Source: Nitrospirae bacterium CG2_30_70_394 (GTDB taxonomy: Bacteria; CG2-30-53-67; CG2-30-70-394). Taken from it: DNA of 37,422 nt. The stretch lies in contig MNYW01000099.1 in NCBI GenBank assembly GCA_001873295.1, forward strand, positions 1 to 37,422, read 5' to 3'. Below, one piece after another: positions 1 through 37,422 of the stretch. Every line of letters starts with the position of its first letter. Position 1 is the stretch's first letter. A model generated the notes under the pieces. That model was not told where the DNA came from, did no database searches, and saw nothing but the letters and a program-made list of their open reading frames with translations. Made by a program: the position numbers and the translations under genes.

Positions 1-1719
1 GCCTACTGGCACCTCGCCACCGGCAAGTGGATCGTCGAGAACCGCGCCCTGCCCGCGACCGACCCCTTCAGCTTTCCGGCCCTCGCCCAGAACCCGCCGC
101 CCGGAGATGCGGCGTGGGTCCGCTTCATGCTCCGCTCTTACTGGCTCGCCCAGGCGGGGTTTTACCTGTGCTACGAGCGGTACGGCTTCGGCGGCCTGGT
201 GGGGTTGCGGGCGACGGTCCTGACGGTGGCCATGGCGGTGGTGGCGGGGTGGATGTTCCGGCGCCGCGTCCCGCCCCTGCTGGCGCTGCCCCTCATCGCC
301 CTCTGCGGACCCTACCTCGGCCTGACGCCGTTCAAGGACATCCGGCCGCAGATGTTCACCTTCGTCGCCATTCCCCTGCTGGTCGTCCTGCTAGAAGGGG
401 TGTTGCGCCGGCGCGATGCCCCCCCGGCCGGCCGCGGCGTACAGGCCGGCGAGGTCGCCATCGTCTTGCTCATGGCGCTCTGGTCGAACCTCCACGGTGG
501 GGTGGTCCTCGGCAACGTGATCGTCATCCTCTACGCCGCGGCCGAGATCGCCTCCCACCGCTTCGCCGTACGGCAGGGGCGCACCCCGCAGCCGGTGCGC
601 CGCTTCCTCCTCCTCGGCCTCGCCAGCGTGGCCGCCAGCCTCGCCAACCCGGAGACGTACCACAGCGCGCTCTTCCTCTTCGCCCTGGAGACCAGCAACT
701 ACGGGGCGATCATCACCGAGTACCTGCCGCCTTGGGTCCTCACCACCCGCTACCACCAGCCCCTCGTCCCCCTGTGGGGCTGCCTCGCCCTCGGCGGCGC
801 GGTCCACCTGCTGCGCTACCGCCACATCCCCCTGCGCCGCCACCTCCTCTTCCTCTTCCTTGGCCTCATCGCCCTCAAGTCGTACCGCTACACGGTCTTC
901 GTGGTGCTGGTCGAGCCGCTGTTCCTCGGCAGCGGTCTGCGCGGGCTGGGGGCGGCGGTGCGCGAGCTCCTCCCGCGCCTCGCCCGGGCGGCGATCGCCG
1001 TCCCCCTCCTCGCCCTACCCCTCACCGCCTACGCGGTGCGCGGGGCGCTCCAGGGCCACCAGCTCCTCAAGTTCAACCGCGCCGTCCTCTTCCAGTATCC
1101 AAGCGGCGCGGTGAGCTTCCTCCGCTCCCACCGCGTCGCGGGCAACTGCTTCAACACCTATGACTGGGGCGGCTACCTCACCTGGGAGCTCTACCCGGAG
1201 ATTCGGATCCTCTACGACGGCCGCAGCCTCATTCGCGAGGTCTTCGACAACGCGGCGCGGGTGTGGGAGGCGGCGGGGAGCGAGGCGGGCCACCCGCCCG
1301 AGTGGCGGGCGCACCTCGACCGCTGGGGGGTGGACCTGATCGTGATGAACGGCGCCGACCTCTTCGACCGCGCCATGCACCCGCTCCTCCCCGCCCTGAT
1401 CGACGACCCCGACTGGGCCCTCGTCTACCGCGCCATGGATGCGCTGATCTTCGTCCGCCGGGCGACCTATCCCGAGCTGGTGGCAAAAAGCGAGCTTGCT
1501 GGAGCGCTCGCCTACGACCAGGTGATCATCCAGGCGCGCCTGGCCATCGACCTCCACCCGAATACCCCCGAACCGTGGCTCCTCCTCGGCCAGGGGTATC
1601 TCTACCGCGGCAGCCTGCGCGAGGCGTGGCAAAGCTACCGCAAGGCGCTGGCCATCAACCCCAACGACGCGGAGGCACGGCGGATGGTCGCGACGATCGA
1701 AGCGGCGGCGGCGCGCTAG
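1..1719 (+). CDS. Glycosyltransferase-like polytopic membrane protein with C-terminal TPR (5' partial)
   Basis: The reading frame is open from the first base, so the true start lies outside the window; 572 residues are visible. The N-terminal part reads WHLATGKWIVENRALPATDPFSF, the loop pattern common near the N-terminus of large multi-spanning proteins of the oligosaccharyltransferase/PMT-like superfamily. Several hydrophobic segments follow, for example around residues 70-90, 100-115, 120-140, 195-215, 255-275 and 280-300. A soluble domain of about 200 residues comes next, and the last 45 residues form one TPR-like helix pair (PEPWLLLGQGYLYRGSLREAWQ, then KALAINPNDAEARR). Known relatives are inner-membrane proteins, often tied to surface glycan assembly, but substrate and activity cannot be read from the sequence. 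No metal-binding catalytic motif was identified. The fold-level call is fairly secure; the function is not. Confidence 0.75.
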   Translation, partial: AYWHLATGKWIVENRALPATDPFSFPALAQNPPPGDAAWVRFMLRSYWLAQAGFYLCYERYGFGGLVGLRATVLTVAMAVVAGWMFRRRVPPLLALPLIALCGPYLGLTPFKDIRPQMFTFVAIPLLVVLLEGVLRRRDAPPAGRGVQAGEVAIVLLMALWSNLHGGVVLGNVIVILYAAAEIASHRFAVRQGRTPQPVRRFLLLGLASVAASLANPETYHSALFLFALETSNYGAIITEYLPPWVLTTRYHQPLVPLWGCLALGGAVHLLRYRHIPLRRHLLFLFLGLIALKSYRYTVFVVLVEPLFLGSGLRGLGAAVRELLPRLARAAIAVPLLALPLTAYAVRGALQGHQLLKFNRAVLFQYPSGAVSFLRSHRVAGNCFNTYDWGGYLTWELYPEIRILYDGRSLIREVFDNAARVWEAAGSEAGHPPEWRAHLDRWGVDLIVMNGADLFDRAMHPLLPALIDDPDWALVYRAMDALIFVRRATYPELVAKSELAGALAYDQVIIQARLAIDLHPNTPEPWLLLGQGYLYRGSLREAWQSYRKALAINPNDAEARRMVATIEAAAAR

Positions 1720-2270
1720 GGGGCTGCCGGCCTTTCGCGATCGCGCGCCCACTCCGCGGGCACGTGCGGCTGGCGGAGGTTGCGGGGGCGGAAACCAACG
1801 CGCCGCGAAGGAACGCCAAGGGGCGCGAATCGTGGACGGGAAGGGCACGGCCAACGCTCCACCGTTGGCCATCGGTTCCGCCTGCACCGCGGGGTGCAGC
1901 GCAGCGGCGACGGTGCACACAGAAGTCACCGAGGCGAGCCTTTCCCTTGGCCTCCTGGCGGCTTTGCGCCTTGGCGTTCAGCGGTGTTCATCGCCCGTGG
2001 ACTAGCCGATGGATCCCCTCCTTCACCCCGGCGCGCCCCCCCCTGCGGAACACAAACGGCCTCTCCCCTGCGCGCAGCACGGTCGCCCCACCGACCCTCG
2101 GGAACGCGTTGGCCCGCAGGGATCGCACACGCTCGGGGGATGGGCAGGTAACGCCAAGCCACCAGGGGCGAAGACGCCAAGGATTTCTATTCCAGCGCAT
2201 CCGGCTTGCGTCTGGGTTGGGCGGGGGGGAGGGGGCGCGGAAGGCGGCCACCCCCCCTCGCGCGCCGGGT
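1720..2270. repeat. Gene-free spacer with degenerate 'cgccaagg/cgcaaag' intergenic repeats
   Basis: No convincing gene is seen between the two convergent genes. The spacer carries at least three variants of a repeat built on CGCCAAGG and GCGAAGGAACGCC: near 1799-1832, 1947-1982 (in the opposite sense, with TTTGCGCCTTGGCGTT) and 2146-2186. Repeats of this 'cgccaaggcgcaaagacgcc' kind occur between genes in many proteobacterial genomes. A related piece lies at 19504-19545. A 7-bp-arm dyad (CTGCACC, 4 bp, GGTGCAG) sits at 1882-1899. Confidence 0.5.
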
Positions 2271-3203
2271 TCAGCGCACCGAAATCAGCTCGATCTCGAA
2301 GATCAGGGTCTCGTTGGGACCGATCACCGGCGGCTGGCCAGCGCTGCCGTAGGCGAGCTCCGGCGGGATGAAGAGGCGCCAGCGATCGCCGGGGCGCATG
2401 CGGACCAGGGCCTCCTGCCAGCCCGCGATCACCTGGGAGAGGGCGAGGGTCGCGGGGCCGCCGTGGCGCTCGGAGCTGTCGAACTCCGTCCCATCCAGGT
2501 GGCTCCCGCGGTAGCGCACCACCACGGTCGCGTCCTTGTCCGGCTTGTTGCCCTTGCCCTCCGCGATCACCTCGTACTGCAGGCCGCTGCGCCGATGCTC
2601 GACCCCCTCCTTGTCGCGATTGGCGGCGAGGAAGGCCGCCCCCGCCTCGGCGTTCGCCCGGGCCACCGCCGCGCGCTCGGCGGCGAGCCGCTCCTTGCGG
2701 GCCGCGACCACCACCATCATTTCGCCGGGGGCGATCTGCGCCGGCCGGTGGCCCAGCGCATCCGCCACGCCGCGCCCGATCGCCTCGGCGTCGATCGAGC
2801 CGACCTCCTGCTGCACAAGCTGCTGGCCGCGCTGGACGCCGACGGCGTAGCTGAAGTCCAGCCGCTGCGCCGCCGTTCCCTCGCCCCGGGTGCGCATCGC
2901 TGCGCCCAGCGCCTCCGGGGTGAGGCGGATCGGCGCGCCGCGCACCACGGCGGCCAGACCGCTACCGACCTCCGCGGGATCCACCACCTCCAGGCCGTCG
3001 CTAATCAGCGCCTCGCCGAGCTGGTATCCGGCGGCATAGCTGAAGCGCGCCTCCTCGCCGGTAAGCGGCGTACCCACCGCCACCCTTGCCACCAGGGTCA
3101 GGAGGAGACCGAGGAGGGCCAGGGGGTAGGTGCGTGAGGGGGCGGAGCGGGAAACGGGATGGCTCGTGGCGCGCGACCGGGGGGACCCAAGGGCGCGCCT
3201 CAC
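2271..3203 (-). CDS. FKBP-type peptidyl-prolyl isomerase with duplicated N-terminal dimerisation-like domain
   Basis: 310 residues. A short basic leader and a hydrophobic segment (about residues 24-42, TYPLALLGLLLTLVARVAVG) suggest export. Two successive copies of an Fkp_N/Mip-like helical unit follow: FSYAAGYQLGEALI at about 52-65 and FSYAVGVQRGQQLV at about 111-124. A complete FKBP_C domain fills the last 90 residues (VVVRYRGSHLDGTEFDSS, VIAGWQEALVRMRPGD, IPPELAYG, LIFEIELISV). By family it should catalyse cis-trans isomerisation of prolyl bonds in exported proteins. The GTG start overlaps the upstream isomerase stop by 4 bp (GTGA), which indicates translational coupling and decides the start. 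Duplication of the N-terminal unit is unusual, since most Mip/FkpA proteins have one. It is probably periplasmic, or anchored if the leader is not cleaved. Confidence 0.88.
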   Translation of the reverse strand: MRRALGSPRSRATSHPVSRSAPSRTYPLALLGLLLTLVARVAVGTPLTGEEARFSYAAGYQLGEALISDGLEVVDPAEVGSGLAAVVRGAPIRLTPEALGAAMRTRGEGTAAQRLDFSYAVGVQRGQQLVQQEVGSIDAEAIGRGVADALGHRPAQIAPGEMMVVVAARKERLAAERAAVARANAEAGAAFLAANRDKEGVEHRRSGLQYEVIAEGKGNKPDKDATVVVRYRGSHLDGTEFDSSERHGGPATLALSQVIAGWQEALVRMRPGDRWRLFIPPELAYGSAGQPPVIGPNETLIFEIELISVR

Positions 3204-4210
3204 GGGGCCTCTCCCGCCGGCTCCGCCAGCGCCGGGTCGAGGATCTCGATCTTCGCCTTCGCCCGCAGACCCTTCAGCCAGGTCGCGACGCGCTCCTCGC
3301 TCCAGCTCCGTTGAAGGTCTTTGCGCAGCTTGGTCTCCACCTCCGCAAAGGAAACCTGGTGGTCGGGGAGGAAGCGGTCGACCTTCAGGAGATAGATCCC
3401 CTTGAGATCCTCCACCGGGTTGGAGACCTGCCCCTCGCGCAGGCCCCACACCACCTTGTCCATCGCCGGCGGCAGCCGCCCGGCGTGGAGCGGGCCGAGG
3501 AGGCCGCCCGCCTCCTTCTCCTCCGCGGGGGCGTCGGAGACCGCCCGCACTACCTCCTCAAACGGCTCCCCCGACTCGATCCGCGCCAGCGCATCCTTCG
3601 CCTTGTTCAGATAGCCGTTCCACATCTGATCGTTGCGATTGAGGATCGGGACCTGGATGAAGATTTCCCGGACCACCGCGCGCTTCGGCTCGACAAACTT
3701 CGCCAGGTTGTCCTGGTAGTACTTCTGCGCCTCGGCGCGACTCACCGGACGATCCGGGTCGGCCACCTGGCGTTCGCCGATTTCGAGAAGCCTCCGGTTG
3801 CGCAGCTCCGTCTTCACCGCGTCGACGGTGAAGCCGCCCTTCGCCAGCTCCGCGCGGAAGGCGGCCTCGTCCGGGTACTTGGCGATCACCTTGGCCAGCG
3901 CCTCGGCCAGCTCCCCCTTGTCCACCCCCACGCCTCGTTGCTGCGCGTCCGCGAGCTTGAGCTGCCGGTCGATCACCGTCTGCATCGCCTGCCGGCGCAG
4001 GGTCTGGCGCTTCGCCTCATCCACCGTGCCGTGGTAGCTCGACCACGGCAAAAGGCGGCTGAGCTCCCCCTCCACGTCGCGCCGCGAAATCTCCACCCCG
4101 TCGACGCGGGCCACGATCGCGTCCAGGGGGTTCTCCTCCGCCTCTACCGCCGGCGGGAGGAGGAGCAAGCAAACGAGGCACAGGAGGAGGCGGGAGGCAA
4201 GGGCGGACAT
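3200..4210 (-). CDS. SurA/PpiC-like periplasmic peptidyl-prolyl isomerase (chaperone)
   Basis: 336 residues from an ATG preceded by GGAG at a normal distance. A signal peptide is clear (MSALASRLLLCLVCLLLLPPAVEA). Residues 24-160 resemble a SurA_N chaperone domain, with a typical opening (AIVARVDGVEISRRDVEGEL). A divergent rotamase domain follows at about 175-280 (VVREIFIQVP, SGEPFEEVVRAVSDAPAEEKEAGGLLG, LREGQVSNPVEDLKGIYLLKV). Family role: folding and escort of outer-membrane proteins through the periplasm. It is translationally coupled to the downstream FKBP isomerase. Such a pair would suit a cell that exports large beta-barrels and cytochromes like those encoded next door; that link is inferred. 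An in-frame ATG 45 bp upstream is less likely because the signal peptide begins here. Confidence 0.9.
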   Translation of the reverse strand: MSALASRLLLCLVCLLLLPPAVEAEENPLDAIVARVDGVEISRRDVEGELSRLLPWSSYHGTVDEAKRQTLRRQAMQTVIDRQLKLADAQQRGVGVDKGELAEALAKVIAKYPDEAAFRAELAKGGFTVDAVKTELRNRRLLEIGERQVADPDRPVSRAEAQKYYQDNLAKFVEPKRAVVREIFIQVPILNRNDQMWNGYLNKAKDALARIESGEPFEEVVRAVSDAPAEEKEAGGLLGPLHAGRLPPAMDKVVWGLREGQVSNPVEDLKGIYLLKVDRFLPDHQVSFAEVETKLRKDLQRSWSEERVATWLKGLRAKAKIEILDPALAEPAGEAP

Positions 4211-4548
4211 GGAGACTCCAGAGGGTGAGGGGATGCCATCAGACAGGTGCAACAACGGGCCGCGCGCCGCGGGTGGGGTGGGGTGGACCTCTCGACCCTC
4301 CCGGCGAGCGGAGCCGGCGACCCTTGGGGCCCAGCAGACCGGCCAGGGGTCTCGGTTGCGGGAAGTCTGTCAGACTTTGGCGGCCGTCGCGAGCAGAGGC
4401 AAACTCGATTCCGGATCGGGAGGGTGCGCCAGGCGACGTGCGGTCAGGGAACCCCCCACGGCGCCCGATCCGGGCCGCGTGGGGCCGCTTCGAAGGTCGC
4501 TCGACAGGCTCCGACCGCGGCCACCTTCCGTACTCCCCACCCAGAGAA
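4211..4548. other. Gene-free leader region of the isomerase pair, with a 15-bp dyad
   Basis: No gene is seen. The notable element is AAGTCTG-T-CAGACTT at 4363-4377, a perfect odd dyad with 7-bp arms about 155 bp upstream of the SurA-like start. It would suit a repressor or activator site, but no factor can be named. Confidence 0.45.
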
Positions 4549-4578
4549 CCCCCCTGTCGTCTGCAGGCGACAGGGGGG
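4549..4578 (-). terminator. Stem-loop terminator of the first MopE-heme gene
   Basis: Arms at 4549-4559 and 4568-4578 pair perfectly over 11 bp (CCCCCCTGTCG with CGACAGGGGGG) around an 8-nt loop. The hairpin lies 38 nt past the stop of the minus-strand gene ending at 4617. The downstream tract on the minus strand (TTCTCTGG) is only modestly T-rich, so the hairpin is certain but its efficiency is not. Confidence 0.7.
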
Positions 4579-4616
4579 CCCTCCTCCCGGTGGGTGGCCG
4601 GGAGTGGCACCACCGA

Positions 4617-7600
4617 TCAGTCATCCCGATCGTGGTCGTGGTGGTGCTCTTTCTCCTCCCAACGGTGGCGCCACCAGCGGCGGTGGCCCTCCCAGTGGTC
4701 GTGGCCACCGACCTCCTCGCCGACCGCCTTGAGGATCGGCATGGAGACGAGGTCGTCCTCGCCGGGGGCGTGGCGCATGTACGCCGCGGGCTGGTCGTCG
4801 ATGTGCGCCGAGCGATCCTCGTGGCACGCCACGCAGGTGATCGCCAGCTCGTCGCGCGGGTCGATCTCGCCGTCGTGGGAGGCACACACCGCGCCGGTGA
4901 GCAGCTCGTTCACCGCGTCGAAGATCGCAAAGGAGACGCGGCCACCGTTGTGGGCGCGCCACCGGCCGTTGGTGCAGCCGACCTGCGCCGAGAGGTCGGC
5001 GTGGCACAGGAGGCAGGTGGTGGTTAGCGCCTCGGCCGCGTCCACCTGCTGGCGCGGGGTGCACGAGTCGCCGGTGAGGTAGAGGGAGACGGTGAGGTAC
5101 TCCACGGGCCGCACCCGGCCGCCGCGATGGTGGCGCCACTCCTCGTTGGTGCACGCCACCCGCGCCGAGAAGTCGGCGTGGCAGGTGCGGCACTTGCCGC
5201 TCAGCAGGGTGGTGGCGTCGAGGCCGGTGTCGACGGTGGCCGGGTTGCAGTCGTCGTCGAGATGGTTGCCGGCAAGCTCCACTCTTCCCGGGTTCACGTT
5301 CGGGTTGGTGTCGTCGCAGTCGACGGTGGCATCAAAGCCGTCCCCATCCGCGTCCGCCACCGCCGGACAGACCGCCCCCTGGCTGATCCACTGCCCCACC
5401 ACCTCCGCCTCGGCCGGGGAGAGGTAGGTGGCCATGGAGCCGCCCGCCGCGACCTTCTGGTAGAGGAGGCTGGCCCCACGATCGTTCACCACCACGTAGC
5501 CGCCCGTGTACAGGTTGGCGCAGGCAACCCCGGCGCTCAGGTCGAGGCCGCTGAGGGCCGCGTCGCCCCCGTGGCAGCGCACGCAGTTGGCGGTGAAGAT
5601 CGGCTGCACGCTGGCGGCGAAGTCGACCGCGGGGATGAGATCTGGGGTCGAGGCGTTGCAGTCGTCGTCGATCCCGTTGCCGGGCAGCTCCGCCGCCCCG
5701 GGGTTCACGTTCGGGTTGGTGTCGTCGCAGTCGACGGTGGCCTCAAAGCCGTCCCCATCCGCGTCAATCACCGGCGGCGGGCAGGTGGCGCCCTGGTCGA
5801 TCCAGGCGGCGATCCGCTCCGCCTCCACCAAGGTCACGTAGTCGGACATGGTGCCGCCCACCGCCACCTTCGCGGCGAGGAGGCTAGCGGCGCGATCGCC
5901 GGCGACCACATAGCCACCGTTCACTAGGTTCGCGCAGCCCGCCCCGGTGGCCAGATCGAGATTGGCGATCGGGGCGGCGGGGCCGTGGCAGCCCACGCAG
6001 TTGGCGGTGAAGATGGGCTGGAGGTCGGCGACGAAGTCGAGGCGCCGCACCACGTCCGGGGTCGCCGGGGAGCAGTCGTCGTCGATGCCGTTCTCCACCA
6101 CCTCGACCCTCCCCGGGTTCACCGCCGGGTCGTTGTCGTTGCAGTCGAAGTTGGAGCTCCAGCCGTCGTTGTCGTTGTCGACCACCGGGTTGTCGATGGT
6201 GGTCGGATCGCAGTCGTCATCCTCGCCGTTGAACAGGATCTCGACCGCCCCAGGGTGGACCGCCCCGTTGGCGTCGTTGCAGTCGATCCCCGCCCAGTAG
6301 CCGTCACCGTCCGCATCCACGGAGAGGCCGTTGCCCGCGTCCGCCCCCTGCGCCACCCAGGCGGTGAGGGTGGCGACATCCAGCGCGGCGAGGTAGCTCG
6401 CCATCGATCCGCCGCACGTCGGCGAGACCGCCGGGTCGACCTTCTGCACCAACAGGCTGGCCGCACTATTGCCCGTGCCCGGCACCACGTAGTAGGTCGA
6501 AGGGCAGATGGGGAGGGTAGAGAGCAGGGCGCTGCCCGACTGGCCGGCGCGCAGATCCGGTACCTGGCTGGCGTCGTGGCAGGTGATGCAGGAGCGATCG
6601 AAGATCGCCTGCACCGCCGCATACGGCACCCGCGCAGTGGCGTCGTAGCCGGTCCCCAGAAGGGCGACGGTGGCGCCACCATTGAAGGCGTTGGAGGTGA
6701 GGGTGAGGGAGGCGGTGGTGTTGCCCGCCACGCTCGGGGTGTACAGCAACGGGAGGGTGAGGGTGGCGCCCACCCCCACCACCGCCGGCAATGGCAGCGC
6801 CGCGGTGTCGACCGTGAACGCCGGATCGCTGGTGGTCAGGGCGGTGATCACTAACTCCGCCGAGCCAGTGGACTCCACCACCGCGCTCGCCGCCGCCGTG
6901 GCCCCGAGGGTGACCACCCCGAAGTCGACGCTCGCGGTGACCCAAGCGACATACGGGTCGCCGCCCGGGGAGTCGGGCGTCGCCCGGTTGCAGTCGTCGT
7001 CGAGACCATTGTTGGCAATCTCCGCCATCCCCGGATTCACGGTCGGGTTGGCGTCGTTGCAGTCGACGTCGGCGGTATAGCCGTCGCCATCGCCATCGAC
7101 GGTGGTGGCCAGCGCGCCCTCGTCGATCCAGCGCGCGATCAGGTCCGCCTGCGCGGTGGAAAGGCCACCGCTGCCCTCCGGCATCTTCACCCCGCACGCC
7201 GGCGCCACGCCGTCGGGCTGGACCTTGGCCACCAGGTAGCTGGCCGCCGCATTGCTGGCGACCACCAGAGTCTGACCGGCGCACCCCGCCGCTTGGCCGA
7301 CCAGCGCCGCGTAAGAGTTGCCGGCGGTGAGATCGGGCGCCTCGCCGCCGGTAAAGTGGCAGGAGATGCAGCTCGCGTCGAAGAGCGGCTGGATCTGGCT
7401 TGGGAAATCCACCGGCTGCGCACACGGCTCGTCGACGCCGTCGCAGTTCTGGTCGATGGTGTCGCCGCACACCTCCGCCGCACCCGGGCGGATCGCCGGG
7501 TCGTACACCATGCAGTCGCCTTGGCAGGCGAAGTAGCCGTCGTTGTCGAGGTCGCGCTCCGCCTGTGGGACCACGCCGTTGCAGTCGTCGTCGAGGCCGT

Positions 7601-8534
7601 TGCACGCCTCCGGCAGACCGGGCCGGCGGGTGGGATCGTGGTCGTCGCAGTCGCCACCGCACACCGGCACGCCGTCGCCGTCGGCGTCGTGGTCGGTCGT
7701 CCACTGGACGCCGTCGCAGTTGGTGTCGAGGCCGTCGCACACCTCCACCGCCCCCGGGTGCACGGACGGCCGCGTGTCGTCGCAGTCCACCGCGCCGCAC
7801 AGGCCACCCTCGGTGGCGTAGCCGTCATGATCGACATCCGTACACACCGGGCAGTCCACCGCGCTCGGGTCGGCGAGGTCGATCAGGCCGTTGCAGTTGT
7901 TGTCGATCCCGTCGGTGCACAGCTCGGTCGCTACGGGGTTCACACCGGCGTGGAAGTCGTCGCAGTCCGCGCCGCCGCACACGCTATCCAGGTAGCCGTC
8001 GCCGTCGCGGTCGGGGCAGGTGCAGCCCACCTCATCCACCCTACCGTTGCAGTCGTTGTCCTTGCGGTCGCCGCACACCTCGACGCTTCCGGGGTAGACC
8101 GCCGGGTCGGTGTCGACGCAGTCCGAGGGCACGGCGCAAAAGAGGTAGCCGTCATGATCGAGATCCTGCTCGACCACCGGGATGACCCCGTTGCAGTCGT
8201 CATCGACGCCGTTGCACACCTCCGGGTTGCCGGGAAAGCGATTCGGGTCGCCGTCGTCGCAGTCGCCGTTACAGGCCGCGAAGCCGTCCCCATCGCGGTC
8301 CCAGTCGGTCGACGATTGGACCCCGTCACAGTTGGTGTCGAGGCCATCGCACACCTCCACCACCCCGGGATGGACCGCCCCATTGGCGTCGTTGCAGTCG
8401 GTGCCGCCACAGGCGAGATCGGCAAAGCCGTCGCCGTCCGCATCCACACAGGTCTGCGCATAGGACGCGGGTGGAACCACGATTCCGCAGACCAGCACGA
8501 ACGACCCGAGGATGAACTTGGTGATGGTGAACAT
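4617..8534 (-). CDS. Secreted MopE-repeat/multiheme cytochrome fusion (7 CXXCH, HYDIN-like domain, His-rich tail)
   Basis: 1305 residues. The ATG at 8534 has GAGGGGAG upstream and opens a signal peptide ending ASYAQ. About twelve MopE-type units (D-x-D-x-DG...DC-D...V-PG-x-E-x-C..G-D-x-x-C-G) fill residues 28-365 and recur between later domains. Four monoheme domains follow, with CISCH, CITCH, CVGCH and CVRCH near residues 388, 648, 845 and 983. Each is followed by a conserved Met (MPEG, SMASYL, TMSDYV, SMATYL) and a WI/WV..QGA-type ending, as in PSCyt1-like cytochromes. Between the first two lies a HYDIN/choice-of-anchor-D beta domain (VDFGVVTLG..., about 530-620). Three tandem repeats of about 60 residues at the C-terminus carry CRTCH, CLLCH and CVACH (near 1114, 1172, 1233), then a His/Asp/Trp-rich tail (HHHDHDRDD). 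Expected location: periplasm or cell surface. MopE repeats bind Ca2+ or other metals in known relatives. No enzymatic activity can be assigned. Confidence 0.88.
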   Translation of the reverse strand: MFTITKFILGSFVLVCGIVVPPASYAQTCVDADGDGFADLACGGTDCNDANGAVHPGVVEVCDGLDTNCDGVQSSTDWDRDGDGFAACNGDCDDGDPNRFPGNPEVCNGVDDDCNGVIPVVEQDLDHDGYLFCAVPSDCVDTDPAVYPGSVEVCGDRKDNDCNGRVDEVGCTCPDRDGDGYLDSVCGGADCDDFHAGVNPVATELCTDGIDNNCNGLIDLADPSAVDCPVCTDVDHDGYATEGGLCGAVDCDDTRPSVHPGAVEVCDGLDTNCDGVQWTTDHDADGDGVPVCGGDCDDHDPTRRPGLPEACNGLDDDCNGVVPQAERDLDNDGYFACQGDCMVYDPAIRPGAAEVCGDTIDQNCDGVDEPCAQPVDFPSQIQPLFDASCISCHFTGGEAPDLTAGNSYAALVGQAAGCAGQTLVVASNAAASYLVAKVQPDGVAPACGVKMPEGSGGLSTAQADLIARWIDEGALATTVDGDGDGYTADVDCNDANPTVNPGMAEIANNGLDDDCNRATPDSPGGDPYVAWVTASVDFGVVTLGATAAASAVVESTGSAELVITALTTSDPAFTVDTAALPLPAVVGVGATLTLPLLYTPSVAGNTTASLTLTSNAFNGGATVALLGTGYDATARVPYAAVQAIFDRSCITCHDASQVPDLRAGQSGSALLSTLPICPSTYYVVPGTGNSAASLLVQKVDPAVSPTCGGSMASYLAALDVATLTAWVAQGADAGNGLSVDADGDGYWAGIDCNDANGAVHPGAVEILFNGEDDDCDPTTIDNPVVDNDNDGWSSNFDCNDNDPAVNPGRVEVVENGIDDDCSPATPDVVRRLDFVADLQPIFTANCVGCHGPAAPIANLDLATGAGCANLVNGGYVVAGDRAASLLAAKVAVGGTMSDYVTLVEAERIAAWIDQGATCPPPVIDADGDGFEATVDCDDTNPNVNPGAAELPGNGIDDDCNASTPDLIPAVDFAASVQPIFTANCVRCHGGDAALSGLDLSAGVACANLYTGGYVVVNDRGASLLYQKVAAGGSMATYLSPAEAEVVGQWISQGAVCPAVADADGDGFDATVDCDDTNPNVNPGRVELAGNHLDDDCNPATVDTGLDATTLLSGKCRTCHADFSARVACTNEEWRHHRGGRVRPVEYLTVSLYLTGDSCTPRQQVDAAEALTTTCLLCHADLSAQVGCTNGRWRAHNGGRVSFAIFDAVNELLTGAVCASHDGEIDPRDELAITCVACHEDRSAHIDDQPAAYMRHAPGEDDLVSMPILKAVGEEVGGHDHWEGHRRWWRHRWEEKEHHHDHDRDD

Positions 8535-8633
8535 GCGCTCCCCTCTCGAACAAAAGGCCACGCGAGACGTGGCGAACTGGACCCGAACAGCGCGAGGCCA
8601 GACTCTCACCCTCGGCAACGCCGGATCACCGTT

Positions 8634-8649
8634 CGCAATCGCGGGGCCA
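8634..8649 (-). promoter_or_regulatory. Sigma-54-type promoter of the first MopE-heme gene
   Basis: Minus strand reads TGGCCCCGCGATTGCG: TGGC-C-C, 5 bp, TTGC. It differs from the TGGCAC-N5-TTGC consensus at one position and keeps the invariant GG and GC at the correct spacing. The predicted start is near 8623, giving a leader of about 90 nt to the ATG at 8534. Paired 16-bp dyads lie upstream. Confidence 0.65.
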
Positions 8650-8778
8650 TCGATGGCCGGCCGCTCGGTGATCGTGAGGCGCGCGCAGCACGACGACCCA
8701 TTGCCCGTCGCCCCAACGACTTTGCCCACCCGGCGATTGCGGCGGCGGCTCCAACGCGCCGCAAGGCGAGCAGCCCGG

Positions 8779-8816
8779 TGCGTGATTTCGCCCACCCCCC
8801 TGCGCCGTTTCACGCA
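8779..8816 (-). promoter_or_regulatory. Tandem dyads upstream of the sigma-54 promoter (putative enhancer sites)
   Basis: Two 16-bp imperfect dyads, TGCGTGATTTCGCCCA (8779-8794) and TGCGCCGTTTCACGCA (8801-8816), start 22 bp apart. The pair centres about 175 bp upstream of the predicted transcription start near 8623. Both resemble the pairs at 12702-12739 and 20644-20680. The spacing of about two helical turns suits a dimeric bacterial enhancer-binding protein. Confidence 0.55.
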
Positions 8817-8983
8817 GCCTCGCGCCACCCCGCGCCGCGCGCCCCGCCGTGAGGGTAGGCGCCCCGCCCGCGCGCAGGAGCTTAAGAAGCGGTCGGACTC
8901 GCAGTCTGGCAGAGTGGAAGTCGATGGGATCGGGAACAGGCGGTTGGAGGGAGGCCGATCCGTTCTTCGCCCCGCCAACGACA

Positions 8984-9016
8984 ACGCCCCCGGGCCACGG
9001 CGTGACCCGGGGGCGT
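8984..9016 (-). terminator. Stem-loop terminator of the second MopE-heme gene
   Basis: An 11-bp perfect stem (ACGCCCCCGGG, 8984-8994, with CCCGGGGGCGT, 9006-9016) surrounds an 11-nt loop that can itself form CAC/GTG pairs. It lies 25 nt past the stop at 9042. The minus-strand sequence after it (TGTCGTTGG) is only weakly T-rich. Confidence 0.7.
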
Positions 9017-9041
9017 CTCCCCGCGACCTGCTGATGCGGGC

Positions 9042-12000
9042 CTACTGCTCCGCGCTCGGCCCCGGCCGCATGAAGCCGCGGTTGTGGTCGTGGCAGATCA
9101 TGCAGTAGGCGCCATCGTGGTGGCCGGCGTAGCTCCCACTGGCGTCGAAGTCGCCGGGCGCCATGCCGTCGTAGCGGTGGTGGTTGGTGAGGCTGTGGCA
9201 CGTCTCACAGATGTTCGCCTCGTGCGGCGCGCCGTCGGCGAGCGAGCCCGGGCCCGAGCGGCTGGTGTTCACCACCTTCGTCCCTTGCAGAACGCTCCCC
9301 GAGTTGAACTCACGCAAGAGCTTGCGGTTGTTGCCCACCTTGAACATCGGGTCGTGACAGTCGATGCACTTGAAGTCGTAGGTGTAGTGGCCCGAGGCGA
9401 ACGGGTTCTGCGCCGGATCCGAGGAGTGGGCGTCGCGCAGGCCGTGACACTTCTTGCACTCGGCGTTCGGGATCGGGGTGGCGAAGTTCACGTTCCCGCT
9501 GCTGTCCGGCGCGTGGCAGAACTGGCAGTTGTCGAGGAAGAACGGCGTGTTGTGCGGCGCCTGCGGCTCACCGCCGGTGGGCTTGAAGCCGTCGCTGTGG
9601 TGGTGACAGGTAATGCACGACTGGCTGTCGTGGTGGCCGACGTAACGGCCCGCCCCATCAAGATCGGAGGGGGCATCGCCCGTGCGCCGGTGGTGGTGGG
9701 TCCGCGTGTGGCACGTCTCGCAGATGTTCTCGAGGTGCGGCGGGCCGTCGGCGAAGGAGCCGGGACCGGCGGCGTTGGTGAACTCCACGAAGCTCTCGTG
9801 GTGCTCTCCGGTGGCCGCGTTATCGAAGCAGATGTACTCCTTGACCAGCTTGCCGTAGCTGGTGCCGAAGGCGCGGTTCTGCTCCTGCTGGTGCGGGTTG
9901 TGGCAGGTGATGCAGTGCATCCCCCAGGTGCCGTACTTCTCCCCCAGGACGGTGGAGGCGTGGGTCTGCACGTTCGGCGCCGAGCCGAAACCGTACGGCC
10001 AGGGCAAGGGGTACTGAACCTTCAAAATCCCGTTCTCCGGATCGGAGGGGTTGGTCGAGTCGGCGTGGCAGCGCTGGCAGAGGAAGCGCGCATCGGGCAC
10101 GCCGTCCTGCGGGCCGTTTAGCGAGCCGTGGCACTTGCCACAGCGCAGGGCGGCGTTGTCGGGATGGACCGTGTCATCCGGGCTGAGCAGGGTGCCGAGG
10201 TGGGGCGGGTCCCGCGGGGTAGTCTTGGTGCTGCAGGTCGGCGGCGCACACCGGCCATCGGCGGCGTCGATCATGGAGTTGCAGTCGTTGTCCAACCCGT
10301 CGGTACACACCTCGATGTTGCCCGGGTAGACCGCGGGGTTGGTGTCGTCGCAGTCGCCGGCGCAGATCGCCACGCCGTCATGGTCCGCGTCGACGTCGGT
10401 CGGCGCGGTCACCCCGTCGCAGTTGTTGTCGAGACCGTCGCAGATCTCCGTCATCCCCGGATTGACGAGGGGGTTGCCGTCGTTGCAGTCGGTCCCGCCA
10501 CAGGTGGCGTCCTTGTAGCCGTCGAGGTCGCCGTCGATGCAGCCGCTCAGGCAGTCGGCCTCGTCCGCCAGGTCGATCAGGCCGTCGCAGTCGTTGTCGA
10601 GGCCGTCGTTACAGATCTCCGGCGCCCCCGGGAAGGTGGTGGGGTTGTGGTCGTCACAATCGCCTTCACAGGTGGTGTGGGCATCGGCATCGGCGTCGGG
10701 GCAGATACAGCTCGTCTCGTCCAACACCCCGTCGCAGTTGTTGTCGACCCCATCGAGGCAGAGCTCGGGCGCCCCTGGGTAGGCCGTGTTGTCGTGGTCA
10801 TTGCAGTCCGGCGGGGTGTCGCAGCTCCGCACCCCGTCCCCGTCGGGGTCCCGCTCGCTGGCGGGGAGGATGCCGTTGCAGTCGTCGTCGACGCCGTTGC
10901 ACAGCTCGGTGGCACCGGGATGGACGGCCGCATCGGCGTCGTTGCAGTCGCCGGCGCACAGGGCCACACCGTCGCCGTCACCGTCGTGGTCGGTGGCCCC
11001 CACCACCCCGTCACAGTTGGTGTCCTTGCCGTCGCACACCTCGGTGGCGCCGGGATGCACCGCCGCATCGGCGTCGTCGCAGTCGATTAGGCCGCAGACC
11101 CCCCCGCTGGTGGCGTAGCCATCGTGATCGAGGTCGGCCGCCGCGCACGCCTGGCACGCAGCGGTGGCCCCGCAGGCTGCGTCGCCACAGTCGCTACTGC
11201 CGTTGCAGTCGTTGTCGAGGCCGTCGGCGCACACCTCGGGGCTCCCCGGGTAGACGGTGGCATTGGCGTCGTTGCAGTCGTCGCCGCCGCACGCCGCCAG
11301 GAGGTGGCCGTCGCCGTCCCCGTCCGGGCAGGTGCAACCCACCTCGTCCACCCCCCCGTCGCAGTTGTTGTCGAGGCCGTCGGCGCACACCTCAACATTC
11401 CCCGGGTAGACGGTGGCATTCGTGTCGTTGCAATCCGGCGGGGTGTCGCATTCCCGCACCCCATCCCCGTCCCCGTCCCGCTCGCTGGCGGGGAGGATGC
11501 CGTTGCAGTCGTCGTCGACGCCGTTACACAGCTCGGCGGCGCCGGGGTGGACCGCCGGGTCGGCGTCGTTGCAGTCGCCGGCGCACAGGGCCACACCGTC
11601 GCCGTCACCGTCGTGGTCGGTGGCCCCCACCACCCCGTCACAGTTGGTGTCGAGGCCGTCGCACACCTCGACCGCCCCCGGGTGGACCGCCGGGTTGTTG
11701 TCGGCGCAGTCGACCGCTCCGCAACCACCACCCTCGGTGGCGTAGCCGTCACCATCCGCGTCGGTACAGACCGGGCAATCCGTCGCGTCGGGGTCGGCAC
11801 GGTCGATCAGGCCGTCGCAGTCGTTGTCGATCCCGTCGGTGCACACCTCGCCCGCGCCCGGGTGGACCAGGGAGTCGTGGTCGTCGCAGTCGGTGCCACC
11901 GCAGCCGTGGTCCAGGTAGGTATCGCCGTCGAGGTCGGGACAGACGCAGCTCCCGTCATCCGTGAGGCCGTCGCAGTTGTTGTCCTTGTGGTCGCCGCAC

Positions 12001-12443
12001 ACCTCGACGCTTCCGGGGTAGATGGCCGCATCGAAGTCGTTGCAGTCGCCGCCACAGACCCCCGTGCCGTCCTTGTCGACGTCACGCTCATTCGCCGGCA
12101 CGTTGCCGTTGCAGTCGTTGTCCAGGCCGTCGCACACCTCGGGGGCGCCGGGGTGGACGGCGGCCTTGCTGTCGTCGCAGTCGCCGGCGCAAACCGCAAA
12201 TCCGTCGCCGTCGTTGTCGTGGTCGGTCGCCCACTGGACGCCGTCGCAGTTGGTGTCGAAGCCGTCACACACCTCCGCCGCCCCGGGGTGCACGGACGGT
12301 TTGGCGTCATTGCAGTCGGTGCCACCACAGGCGGAATCCGCGTAGCCGTCGCCGTCCGCATCCGGACAGGTCTGGGCGTAGGCGGTGGCGGGGCCGAGAC
12401 CGAGCAGCGCGAGGGTGGCGATCAACAGCAGCGGGCGGGCCAT
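9042..12443 (-). CDS. Secreted MopE-repeat/decaheme cytochrome fusion
   Basis: 1133 residues. The ATG at 12443 has GGAG upstream and a signal peptide ending ATAYAQ. The mature protein opens like its neighbour ending at 4617 (TCPDADGDGYADSACGGTDCND). Residues 25-745 hold about fourteen MopE-type Asp-rich, Cys-containing repeats. The last 370 residues carry ten heme sites in order: CGKCH, CQRCH, CITCH, CETCH, CITCH, CQFCH, CKKCH, CIDCH, CETCH, CMICH. Two modules are clear internal copies: ENICETCHTRTHHHRR...GHHDSQSCITCHHH and ANICETCHSLTNHHRY...GHHDGAYCMICHDH. Abundant His residues suggest bis-His ligation. The architecture points to a metal-stabilised stalk carrying a heme wire, secreted or at the cell surface. 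It has its own sigma-54-like promoter and terminator, so it is a single transcription unit. The 627-bp internal duplication within the repeat part makes assembly errors possible. Confidence 0.88.
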   Translation of the reverse strand: MARPLLLIATLALLGLGPATAYAQTCPDADGDGYADSACGGTDCNDAKPSVHPGAAEVCDGFDTNCDGVQWATDHDNDGDGFAVCAGDCDDSKAAVHPGAPEVCDGLDNDCNGNVPANERDVDKDGTGVCGGDCNDFDAAIYPGSVEVCGDHKDNNCDGLTDDGSCVCPDLDGDTYLDHGCGGTDCDDHDSLVHPGAGEVCTDGIDNDCDGLIDRADPDATDCPVCTDADGDGYATEGGGCGAVDCADNNPAVHPGAVEVCDGLDTNCDGVVGATDHDGDGDGVALCAGDCNDADPAVHPGAAELCNGVDDDCNGILPASERDGDGDGVRECDTPPDCNDTNATVYPGNVEVCADGLDNNCDGGVDEVGCTCPDGDGDGHLLAACGGDDCNDANATVYPGSPEVCADGLDNDCNGSSDCGDAACGATAACQACAAADLDHDGYATSGGVCGLIDCDDADAAVHPGATEVCDGKDTNCDGVVGATDHDGDGDGVALCAGDCNDADAAVHPGATELCNGVDDDCNGILPASERDPDGDGVRSCDTPPDCNDHDNTAYPGAPELCLDGVDNNCDGVLDETSCICPDADADAHTTCEGDCDDHNPTTFPGAPEICNDGLDNDCDGLIDLADEADCLSGCIDGDLDGYKDATCGGTDCNDGNPLVNPGMTEICDGLDNNCDGVTAPTDVDADHDGVAICAGDCDDTNPAVYPGNIEVCTDGLDNDCNSMIDAADGRCAPPTCSTKTTPRDPPHLGTLLSPDDTVHPDNAALRCGKCHGSLNGPQDGVPDARFLCQRCHADSTNPSDPENGILKVQYPLPWPYGFGSAPNVQTHASTVLGEKYGTWGMHCITCHNPHQQEQNRAFGTSYGKLVKEYICFDNAATGEHHESFVEFTNAAGPGSFADGPPHLENICETCHTRTHHHRRTGDAPSDLDGAGRYVGHHDSQSCITCHHHSDGFKPTGGEPQAPHNTPFFLDNCQFCHAPDSSGNVNFATPIPNAECKKCHGLRDAHSSDPAQNPFASGHYTYDFKCIDCHDPMFKVGNNRKLLREFNSGSVLQGTKVVNTSRSGPGSLADGAPHEANICETCHSLTNHHRYDGMAPGDFDASGSYAGHHDGAYCMICHDHNRGFMRPGPSAEQ
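10854..11672. repeat. Internal direct duplication (627-bp period) in the MopE-repeat region
   Basis: Segments starting at 10854 and 11481 are nearly identical over about 190 bp, including a long exact run around 10950-11020 and 11577-11647. The offset of 627 bp equals 209 codons, so a block of about four MopE units has been duplicated in frame. At protein level the copies share stretches such as TNCDGVVGATDHDGDGDGVA and CNGVDDDCNGILPASERD. Confidence 0.8.
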
Positions 12444-12612
12444 GGCAGATCTCCAATCGAAACGGGGGGGGGAGATGGAGAGCAAAAGGCGCCTCAAGCC
12501 TGCCCGGGAAATCGCCGTCGGCATCGATACCACGGCCCCCTCGGGTTCCGCTCGCTCGCACCTCTGCCTCCTCCTGGGGCTGAGTCCATCCGTGGCTCAG
12601 CGACTAAGACTG

Positions 12613-12628
12613 TGCAGGTTGTATGCCA
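12613..12628 (-). promoter_or_regulatory. Sigma-54-type promoter of the second MopE-heme gene
   Basis: Minus strand reads TGGCATACAACCTGCA: TGGCA, then CTGCA at the correct distance, with the GG (-24) and GC (-12) dinucleotides conserved. The predicted start is near 12602, giving a leader of about 160 nt. Two 16-bp dyads lie about 118 bp upstream of that start. Confidence 0.6.
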
Positions 12629-12701
12629 GCGGGAATGGAGTGACAACGGGTCGGTCTGAAAAGAGTTCAGCACGCCCCCGCATCCGGAGGTGCGCATCGC
12701 C

Positions 12702-12739
12702 TGCGCGGTATCGCGCACCCCGCTGCGCGATACCGCGCA
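12702..12739 (-). promoter_or_regulatory. Paired dyads/perfect 16-bp hairpin: putative enhancer sites, possible terminator
   Basis: TGCGCGGTATCGCGCA (12702-12717) and TGCGCGATACCGCGCA (12724-12739) are perfect reverse complements, and each is also an imperfect dyad (TGCGCG-N4-CGCGCA). They start 22 bp apart. The pair centres near -118 relative to the predicted sigma-54 start for the gene at 12443, a typical enhancer distance. It also lies 28 nt past the stop of the 11-heme gene, so the hairpin may help terminate that operon, but no T-tract follows it on the minus strand. Confidence 0.6.
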
Positions 12740-12766
12740 AACGCGACCCGCCCACGGCCCCTAGGG

Positions 12767-14443
12767 CTACGGGTAGACCGACGGGAGGTGGTCCTTGCCG
12801 TGGCAGCTCAGGGTGCACTGGCCGGCGAAGGTGCCGTTGTCCTGGAACGCCAGGGTCCCGAGGTAAGGGGTGACGATGGCGGTGTCGAAGTTGATCAGGT
12901 GGCTGTTGTGGGCGGCGTCGCCTTGGGTGGCGCTGATCCCGTGGGCGTCGTGGCAGACCGAGCACGGCGCGTTGACCGTCACCCCGAGGTGGAGGGCGTG
13001 GGTGGGGAAGCTCTGATTGGCGAGGATGCTGGTCCGATCGTGGCACTTGTAGCAGAGGGCGTAGGCGGTGGCGGACTCCGCCGTACCGTCGGCAACGACG
13101 TACTCGCGCTCCAACAGAAAGGGGTAGATCGAGCCGTGCGGACCGGCCGGCCCGGCGCCGCCATTGCCCGGGCCACTGTCGCTGGCGTGGCAATCGGTGC
13201 AGTAGACGAGGCTGCTGGTGTTCCACGGGGAGAGCAGACTCGGGACGTTGAGGTTGGTTCCCGGCCACTCCACCGGGTGGAACGACGGGTTGTTGCGGTC
13301 GAACTCCAGGCGGGTGTTGGTCTGCAGGAGCTGGCGGGAGATCGCGGCGGCGCCGTTGGCCGTGTCGCCGTGGCACTTGAAACACACCTCGTACTGGTTC
13401 GTGGCGGGGGTGGCGGGGGTGCCGAGATCGGTGATCCCGGAAACCCCGGCCAGCGCTCCGCTGGCGGCCGGCACCTGCGCGGTGGTGGCGTTGGCGGCGT
13501 GGGGGTTGTGGCAGTCGACGCACTCCACGTGGCGCGCCATGGTGGCGGAATCCTCGGTGGGGTCGTGGACCCCGAAGGTGGTCTCTACCGGGTGGTGATA
13601 TGGCTTTTGCTGGTCCGCCACGACGCTCTTGAAGGAGACGTGGCCGTTGTGACAGACGAGGCAGTTGTCCTCCTCGGTGTCGGAGCGCAGGAGGCGGCGG
13701 GAGCTGCCGGCGTTGTGCGGGCTGTGGCAGTTTTCGCAGGCGTTGGCGGCGACCGTGGTCTCGGTGGAGTTTGGCCACGGGTCCGGGGGGGTGGAGTCCC
13801 ACACCTCCTGGGAGGTGGCGTGGGCGGCGGCAAGCCACCCCACCGGGTCGTGGCAGGTGGTGCACAGGGCCGAGGCGAGGTTCGGCTTGCGCAGGAAGTG
13901 GCCGGCCGCGTCGTCGTGGGGGTCGTGGCAGCTCGTGCACTGCACCAGCCCCGCCGGGTCGAGGGGGAGGTCGAGGAGGGCGGCCTGGACGTAGCCGGGG
14001 AGGGTGGTCGGATACGCCATGGAGACCGGGTGGTCATCCTGGAGATCGGTGTCAAGGAAGGCGGGGCCGGCGTTCAGGTTCTCCAGACCGGTGGGAAAGG
14101 CGATCGGCGCCGGCCGGCTTCTGACCTCGCCGAGGGCGATGGTGCCGTCGTGGCACGACAGGCAGAGCTTCGAGCTGCCGGTCGGCTGGCCGGGCGCGTT
14201 CTGGAGGGTTGAGCTGGTGTAGGTGATGTAGCTGGCAACGGACTCGTTGCGGTTCCACAAGACGCCAACGCCGCTGGACTCGTGGGGGGTGTGGCAGAAG
14301 ACACACACCTCCTCCTCCACCAGCGATTTGTACGGGCCGGGGCCGGAGACCGACAGGTTGTGCTTCGAGTCAACCACCGACATGGAGCGCGCCGGCGGGG
14401 CGAGGAGGGTGAGGAGGGCGGACAACAAGACCGCGAGCTTCAT
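12767..14443 (-). CDS. Secreted 11-heme c-type cytochrome (doubled-CXXCH family) with an extra CX3CH
   Basis: 558 residues. The ATG at 14443 overlaps the preceding lipoprotein stop (ATGA). The signal peptide is MKLAVLLSALLTLLAPPARS. Eleven CXXCH motifs are visible: CVFCH (47-51), CLSCH (94-98), CTSCH, CTTCH, CENCH, CLVCH, CVDCH, CFKCH, CTDCH, CYKCH, CSVCH. A further CTLSCH (543-548) has three residues between the cysteines. CHTPH and CHDPH pairs mark the doubled-CXXCH/cytochrome c3-like family. The N-terminal half is homologous to the 241-residue tetraheme cytochrome at 19687 (LLWN.../PTG.SKLCL.CHDGT, then HP.S..Y). It is the last gene of a coupled run with a pentaheme lipoprotein, a beta-barrel and an NHL lipoprotein. 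It is a good candidate for the outer-face component of an electron conduit, or for a filament-forming cytochrome; which of these cannot be decided from sequence. Confidence 0.9.
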   Translation of the reverse strand: MKLAVLLSALLTLLAPPARSMSVVDSKHNLSVSGPGPYKSLVEEEVCVFCHTPHESSGVGVLWNRNESVASYITYTSSTLQNAPGQPTGSSKLCLSCHDGTIALGEVRSRPAPIAFPTGLENLNAGPAFLDTDLQDDHPVSMAYPTTLPGYVQAALLDLPLDPAGLVQCTSCHDPHDDAAGHFLRKPNLASALCTTCHDPVGWLAAAHATSQEVWDSTPPDPWPNSTETTVAANACENCHSPHNAGSSRRLLRSDTEEDNCLVCHNGHVSFKSVVADQQKPYHHPVETTFGVHDPTEDSATMARHVECVDCHNPHAANATTAQVPAASGALAGVSGITDLGTPATPATNQYEVCFKCHGDTANGAAAISRQLLQTNTRLEFDRNNPSFHPVEWPGTNLNVPSLLSPWNTSSLVYCTDCHASDSGPGNGGAGPAGPHGSIYPFLLEREYVVADGTAESATAYALCYKCHDRTSILANQSFPTHALHLGVTVNAPCSVCHDAHGISATQGDAAHNSHLINFDTAIVTPYLGTLAFQDNGTFAGQCTLSCHGKDHLPSVYP

Positions 14444-15474
14444 GGCTGCGCCTCGGGAAGGAGCTGGTAGATCTGGATGCGGTGGTTGTAGGTATCGGCG
14501 ACGTAGACGCGATCGTGGGCGTCGATGGCAATCCCGGACGGCAGCCACAAGGAGGCGGCGTCGCTCCCCGAGTGGGCGAAGGCGAGGAGCGGCGCGCCGG
14601 TGCGCGCCAGGACCTGGACGTTGTCGAACAGGGCGTCGACCACCAAGAGGTGGTCCAGGGAGTCCACCGCCACCCCCTTCGGCTTGCTGAAGGTGCCCGG
14701 ACCGTCCCCCAACCGGCCAATCACCGCCAGGGAACGGCCCGCTGGATCGAGGATCTGGATCCGGAAGTTCATCGCGTCGGTGACATAGAGGTTGCCGTGG
14801 CGATCCAACGCCAGGTGGGTGGGAAAGTTGAACTCCCCCGCCTTGGCGCCGCGGCCGCCGATCACCCGCACCACCTGCCCATCCGGCCCAAAGACCACCA
14901 CCTGGTGGCGGGTGGTGTCCGCCACGTAGATGCGATCGCGCTCGGTATCGACCGCGATCCCCGTCGGCCGATCGAGGAGGCCGCCACTCCCCAGCTCCCC
15001 CAGGGAGCGACCCTTGAGATCGAAGCGCAGAACCTGGCCGAGGACCGAGTCGCTCACCAGGAGGTGGCCGTGGCCGTCGAGCGCCGCGTCGATCGGCGAC
15101 GGCAGGCTGAGGTGGTCGTCGCTGGGGATGCGCTGGATCCGATGGTGGAGGGGATCGAGGAGCAGGACGCGGCGCGCCCCCGGGTCGGTGACCAGCAGGC
15201 GGCCATCTTCCAGACACTCGATGCCCATCGGCCGGGTGAGGAGGCTCTCCTGGCGATGGCCAAGGACCGTGTCGACCACCCTCCCCCACCAGCCTCGCTG
15301 GATGCCGAGATCCACCTCGTGGCGAATCTCCCCGACCCGCTGCACCCGCGCCGGTTGGGGCAATGGCGGCCAGTTGACCGTCTCCGGCGCCGGCGGCGGG
15401 ACGGTGGCACAGGCCACAGAGAAGAGGAGGGCGGCGACTGGGGCCCACCCCATGCAGGTTGACCGGCGAGGCAC
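14440..15474 (-). CDS. Six-bladed NHL-repeat beta-propeller lipoprotein
   Basis: 344 residues from a GTG at 15474, 10 bp after the beta-barrel stop. From here the leader is MPRRSTCMGWAPVAALLFSVAC, which gives a basic n-region and a lipobox-like FSVAC with the cysteine at residue 22. The internal ATG at 15453 is an alternative start with no visible ribosome site. Six NHL blades follow, each with a P.GI..D....-Y/L-V.D...-R/Q-V core (for example RPTGIAVDTERDRIYVADTT and FPTHLALDRHGNLYVTDA). Propellers of this type bind proteins or sugars and usually lack catalysis. It is coupled by ATGA overlap to the 11-heme cytochrome and lies just after the beta-barrel, so it probably acts as a periplasmic or surface scaffold for the cytochrome. 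NHL proteins also neighbour cytochrome nanowire genes in Geobacter, as recalled from general knowledge. Confidence 0.85.
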   Translation of the reverse strand: MPRRSTCMGWAPVAALLFSVACATVPPPAPETVNWPPLPQPARVQRVGEIRHEVDLGIQRGWWGRVVDTVLGHRQESLLTRPMGIECLEDGRLLVTDPGARRVLLLDPLHHRIQRIPSDDHLSLPSPIDAALDGHGHLLVSDSVLGQVLRFDLKGRSLGELGSGGLLDRPTGIAVDTERDRIYVADTTRHQVVVFGPDGQVVRVIGGRGAKAGEFNFPTHLALDRHGNLYVTDAMNFRIQILDPAGRSLAVIGRLGDGPGTFSKPKGVAVDSLDHLLVVDALFDNVQVLARTGAPLLAFAHSGSDAASLWLPSGIAIDAHDRVYVADTYNHRIQIYQLLPEAQP

Positions 15475-15484
15475 GTGCGGGCGC

Positions 15485-17443
15485 CTAGAACCGTTTGCGC
15501 AGGCGAAGGAAGAGACGGTTGTTTTCATCGTGGCCACTGATATCCGAGTCAATGTAGTCCTGCGTATCCACCATGCTGATCTCGATCAGCCGGTAACGAA
15601 GATTGCCTTCAAGCTGAAAGCGCAGGCCGGTGAGCTTATCCGCGATCTGCTCGCGCTCGTCGTAGGTGGTCTGAAAGCTGAACCGGGCGAAGCGGCGCGG
15701 GTACCAGTCGGCCCGGGCCATCGCAGTCTTGCCCGCGAAGCTCTCCGCCAAAGCCGGGTAGGTGGTCCGCGTCCACGCCCCGGCGATCGCGACCGCCACC
15801 GTGGACGAGGGCCGCAGGGTGATCGTCTGGCGCGCCTGCACCCGGTCGTAGGGGGAGCTCGGGTTCTCCTGTTTCTCGTACGACACCTCGCTCGTCGAGA
15901 TGCCGCGGCTCAGGCGCGCCCCCACGTTGGTGCCGGTGGACGACTGGAAACGCAGGCTGCTGGCCTCCCCACTTTGCAGATGGACGGAGCTGTGCGAACG
16001 ACTCGCGTAGACCGCCAGCCCCCAGTTGAAGGCGTAGGCGCCCCCCACGTTCCAGCCGTCGGTGAGGAAGGTGACGTCCGGCTGGGCGTGGACTTCGTAG
16101 TCGACGAGGACCGTGTCCCCCACCCGCAACCGGCCGCCGGGCACCAGCTCCAGGCGAGTCCAGTCGCCGACGGTCTCGATGCGGTAATCCAGGCCGTCGA
16201 TGTAGGGGAGGTTCCCGGTGGGATCGGTGACCACCACCGTCTCCACCAGGACACTCAACTCGTCGAGAAAGACCACCCCGTCGACCAGGAAGGTGTGGCG
16301 CTCGTCGATCGCCAGGCCGCGGCCGCCGAGCCCTTCCTCGCGGTTGAGGGTCCGATTCCCCCCCAGGCTCAGGGAGAGCGACCCTCCCGGAACCCGCTTG
16401 CGGTAGGCCCAGGCGAGGTCGCCGGAGACCTCGTCGTCGCGCCCCGCCTCGTTGATGTGCTGGTGGTCGGCGGCGAAGTCGAAGCTCGTCTCCAGGCTTT
16501 CGTAGAGCTGGTGCACCAACGATAGCGAGCTCTGGACGTCGGTGACCCGGCTCCCCGGCGAGCTCTGCCGGCGGGCCGCGGTCTGCAAGTGGGAATGGAG
16601 CCGCGGCGTGAATTTCCACCCGAAGCCACCGGCGACGTGCTCCTCCTGGAAGAGGAAGAGGCCGGTCTGGCGACTCGCCCCGGCGGACAGGTTGGCAGTA
16701 GCGCCATGGTCCGGGTCGAACCGGCCGCCGCTGGAGAGCTCGATCCGATGGGTCAGCAGGGGCTCGGTGGCGAAGCTCGAGTCGTTCTCGTTCAGGGTAT
16801 AGACCAGGCGCCCCTCGCCGCTCTCCCCCCGGTAGTCGGCCTGGTAGCGCGCCTCGGTCCGCTCCTCGTCCAGGGGAAAGGCCCCGCCTTGTTGCGTCGT
16901 TGCGCGCTGCAGGCTGAAAAAGGAGGGGATGCGCCGCTTGCGCAGATTGAGCCGCGCCCCCTCCAGCTCCGAGACCACCTCTTGCTGGGGGGTGAAGGCG
17001 CTGTCGGTGATGCCGGTGCGCCGCCGGGCAAAGAGGTCGACACCGTACGGGTGTTCCTGGAAGAGACCCAGATTGACCCCGTAGCCACGCAACAGGGCGT
17101 TGGTCTCCACGGAGTCCGACGATCCGCCGCTTTCGGTCGTCTCGTCGAGCTGCTGGAGCTCGACCTCCCCATCGACATCGAAGACCAGGAAGCGCGGGTG
17201 GTAGACGAAGCCGCGCCCCTCCATGGCGACCAGCTCCCGCCAACCGTTCTGGGTCGCGGTGCTGGAGGAGACCTCCCGGTCACCCGCCGGCGACTCCTGG
17301 ACGGCATGCTCGCGCTCGTACTCCAAATCGAGACGACCGCCGACCCCCTGGAGGACGATCCAGCCGAACTGGCGCGGGCGCGCCTCGCCAGCCACCGCGG
17401 TGCCGAGGAGAACGGCCATTAGCAAACTGAACCACCCCCTCAT
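15485..17443 (-). CDS. Outer-membrane beta-barrel, putative porin of a porin-cytochrome conduit
   Basis: 652 residues. The ATG at 17443 overlaps the upstream pentaheme lipoprotein stop (ATGA). The signal peptide is MRGWFSLLMAVLLGTAVAG. The mature protein consists of alternating amphipathic stretches rich in aromatic residues, Ser and Thr, with charged loops, and ends LFLRLRKRF, the terminal Phe typical of BamA substrates. A short globular-looking insert lies near residues 385-460 (VVFLDELSV, GDWTRLELVPGGRLRVGDTV). Length and context match the MtrB/PioB/OmbB-type porins that sheathe multiheme cytochromes across the outer membrane, although no sequence signature proves that family and no CXXC motif is present. 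The adjacent pentaheme lipoprotein and 11-heme cytochrome would be its inner and outer partners. The barrel call is strong; the conduit role is inferred. Confidence 0.8.
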   Translation of the reverse strand: MRGWFSLLMAVLLGTAVAGEARPRQFGWIVLQGVGGRLDLEYEREHAVQESPAGDREVSSSTATQNGWRELVAMEGRGFVYHPRFLVFDVDGEVELQQLDETTESGGSSDSVETNALLRGYGVNLGLFQEHPYGVDLFARRRTGITDSAFTPQQEVVSELEGARLNLRKRRIPSFFSLQRATTQQGGAFPLDEERTEARYQADYRGESGEGRLVYTLNENDSSFATEPLLTHRIELSSGGRFDPDHGATANLSAGASRQTGLFLFQEEHVAGGFGWKFTPRLHSHLQTAARRQSSPGSRVTDVQSSLSLVHQLYESLETSFDFAADHQHINEAGRDDEVSGDLAWAYRKRVPGGSLSLSLGGNRTLNREEGLGGRGLAIDERHTFLVDGVVFLDELSVLVETVVVTDPTGNLPYIDGLDYRIETVGDWTRLELVPGGRLRVGDTVLVDYEVHAQPDVTFLTDGWNVGGAYAFNWGLAVYASRSHSSVHLQSGEASSLRFQSSTGTNVGARLSRGISTSEVSYEKQENPSSPYDRVQARQTITLRPSSTVAVAIAGAWTRTTYPALAESFAGKTAMARADWYPRRFARFSFQTTYDEREQIADKLTGLRFQLEGNLRYRLIEISMVDTQDYIDSDISGHDENNRLFLRLRKRF

Positions 17444-18198
17444 TCGCCATCCCCCTCGGCGCCGTTCGCCGCCGGGTCGTCTGCGGTGGGCGGCAGGGCC
17501 ACCGGCGGCGGGGTCGCGGCGGGCGACCCGGCGGCGGGCGGCGGCTTCAGGAAGTAGCGGCGATCGCCACCGTGCGGGTCGTGGCAGGCGGTGCAGTCCA
17601 GCTGCTCCTTCGCCTGGGCGTGATACGCGGTGGCGTAGAGCTGCTCCGCCTGATGGCAGCGCACGCACAGCTTGCGCACCGGCTGGTCGAGGACCATGAA
17701 CGGGCTTTGGGTCTGGTGCGGGCTGTGGCAGCGGACACACGCACCCGCCGCCACCGGGCCATGGACGAAGGGAAACCGCCGCCCCAGCTCCGCGAGTCGA
17801 AAGGGGACGTGGCAGTCGCGGCAGAGCTCGGTGACCGGCAGGCGGATCTTTGTCCCGAAAGCGGCCTGCCGGCTCCCCGCCTTCTGCCCTGGGATGTACA
17901 TCGACGGCCCGCCCGGACTCGCCAGGTGACAGGCGGTGCAGTTCTTCGAGGCGTACGGACCATGGCTATAGACCTGGAGAACCGCCGCCTCCGCTGCTGG
18001 CTTCTTGTCGCCCGCGGCGGCGGACTCATCCGCTGGGGCCTGCACCTCGCCGGGCCGCGGTACCCCGTCAAAGAAAAAGGCGAGGACGCGATACCGTTGC
18101 TCCGCCGCGCACCCCCCAACCGCCAGGCAGGTGGCGATCAGAAGGAGCGCGCCAATGGCGTGGTATCGCCGCAATGGAGCGCATGAAATCCGAGCCAC
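17440..18198 (-). CDS. Pentaheme c-type cytochrome lipoprotein
   Basis: 252 residues. The start is GTG at 18198, with GGGAG nine bases upstream; no in-frame ATG comes before the signal. The leader ends LAVGGC with the lipid-bearing cysteine at residue 30. Five heme sites follow: CTACH (87-91), CRDCH (126-130), CVRCH (154-158), CVRCH (178-182), CTACH (202-206), with the CHSPH and CHDPH signatures of cytochrome c3/NapC-like multihemes. The tail (about 215-252) is Pro/Ala-rich and probably disordered. It heads the coupled run lipoprotein cytochrome, beta-barrel, NHL lipoprotein, 11-heme cytochrome. By analogy with OmaB or MtrA it would sit on the periplasmic face of the barrel and pass electrons into it; this is inferred. 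Five hemes is fewer than in the known conduit cytochromes (8-12), so the conduit would be short or need another partner. Confidence 0.88.
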   Translation of the reverse strand: MARISCAPLRRYHAIGALLLIATCLAVGGCAAEQRYRVLAFFFDGVPRPGEVQAPADESAAAGDKKPAAEAAVLQVYSHGPYASKNCTACHLASPGGPSMYIPGQKAGSRQAAFGTKIRLPVTELCRDCHVPFRLAELGRRFPFVHGPVAAGACVRCHSPHQTQSPFMVLDQPVRKLCVRCHQAEQLYATAYHAQAKEQLDCTACHDPHGGDRRYFLKPPPAAGSPAATPPPVALPPTADDPAANGAEGDGE

Positions 18199-18298
18199 GG
18201 AAACAACTCCCCCCCCCCTGTGGGCCTACCCGGTGGACCGTCCTCCCTGCCAATCGGCGCACCCCAACCGCCGCTCAACCCGCGCCGTTGCTGCCTGC

Positions 18299-19435
18299 TC
18301 ACCGCATCCCCCCCTGGCCACCGCCCTCCTCCAGGGCGGCCGGGTTGGTGTAGACGGGAGGATACTTCTCGTGCTCCCCAAAGGCGTAGACCGCGACGTT
18401 GCCGGGGCCGTACTGATTGACCACCAGGATCATGAACTCTGCCTTGAACTCCTTGTCGACGCGGGAGTGGAAGTAGTCGGGAAGATCCGGGGTGATGGCG
18501 ACCGCGGTCGGCAGCCACATCAGCCCGGGGCGGCTGCCGGCGCCGCCGAAGAACATCAGAACCTTGCCCGCCGGGCTGAAGAGCTGGACGTTCTCGAACG
18601 CCGCATCCACCACATAGAGGCGGTCCGCCGGATCGATGGCGATCCCGCGCGGCCGGGCGAAGGCGCCGATCGCGTCGCCCGGGTTGCCGATCGTCTGCAG
18701 GAAGGTGCCGTCGGCGGCGAACTTGCTGATGTGCGCCTCCATCGAGTCGCAGACGTAGATGTTCCCCTGGCTGTCCACCGCCACCGAGATCGGCGCCACC
18801 AGATAGCCACCGGCCAACTCGTCACCCGCGCCGGGGTCTGCACGGCCGATCTCCTGCAGCAGCTTGCCGGTGTGGATGTCCCACACGTGCACCTGGTGGC
18901 CGCGGATGTCTGCCACGTAGAGGCGATCCCCCTTGATACACAGCCCCACCGGGCGGGATCCCTCCCCCGTGGTCCAGGCGCCAAGGTACTTCTCCTCCGC
19001 GCTGTAGCGGAGGACCTCGCCGCGCTTCGCGTCGGCCACGTAGACCGTCCCCTCCCCATCGACGGCGATGCCGGTGGGGCGCATAAGCGCCCCCTGCTCG
19101 CCGGTGGCGAGGGCGTGCATCTTGCGTTCTTTGAGATCAATCACCACCACGATCCCGAACTGGCCGTCGGTGACGAAGATCTTGTTGTCGTGGTACGCCG
19201 CCCCGTACGGATGGGCAAAGCGGAAGGTATCCGCCTTTCCCACCACCAGCTCCTGAAACTGGGACGGCGGTTTGATGTCCTCCATCCCCTGGAACCGGTA
19301 GAGGTACTGGATGCGCGGCGGGGTCGGGGGCTCGGGAAAGAAGAGGGTGGGGAGGGGCTTCTTGGCGCTCGTGCAGCCGGTGGCGACGACCACCCCGAGG
19401 AGCAGCGCGCGGCGAAGGGAGAGGGGAATCAGCAT
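18299..19435 (-). CDS. Second six-bladed NHL-repeat lipoprotein
   Basis: 378 residues from an ATG with GGAG eight bases upstream. The leader LRRALLLGVVVATGC ends in a lipobox with the cysteine at about residue 21. Six NHL-type blades are visible, for example MRPTGIAVDGEGTVYVADAK, APISVAVDSQGNIYVCDS and RPRGIAIDPADRLYVVDA. The last blade ends in an extended loop (about 325-350) before ILVVNQYGPGNVAVYAFGEH. It is a paralogue of the NHL lipoprotein ending at 14440. A gap of 100 bp separates it from the pentaheme lipoprotein, so it may be the first gene of the same operon. No strong promoter element was found in the 250 bp upstream. Likely a membrane-anchored scaffold facing the periplasm or outside; no catalytic residues are expected. 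Confidence 0.85.
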   Translation of the reverse strand: MLIPLSLRRALLLGVVVATGCTSAKKPLPTLFFPEPPTPPRIQYLYRFQGMEDIKPPSQFQELVVGKADTFRFAHPYGAAYHDNKIFVTDGQFGIVVVIDLKERKMHALATGEQGALMRPTGIAVDGEGTVYVADAKRGEVLRYSAEEKYLGAWTTGEGSRPVGLCIKGDRLYVADIRGHQVHVWDIHTGKLLQEIGRADPGAGDELAGGYLVAPISVAVDSQGNIYVCDSMEAHISKFAADGTFLQTIGNPGDAIGAFARPRGIAIDPADRLYVVDAAFENVQLFSPAGKVLMFFGGAGSRPGLMWLPTAVAITPDLPDYFHSRVDKEFKAEFMILVVNQYGPGNVAVYAFGEHEKYPPVYTNPAALEEGGGQGGMR

Positions 19436-19503
19436 GGATGGAGCTCCGGTGAACTGGCGTCCGCGTAACCACCGCGGCGCTGCAGGGGCCAACCCCCGCG
19501 CAT

Positions 19504-19545
19504 TCAAAGGCGCGCCAAGGGCGCAAGATTTCACCACGAAGGAGG
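19504..19545. repeat. Degenerate 'cgccaaggcgcaag' intergenic repeat
   Basis: TTCAAAGGCGCGCCAAGG followed by GCGCAAGATTTCACCACGAA belongs to the same loose family as the elements in the 1720-2270 spacer. It lies between the second NHL gene and the tetraheme terminator. Confidence 0.4.
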
Positions 19546-19613
19546 GGGCGGGGGCAAAGGTCTTGTACCCCATCCCTGCGCGCCGCGCCGCCGGCGTGGC
19601 GGACCGAACCCAG

Positions 19614-19647
19614 AAAAAAATCCCCGGCCGGTTGCCCGGCCGGGGAT
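19614..19647 (-). terminator. Rho-independent terminator of the tetraheme cytochrome gene
   Basis: On the minus strand, arms ATCCCCGGCCGG and CCGGCCGGGGAT (12 bp, perfect) enclose a 4-nt loop and are followed by a run of seven or more T residues (A-run at 19614-19620 on the plus strand). This is the clearest intrinsic terminator in the window, 40 nt past the stop at 19687. Confidence 0.93.
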
Positions 19648-19686
19648 CTCCTTCATCCGTTCACCCCGGAGGGGAACGAACCATCC

Positions 19687-20412
19687 CTACTTGATGTGGC
19701 AGGTGAGGCAGAGCTGCGAGGCACCGCCCGTGCTCGCCGTGGTGCCGACCCGCAGGAGGTGGGTATTTGCCACCGCCTCCTGGTCATGCACGTCGTGGCA
19801 AGAGGAGCACTGCACCAAGCCGTCCTCGAGGACGTCGACGATGAACACCGGGCCCATGGCGCGGGTGGTTGGATTCCACAGCCCCTGATCCGCAACGTTG
19901 TCGTACTTGATGGAGATCGGGTGGGTGTTGGAGAGGTTCTTGTCCGCTCCCACGTTGGCGATGCGCGGCACGGTGAAGCCACCGCCGCCGATGGTGGAGT
20001 CGGTGATGTAGAGGGTCTGGTAGCCGGCGCCGGTCTTGCCAACCTTGTTATCGAACTCGTCGATGGCGACCGTCCCGTCGTGGCAGCCGAGGCAGAGCTT
20101 GGAGATGCCGGTCGGCTCATTCTCCTGCTGCGGCGAGTCGAGGAAGTTGATGTGGGTGTCCTCGGCGTACATCAGGTAGGTGGCGCTGGAGAGCTGATGG
20201 TTCCACAACAGGCCGATGTCGCCGGTGTTCTTGCCGTGATCATGGGGCACATGGCAGACGCGGCAGATCTCACCGCGGTGGTTCCACGTGTCGGTGGCGA
20301 AGTCGTGGGGAGACCCTACGATGCCGTTGCCGGCGCCGTTTGCGAGGGCCGCGGTGGGGGCGAGCATGGTGGCCAAGGCCAGGCCGGCGGTGAGGGAAAG
20401 AAGGGATTTCAT
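19687..20412 (-). CDS. Secreted tetraheme c-type cytochrome, OmcE-sized
   Basis: 241 residues. The ATG at 20412 has a perfect AGGAGG eight bases upstream. Signal peptide: MKSLLSLTAGLALATMLAPTAALA. Heme sites: CRVCH (50-54), CLGCH (107-111), CSSCH (202-206), CLTCH (235-239). The opening SPHDFATDTWNHRGEICRVCH is typical of the doubled-CXXCH cytochrome family, and the protein is homologous to the N-terminal half of the 11-heme cytochrome ending at 12767. Length and heme count equal those of OmcE (four hemes, about 230 residues), a filament-forming cytochrome of Geobacter, but orthology cannot be shown here. The gene forms its own unit, with a consensus sigma-54 promoter, a strong ribosome site and a strong terminator, which suggests high regulated expression. 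It probably acts in the periplasm or as a secreted electron carrier. Confidence 0.92.
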   Translation of the reverse strand: MKSLLSLTAGLALATMLAPTAALANGAGNGIVGSPHDFATDTWNHRGEICRVCHVPHDHGKNTGDIGLLWNHQLSSATYLMYAEDTHINFLDSPQQENEPTGISKLCLGCHDGTVAIDEFDNKVGKTGAGYQTLYITDSTIGGGGFTVPRIANVGADKNLSNTHPISIKYDNVADQGLWNPTTRAMGPVFIVDVLEDGLVQCSSCHDVHDQEAVANTHLLRVGTTASTGGASQLCLTCHIK

Positions 20413-20508
20413 TTTGCTTCCTCCTAATGAGGTGTGGCCCGAGGGCCGTGGGTTGTGATGCATCTCCCGGAGTTGGGATCTGCGATTCGCGTTCGTTGGT
20501 CCGGCTAA

Positions 20509-20524
20509 AGCAACCCGCGTGCCA
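20509..20524 (-). promoter_or_regulatory. Consensus sigma-54 promoter of the tetraheme cytochrome gene
   Basis: Minus strand reads TGGCACGCGGGTTGCT, an exact match to TGGCAC-N5-TTGCW with GG at -24 and GC at -12. The predicted start is near 20498, leaving an 86-nt leader. An A/T-rich stretch (about 20540-20610) separates it from the upstream dyads and could aid DNA bending. Confidence 0.88.
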
Positions 20525-20643
20525 ACTCTCACCGCCGCCCCTATTTTTCCCCCTGATCGCCGTAACTATTAGAAAATCCTCATCCTCTCTCCATTTTCGA
20601 AAAACCGGGTAAGGCGCGAGGAAGCCTCGGTTGGGCCCGGGGC

Positions 20644-20680
20644 TGCGCGGTCTCACGCAGCCCCTGCGCGGGATGGCTCA
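20644..20680 (-). promoter_or_regulatory. Tandem dyads upstream of the tetraheme promoter (putative enhancer sites)
   Basis: TGCGCGGTCTCACGCA (20644-20659) and the weaker TGCGCGGGATGGCTCA (20665-20680) start 21 bp apart and centre about 164 bp upstream of the predicted start. The first is embedded in a 9-bp-arm dyad (20639-20647 with 20656-20664). The pattern matches the pairs upstream of the two MopE-heme genes. Confidence 0.6.
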
Positions 20681-20743
20681 GCGTCACCCGCAACTCCCCG
20701 GCGCACTGAAGAACCCTCTCGAAACGACCCACCCACCCCGCCC

Positions 20744-20912
20744 CCGTCTCAGGGTGAGACGTTGTGCCGCGTGGAGACCCCCCCCGGCCGAGCCCCAGCG
20801 GAGGCCGTCGCCCACGGCGAGGCCGCCCCGCGCCGGGCCCCCCGGAGGCAACCCCCGCCGGCAGGACGAGCGGCTCCGAGACACCGCCGCGCGCAGCGCC
20901 TACGGCGACCGG
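20744..20912. other. Short hairpin and gene-free tail after DUF2232
   Basis: A 7-bp stem with a 3-nt loop (CGTCTCA, GGG, TGAGACG; 20745-20761) lies about 150 bp past the DUF2232 stop on the minus strand and might end that transcript; there is no T-tract. Nothing else is recognised here. The whole 20413-20912 spacer is otherwise taken up by the tetraheme promoter and its upstream dyads. Confidence 0.35.
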
Positions 20913-21869
20913 TCACCCGCCCGCGGCGTCGCCCCGTCCGGGCCGCAGGCGGCGCACGTCGAGCCACCCCTCCACCAGGCCGGCGACCGCAAGGATCGGG
21001 TAGAGCTGGATGGAGACCAAAAGCAGGGCGTACAGGAGGCCACGCAGGAGCGCCGGCACCCGCGCCCGGTGCAGGAGGTGGGAGAGGAGGCCGAACCCCT
21101 GGAGGGTGAAGAGGAAGAGGAGGAGGACGAGGAGGTTGGCCGCAACCACCTGCAGGGGACCTATCCCGGTGCGCAACCCCACCACCCCCCCCACCACCCC
21201 CCAGCCGAGGTGGTCGGGCAACCGCCAGGCGCGCGGGAAGGGGGGAGAGGCAGGGAGCTGACCGGTGGCCACCCACAGCGGCCGCAGGAGCTGGAGGTTG
21301 ACGAGGTTCACCACCGCCAGGTTGACGAACAGGAGCGCCGGGTAGATGCGGGCGACCCCCTGGCGCACCGCCCCGAGGAGCTCCTCCATCTGCACCACCC
21401 CGCCCCCCTCCTCTGCCAGCCGCGCCACCACCACCCCCAGGAACGCGTCGACCCCGCGGAGGAGTTGCGCGGTGGGCGACACGCCACTCGCCAGCCAGAC
21501 CACCAGGGAGACCGCCCCGAGGGCGGCGAGTTGGAGGGCGCTCGCCCACCCCATGGCGCGCGGCAGGGAGAGCCAGCCCCAGCCGTAGACCACCAGGACC
21601 GCCACCCCGAGGGCGAGGAGGAGAAGCTCCACCAGCCCTTCCACCGTCCCCCGCCCCGTCACCCAGGCGGTCAGCAGAAAGACGGCGAAGAGAAGCGCCG
21701 CACCCCGCACCCCGTAACGGAGGACCCCCAGGGTGGTGAAAAGCGGCAGGACCAGGGTGAGGAGGTTGGCGCCGCCGGCGAGGAGCGAGGCGGCGTACAC
21801 CGCCACCGCCAGCCCGACCCACACAGCCCCGGAGGGGACCGGGCGCCCACCCTCAGGGAGAGGGGTCAT
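20913..21869 (-). CDS. DUF2232 family polytopic membrane protein
   Basis: 318 residues with about eight hydrophobic spans, grouped in two halves around a soluble stretch near residues 135-165. Family features are the position directly after rpsR and a C-terminal run of helices (LLVLLLFLFTLQGFGLLSHLL, then LRGLLYALLLVSIQLYPILAVAGLVEGWLDVRRL). DUF2232 proteins commonly sit between rpsR and rplI in deltaproteobacteria and Firmicutes; their function is unknown, possibly transport or stress-linked. The start follows rpsR by 18 bp, so the two are co-transcribed. Here rplI and dnaB do not follow. Confidence 0.85.
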   Translation of the reverse strand: MTPLPEGGRPVPSGAVWVGLAVAVYAASLLAGGANLLTLVLPLFTTLGVLRYGVRGAALLFAVFLLTAWVTGRGTVEGLVELLLLALGVAVLVVYGWGWLSLPRAMGWASALQLAALGAVSLVVWLASGVSPTAQLLRGVDAFLGVVVARLAEEGGGVVQMEELLGAVRQGVARIYPALLFVNLAVVNLVNLQLLRPLWVATGQLPASPPFPRAWRLPDHLGWGVVGGVVGLRTGIGPLQVVAANLLVLLLFLFTLQGFGLLSHLLHRARVPALLRGLLYALLLVSIQLYPILAVAGLVEGWLDVRRLRPGRGDAAGG

Positions 21870-21887
21870 CGGCCGCTGGGGCCCTCG

Positions 21888-22112
21888 CTACTTGTCGGCG
21901 AAGGGCAGCAGGGCAATGTTGCGCGCCCGCTGGATCGCCCGGTCCACCATCCGATGGTGGCGGGCACAGGTGCCAGTCATGCGGCCGGAGATCATCTTGC
22001 CGCGATCGGTCACATAGGCGCGCAGCGCCTTGGTGTCCTTGTAGTCGACGGTGGTGGCCTTCGCCTCACACAGGCGACAGTTCTTGGTGTACGTGGTGTG
22101 CTGGTCGTCCAT
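21888..22112 (-). CDS. rpsR: 30S ribosomal protein bS18
   Basis: 74 residues, the normal length. Diagnostic segments are KNCRLCEAK near the N-terminus, DYKDTKALRAYVTDRGKM, and the C-terminal signature RMTGTCARHHRMVDRAIQRARNIALLPF. It binds 16S rRNA together with bS6 in the platform of the small subunit. The ATG has GGAG at a good distance. It follows rpsF by 9 bp and precedes DUF2232 by 18 bp, the usual operon order. The CRLC pair is of the zinc-ribbon-like type found in many bS18 proteins. Secure. Confidence 0.97.
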   Translation of the reverse strand: MDDQHTTYTKNCRLCEAKATTVDYKDTKALRAYVTDRGKMISGRMTGTCARHHRMVDRAIQRARNIALLPFADK

Positions 22113-22121
22113 GGAGCTCTC

Positions 22122-22412
22122 CTACTTCTCGTCCACGCGGAGGGTTTGGAACTTGATGATCGACTCGTTGTACCGATACTGGCGCTCCAACTCCCGAAGG
22201 GTCTCGTTGTCGCCACGGAACTGGAGGAGGACGTAGTGGCCCTTGGAGTGGTTGTCCACCTCGTAGGCGAGGACCTTGACCCCCCAGTCCTCCTCCTTCA
22301 CCACCTCGCCGTGGTGGGAGGTGATCACCCCCTTCACGCCGTCGGTCAGCGCCTTGATCTCGTCGTCCGTGAGGGCGGAGAGGGTGATGAAGATCGTCTC
22401 GTACAACCGCAT
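22122..22412 (-). CDS. rpsF: 30S ribosomal protein bS6
   Basis: 96 residues. It opens MRLYETIFIT and has the characteristic core (VKVLAYEVDNHSKGHYVLLQFRGD) and ending (LERQYRYNESIIKFQTLRVDEK). The ribosome site is GGGAGC upstream of the ATG. It is the first gene of the rpsF-rpsR-DUF2232 operon. bS6 dimerises with bS18 and in many bacteria the pair represses its own mRNA leader; no conserved S6:S18 leader motif was positively identified in the upstream spacer. Secure. Confidence 0.97.
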   Translation of the reverse strand: MRLYETIFITLSALTDDEIKALTDGVKGVITSHHGEVVKEEDWGVKVLAYEVDNHSKGHYVLLQFRGDNETLRELERQYRYNESIIKFQTLRVDEK

Positions 22413-22842
22413 GATTTGCTCCCTTCGGACGTGAGGCCCCGGCGCGCGGGCCGAAGCAAGGAGGACAACGGGCCGCGGAGGATAGAGAACCGATGGTGCC
22501 GGCGCAAGCGACGGAGGGCCGCCACCGCTGGCGAGGCAACCGTGGTGGTGGACGCCGTACGCCGCGCACGCGTTGCCCACGGGCTGGAGGACGATCTCCG
22601 AATCCCCCTCCCGCCCCCCAGCGCCGCGGATGGGCCAGCGCGAAAGGGGACCACCCGCCGCGCCCACGCCACCCGGTGGGGCGGGGTGGTCGCCACCCCT
22701 CGGACGGTGGCCGATCCGTCGCCGATGGCGGCACGGACAAGCTCCAACGCAGGGATGAACGGCGCGACCAGCGTGCCACGATGGGCGGCCACCCACCCTG
22801 GCATCTCCAAGGGTGTTACCCCGTCCCCACACCCCTGAGCCC
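22413..22842. other. Divergent spacer between rpsF and the TonB-family gene
   Basis: No gene is supported. It must hold the promoters of both operons, but no clear -35/-10 pair was read. The segment 22635-22800 (GCGCGAAAGGGGACCACCCG near its start, CCACGATGGGCGGCCACCC near its end) resembles the degenerate repeats that flank coaE and may be a third copy. Confidence 0.35.
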
Positions 22843-23631
22843 ATGGCCCGCACCCTCTCCCTTTCCTGGGCGATCGCAGCCTCCGTCGTCGCCCACGGGG
22901 CAGTCACCGCGCTGCTCCTCTCCCTCCCCCCCCGGGGGGGTGAGGAGGTCACGGAGGGAGAGGCGGTGGAGGTCCGCCTCCTCGCGCCCTCGCCGGTCGC
23001 GGTGGCCGGATCATCGGTCCAGCCACCGCAACCGGTCGCGACGCCACCCGCCGCGCCCTTGCCGCCCCAGCCCCAGGCGCCACCCCCACCGCGGCCGCGG
23101 CCGCGGCCGCCGTTGGGGGCGCGGCCGGTGGCCGACACGCCACCGGCGACCCCCGTGGCTCCCGTCGCCCCGGCGGAGACCACCGCGGCCACGACCTCCC
23201 AGCTCCCCGGCTTCCCACCCTCCGCCGCCGCCGCCGCCGCCCCGCCCGCCGCCGCCCCGCCCGCCGGCCAAGCGGTCGACGCAGCCGTGGGCGGCGGGGG
23301 CAGCCCAACTCCCGCCGCCAGCGGACTCGATGCCGCCGGCGACCGCGGCGAGGCGATCGCCGCCCTCGTCCGGCGCCTCAAGCACCACCGCCGCTACCCC
23401 CTCCAGGCGCGGCAACACCAAATCGAGGGAGCGGTGTGCCTGCACTTCTGGGTCGCGCCGGACGGGCAACTCGCCCGCGCCGAGATCGCCCGCTCCTCCG
23501 GCTCGCCGCTCCTCGACCAGGCCGCGCGCGCCACCCTCGACCGCTCCTTTCCCCTCGACCCCGCCACCGCCCGGCTGCTCACCGGCGAACCGATCACCGT
23601 CGACCTCACCTTCCGGCTGGTGGACGAGTAG
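22843..23631 (+). CDS. TonB-family energy-transducing protein
   Basis: 262 residues. A single N-terminal membrane anchor (SLSWAIAASVVAHGAVTALLLS, about 4-26) carries the SVVAHG motif typical of TonB and keeps the His. A Pro/Ala-rich periplasmic linker spans about 55-165, including a PPRPRPRP run that crosses the periplasm. The C-terminal TonB domain (about 180-262) has the usual YPLQARQHQIEGAVCLHFWV and LDQAARATL-type elements. It would couple the proton gradient, through ExbB/ExbD, to outer-membrane receptors; no exbB, exbD or receptor gene lies in the window. The ATG at 22843 is preferred; an in-frame GTG at 22813 has a better purine stretch upstream but adds only ten residues. Confidence 0.88.
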   Translation: MARTLSLSWAIAASVVAHGAVTALLLSLPPRGGEEVTEGEAVEVRLLAPSPVAVAGSSVQPPQPVATPPAAPLPPQPQAPPPPRPRPRPPLGARPVADTPPATPVAPVAPAETTAATTSQLPGFPPSAAAAAAPPAAAPPAGQAVDAAVGGGGSPTPAASGLDAAGDRGEAIAALVRRLKHHRRYPLQARQHQIEGAVCLHFWVAPDGQLARAEIARSSGSPLLDQAARATLDRSFPLDPATARLLTGEPITVDLTFRLVDE

Positions 23632-23970
23632 GGCCACGCCGGCCAAGGGCGGGAGGCCGGCAGGGGCCGCCTTCGCCTGTGCAGACCGTCACCCGGCCCG
23701 CCCGCCGCCCAGGGCGCGGTTCGCCGGGCCGAGCCGGTGGCTCCCCCGCGACCGGCGGCCGCCGGTCGCCCTGTGTGGTGCCGATCGGCGCGCCCGGACC
23801 TCACCCCGGCGACGATCCACACAGGCCAACCCACCGTGGCTAACCGTGGCGCGTCTGACTCGTCGACCGCACAGGCTGGCGGTGACCGCGGAGTTGCAGG
23901 GGGGCCACCCTCTCCTCACCGTGGCGCAGCCACGCCGACGATCCGGTGAAAAGTCCGGGTTCGGCGCCGG

Positions 23971-24180
23971 CCGGAGTGGGTCGATCGTGCGCCGGAGGCA
24001 GGGCGCCTCTTTCCGGATGAGGTGGCACAGCCCGGGACCAGCGGGCCGCCCATGAACGCGCAGGGTTATTCACCGTCGCCGCCGTGGTACACCCCCCGGC
24101 AAGGCGCCGCAGTGCGCCCACGCAAAGCGCGTTGGCCACACCGTCACCGTCCGACCGCGCCGATTCGCGTTCATGGGCGG
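23971..24180. repeat. Degenerate intergenic repeat, copy A (upstream of coaE)
   Basis: Starts CCGGAGTGGGTCGATCGTGC and aligns with copy B (24878-25072), which starts CCGGACGGGGTCGATCATGC. Shared landmarks in order: GATGAGGT or CATGAGGT, CATGAACGCG or CCTGAACGCG, AGGGT with TTCACCGTC, CGCGTTGG, CACCGTC, and ATGGGCG. It fills the spacer between the TonB-family gene and coaE. The rest of that spacer (23632-23970) contains no recognisable gene. Confidence 0.6.
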
Positions 24181-24202
24181 CGAGCGCTAAAAAACTTTTC
24201 CA

Positions 24203-24871
24203 ATGCCCCTGTACGGCCTCACCGGCGGGATCGCCACCGGCAAGTCCCTGGTCCTCCACCTCTTCGAGGAGGCGGGGGCGCGCTGTTTTGACGCGGACAC
24301 CTGGGCCCGGCAGGCGGTGGCGCCGGGAAGCGCGGGGTTGCGCGCGGTGGTGGCACGCTTCGGCCGGGAGCTCCTGCGGGCAGACGGCACCCTCGACCGC
24401 CAGGCCCTCGGCGCGCGCCTCTTCCACGACCCCGAGGTGAAACGGGATTTGGAGGCGATCCTCCACCCGCGGATCGCCGCCATCGGCCTCAAGGAGCTAC
24501 GCGCCGCCCGTCGAGCCGAGCCGGCGCGCCTGCTGGTGGCGGAGATCGCCCTGCTCTTCGAGGTGGGGCGCGACTGGGCCCTGGACGGCACGATCCTCGT
24601 CTACGCCCCGGCGGCGGTGCAGCTCGCCCGCCTGATCGCGCGCGACCACCTGGATGAGGGGGAGGCGCGGGCCCGCCTCGCCGCCCAGCTCCCCATCGAG
24701 GTGAAGCGCGACCGCGCGGACTTCGTGATCGACAACCGCGGTGACCGCGACGCCACCGCGGCCCAGGTCGCCGCCCTCTACCCCCAGCTCTGCCAGGCAG
24801 CGCGCGCCGCCCCCCGCAACCCTCTCGCCCCGTCGCCGCCCGGCCCTGACGACCCGGCCGAGGGCGACTAA
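24203..24871 (+). CDS. coaE: Dephospho-CoA kinase
   Basis: 222 residues. Phosphorylates the 3'-hydroxyl of dephospho-CoA with ATP, the last step of coenzyme A synthesis, in the cytosol. The P-loop GGIATGKS (8-15) is complete. It is followed by the CoaE hallmarks CFDADTWARQAV, ILHPRI (about 88-93), an E-x-ALLFE-like VAEIALLFEVG (about 112-122) and RLIARDHL in the lid region. The C-terminus is extended by a Pro-rich tail of about 20 residues. The start is fixed by the P-loop; no strong ribosome site precedes it. The gene stands alone between two copies of a degenerate repeat. Confidence 0.95.
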   Translation: MPLYGLTGGIATGKSLVLHLFEEAGARCFDADTWARQAVAPGSAGLRAVVARFGRELLRADGTLDRQALGARLFHDPEVKRDLEAILHPRIAAIGLKELRAARRAEPARLLVAEIALLFEVGRDWALDGTILVYAPAAVQLARLIARDHLDEGEARARLAAQLPIEVKRDRADFVIDNRGDRDATAAQVAALYPQLCQAARAAPRNPLAPSPPGPDDPAEGD

Positions 24872-24877
24872 GGGGGG

Positions 24878-25072
24878 CCGGACGGGGTCGATCATGCACC
24901 GCGGCCAGGCGGCTCCACCCGCATGAGGTTGGCGGGGCCAGGGAAAGCCGGCCCTGAACGCGAAGGGTGTTCACCGTCACCGCCGCCGGCCCCCCCCCTC
25001 CCCTGCACGGCGCCGCGGCGCGCCAACTCATGTCGCGTTGGGCGCGCGCTCACCGTCCACGATGGGCGCCCG
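24878..25072. repeat. Degenerate intergenic repeat, copy B (downstream of coaE)
   Basis: Second copy of the element upstream of coaE, offset by about 907 bp, same orientation. It carries TGAACGCGAAGGGTGTTCAC, CACCGCCGCC and CACGATGGGCGCCCGCGG. The gap 24872-25298 holds nothing else recognisable. Confidence 0.6.
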
Positions 25073-25298
25073 CGGCCGTCCCTTGGCGGCGATCGTGAAC
25101 AAGCAGCCGATGGCTTGACCCCGCCGGACCGCCCCCAATCCAACCGCCTGACCCCCCTCCCCGTCGACAAAATCCGCCAGACTGCGACCCCGCCTCCCCG
25201 CAACCACGCACCGGCCAAGCCGGCCGCTGCGCCGCCCAAAGACCAGGCGCGGACTCCGGGTGCGCCGAAAGGGCCGGGGTTGGAGCCGCGCGGTCCGC

Positions 25299-26411
25299 TC
25301 ACTCGTGGGTGAAGGTCGCGCGGATCTCCACCGCGGGCCAGCGCTGCTGGAGCTCCACCACCACCTGCCGGTCCACCGCCTGCCCCGGGCGGAGGAGGAG
25401 GTCCACCTCCACCCGCCCCTGGAGGTAGTGGATCTGGTGGATCTGACCGGGCAGGAACGGCTCGAGGTCGGCACGGCTCGGCAGGCCCTGCCGCCGGCGC
25501 CCCCGGCCCACGTCGTCCTCCGAGTCCACGTGGACCATCACGTCGATGAGATGGGGGTCCGCCCCACGCAGGGCCCAGCGGGCCCGCTCGGCGATCTGGT
25601 GGCCCTCGGAGACCGAGATGTAGGGCGCCACCTGGACGTGGAGGTCTACCAGGGCGCGGCCGCCGAACCGGCGGGTGCGCATCTCGTGGTAGGCGATCAC
25701 CCCCTCGACCCCCTCCACCACCTCCCGCAGGCGCCGCCGCTCCTCATTGGAGAGGGCGCGGTCGGTGAGATCGGCCACCGCGTCGCGGAGGATGTCCACC
25801 GCCACCTTCAGGATCATCACCGCCACCAGCACCGCGGCCGCGGCGTCGAGCCACTGGAGGTGCCACAGAAAGATCCCGCCCACCCCCACCAGGACGACCA
25901 CCGAGGAGAGGGCGTCGGAGCGGTGGTGCCAGGCGTTGGCCACCAGCACCGCGTTGTGCTCCCGCCGGCCGATGCGCACGGTGAGCTGGTAGAGAATCTC
26001 TTTGGAGACGATGGACAACAGGGCCAGGCCGAGGATGTACGGCGCCACCGGCGCCACCGCCGGGCTGGAGCCGGCCCAAAAGCGGTAGAGGCGCTGGCCG
26101 CCGTCCATCATCAACTCAAAGCCCACCATCCCAAGGACGGTGCCGACGATCGCCGCCCCCACCGACTCGATCTTGCCGTGGCCGTACGGGTGGCCCTCGT
26201 CCTCCGGCTCGGCGGCGTAGCGCAGGGTGATGAGGGTAGCGACGTCAGTGAGGATGTCGGAGAGGGAGTGGATGCCGTCCGCCACCATCGCCTGCGAGTG
26301 GCCAACCCACCCGCCGCCAATCTTCACCACCGACAGGATGACGTTGACGATGGCCCCGACCCAGGTGATCCCCCTAGCATCGGTCAGGCGGAGGTTCGGA
26401 TGGGTGGCCAT
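25299..26411 (-). CDS. Cation diffusion facilitator (CDF) metal transporter
   Basis: 370 residues. An N-terminal domain of six predicted membrane helices (about 15-205) carries both metal-site signatures: ADGIHSLSDILTD in helix 2 and AWHHRSDALSS in helix 5. The loop HPYGHGKIES, common in CDF proteins, lies between helices 2 and 3. A cytoplasmic ferredoxin-like domain follows (about 210-290, with VEGVIAYHEMRTRRFGGRALVDLHVQV), then an extra C-terminal domain of about 75 residues with a second similar fold (VEVDLLLRPGQAVDRQVVVELQQRWP). Expected role: proton-driven efflux of Zn2+, Fe2+, Co2+ or Mn2+; the His-containing sites do not settle which. The ATG at 26411 is chosen; GTG at 26420 is an alternative. 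Confidence 0.92.
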   Translation of the reverse strand: MATHPNLRLTDARGITWVGAIVNVILSVVKIGGGWVGHSQAMVADGIHSLSDILTDVATLITLRYAAEPEDEGHPYGHGKIESVGAAIVGTVLGMVGFELMMDGGQRLYRFWAGSSPAVAPVAPYILGLALLSIVSKEILYQLTVRIGRREHNAVLVANAWHHRSDALSSVVVLVGVGGIFLWHLQWLDAAAAVLVAVMILKVAVDILRDAVADLTDRALSNEERRRLREVVEGVEGVIAYHEMRTRRFGGRALVDLHVQVAPYISVSEGHQIAERARWALRGADPHLIDVMVHVDSEDDVGRGRRRQGLPSRADLEPFLPGQIHQIHYLQGRVEVDLLLRPGQAVDRQVVVELQQRWPAVEIRATFTHE

Positions 26412-26593
26412 CCGCGACACGGTACACCCGCGCTCAAGTCGCCTCACCCCTCGCCGACAAGAAGGCTCGTGGCGTAACTGCCGCCGGCCCGGTTCCTGAG
26501 TCTGGAGCTCCTCCTCCCACCAGACTTGGGGGCCGGGTCCTGTTTTTGGCGTCCCGCGGCTGGAACCACCCCGGCCGCCAGCCCGCCACCCGC

Positions 26594-26820
26594 ACCGCAG
26601 GCGTACCGGCTACCCGTCGCGACGCCGCCGAGGCCACGGCCCGAAGATGGGCACCCCGCCGCGGCCGTCACCCCCCCCAACCCTCGGCTGGAGGCCGTGG
26701 CTGGGGTCCTAGATTCGGGTCGGCCCACAGCCCGGGACCGCAGGCGTACCGGGCGGTACGGCGAGGATCCCGGACGAGGACACGACCCGCAGATGCGCCC
26801 CGGACGCGGCCGTCACCCCC
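26594..26820. repeat. Imperfect direct repeat pair in the CDF/hydrolase spacer
   Basis: Two copies of about 83 bp, 26594-26675 and 26737-26820. Both begin ACCGCAGGCGTACCGG and end GCGGCCGTCACCCCC, with GACG..GAGG.CACG.CCCG.AGATG in the middle. The 143-bp offset and intergenic position suggest a REP-like or duplicated element. No coding potential is evident in the 26412-26812 gap. Confidence 0.7.
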
Positions 26821-27553
26821 GGCGTGCCAGGTGCAGGGTGGCCTCCCAGATCGGCGCAAGGTGATCGAGGAGCCGGTGGTCGCCACCCGGGATCGGCGTC
26901 AGGTGGGCGTCGGGGCAGACTGCTTCGGCGAGGAACCGCTCGGCGGCGCGGATCGGGACGGTCTCGTCGCGGGTGCCGTGGAAGATTTGCACCGCACACG
27001 GCGCGCCCCCCTCCCACACCGCCGTTTGGTGGGCGCGGCCGTCACGGAGAAAGTCGTAGCGCAACCGGTACGGCGCCCCGGTGGTGGCGTCGGTCGCCGC
27101 CACCACCCCGGCGCGCCGCCACCGCTCGACCCCCTCGGGCCCGAGGTAGAGGTCGTGGTGGTCGAAGAAGTCGAAGGCCGGGGCAATGAGGACCAGTCCC
27201 GCCACCTGGTGCGGCCGGTGCTGGGCAGCCAGCAGCGCCACCACCCCGCCGAGGGAGGAGCCGATGAGAACCACCTTCGGCAGCCCGAACCGGTCGAGGA
27301 CGAGGGTGAGGTCCGCAACCTCGCGGCTGATCGTCGTCTCTTCAAAGAGCCCGTCGGATGCGCCGGTCCCGCGGTAGTCGAAGCGGACGTAGGGGAGGCC
27401 CGCCGCACGGGCGGCTTGCTCGAAGAAGGTCGCCTTGGTCCCTGCGCACGGCGAGCGAAAGCCGCCGGCGAAGCCGACCCCCACCCGCCCCGCACCGGGG
27501 GTGAAGTAGGCGGCAATCCGCTCGCCCGAGGGGGTGTCGAGATAGGTAACCAT
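26813..27553 (-). CDS. Alpha/beta-hydrolase of the ABHD10/acyl-thioesterase-like type
   Basis: 246 residues from the ATG at 27553 (TYLDTPSGERIAAYF), which matches the usual family start; ATG at 27607 is an alternative, and neither has a clear ribosome site. The catalytic triad is visible: Ser in GSSLGG (about residue 97), Asp in HGTRDETVP and His in GGDHRLLD. The region around the oxyanion hole (GFAGGFRSPCAGTKATFFEQ) and FDYRGTGASDG are characteristic of the ABHD10-like branch, known for esterase, depalmitoylase or acyl-glucuronide hydrolase activity. The true substrate is unknown. It may be cytoplasmic, with no signal peptide from this start. It follows the permease gene ending at 27794 on the same strand with a 240-bp gap. 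Confidence 0.85.
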   Translation of the reverse strand: MVTYLDTPSGERIAAYFTPGAGRVGVGFAGGFRSPCAGTKATFFEQAARAAGLPYVRFDYRGTGASDGLFEETTISREVADLTLVLDRFGLPKVVLIGSSLGGVVALLAAQHRPHQVAGLVLIAPAFDFFDHHDLYLGPEGVERWRRAGVVAATDATTGAPYRLRYDFLRDGRAHQTAVWEGGAPCAVQIFHGTRDETVPIRAAERFLAEAVCPDAHLTPIPGGDHRLLDHLAPIWEATLHLARRG

Positions 27554-27793
27554 GGGAAGGGAGACCACGCGCACCCGACGGCGGGGCAGGGCGGAGAGCG
27601 TAGCCATGCCGCGCGGTCGGCGCGCAACCGAAGGCGGCCGGAAAGGGAGGAGCGGCCGGAAGAGGGCCCACCCGCCCCGCCGCTTCTCCCCCCACCCCGC
27701 TGGAGGGGGTGGCCGGTCGCCCGAGGCGCCAAGGGGCGGGAGGCCATCGAGCAGCAGGCGCGGAGCGGCAAAGGGGCGCGCCACCACCGGCGG

Positions 27794-28741
27794 TCACCCG
27801 CGCAGGCGCGGGTTGGTGGCCTCCCTAAGCCCCTCCCCGGCCAGGTTGAAGGCGAGGACCACCACGAAGATCGCCAGCCCCGGAAGGTAGGTGAGCCACG
27901 GGGCGTCGAACAGGAAGCTGCGGCCGTCGGCGAGAATGTTGCCCCAGGTGGCGGCGGGGGGCGGCACGCCGAAGCCGAGGAAGGAGAGGGCGGACTCGGT
28001 GAGGATCGCGTCCGCCACCCCGAGGGTGGCGGCGACGAAGACCGGCGCCAGGCCGTTGGGGACCAGGTGGCGGAAGATCAGCCGCCACTCGGGCAGCCCC
28101 AGGCAGCGGGCGGCGAGGACAAAGTCGCGCTCGCGCAGACTCAGCAGTTCGGCGCGCACGAAGCGGGCGGTCCCCATCCATGAGGTGGCGCCGATGATCG
28201 CCATGATCGTGTAGATCGACGGCGGTAAGAGGGCCACCGCGGCGAGCAACAGAAAGAAGGTGGGGAAGCAGAGCATCACCTCCACCAGGCGCATGATCAG
28301 GGAGTCGACGCTCACCCCAAGCAGCCGCACGTGGCCGTAGTAGCCGGCGATCGCCCCGAGGCCGATGCCGATCACCAGCGAGATCCCCACCGCGATGAAG
28401 CCGACCGACAGCGACACCGACGCCCCCTGGACCATCCGGGCAAAGACGTCGCGACCGAGGTCGTCGGTCCCGAGCAGGTAGAGACCGAGGGGCGGCCGGG
28501 CCGCCACCGGCAGGGTGGTGCTCGCCGCGGCGAAGGGTGGCCGCAGGCGGTCCGCCAGGCGGACGGTGGCGGGATCGAGCACCGCCCACCCCTCGGTAAG
28601 CGCCTTGCCGGCGATCGCGGTAACCACCAACAGCAGCAGCACCCCGGCCGCGCCGAGGGCAAGGCGGTCGCGGCGAAAGGCGCACCACGCGGCCCGCCAG
28701 GGACCGGGGGCGGCTCCAGAGGAGGGGGTGGCGGGGGTCAT
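27794..28741 (-). CDS. DppC/OppC-type ABC transporter permease
   Basis: 315 residues. An N-terminal helix (about 26-48), a periplasmic loop with the family landmark LGTDDLGRDVFARMVQGASVSL, then five further helices. The cytoplasmic EAA loop reads ELLSLRERDFVLAARCLGLPEWRLIFRHLVPN. It ends with the usual SALSFLGFGVPPPAATWGNIL and a final helix. It pairs with the DppB-like permease 13 bp upstream to form the membrane channel of a peptide/nickel-type importer. No substrate-binding protein or ATPase gene is within the window, so these components must be elsewhere or upstream genes have been lost. Substrate unknown. Confidence 0.92.
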   Translation of the reverse strand: MTPATPSSGAAPGPWRAAWCAFRRDRLALGAAGVLLLLVVTAIAGKALTEGWAVLDPATVRLADRLRPPFAAASTTLPVAARPPLGLYLLGTDDLGRDVFARMVQGASVSLSVGFIAVGISLVIGIGLGAIAGYYGHVRLLGVSVDSLIMRLVEVMLCFPTFFLLLAAVALLPPSIYTIMAIIGATSWMGTARFVRAELLSLRERDFVLAARCLGLPEWRLIFRHLVPNGLAPVFVAATLGVADAILTESALSFLGFGVPPPAATWGNILADGRSFLFDAPWLTYLPGLAIFVVVLAFNLAGEGLREATNPRLRG

Positions 28742-28754
28742 CGTTCCGGTCGCC

Positions 28755-29717
28755 TCAATCGAGGCGGATCCGCGGGTCGGCCACCGCGTAGAGGAGGTCG
28801 CTCACCAGGGTGCCGGCGAGGGTGAGTCCCGCGGCGAAGAAGTTGATCGTCAGGACCACCGGGAAGTCGCGCGCCAGGATCGCGTCGTAGCCGAGCCTCC
28901 CCATCCCGGGCCAGGCGAAGATCGTCTCGAAGATCACCGAGCCACCGATCAGCGCCGGCAGCATGAGGCCGAACATGGTGATGAAGGGGAGCAGGGCGTT
29001 GCGGAGGGCGTGACCGTAGGTAACCACCACCTCGGGCAGCCCCTTGGCGCGCGCGGTGCGCACGTAGTCCTGAGCGAGGACCTCCACCATCTGCGAGCGG
29101 ACGTAGCGCGACAGGACCGCGATCCCGGCAAACGCGGACATCACCGACGGCACCACCAGGTGCCAGAGGCGGTCGTTGCCCCGGTACCACGCCGACACCC
29201 CCTCGAAGCCGAAGGTGCGCATCCCCACCACCGACACCTGCAGGTGGGTCACCGTCCACAGGATCAGGAGGTAGGCGAGGAAGAAGCCGGGGATGGAGAT
29301 CATCGCGAAGGCGGCGAAGGTGGTGGCGCGGTCGAAGGCGGAACCGCGCGCCACCGCCGCTTGGATCCCCACCGGGAAGGCAAGCAGCCAGGTGATCACC
29401 GTGCCGGTGAGAAAGAGGGGCAGGGAGTTGAGGAACCGCTCCCAGATCTTCCCCACCACCGGCTGGCCGTCCTTGAACGAGACGAGGCGGCCGGTGGCCA
29501 GGTCACGGACCCAGTAGCCGTACTGAATGTGGAGGGGCTCATCGAGATGGAAGGCGGCGCGGATCCGCGCCACGTCTTCCTGCTTCAGGCGCGGGTTGGA
29601 CGGATCCACCAGCGACGGCTCCCCCGGCGCCAGGTGGACCATGGCGAAGGAGAGGATTGAGATCACCACCAACAGCACGAGGCGCTGGCCCACCTGGCGC
29701 AGGGTGAAGCGGAGCAT
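28755..29717 (-). CDS. DppB/OppB-type ABC transporter permease
   Basis: 320 residues from MLRFTLRQVGQRLVLLVV; an ATG three codons earlier (29726) is also possible. The first helix (about 10-30) is followed by HLAPGEPSL, the long periplasmic loop, and five more helices. The EAA loop is EVLAQDYVRTARAKGLPEVVVTYGHALRNALLP, and IFAWPGMGRLGYDAILARDFPVV is the typical C-terminal signature. It is the first of the two permease genes and is followed after 13 bp by the DppC-like partner. About 110 bp separates it from the deformylase gene upstream, so the three may share a transcript without a functional link. Confidence 0.92.
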   Translation of the reverse strand: MLRFTLRQVGQRLVLLVVISILSFAMVHLAPGEPSLVDPSNPRLKQEDVARIRAAFHLDEPLHIQYGYWVRDLATGRLVSFKDGQPVVGKIWERFLNSLPLFLTGTVITWLLAFPVGIQAAVARGSAFDRATTFAAFAMISIPGFFLAYLLILWTVTHLQVSVVGMRTFGFEGVSAWYRGNDRLWHLVVPSVMSAFAGIAVLSRYVRSQMVEVLAQDYVRTARAKGLPEVVVTYGHALRNALLPFITMFGLMLPALIGGSVIFETIFAWPGMGRLGYDAILARDFPVVLTINFFAAGLTLAGTLVSDLLYAVADPRIRLD

Positions 29718-29830
29718 GGGGACCATGATCCGCCAGCCGGCGCGGCCCCGTCCACGGCGCGGCCTGGCGACCGCCGCCCGAAGCCCGCCGGTGCGGACGG
29801 TGAAGCGGCGGCGAGCGCGCCCCCCCCGCC

Positions 29831-30334
29831 TCACCGGGACCGCTTACGCGGGAAGACGTCGCGTTTCTTCGAGACCACGCGGTCGATGAACAGGGTCCCT
29901 GCCAGGTGGTCGAGCTCGTGCTGCAGGGCGCGCGCCTCAAACCCCTCCGCGTGGACCACCTGCGCCTTGCCGTCGCGGTCTTGGTACTGGCACACCACCT
30001 CGGTGGCGCGCACCACGTTGGCGGTGAAGTCGGGAATCGACATGCACCCCTCGCGCCCCACCGCCATCCCCGACCACTCGACGATCTCCGGGTTGATCAG
30101 CTCCAAAAGGCCGTGGTTCGCGCACGCCTTGCGCGCCTTGGAGCAGTCCACCAAACAGATGCACAGCGACCGGTCCACCTGCGGCGCGGCAATCCCCACC
30201 CCGCCCGGCCCCGCCGCCATGGTCTCCGCCAGGTCGGCGAGGAGCGCCGCCAGCGCCGGCCCGAAGTCGGCTACCGGCGCGGCGAGCCGCTTCAGGCGCG
30301 GGTCCGGGTAGGTGAGGATGGGGAGGATGGCCAT
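29831..30334 (-). CDS. def: Peptide deformylase
   Basis: 167 residues. All three conserved motifs are present: GGVGIAAPQ (motif 1), REGCMS (motif 2, with the metal-binding Cys) and QHELDHLAG (motif 3, HExxH with catalytic Glu). It removes the formyl group from the N-terminal Met of nascent proteins, using Fe2+ or another divalent metal. Residues CSKARKACANHG form a Cys-containing insertion before the second motif, also seen in some other deformylases. The ATG at 30334 fits the family start (ILPILTYPDPRL); the ribosome site is weak. The fmt gene that often follows def is absent. Confidence 0.96.
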   Translation of the reverse strand: MAILPILTYPDPRLKRLAAPVADFGPALAALLADLAETMAAGPGGVGIAAPQVDRSLCICLVDCSKARKACANHGLLELINPEIVEWSGMAVGREGCMSIPDFTANVVRATEVVCQYQDRDGKAQVVHAEGFEARALQHELDHLAGTLFIDRVVSKKRDVFPRKRSR

Positions 30335-30441
30335 GGGAGGCGGCCGGCGGCCGTAGCCGCCAGCGATCGACTTTTCAGCAAGCGGCGGGTTCAGCGTACG
30401 GACCGCCACGGTTGCACGAGCTGAAGGCCGAGGAGGGGACC

Positions 30442-30984
30442 CTACAACGGATACTCCTCGATCTCCTTCACCGACACGTCGCAGGCGAGGTCCCGGGCGA
30501 CGCGGGCGAGGCCCGTTTCCAGCTCCTCCACCGGGACCGGGCTCCGCGCCTCGATCACCATCGCGTAAACCGGCTTGGCCGCGCTGCCCACCACCTCAGT
30601 GGAGAGGTCGGTGATGTTCACGGCCAAGTCGGCGAGGAAGCGGGCGACCGGCGCCACGATCCCCGGGTGGTCGGCGCCGAAGACGGTAATCAGGCACGGG
30701 GTGCGCCCCGCCGCCGCCGGCCGCCCCACCTCCCCCGCCGCCAGCGGGTGGAGGGCGTAGGCGAGGCCGAGGTCGCGCGCCGCCGGACCGATGTGCGCCT
30801 CCAAGGCCGCCACCCCACCGTCGCCGAGACGGACAATGAGGAGGATGGCGAACTCGCCGCGCAACTGGGTCATGGAGGAGTCCTCCAGGTTGCAGCGCGC
30901 GGCCAGGAGCGCCTCAGCAATGGCGGCGACGATCCCCGGCCGGTCCGGGCCGCTGACGGTGAGCAGGACGTAGTGAACATCCAT
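30442..30984 (-). CDS. Double ACT-domain protein, GcvR-like
   Basis: 180 residues made of two ACT domains, about 4-75 (VLLTVSGPDRPGIVAAIAEAL, NLEDSSMTQLRGEFAILLIV) and about 95-170 (ITVFGADHPGIVAPVARFLADLAVNITDLST, KPVYAMVIEA). Both keep the GPDRPGIV-type ligand loop. GcvR in E. coli represses the glycine-cleavage regulator in response to glycine; orphan double-ACT proteins in other phyla are of unknown role. A GGAG site precedes the ATG. The neighbours are def and, 292 bp upstream, a small membrane protein; no glycine-cleavage genes are in view. Confidence 0.85.
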   Translation of the reverse strand: MDVHYVLLTVSGPDRPGIVAAIAEALLAARCNLEDSSMTQLRGEFAILLIVRLGDGGVAALEAHIGPAARDLGLAYALHPLAAGEVGRPAAAGRTPCLITVFGADHPGIVAPVARFLADLAVNITDLSTEVVGSAAKPVYAMVIEARSPVPVEELETGLARVARDLACDVSVKEIEEYPL

Positions 30985-31276
30985 GGGGGTAGCTCCGTGG
31001 GGGTGGGTGGCGATGATGGCGCGGCCGCGACCGAGTCGCTACGGGGCGCGGAGCGGGGCGAGACCCACGACGAGAGGGGTGGCGCGCCCGGAGCCACGGC
31101 CGTGCGGCGCGCCGGAGCGGCGAAGATCGAGATCGAGAATAGAGCCGCGCGGCCACGGTCGACCGCCCCCCTCCACCGGCCCCTAGGCGCCGGCCGGAGT
31201 TGGGCGATTGGGTGGCGGGAAGAAGCAGCGCGCGTCCTGGCCCCGCTCCGCTTCGTCGCCCCAGCCCAACCCGCAG

Positions 31277-31696
31277 CTACCCCCGCAAGGCGTGGCCCAG
31301 CCCCTGGTGGGCGAGGTAGCGGCGCCGCACCGCCGCCGCGACGAAGGCTCCACTGACCCCGCCGAGGGCGGCGAGGAAGGCGGCGAGGACCACCTCGTGA
31401 CCCAGGAGGTAGCCACCGGCGCCGCAGAATAGGGCGACCCCCCAGGCCAAGAGGACCACCGGCCGCGCCAACCGCGGCGGCCGGCGGAGGATCCGGCCGA
31501 GCTCGCCGGTGCGCTCCGCCGCCTCGATCACCGCCGCGTAGTCCAGGGGGGTGAGGGCGCGCTCGTCGAGAATCTGGCGGGCGATCGCCTGCGACTTCGG
31601 GCTCTTCGTCCCCGCGTGGTCGAGGACCATGTCCACCAACTCGGCGTCGGTAAAGGTGCGGAAGGTGGCGTGCAGGCGGTGGTCCATGTCGCTCAT
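31277..31696 (-). CDS. Small membrane protein, function unknown
   Basis: 139 residues. The first 80 are soluble and helical (ATFRTFTDAELVDMVLDHAG, SQAIARQILDERALTPLDYA). Two hydrophobic helices follow (about 88-106 and 108-128), and the C-terminus is basic. The start ATG overlaps the gluQ stop by 4 bp (ATGA) and has GGGAGG upstream, so it is translationally coupled to gluQ. No family was recognised. The 292-bp stretch after it (30985-31276), before the GcvR-like gene, shows nothing recognisable. Confidence 0.8.
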   Translation of the reverse strand: MSDMDHRLHATFRTFTDAELVDMVLDHAGTKSPKSQAIARQILDERALTPLDYAAVIEAAERTGELGRILRRPPRLARPVVLLAWGVALFCGAGGYLLGHEVVLAAFLAALGGVSGAFVAAAVRRRYLAHQGLGHALRG

Positions 31697-32670
31697 AGAG
31701 GTTCCCTCCCGGCGGGCCGGGATCCCTCCACCGTAGCCGCTCGCGCCGGTATGGGCAGCGGTCGTGCGCCAAGGGGGAACCGCGCCGGGTCGACGCGGGC
31801 GCGGGCCGCGGCGAGCTGCTCGGCCACCGGCGCCCCGCGCAGCGCCGGGTCCGCGAGGCCGAGGTGGGCGAGGGCCGCGTATAGGGTCTGCTCGCGGCCC
31901 GGGGAGGTGAGGGGGAGGGGGGCGGCGCCACTGCCCTTGCTCAGCTTCGCCCCCGCCGCGGTGGTGACCACCGGCAGGTGGACGTAGGTGGGGAGGGGCA
32001 GAGAGAGGCAGCGGTAGAGCACCACCTGGGGGCCGGTGGCTTCCAGCAGATCGGCGCCACGCACCACCTCGGTGACCCCGAGGGCGGCGTCGTCCACCAC
32101 CACCGCCAGGGGGTAGGCGACCACGCCATCCGCACGCCGGACCACGAAGTCGCCGCCTTGCTCGGTGAGGTCCTGGCGCTGCTCGCCCCACCACCGATCC
32201 ATGAAGGCCACCGGCGTGGCCGGGACGCGCAGGCGCACGCTGCGCGCCGGTCGCCCCGCCACCAGCCCGGCGCGACAGGTGCCCGGGTAGCGGCCACCGG
32301 CGGCGGCGACCTCGGCACGCGAACAGGCGCAGGGGAAGGTGTGGCCGGTGGCGGCGAGGCGCTCCAAGGCGGCCTCGTACGCCGCGCCGCGTTGCGACTG
32401 ATAGACCACCACCCCGTCCCAAAAGAGGCCATACGCCTCCAGGGTGCGGAGCTGCAGATCGCTGGCACCCGCCACCACCCGCGGCGGGTCGAGGTCGTCG
32501 ATGCGCAGGTGCCAGCGGCCGCCCACCACGCGGGCCAAGAGGTAGCTCCCGACCGCCGCCACCAGGGAGCCGAGGTGGAGCGGCCCGCTCGGCGACGGGG
32601 CGAAGCGGCCCACCGTCGCCTTGGTAGACTCGCCCCATGGCGACCCAGATCGAGCCCGTCCACTTGGCAT
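31693..32670 (-). CDS. gluQ: Glutamyl-Q tRNA(Asp) synthetase
   Basis: 325 residues. Activates glutamate and attaches it to queuosine at position 34 of tRNA(Asp). The class I signature is present: GRFAPSPSGPLHLGSLVAA (HIGH-like) and KLSKGSGA (KMSKS-like). The catalytic domain has IDDLDPPRVVAGA, and the zinc site is complete (CACS, then Y-PGTC). The anticodon-binding domain of true GluRS is missing, as expected for GluQ. The ATG at 32670 has AGGAGG five bases upstream; a GTG at 32613 would begin exactly at the GRF motif and seems too short. The chosen start overlaps the divergent ORF at 32637 by 34 bp. It implies that the cell makes or salvages queuosine. Confidence 0.95.
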   Translation of the reverse strand: MPSGRARSGSPWGESTKATVGRFAPSPSGPLHLGSLVAAVGSYLLARVVGGRWHLRIDDLDPPRVVAGASDLQLRTLEAYGLFWDGVVVYQSQRGAAYEAALERLAATGHTFPCACSRAEVAAAGGRYPGTCRAGLVAGRPARSVRLRVPATPVAFMDRWWGEQRQDLTEQGGDFVVRRADGVVAYPLAVVVDDAALGVTEVVRGADLLEATGPQVVLYRCLSLPLPTYVHLPVVTTAAGAKLSKGSGAAPLPLTSPGREQTLYAALAHLGLADPALRGAPVAEQLAAARARVDPARFPLGARPLPIPARAATVEGSRPAGREPL

Positions 32671-33005
32671 GGATCCTCCTGGCAACGCTGCTCCTCTGGC
32701 TGTTGGCGACCGCGGGGGCGTCGGCGGCGGGGTGGGACGCGGACGAGCCGGTACGATACCGCACCTACCGCTCCGGTGACGCCACCCCGCCGCCGGCCGC
32801 GCCGGGGCCGGAGTGGCCGGCGTGGGTGCGCCTCGCCCTCGGCGAGGGGGTGGAGGTGTGGGTGGAGCCGTGGCTCTACCAGACGCCGGGCTCCGCGTGG
32901 ACGCCGAGCTTCGCGCCCCTGGTGGGCTTCCCGCCGTTGCCGCCGTGGCCGGCGCGGGCGGGAACCGCGCCGCCGCCGGCCACCGCCGGGGCCTCCGCCC
33001 GGTAG
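32637..33005 (+). CDS. Putative small Trp-rich membrane-anchored protein, divergent from gluQ
   Basis: 122 residues if real. One membrane helix (HLAWILLATLLLWLLATAGA, about 9-28) is followed by a Pro- and Trp-rich soluble part (WPAWVRLALGEGVEVWVEPW). GC-rich third positions and nine or so Trp residues look like selected protein rather than shadow sequence. There is no good ribosome site and the start overlaps the gluQ start by 34 bp on the opposite strand. No family was recognised. Confidence 0.5.
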   Translation: MATQIEPVHLAWILLATLLLWLLATAGASAAGWDADEPVRYRTYRSGDATPPPAAPGPEWPAWVRLALGEGVEVWVEPWLYQTPGSAWTPSFAPLVGFPPLPPWPARAGTAPPPATAGASAR

Positions 33006-33567
33006 CCACGCCACCCGCGGCCCCGCCGGCGGGTAGCGACCCCCGCGCCGGAGAGCGCCGGCGCCGGCCGTCGATCGGCAAGGCGTTGCGCCGGCTCCGG
33101 GCGGACCGGTTCGCCCGACCGCGGCGCGGCGGAATCTGACTCCCAGTGGGGTCCGGGGACGGGGCCCGGATTTGCGCCCCATTGGGGGCCCCGGCGGGCC
33201 TCGTCGCCGAGCCGCGCGCCCCCCCCTCCGAACGGCTCGGCCGCCAGCCGCGCGCCCACCCCTTCGCGCGCCACCATCGCCAAGGCCCAACCGGCCACGA
33301 ACGCGCCGGCGGCGATCACCTCCGGGGGGGCGGCGGGGGCGGCGTGGGGGTGGAAGCGAGGTGGCGCGCAGCCTCCAGGTAGCCATCGAGGTCGAAGGCG
33401 GTGGCCGCCGCCTCGTAGACCGCGCACGGGAGCGACCCCGTTTCACGCCCGCCGCGGCGCGCCTCGCCCGCGTCGAGGGCAGCCTCGCCGCCGAGGTCGA
33501 GGGCGGTGGCCGCCGCCAGGGAGGTTTGGCAAGGGTGGGGCCCCGCCTCCCCCCGACCTCCGCGCAA

Positions 33568-33622
33568 AAAGAAACCCCGCCCGGCTTGCGCCGGACGGGG
33601 AAGAGTTTGACCTCTTTTTCCC
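33568..33622 (-). terminator. Rho-independent terminator, probably bidirectional
   Basis: CCCCGCCCGGC and GCCGGACGGGG pair (one mismatch) around a 4-nt TTGC loop at about 33575-33600. On the minus strand the hairpin is followed by TTTCTTTTT. On the plus side CCTCTTTTT follows about 15 nt on, so it can serve both directions. It may end the transcript of the parvulin gene that stops at 33909, about 310 nt upstream. Confidence 0.75.
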
Positions 33623-33809
33623 GGGGGCTTGGGTCTCGGCCACCTCCTCTGCCCGCAAGGGCGTGGCACGTCTCTAAGACGCGCCGGTGGACGGTGGCGG
33701 CCCCGTCTCCCCCAGTCGACCGGGGGGCGGGGCGGGAGGCCAGCCCCATTCCTCTTGTTCAGTGGCTACGCGGCTCGATCCCTCACCCCCTTTCTTTTGG
33801 AGTCTCCGA

Positions 33810-33837
33810 TTGCGATCGGGTGATCACCCACTCGCAA
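33810..33837. promoter_or_regulatory. 28-bp near-perfect dyad (operator-like)
   Basis: TTGCGA, 2 bp, GGGTGATCACCC, 2 bp, TCGCAA: a perfect 12-bp central palindrome with matching 6-bp outer arms. It lies 72 bp past the parvulin stop. It could be an operator for an unrecognised small transcript or a hairpin in the 3' leader; no T-tract follows in either direction. Confidence 0.5.
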
Positions 33838-33908
33838 CGTACCAAAGAGAGGGGCAAACGGCAGCCTTAGGGGGCCGGCCCCCCATCCCCCGGCGCGCCC
33901 CTTGGGCT

Positions 33909-34817
33909 CTACTTCGTCGCCGCACCTTCCTTCTTCGCCGCCCCCTCCTGCTTCGCTCCACCCTCCTTCTTGTCCGCTCCCTCCTCCTTGAACTCGATGC
34001 GTGCCTTCGCCTTCAGCGTGTCGGCAAGGGTCTTGAGCTGGGTGCGGTAGCGGTCCTGGATCACCTGCTGCGCCAGGCGCGGCTTGACCTCATCGAAGGA
34101 GGGGGGCGGCGTGTTCTCCTTCTTCTCCTCTACCTTGATCACGTGCCAACCGAACTGGGTCTGGACCGGCTCGGAGACCTCGCCCTCCTTCAGGGCGAAG
34201 GCGGCCTTCTCAAACGCGGGGACCATCCGGCCCTGGCCGAAAACGCCGAGGTCGCCCCCCTCGGCCGCACTCGGGTCCGTGGACACTGCCTTGGCCACCG
34301 CCTCGAATGGCTCCTTGCCCTCGACGACCCGTTTGCGCGCCGCCAACGCCTCCTTCTCGGTCTTCACCAAGATGTGGCGGGCGTGGATCTGGGGCGGCGG
34401 GGAGAGCTGCGGGAGGAGCCGGTCGTACTCCTTCTTCAACTCCTCGTCACTCGGCTGGCCCTCCTCCGCCACGTGTTTTTTCATGTAGAGACGGGCGAGG
34501 AGCGCCTCCTTCGCCTGGGCCATTCCCTCCTTGAACTCCTTCTCCCGGTCGAGCCCCTCCTTGGTGGCTGCCTCGGACATGAGGTAGCCGAGGATCACCT
34601 GCTCCACCAACTGCTGGCGCCGCTCGCCGGTGGCGAACTGGCCACGGACCTGGGGGGGCAGGGACTCGAGGCGCTGGTCGATCTCGGTGGCGGTGATCGG
34701 GTGGTCGTTCACCGTTGCCACCACCTTGCCTCCCCCCTCCGCACCGTGGCCGGCGGCGGGAAGAAGGGCGACGACGAGGAGGGCGGCAACGGCGGTAACG
34801 CGAGGCTTATTGGGCAT
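33909..34817 (-). CDS. Parvulin-type peptidyl-prolyl isomerase (PrsA/PpiC-like), exported
   Basis: 302 residues. Signal peptide MPNKPRVTAVAALLVVALLPAAGHG. An N-terminal helical chaperone part (about 28-145, VATVNDHPITATEIDQRLE) precedes a standard parvulin domain (about 145-235: ARHILVKTEKEALAARKRVV, DPSAAEGGDLGVFGQGRMV, EPVQTQFGWHVIKVEE). The Lys/Glu/Ala-rich C-terminal tail (KKEGGAKQEGAAKKEGAATK) is low-complexity. It folds or holds exported proteins in the periplasm. It is the third exported prolyl isomerase in the window. The ATG is preceded by AGGTG. It is divergent from the phospholipase-like gene at 34931. Confidence 0.92.
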   Translation of the reverse strand: MPNKPRVTAVAALLVVALLPAAGHGAEGGGKVVATVNDHPITATEIDQRLESLPPQVRGQFATGERRQQLVEQVILGYLMSEAATKEGLDREKEFKEGMAQAKEALLARLYMKKHVAEEGQPSDEELKKEYDRLLPQLSPPPQIHARHILVKTEKEALAARKRVVEGKEPFEAVAKAVSTDPSAAEGGDLGVFGQGRMVPAFEKAAFALKEGEVSEPVQTQFGWHVIKVEEKKENTPPPSFDEVKPRLAQQVIQDRYRTQLKTLADTLKAKARIEFKEEGADKKEGGAKQEGAAKKEGAATK

Positions 34818-34930
34818 GGGACACCTATTCGAGGGAGAGGATTCGTTTGCGGAAACCGCAGCGCGCAACGTTGAAACCGCCCCTTCACGTTGTCAAACCG
34901 CGGGCCGACAAAGGCGGGAGATTGCCGCCC

Positions 34931-35797
34931 ATGTGCCTCCTCCTCTGCCTCCTCTTGCCCCTGTTATGGCCCGCCTCCGCCCACGCCTGGGGACCGGCGA
35001 CCCACCTCTCCCTCGCCGCCGCCGCCCTGGAGCAGATCGTCCCGCTCGGCCTCTCCCTCACCCCTTTGCTGTTGCGCCACCGCAACCACTTTCTCTTCGG
35101 GTCGATCGCCGCGGACGAGACGATCGCCAAGTCCCTGGCACCTCCAGCGCGCCACTGCCACCGCTGGGAGGTCGCCTTCGCCCTCCTCGACGCCGCCCCC
35201 GACGCCGCCACCCGCGCCTTCATGTGGGGCTACCTCTGCCACCTGGCGGCGGACACGGTGGCGCACAACCTCTACGTCCCCCACCACCTCGTCGCCCACG
35301 TGGGCCAGCACTCCTTCTCCCACGCCTACTGGGAGCTGCGCGCCGACCAGCTCGCCCCGGAGGCAGCGTGGCGCCTCCTCGCCGCCCTCACCGCCGAGGA
35401 CCACCGAGTGGGTGAGCGCCACCTGGCCCGCTACCTCACCCCCACCCTCTTCTCTCACGGGGTGAGCCGGCGCCTCTTCTATGGCTGGCTCACCACGGTC
35501 TCCCGGCCGCCGTGGCGGCGGGCGATGGCGCGGATGGCGGCGCGCTCCGCCTGGCCGATCACCCCGGTGGTCCTGCGGCCGTACCGGCAGCGGGCCCTCG
35601 CCCACACGGTGGAGCTGCTGGCCCGCGGCGCGCAGGCCACCTGCGTCCGCGACCTCGACCCCACCGGCCGCGCCGCCCTGCGCGAGGCCACGCGCCTGCG
35701 GCGGCTGCTGCGCCGCGGTGGCTGGAGCGACGCGGTGGCCGCCTACGTCCCCGGCCAGCTCGACCCGGCGGGGCTGGCCGCGCCACCGGCGGCGTAG
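34931..35797 (+). CDS. Zinc-dependent phospholipase C-like protein
   Basis: 288 residues. Signal peptide MCLLLCLLLPLLWPASAHA, followed at once by WGPATHLSLA, the N-terminal Trp/His zinc ligands typical of the zinc-dependent phospholipase C/S1-P1 fold (the mature protein begins with Trp). Further His/Asp ligands are in HRNHFLFGSIAAD (about 54-66), GYLCHLAADTVAHN (about 98-111) and HAYWEL (about 130). Its lipid or other substrate is unknown; members of this group are common in Geobacter-like genomes. The second half (about 180-288) is helical and Arg-rich. The ATG at 34931 puts the signal peptide at the very start; an upstream in-frame ATG at 34847 is less likely. Confidence 0.82.
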   Translation: MCLLLCLLLPLLWPASAHAWGPATHLSLAAAALEQIVPLGLSLTPLLLRHRNHFLFGSIAADETIAKSLAPPARHCHRWEVAFALLDAAPDAATRAFMWGYLCHLAADTVAHNLYVPHHLVAHVGQHSFSHAYWELRADQLAPEAAWRLLAALTAEDHRVGERHLARYLTPTLFSHGVSRRLFYGWLTTVSRPPWRRAMARMAARSAWPITPVVLRPYRQRALAHTVELLARGAQATCVRDLDPTGRAALREATRLRRLLRRGGWSDAVAAYVPGQLDPAGLAAPPAA

Positions 35798-35801
35798 CCG
35801 G

Positions 35802-36218
35802 TCAGCGGCCCGCCGCCACCCACGGCAGCTGCGCCTGGCGCCAAGCGACGGAGCCGCCGGCGACGTTGTACACCGCCTGGTAGCCGGCGCCGCGCAGGCG
35901 CGCCGCCGCCTGCGCCGAGCGACTCCCCGACTGGCAGATCACCACCAGCGGCTGGTCGGGCGGGGCGAGCTTTCCCACCGCCTCGACGAACTCGGGGTTG
36001 GGCCGGCCGCCGCCGTAGAGCCACGGCACGAGCTGGGCGCCGGCCGCGTGGCCGCCGGCAAACTCCTCCGGGGTGCGCACGTCGAGGAGCACCGCCCCGG
36101 ACTGCTGCACCTGCAAGGCGGCCCCCGGCGCCACGTCCCCGCCGGCGACGGCGCGGGCGCAGGCGGCGACAACCAGCAAGAGGGTGACGGCGGTGACGAA
36201 GGAACGAAGGGTGTGCAT
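35802..36218 (-). CDS. Rhodanese-like lipoprotein
   Basis: 138 residues. Leader MHTLRSFVTAVTLLLVVAAC with the lipobox cysteine at 20. A single rhodanese domain follows (about 40-135): VLLDVRTPEEFAGGHAAGA, the active-site loop CQSGSRS with the catalytic Cys (about residue 95), and GYQAVYNVAGGSVAW. It would transfer sulfane sulfur or handle a related thiol in the periplasm. The ATG has CGGAG upstream. It is convergent with the phospholipase-like gene, with 4 bp between the stops. Rhodanese-like lipoproteins also occur in the Geobacter ext porin-cytochrome clusters (ExtH), but here the gene is 16 kb from the cytochromes. Confidence 0.9.
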   Translation of the reverse strand: MHTLRSFVTAVTLLLVVAACARAVAGGDVAPGAALQVQQSGAVLLDVRTPEEFAGGHAAGAQLVPWLYGGGRPNPEFVEAVGKLAPPDQPLVVICQSGSRSAQAAARLRGAGYQAVYNVAGGSVAWRQAQLPWVAAGR

Positions 36219-36255
36219 CGGTCGGCTCCGAAAAAAATGGGGAAGAAAGAGGGTG

Positions 36256-36273
36256 ACCCTCAGCGTCTGTCGG
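36256..36273. promoter_or_regulatory. Short dyad upstream of the rhodanese lipoprotein
   Basis: GCGTC-TGTCG-GACGC, a 5-bp-arm dyad about 40 bp upstream of the rhodanese start, in the position expected for a promoter-linked operator or leader hairpin. Weak by itself. No other element was read in the 36219-36378 spacer. Confidence 0.3.
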
Positions 36274-36378
36274 ACGCCAGGCTGCAGGAGGTGGGGCCAA
36301 AGTCCGACCGGCCCCTACAGCCCCGCGTGGCCGCGGCGTTCCAACGGCCCGCGGCTCGCGTGGGAAGCGGGGGGCGTT

Positions 36379-36384
36379 TATACT
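36379..36384 (+). promoter_or_regulatory. -10 element of the SRP RNA gene
   Basis: TATACT ends five bases before the predicted 5' end of the RNA at 36389-36391, a good match to the sigma-70 -10 hexamer. No convincing -35 was seen at the usual distance. Confidence 0.6.
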
Positions 36385-36388
36385 CGCC

Positions 36389-36522
36389 CCCTCGCGTCTC
36401 CGCGCCTGGTCAGGCGCCGTCGTGGCGGGACCCTGTGAACCGGGTCAGGTCCTGGCGGAAGCAGCCCTAAGCAGATCGTCTCGGGTACGGCGGTCGCCTG
36501 GCCAGACTCGGGGACGCGAGGG
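36389..36522 (+). ncRNA. ffs: Bacterial signal recognition particle RNA (4.5S-like)
   Basis: The universally conserved domain IV is present: GGGTCAGGTCCTGGCGG followed by AAGCAGCCCTAAGCAG (about 36440-36472), which carries the Ffh-binding internal loops. The ends pair over 10 bp (CCCTCGCGTC at 36389-36398 with GACGCGAGGG at 36513-36522), giving about 134 nt, somewhat longer than the E. coli RNA and without an Alu domain. It forms the SRP with Ffh and targets membrane proteins. It is immediately upstream of dnaX, a placement known in several bacterial lineages. Confidence 0.93.
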
Positions 36523-36550
36523 TTGCCGGCCTCCCTTCCCCGGAACGCAA

Positions 36551-37422
36551 GTGGACCACCAGGTCACCGCCCGCCGCTTCCGCCCGCAGCGCTTCGCCGA
36601 GGTGGTGGGGCAAGAGGCGATCGTCCGCACCCTCCTCGGCGGCCTCGCCCGCGGCCGCATCGCCCATGGCTACCTCTTCTCTGGGCCGCGCGGCGTCGGC
36701 AAGACCACCACCGCCCGGCTGTTGGCCAAGGCGCTCAACTGCGCCGCCCCCGAGGCGGGCGAGCCGTGCAACCGCTGCCCCGCCTGCTCGGAGGTGGCAG
36801 AGGGGCGGTTCGTCGACGTGATTGAGATCGACGGCGCCTCCAACACCGGCGTCGACAACATCCGCGACCTGCGCGAGCAGGTGGCCTATCTGCCGGCGAT
36901 GGGCCGCTACAAGGTGTACGTGATCGACGAGGTCCACATGCTCTCCAAGGGCGCCTTCAATGCCCTGTTGAAGACCCTGGAGGAGCCGCCGCCGCACGTC
37001 GTCTTCGTCTTCGCCACCACCGAGCTCCACAAGGTGCCGGCGACCATCGTGTCGCGTTGCCAGCGCTACGAGTTCCACCGCATCCGCGAGGCTGAGATCG
37101 TCGCCCAGCTCCAGCGGGTGGCGACGGCGTACGCGGTGGCGACGGAGGAGCAGGCTTTGTGGGAGATCGCGGTGGCCGCCAGTGGCTCCCTGCGCGACGC
37201 CGAGTCGCTCTTCGACCAGGTGGTCGCCTTCGGCGCCTGCACCTGCGCCACCGTCCACGACCTCCTCGGCCTGGTGGACCGCGGCGTCCTCAGCGAGGCG
37301 GTGGCGCACATCGCGGCGAAGGATGGTGGCGCCCTGTTGCGGCTGGTGGACGAGCTGGTCGGAGCCGGCTACATGTTCGAGTCGTTCCTGAAGAGCCTCG
37401 CCGAGCAGGTCCGCCACCTCCT
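36551..37422 (+). CDS. dnaX: DNA polymerase III subunit gamma/tau (3' partial)
   Basis: 290 residues visible; the frame is open to the window end. The GTG at 36551 is the natural start (DHQVTARRFRPQRFAEVVGQ is the classic DnaX opening), with GGAA upstream. The AAA+ domain has a Walker A GPRGVGKT (45-52), four zinc cysteines (LNCAAPEAGEPCNRCPACSE) and a Walker B VIDEVHML, followed by NALLKTLEEPP and TTELHKVPATIVSRC (sensor 1 region and arginine finger). It loads the beta clamp on DNA as part of the clamp loader. Domain III begins near residue 240 and the tau tail lies outside the window. Confidence 0.96.
   Translation, partial: MDHQVTARRFRPQRFAEVVGQEAIVRTLLGGLARGRIAHGYLFSGPRGVGKTTTARLLAKALNCAAPEAGEPCNRCPACSEVAEGRFVDVIEIDGASNTGVDNIRDLREQVAYLPAMGRYKVYVIDEVHMLSKGAFNALLKTLEEPPPHVVFVFATTELHKVPATIVSRCQRYEFHRIREAEIVAQLQRVATAYAVATEEQALWEIAVAASGSLRDAESLFDQVVAFGACTCATVHDLLGLVDRGVLSEAVAHIAAKDGGALLRLVDELVGAGYMFESFLKSLAEQVRHL

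Follow-up and report, generated by a model that had tools for sequence, protein, structure and literature searches.

The extracellular-type cytochrome genes in the window, i.e., the whole 37,422-nucleotide stretch of DNA analyzed, which is contig C138 of Nitrospirae bacterium CG2_30_70_394 (hereafter G000), very probably belong to a real sigma-54 enhancer regulon, as judged from their promoter sequences and backed by a second genome. As summarized in Table 1, a -24/-12 element and a pair of tandem dyads upstream of it were found at the promoters of an OmcE-type gene and of two genes for MopE-repeat proteins, and we hold with high confidence that the three pairs are the upstream activating sequences of one such regulon. 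G000 consists of 2.65 Mb in 182 contigs, and the order-level comparison comprised two genomes in total, G000 and G001, each of which gave one rpoN match (PF04552) above the cut-off; the genome-wide statements below derive from pattern and profile searches. The GC content of the window was 71%, and a bacterial small SRP RNA gene (Rfam RF00169) was located at 36408-36506 on its plus strand.

Table 1. Features of the cytochrome promoters and genes, and of the candidate activator (window coordinates unless a contig is named).
Feature	Position	Strand	Basis or remark
Tetrahaem cytochrome of the OmcE family with 4 CxxCH, opening the probable operon	19687..20412	minus	end-to-end matches to PDB 7tfs and 9yuq
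NHL beta-propeller protein, probable omcE operon	18299..19573	minus	Pfam NHL; gene order kept in G001
Pentahaem cytochrome, lipoprotein-like, probable omcE operon	17440..18198	minus	counterpart in G001
Porin-like protein (approximate start), probable omcE operon	15485..17443	minus	open frame with signal-like start; assignment inferred
NHL-like protein, probable omcE operon	14440..15552	minus	sequence reading
Multihaem cytochrome with 11 CxxCH, at the end of the probable operon	12767..14443	minus	counterpart at G001 L017:9270-10976
MopE-repeat protein, 10 CxxCH (decahaem)	9042..12443	minus	63% identical over 463 positions to G001 orthologue
MopE-repeat protein, 7 CxxCH (7-haem)	4617..8534	minus	sequence reading and domain search
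Tandem dyads, omcE-type gene	20644..20680	minus	21-bp spacing; both dyads and spacing kept at G001 C27:2883-2919
Conserved block with GAGGATTTTCTAATAGTTACGGCGATCA, between omcE dyads and promoter	20554..20589	minus	near-identical in G001
-24/-12 element TGGCACGCGGGTTGCT, omcE-type gene	20509..20524	minus	exact; kept as TGGCACGCCAGTTGCT in G001
Tandem dyads, decahaem MopE gene	12702..12739	minus	22-bp spacing; counterpart at G001 C132:5070-5106
Weak -24/-12 element TGGCATACAACCTGCA, decahaem MopE gene	12613..12628	minus	3 mismatches; TGGCACCTGGCTTGCT at similar distance in G001 orthologue
Tandem dyads, 7-haem MopE gene	8779..8816	minus	22-bp spacing; probable counterpart at G001 C27:21299-21335
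Weak -24/-12 element TGGCCCCGCGATTGCG, 7-haem MopE gene	8634..8649	minus	3 mismatches; probable G001 counterpart TGGCACTAGAGTTGCT
EBP1, PAS-AAA+-Fis	G000 C37:22947-24302 (L007 5948-7306); G001 C65 about 7965-9320		domain search

The tetrahaem protein was matched to residues 7-232 of the OmcE filament cytochrome (PDB 7tfs) with an E-value of 2.9e-8. This end-to-end match places it, as a distant member in sequence, in the OmcE filament family; filament formation by it in G000 is a prediction. The omcE promoter probably drives the whole operon from this gene down to the multihaem cytochrome gene at 12767-14443, and the genes behind the omcE orthologue in G001 were of the same kinds; the porin-like protein gave no Pfam match.

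The positions and spacings of the dyads were as given in the initial annotation, and so were the distances of the pair centers from the predicted transcription starts, which were about 175, 118 and 164 bp for the 7-haem, decahaem and omcE-type genes, respectively. The tolerance of up to four mismatches per site to TGCGYG-N4-CRCGCA, however, proved far too generous, as the actual mismatches within the pairs were 1/1 (8779/8801), 0/0 (12702/12724) and 0/2 (20644/20665). With four mismatches allowed, the search was unselective and gave 21 pairs in the window, whereas a limit of two or three left just the three promoter pairs, in line with the earlier statement that no other window gene is preceded by such a pair. 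Against TGNGYS-N4-SRCNCA, the best pair had 0 mismatches at all three promoters and at least 3 in 2,800 random 330-bp stretches of the window. Furthermore, the strict tandem pattern TGCGYS-N4-SRCNCA-N(4-16)-TGNGYS-N4-SRCNCA matched the whole of G000 exactly three times, at these promoters, and G001 twice, with 0 matches in the reversed control of either genome, so that the suggested genome scan found the pairs to be unique to the three promoters in G000. Since this pattern was drawn up with knowledge of the G000 sites and of the G001 omcE site, the out-of-sample results are the G001 match on C132 and the profile matches described below. No pair was found in six class-level genomes, which is a weak control because the sampled loci from two of them had a GC content of just 48-59%.

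The -24/-12 elements differed in quality among the three promoters. The initial annotation was right in calling the element at 20524-20509 exact, and this element was also kept in G001, but those at 8649-8634 and 12628-12613, described as near-consensus, carried three mismatches each. Both retained the GG and GC, and an equally good site arose in 7-9% of shuffles of the same stretches. Taken alone they are thus weak, and they become credible mainly through G001, in which elements with a single mismatch stand at comparable positions before the decahaem orthologue and a MopE gene. Across the whole of G000, 41 sites matched the -24/-12 consensus with at most one mismatch, as compared with 16 in the reversed control, and by arithmetic from this count the chance of such a site near a random 150-bp stretch was about 0.2%, assuming that G001 is similar. 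When the 40 other G000 sites within one mismatch (one of them without upstream sequence) were inspected, a comparable upstream pair was present at a single gene, encoding the enhancer-binding protein (EBP) designated EBP1, where the mismatch total was 1, the totals at all the others being at least 3. Many of the other sites, such as C50:6988 and C36:19300, preceded genes for secreted-looking proteins, at least one of which has a CxxCH motif, without these dyads, and they read as further sigma-54 circuits.

The arrangement was also conserved in the relative, as the initial annotation had asked of a real regulon. At the G001 omcE gene, both dyads, the 21-bp spacing, the 30-bp block and the exact -24/-12 element were all kept, the inter-dyad spacer differed, and the encoded proteins were about 50% identical. 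In the conserved omcE block at 20554-20589, no known site, the IHF consensus included, was recognized by eye. The G001 pair at C132:5070 lies 83 bp upstream of TGGCACCTGGCTTGCT, a 1-mismatch -24/-12 element, ahead of the decahaem orthologue, which is identical to the G000 protein at 294 of 463 positions. A profile of the pairs, built from sequence only, yielded two further G001 sites blindly, with E-values (rough ones) of 0.005 and 0.007. One of them, C27:21299, is located 90 bp before TGGCACTAGAGTTGCT (one mismatch), followed by a MopE-repeat gene running off the contig; because a fragment on C132 resembles the C-terminus of the 7-haem protein, this gene is its probable, not certain, counterpart. 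The other, C4:14352, is located about 118 bp before TGGCATGAATATTGCT (one mismatch), followed by a gene for a PAS histidine kinase. The matches on C132, C27 and C4 were therefore each accompanied by a 1-mismatch element about 80-120 bp downstream. As a whole, the shared dyads lie about 80-200 bp upstream of promoter elements, as is expected of a sigma-54 enhancer-dependent regulon. The proposal of a three-promoter sigma-54 regulon was accordingly supported but too narrow, as the set extends to EBP1 itself and, in G001, to the histidine kinase.

Several other sites emerged from these searches. The near-perfect single site at C80:2884 appeared to lie inside a gene, and the lower-ranked profile matches on G001 C12 and C160 (below the top four) and on G000 C126 and C20 (below the known sites) had no suitably placed -24/-12 element. 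On G001 C27, a c-di-GMP-I-GGC riboswitch (Rfam; L139 1360-1443, minus strand) was detected divergent from the dyad-bearing MopE gene, on the strand of a gene for a small protein with three CxxCH motifs.

Two readings that dispense with an enhancer were weighed against these data. A chance likeness of loose palindromes in GC-rich DNA might be argued from the 21 window pairs obtained under the four-mismatch criterion and from the frequency with which shuffles match the two weak -24/-12 elements, but it is hardly tenable given the confinement of the strict pattern to these promoters genome-wide, the empty control and the blind confirmation in G001. It is also very unlikely that the dyads act as terminators of transcription or as RNA hairpins behind the upstream genes. 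Such a role is suggested by the 12702-12739 pair, which as a whole forms a perfect inverted repeat (16 bp) located 28 bp past a stop codon; nevertheless, no T-tract follows, and a terminator scan was empty at all three places. Moreover, the upstream gene in G001 is followed first by a terminator-like hairpin of its own, with a T-run, and only then by the dyads; the two omcE dyads are not mutual complements and yet both are kept, the blind matches hold a fixed relation to -24/-12 elements, and no Rfam element was matched at the three dyad promoters.

On the enhancer reading, an EBP would occupy each pair with two dimers placed on the same side of the helix, since the spacing of 21-22 bp corresponds to two helical turns and that of 30 bp at the gene for EBP1 to about three. 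The bound EBP would then loop to RNA polymerase-sigma-54 at the -24/-12 element, whereby the OmcE-type filament operon and the two MopE-type multihaem cytochromes would be switched on.

The absence of an EBP gene, as initially annotated, holds within the window, but about 23 EBP matches were found in G000 as a whole, and the suggested search for an orphan candidate led to EBP1, which is unlinked to the cytochrome genes and has its own -24/-12 element and similar dyads. EBP1 has PAS_4, AAA+ (PF00158) and HTH_8 domains. Upstream of its gene in both genomes, two palindromes exactly 30 bp apart, less perfect than the cytochrome-promoter pairs and spaced differently from them, precede a -24/-12-like element (TGGCATGTCAGTTGCT; CGGTACGTATATTGCT). 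No pair as good was found at the other EBP loci scanned, EBP1 being the only one among them with the dyad motif in both genomes. We thus regard this one-component PAS-AAA+-Fis protein, which appears autoregulated, as the most likely binder of the pairs, with modest confidence. Beside EBP1 on G001 C65 (L019 1256-1440), the -24/-12 element TGGCACCCCCCTTGCA of a gene weakly matching multicopper oxidase lies behind two direct copies (17 bp) of GGCGACTACGGAAAACA, which may represent a different enhancer.

The two EBP1 orthologues differed markedly in their motor domains. The G001 protein has an intact Walker A motif (GETGTGKE) and GAFTDS, and looks competent, whereas that of G000 has GEAGTSKE and GGGPGS in place of GETGTGKE and GAFTGS, with the GEMP and ATNR stretches also altered. 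At 40 positions, G000 EBP1 departs from the residues that its three relatives share; most of these changes fall in the AAA+ domain, and the HTH is the best-conserved domain of EBP1 (88% identical). G000 EBP1 thus probably combines a dead motor with a DNA-binding domain that is still live; having no usable GAFTGA and an altered Walker A, it is a poor activator candidate there and probably cannot open sigma-54 complexes, so that the persistence of the sites in G000 would need EBP2, another EBP or residual EBP1 function. In G000, another activator, e.g., the intact EBP2, might drive the promoters, or EBP1 might act as a DNA-binding modulator. The presence of two weaker promoters in G000 than in G001 would fit such decay of the circuit.

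These losses bear on a substantial alternative, not far behind an even chance in our estimation, according to which the pairs are sigma-54 enhancers for an EBP other than EBP1, whereby an unlinked EBP, possibly a histidine-kinase partner or EBP2, would control the cytochromes, EBP1 and the kinase. It is favored by the loss of the Walker A and GAFTGA residues in G000 EBP1, by the intactness of the paralogue EBP2 in both genomes (AAA+ domain 92% identical between them) with a related HTH, and by the inclusion of a histidine kinase in the G001 regulon together with the number of EBP matches in G000. On the other hand, the promoter of EBP2 itself lacks such dyads and its gene adjoins an SQR-like one, and the motif occurs in both genomes at EBP1 alone among the EBP loci scanned. 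EBP2-type PAS-AAA+-Fis genes (L020, L021, L124) were found divergent from or adjoining flavoprotein genes; that of G000 is SQR-like by a weak NCBIfam match, and EBP2 with this neighbor is possibly a FisR-like sulfide circuit.

With EBP1 taken as the binder, its PAS domain offers leads to the signal. The residues C50, C61 and C68 were the same in all four proteins, i.e., EBP1 and EBP2 from G000 and G001, forming in EBP1 a conserved C-x10-C-x6-C motif with the first two Cys residues 11 apart, and the PAS domain of the G001 histidine kinase has the same C-x10-C start. Cys-rich PAS domains of this appearance are widespread, and hence the cysteine spacing, the SQR neighbor and the kinase PAS hint at a thiol or sulfane-sulfur signal rather than test for one. 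FisR of Cupriavidus and Acinetobacter is, like EBP1, a one-component sigma-54 activator (PMC9495516, PMC7315123). In Cupriavidus FisR, a tetrasulfide forms between Cys53 and Cys64 (PMC9495516), a spacing of 11 residues equal to that of C50 and C61 in EBP1, a likeness drawn from published residue positions; Acinetobacter FisR is without those cysteines (PMC7315123). Because of this shared spacing, EBP1 may respond to sulfane sulfur or to some other thiol/redox cue. The fisR gene is divergent from sqr genes, as EBP2 is from an SQR-like gene, but FisR targets are sulfide oxidation genes, whereas EBP1-type sites are located at cytochrome genes. We consider it rather unlikely that a FisR-like cysteine-switched activator was recruited to nanowire cytochromes and that its G000 form, the motor having decayed, now acts at those same enhancers as a competitor or repressor of an intact activator. 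If true, such a recruited activator would link sulfane-sulfur or redox sensing to electron export.

Neither this regulon nor its motif was found described in the literature searched. In Geobacter sulfurreducens, sigma-54 control reaches the cytochromes of extracellular electron transfer with the same -24/-12 consensus; for its OmcE-type genes, by contrast, the RpoN regulon as described contains no EBP regulon of their own defined by dyads, omcE and omcS being absent from the main text of that report (PMC2725144). For a multihaem cytochrome system of Desulfovibrio, DVU3142-ohcBAC, a sigma-54 circuit with one EBP has been predicted, and EBP regulons there are small, typically comprising one to four operons (PMC4641369). 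That complex is a periplasmic octahaem one, and the EBP gene and its target diverge from each other, whereas here the cytochromes are of the extracellular type and the candidate EBP is unlinked. In unrelated lineages, -24/-12-like elements were located upstream of omcE-like genes (L048, L049, L053, L054 and L058), an exact match being seen in L054 and, among the loci of other phyla, in one Hydrogenophilales MAG, though the TGCGYG dyads were not found ahead of such genes in other phyla. Among the other-phyla genomes with omcE, full-length EBP1-like proteins were clear only in the Hydrogenophilales genome (three, with 43-46% identity), in which the omcE upstream region has no TGCGYG dyads.

Outside Geobacter, how the timing of cytochrome filament building is decided is poorly known. 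The occurrence of sigma-54-like elements before omcE-like genes in several unrelated lineages raises the possibility that cytochrome filaments are widely under enhancer control. In the compact regulon described here, a precise DNA code would place an OmcE-type operon and two cytochromes of the MopE type under a single sigma-54 enhancer, and the regulon draws attention to a specific regulator whose cysteines form a candidate switch.

Follow-up and report, generated by a model that had tools for sequence, protein, structure and literature searches.

Genes of the locus and their spread

The window, by which we mean the whole stretch of DNA analysed, comprises the 37,422 nt of contig MNYW01000099.1 (assembly GCA_001873295.1) of Nitrospirae bacterium CG2_30_70_394. 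Its minus strand carries, in this order, a tetraheme cytochrome (G), an NHL protein (F), a pentaheme lipoprotein (E), a barrel (D), a second NHL protein (C) and a cytochrome (B), listed here with two further genes of the same strand:

19687..20412, minus strand: G, secreted tetraheme cytochrome, 241 aa; four CXXCH motifs, signal peptide without lipobox
19614..19650, minus strand: intrinsic terminator between G and F; hairpin plus T run, from folding
18299..19435, minus strand: F, NHL six-bladed propeller lipoprotein, 378 aa; Pfam NHL, 1.9e-23; lipobox ATGC
17440..18198, minus strand: E, pentaheme lipoprotein, 252 aa; GTG start, five CXXCH motifs, lipobox VGGC
15485..17443, minus strand: D, outer-membrane beta-barrel by predicted fold, 652 aa; C-terminus ...RKRF
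14440..15453, minus strand: C, NHL six-bladed propeller lipoprotein, 337 aa; Pfam NHL, 3.9e-32; lipobox-like SVAC
12767..14443, minus strand: B, secreted cytochrome, 558 aa; 11 CXXCH motifs and one CX3CH motif, signal peptide without lipobox
9042..12443, minus strand: A, MopE-type metal-binding repeats and 10 CXXCH motifs; Pfam Cu-binding_MopE, 5.5e-157
3200..4213, minus strand: SurA-like peptidyl-prolyl isomerase (PPIase); Pfam PPIC/SurA

Sequence check and Pfam confirmed the pentaheme lipoprotein, the 652-aa barrel ending in Phe and the NHL lipoprotein described in an earlier, sequence-only reading of this DNA, and the second NHL lipoprotein and the tetraheme cytochrome that it placed upstream are F and G. 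The ATGA overlaps that it claimed everywhere except between barrel and NHL protein are real at E/D and at C/B, with D and C lying 31 bp apart. Pfam models of doubled-CXXCH cytochromes match B, E and G, and models of NHL or six-bladed propellers match C and F. A promoter consensus scan of the locus found none, and a PADLOC run gave no result.

The gene run is not a chance arrangement, since barrel D is present in seven of the eight genomes examined of the window’s phylum, the order is conserved there, and the cassette recurs in loci of at least 13 named phyla, with the order and B’s 11 + 1 heme motifs conserved. These phyla include Planctomycetota, Verrucomicrobiota, Bacteroidota and Nitrospirota, and most of the records are metagenome-assembled. 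Two cultivated bacteria, Desulforhopalus sp. IMCC35007 and Carboxylicivirga marina, also have the cassette. Our locus set is the best 80 of 563 confirmed relatives and was selected by B, so that the frequencies given below apply to B-bearing loci. Fourteen loci are scored as being without D, several of them short contigs, and in L033 the D match is masked by a longer ORF; the barrel alignment (A5) omits L044 of 61 length-filtered rows, alignment A6 omits L059, L073 and L090 of 72 rows, and the contig scan may omit records very near the source genome.

Cytochromes B and G and the terminator behind G

Residues ~27–199 of B, which contain hemes 1–4, form a head with the OmcE fold, fused to a body with eight further heme motifs. 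The head matches OmcE (7TFS) by sequence profile with an E-value of 7e-46, and the predicted model of B aligns with OmcE with a Z of 13.1 and an rmsd of 2.7 Å over 168 residues; the whole-model search returned no separate PDB fold match for the eight-heme body. What is new here is that B, as judged by sequence and predicted structure, is an OmcE nanowire subunit fused to an eight-heme body. In the window, the head retains OmcE’s four His residues lying outside CXXCH motifs, one of them near the mature N-terminus, and this N-terminal His motif is present in 83 of 86 B heads. The earlier description of B as an 11-heme secreted cytochrome stands as regards secretion and the 11 CXXCH motifs and falls as regards the total: given the additional CX3CH motif near the C-terminal end, B likely carries 12 hemes, since the 11 + 1 pattern is kept in all six B homologues of the window’s phylum (window included) and in 76 of the 80 named loci (the best 80 of 563 confirmed relatives). 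The OmcE-like subunit inside B, missed by the sequence-only reading, strikes us as the most telling part of the locus.

The tetraheme G, which had been called ‘OmcE-sized’, proved to be a true OmcE homologue: its profile matches OmcE (7TFS) along its length (7.8e-28), and the protein carries both the four CXXCH motifs and the four conserved non-CXXCH His. Also new, and again as judged by sequence, is that G is a stand-alone OmcE relative. The N-terminal His motif is found in 56 of 70 G-like proteins, and of the 46 loci with room for it (among the best 80 of 563 relatives), 40 have G upstream of the barrel.

Between G and F lies a hairpin with a 12-bp G+C-rich stem, a GCAA loop and a T run (fold z −5.1). 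The terminator scan missed it, probably because the stem pairing runs on into the T run, and folding plus a script was used in its place. Of 52 loci (among the best 80 of 563), 26 have an intrinsic terminator behind G, as compared to 1.1% of shuffles; such hairpins are rare after F, D, C or B, unlike after G. We infer that the terminator separates G from F-E-D-C-B, and that G would be made from a separate or attenuated transcript.

Barrel D and lipoprotein E

The AlphaFold model of D (pLDDT 92.3) has about 28 long strands and a small beta domain inserted at residues ~376–455. Its top match in VIA-align 2 is MtrB (Z 22.0, rmsd 8.6, 410 residues aligned; the next match scores 19.8), and Foldseek lists chaperone-ushers first, with ushers and receptors level with MtrB, which ranks seventh. 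The Pfam and NCBIfam libraries include models for MtrB and PioB; searching them with D of the window and 61 family barrels yielded no credible family and no MtrB/PioB match, and sequence profiles of D fail to reach MtrB. The classes that Foldseek lists first, namely TonB receptors, ushers and LPS transporters, were considered for D; we keep this reading as a weaker rival, disfavoured because MtrB tops the VIA-align ranking, no family model matches and the neighbouring genes encode cytochromes and propellers. The possibility raised by the sequence-only reading, that the barrel belongs to an unrelated transporter family, likewise found no backing in the family models for the 61 barrels.

The profile of E matches MtrA of 6R2Q (2.3e-14) over MtrA residues 60–221, that is, half of MtrA, and E scores 51.7 bits against the DmsE-family decaheme model, below its cut-off of 192.2. 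New here, as far as sequence and models can tell, are this resemblance of E to half of MtrA and a barrel that appears to fall outside family models, with MtrB as its best structural match by VIA-align. Of the 54 loci among the best 80 of 563 relatives that leave room for it, 44 have an MtrA-like lipoprotein gene directly before the barrel. The heme count of E, taken in 44 loci, is five in 29 of them and ranges from 7 to 21 in the remainder. Pentaheme conduit lipoproteins occur in Geobacter Ext clusters, and we no longer count the five hemes as novel. E is missing from Gammaproteobacteria, as judged by six genomes probed, which yielded no match or a weak match only, and this counts against the model given below; in their cassettes no cytochrome gene separates the first propeller from the barrel. 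A separate observation concerns an FDGV motif of E: 25 of the 41 five-heme ORFs have it, as do 38 of the 97 E-like ORFs in total, and only the small alignment A3 shows it without variation.

Known systems and the proposed electron path

The homologies and the fold of D support the earlier proposal of a porin-cytochrome conduit with OmcE-related parts. Going by our analysis, the locus most likely encodes such a conduit, and not an unprecedented one, as it resembles the parts list of the Uet (undecaheme electron transfer) complex in the accessible part of its account (PMC10734462). Described there from Tenderiales and Gallionella and proposed for electron uptake, Uet comprises the 11–12 heme UetJ, the extracellular tetraheme UetA, barrel UetC, NHL proteins UetHI, PPIase UetB and three periplasmic trihemes, UetDEG. 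We liken the two by parts list (heme counts, fold, Pfam), not by sequences: B’s 11 CXXCH and one CX3CH match the published 11 and 12 hemes, and a tetraheme, a beta-barrel and two NHL proteins stand in one run of the window. Where Uet has UetDEG, the window has no triheme gene, as judged by its heme ORF lists, and a pentaheme lipoprotein before the barrel; its PPIase is not adjacent to the cassette but ~8.5 kb downstream of B, beyond two MopE genes. That part of the account contains no description of an OmcE fusion. With an NHL pair already in Uet and pentaheme lipoproteins in Ext conduits, the claim that the propellers and the five hemes of the inner lipoprotein mark a new kind of conduit is not supported.

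G and the B head are homologous by sequence to the subunit of the OmcE filament of Geobacter sulfurreducens (7TFS), B also by predicted fold; B differs from it by eight extra heme motifs, and polymerisation of G is our proposal. With Shewanella MtrCAB (6R2Q) the window shares an E that is like half of MtrA and a barrel nearest MtrB in the VIA-align ranking. However, MtrA is a decaheme protein and E has five hemes, the barrel falls outside MtrB sequence models, and the outer cytochrome B is OmcE-like rather than MtrC-like and not a lipoprotein. The Geobacter OmbB-OmaB-OmcB and Ext systems, compared by description, share a barrel with inner and outer multiheme cytochromes and differ in that the window’s B is a non-lipoprotein with an OmcE head and the cassette includes NHL propellers. 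OmcB itself is a lipoprotein. In Desulfovibrio ferrophilus, also compared by description, multiheme cytochromes lie beside NHL propellers (DFE_0448-0451 and 0461-0465), with no porin-cytochrome conduit apparent in the accessible part of PMC9769857; neighbourhoods related to DFE_0449/0462 are widespread (PMC11475568).

The best model overall, to which we give a probability of about 0.58, is a Uet-like outer-membrane conduit that has a nanowire socket on B. The conduit itself, an electron path across the outer membrane encoded by this locus, is highly probable. Electrons would pass between a periplasmic multiheme carrier and E (no direction of flow is implied), with E placed inside D because it resembles MtrA and D folds as a barrel. 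Outside, they would reach the eight-heme body of B, presumably held at the surface by D and propeller C, since B is without a lipid anchor, and would exit via its N-terminal OmcE-fold head. Having kept the four non-CXXCH His of OmcE, this head could pair end to end with subunits of the OmcE-like G, which would polymerise to give a filament with its base on the conduit. G is probably extracellular and OmcE-like in assembly; docking of its filament on B’s head is a tentative suggestion, and we are a shade more hesitant still about B as a dedicated anchor or starter for OmcE-type wires, with an unbroken heme chain from periplasm to wire and a terminator that sets the ratio of subunit to socket.

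It seems rather unlikely that the conduit operates without a wire, with B terminal like MtrC, G a soluble or surface monomer and the head reflecting shared tetraheme ancestry and docking nothing. Such an arrangement is consistent with the weaker co-variation of G with the B head than with the B body (Mantel r 0.46 versus 0.55, 48 loci), with head–G identities hardly higher within a locus (0.382) than between loci (0.373), and with a tree that parts B heads and G into two sets, if with weak support (54); as there is no head-specific contact signal, we rejected head–G co-evolution as support for docking. Nor is an OmcE-like sequence proof of polymerisation. However, G is homologous to OmcE over its full length and carries the four conserved His motifs, it stays with the cassette, and the terminator sets it apart, as for a part needed in excess. 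We hold it to be distinctly improbable that D is mainly an usher-like export channel for G and B, with the propellers and PPIase as assembly factors: both cytochromes must somehow cross the outer membrane, and the Foldseek order and the gammaproteobacterial cassettes would fit, but the frequent MtrA-like gene directly before the barrel and the MtrB match at the top of the finer structural ranking argue against it.

According to the accessible part of a 2025 review (PMC12307469), nanowire anchoring and electron entry are an open challenge, and no direct biochemical evidence ties the formation of nanowires to porin-cytochrome conduits. An outer cytochrome that includes a nanowire subunit, beside a gene for that subunit alone, makes the anchoring question directly testable, and the cassette suggests a way in which nanowires could be attached to cells. 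If B is indeed a dedicated anchor and starter for such wires, the operon would encode a plug-and-wire machine that spans phyla. Since it recurs in the phyla named above and in others, the operon would also mark electron exchange in little-known groups.

Among the remaining observations, an N-terminal proline motif common to both propellers is a loose pattern (33 of 64 F, 25 of 86 C) and was not used. In five genomes of the window’s phylum (L008 and L010-L013) a PPIase gene comes straight after B, and the PPIase of the window is 33–37% identical to four of these five. A is a conserved neighbour, sharing 53–54% identity with genes that L011 and L012 have close to the cassette. In favour of the conduit model, the source genome encodes, elsewhere, NrfC/NrfD-like subunits and a 14-heme carrier, which is 46–50% identical to proteins adjoining the cassette in three relatives.

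Gene content and conservation of the cassette

The window is one entire contig of a 2.65-Mb genome (94% complete). Re-checking the ORFs bore out the coordinates, overlaps and gene sizes given by the sequence-only reading, which had proposed a candidate porin-cytochrome conduit or nanowire locus at 12767-20412. In transcription order, the genes are:

19687-20412, minus: G, tetraheme cytochrome; signal peptide without lipobox
18299-19435, minus: F, NHL lipoprotein; lipobox-like signal
17440-18198, minus: E, pentaheme lipoprotein; lipobox-like signal
15485-17443, minus: D, barrel
14440-15453, minus: C, NHL lipoprotein; lipobox-like signal
12767-14443, minus: B, secreted cytochrome; signal peptide without lipobox
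9042-12443, minus: fusion of MopE-type metal-binding repeats and a domain with ten CXXCH motifs
4617-8537, minus: another MopE-repeat protein immediately downstream, containing scattered cytochrome domains

Since B carries 11 CXXCH motifs and one CX3CH, it probably binds 12 hemes. The two MopE-repeat proteins downstream of B, both with heme motifs, are followed by a SurA-like PPIase. As 53-54% identical genes adjoin the cassette in two relatives (L011 and L012), the 9042-12443 protein may be a functional partner of the cassette; the cytochrome domains of the second protein are weak matches to cbb3-type III, PSCyt1 and PccH-like domains.

The conduit cassette is real and widely conserved. Barrel D is present in seven of the eight genomes searched from the window's phylum, and B in those same seven; the order G-F-E-D-C-B is kept in the phylum neighbourhoods fetched, to the limits of the contigs. 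Five of them have a PPIase gene 3' of B, and in three G is preceded by a 14-heme gene. We then scanned named genomes with the B alignment and took the best 80 of 563 relatives (42-54% identity), the loci being chosen by B. The hosts of these 80 loci fall into 13 named phyla by NCBI placement (seven loci are without a phylum), 76 of the B proteins have the 11+1 motif pattern, and D is present at 66 loci. Where the contig leaves room, the arrangement recurs in these best 80 loci: B lies downstream of D in 52/57 loci (>3.2 kb of room), E and F upstream of D in 44/54 and 49/54, respectively (>2.5 kb), and a tetraheme gene upstream in 40/46 (>4.5 kb). In a wider sample of 290 genomes, 18 carry B at an E-value of 1e-60 or better, and 11 of the 18 lie outside the window's phylum.

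The probable outer-membrane conduit and a likely periplasmic partner

Searched against the PDB, the profile of E matches residues 60-221 of MtrA, a part of the Shewanella MtrCAB complex (6R2Q), at 2.3e-14; proteobacterial genomes probed for E yielded no convincing match. In the AlphaFold model of D (pLDDT 92.3), 17 long strands are followed by a small beta domain and then by 11 further long strands. Structurally, MtrB matches the model best (Z 22.0), although large barrels score alike and Foldseek puts others first. Across 61 barrels, no credible Pfam or NCBIfam assignment was obtained – the few matches are to unrelated families – so the barrel family seems to be undescribed in these databases. 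The small beta domain of D, inserted after the 17th long strand, spans residues ~376-455 (about 16079-16318, minus strand). An NCBIfam phage tail-tube model weakly matches 15 of the 61 family members, counted per whole protein.

Elsewhere in the window's genome, genes for FeS and NrfD-type subunits, a c554-type tetraheme and a 14-heme cytochrome stand in a row (L094, G000:C50:9000-17000). This 14-heme protein is 46-50% identical to those adjoining the cassette in three relatives. Encoded beside FeS and NrfD-type membrane subunits, it is a likely periplasmic partner of the conduit, and the whole row is a likely inner-membrane entry or exit for it. The same genome also encodes a 790-residue ORF (L097:1613-3985) made of consecutive CXXCH-rich repeats, with 29 CXXCH motifs in all.

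OmcE-related proteins B and G

B is a fusion protein with an OmcE head: its profile matches the subunit of OmcE, the cytochrome filament of Geobacter sulfurreducens (7TFS), at 7e-46 (1.2e-38 with a six-sequence profile), over nearly all of OmcE and up to its last residue. B as modelled by AlphaFold (pLDDT 89.4, pTM 0.86; confidence lowest in the heme 1 loop, residues 51-60) agrees: 7TFS is its single Foldseek match in the PDB at an E-value of 0.001 or better, and VIA-align 2 superimposes residues 27-199 on 7TFS with Z 13.1 (168 residues, rmsd 2.7 Å, 35% identity). Four non-CXXCH histidines are common to OmcE and the B family (OmcE motifs KHDLS, CHTPH, NDHP and CHKVH; H28, H54, H138 and H176 in B). 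The remainder of B, with eight heme motifs, resembles other multiheme proteins only weakly in profile searches. Two B proteins from gammaproteobacterial cassettes end in poly-glycine tails (L040:7692-9416, L075:9926-11659).

G, in turn, is a stand-alone relative of OmcE: its profile matches 7TFS at 7.8e-28 and, at 5.3e-24, 9YUQ (a multiheme protein of 218 residues; the entry contains 16 chains). A quick tree built from 86 B heads and 70 G-like proteins splits the two sets by one change, with a weak support of 54; they may be two families that separated a single time. In the window, G is followed by a hairpin of 12 bp and a T run. A scripted scan found such hairpins after 26/55 G genes, as compared to 1/58 for F, 0/73 for D, 2/61 for C and 4/74 for B; per locus the count for G is 26/52, versus 25/2200 dinucleotide shuffles (1.1%), and the loci include all five in the window's phylum and others in seven further named phyla. 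The terminator separates G from the conduit genes, as expected of a part needed in many copies; alternatively, it could simply mean that G is a separate transcription unit.

Most likely, electrons would cross the outer membrane through E inside D – a route, not a direction – and then pass to the eight-heme body of B, leaving by its OmcE head. In OmcE, according to the available text of two papers (PMC9473688, PMC12954529), a histidine of one subunit ligates a heme of the next; if the head of B and G join in the way that OmcE subunits join each other, B would be the socket of a G wire, with propellers C and F, by analogy, as putative fitting parts. A co-variation test of the B head with G did not favour the head, and this, like the lack of a convincing E in the proteobacterial genomes probed, weakens the model. 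The OmcE fusion within a conduit cassette makes nanowire anchoring testable.

Comparison with Uet and other systems

In the portions of the open-licence literature searched, we found no statement of an OmcE subunit within an 11-12 heme protein or of a conduit with a nanowire socket, which is weak evidence of absence; within that literature, the OmcE fusion in B appears unremarked. The accessible text of individual papers mentions undecaheme-centred clusters (a 2026 metagenome study, PMC13264449), porin-dodecaheme complexes in Manganitrophaceae (PMC9040806), a Geoalkalibacter locus that combines an OmcE homologue with two NHL proteins (PMC12016550), and NHL proteins adjoining multiheme cytochromes in Desulfovibrio ferrophilus (PMC9769857). 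The parts list of Uet, the undecaheme electron transfer complex of Tenderiales and Gallionella, corresponds to that of the cassette, as far as the accessible text goes (PMC10734462), and by this likeness the cassette counts as a Uet-type variant with a pentaheme protein. At one locus (L079:4015-10929), the pentaheme gene between NHL and barrel gives way to a pair of triheme genes, of which the first has a lipoprotein-like signal; this is the layout that Uet would be expected to show. Finally, four loci (L035, L038, L040 and L075) have a second cassette nearby, perhaps another conduit: an NHL gene and an 18-24 heme cytochrome gene, next to which lies a triheme gene.
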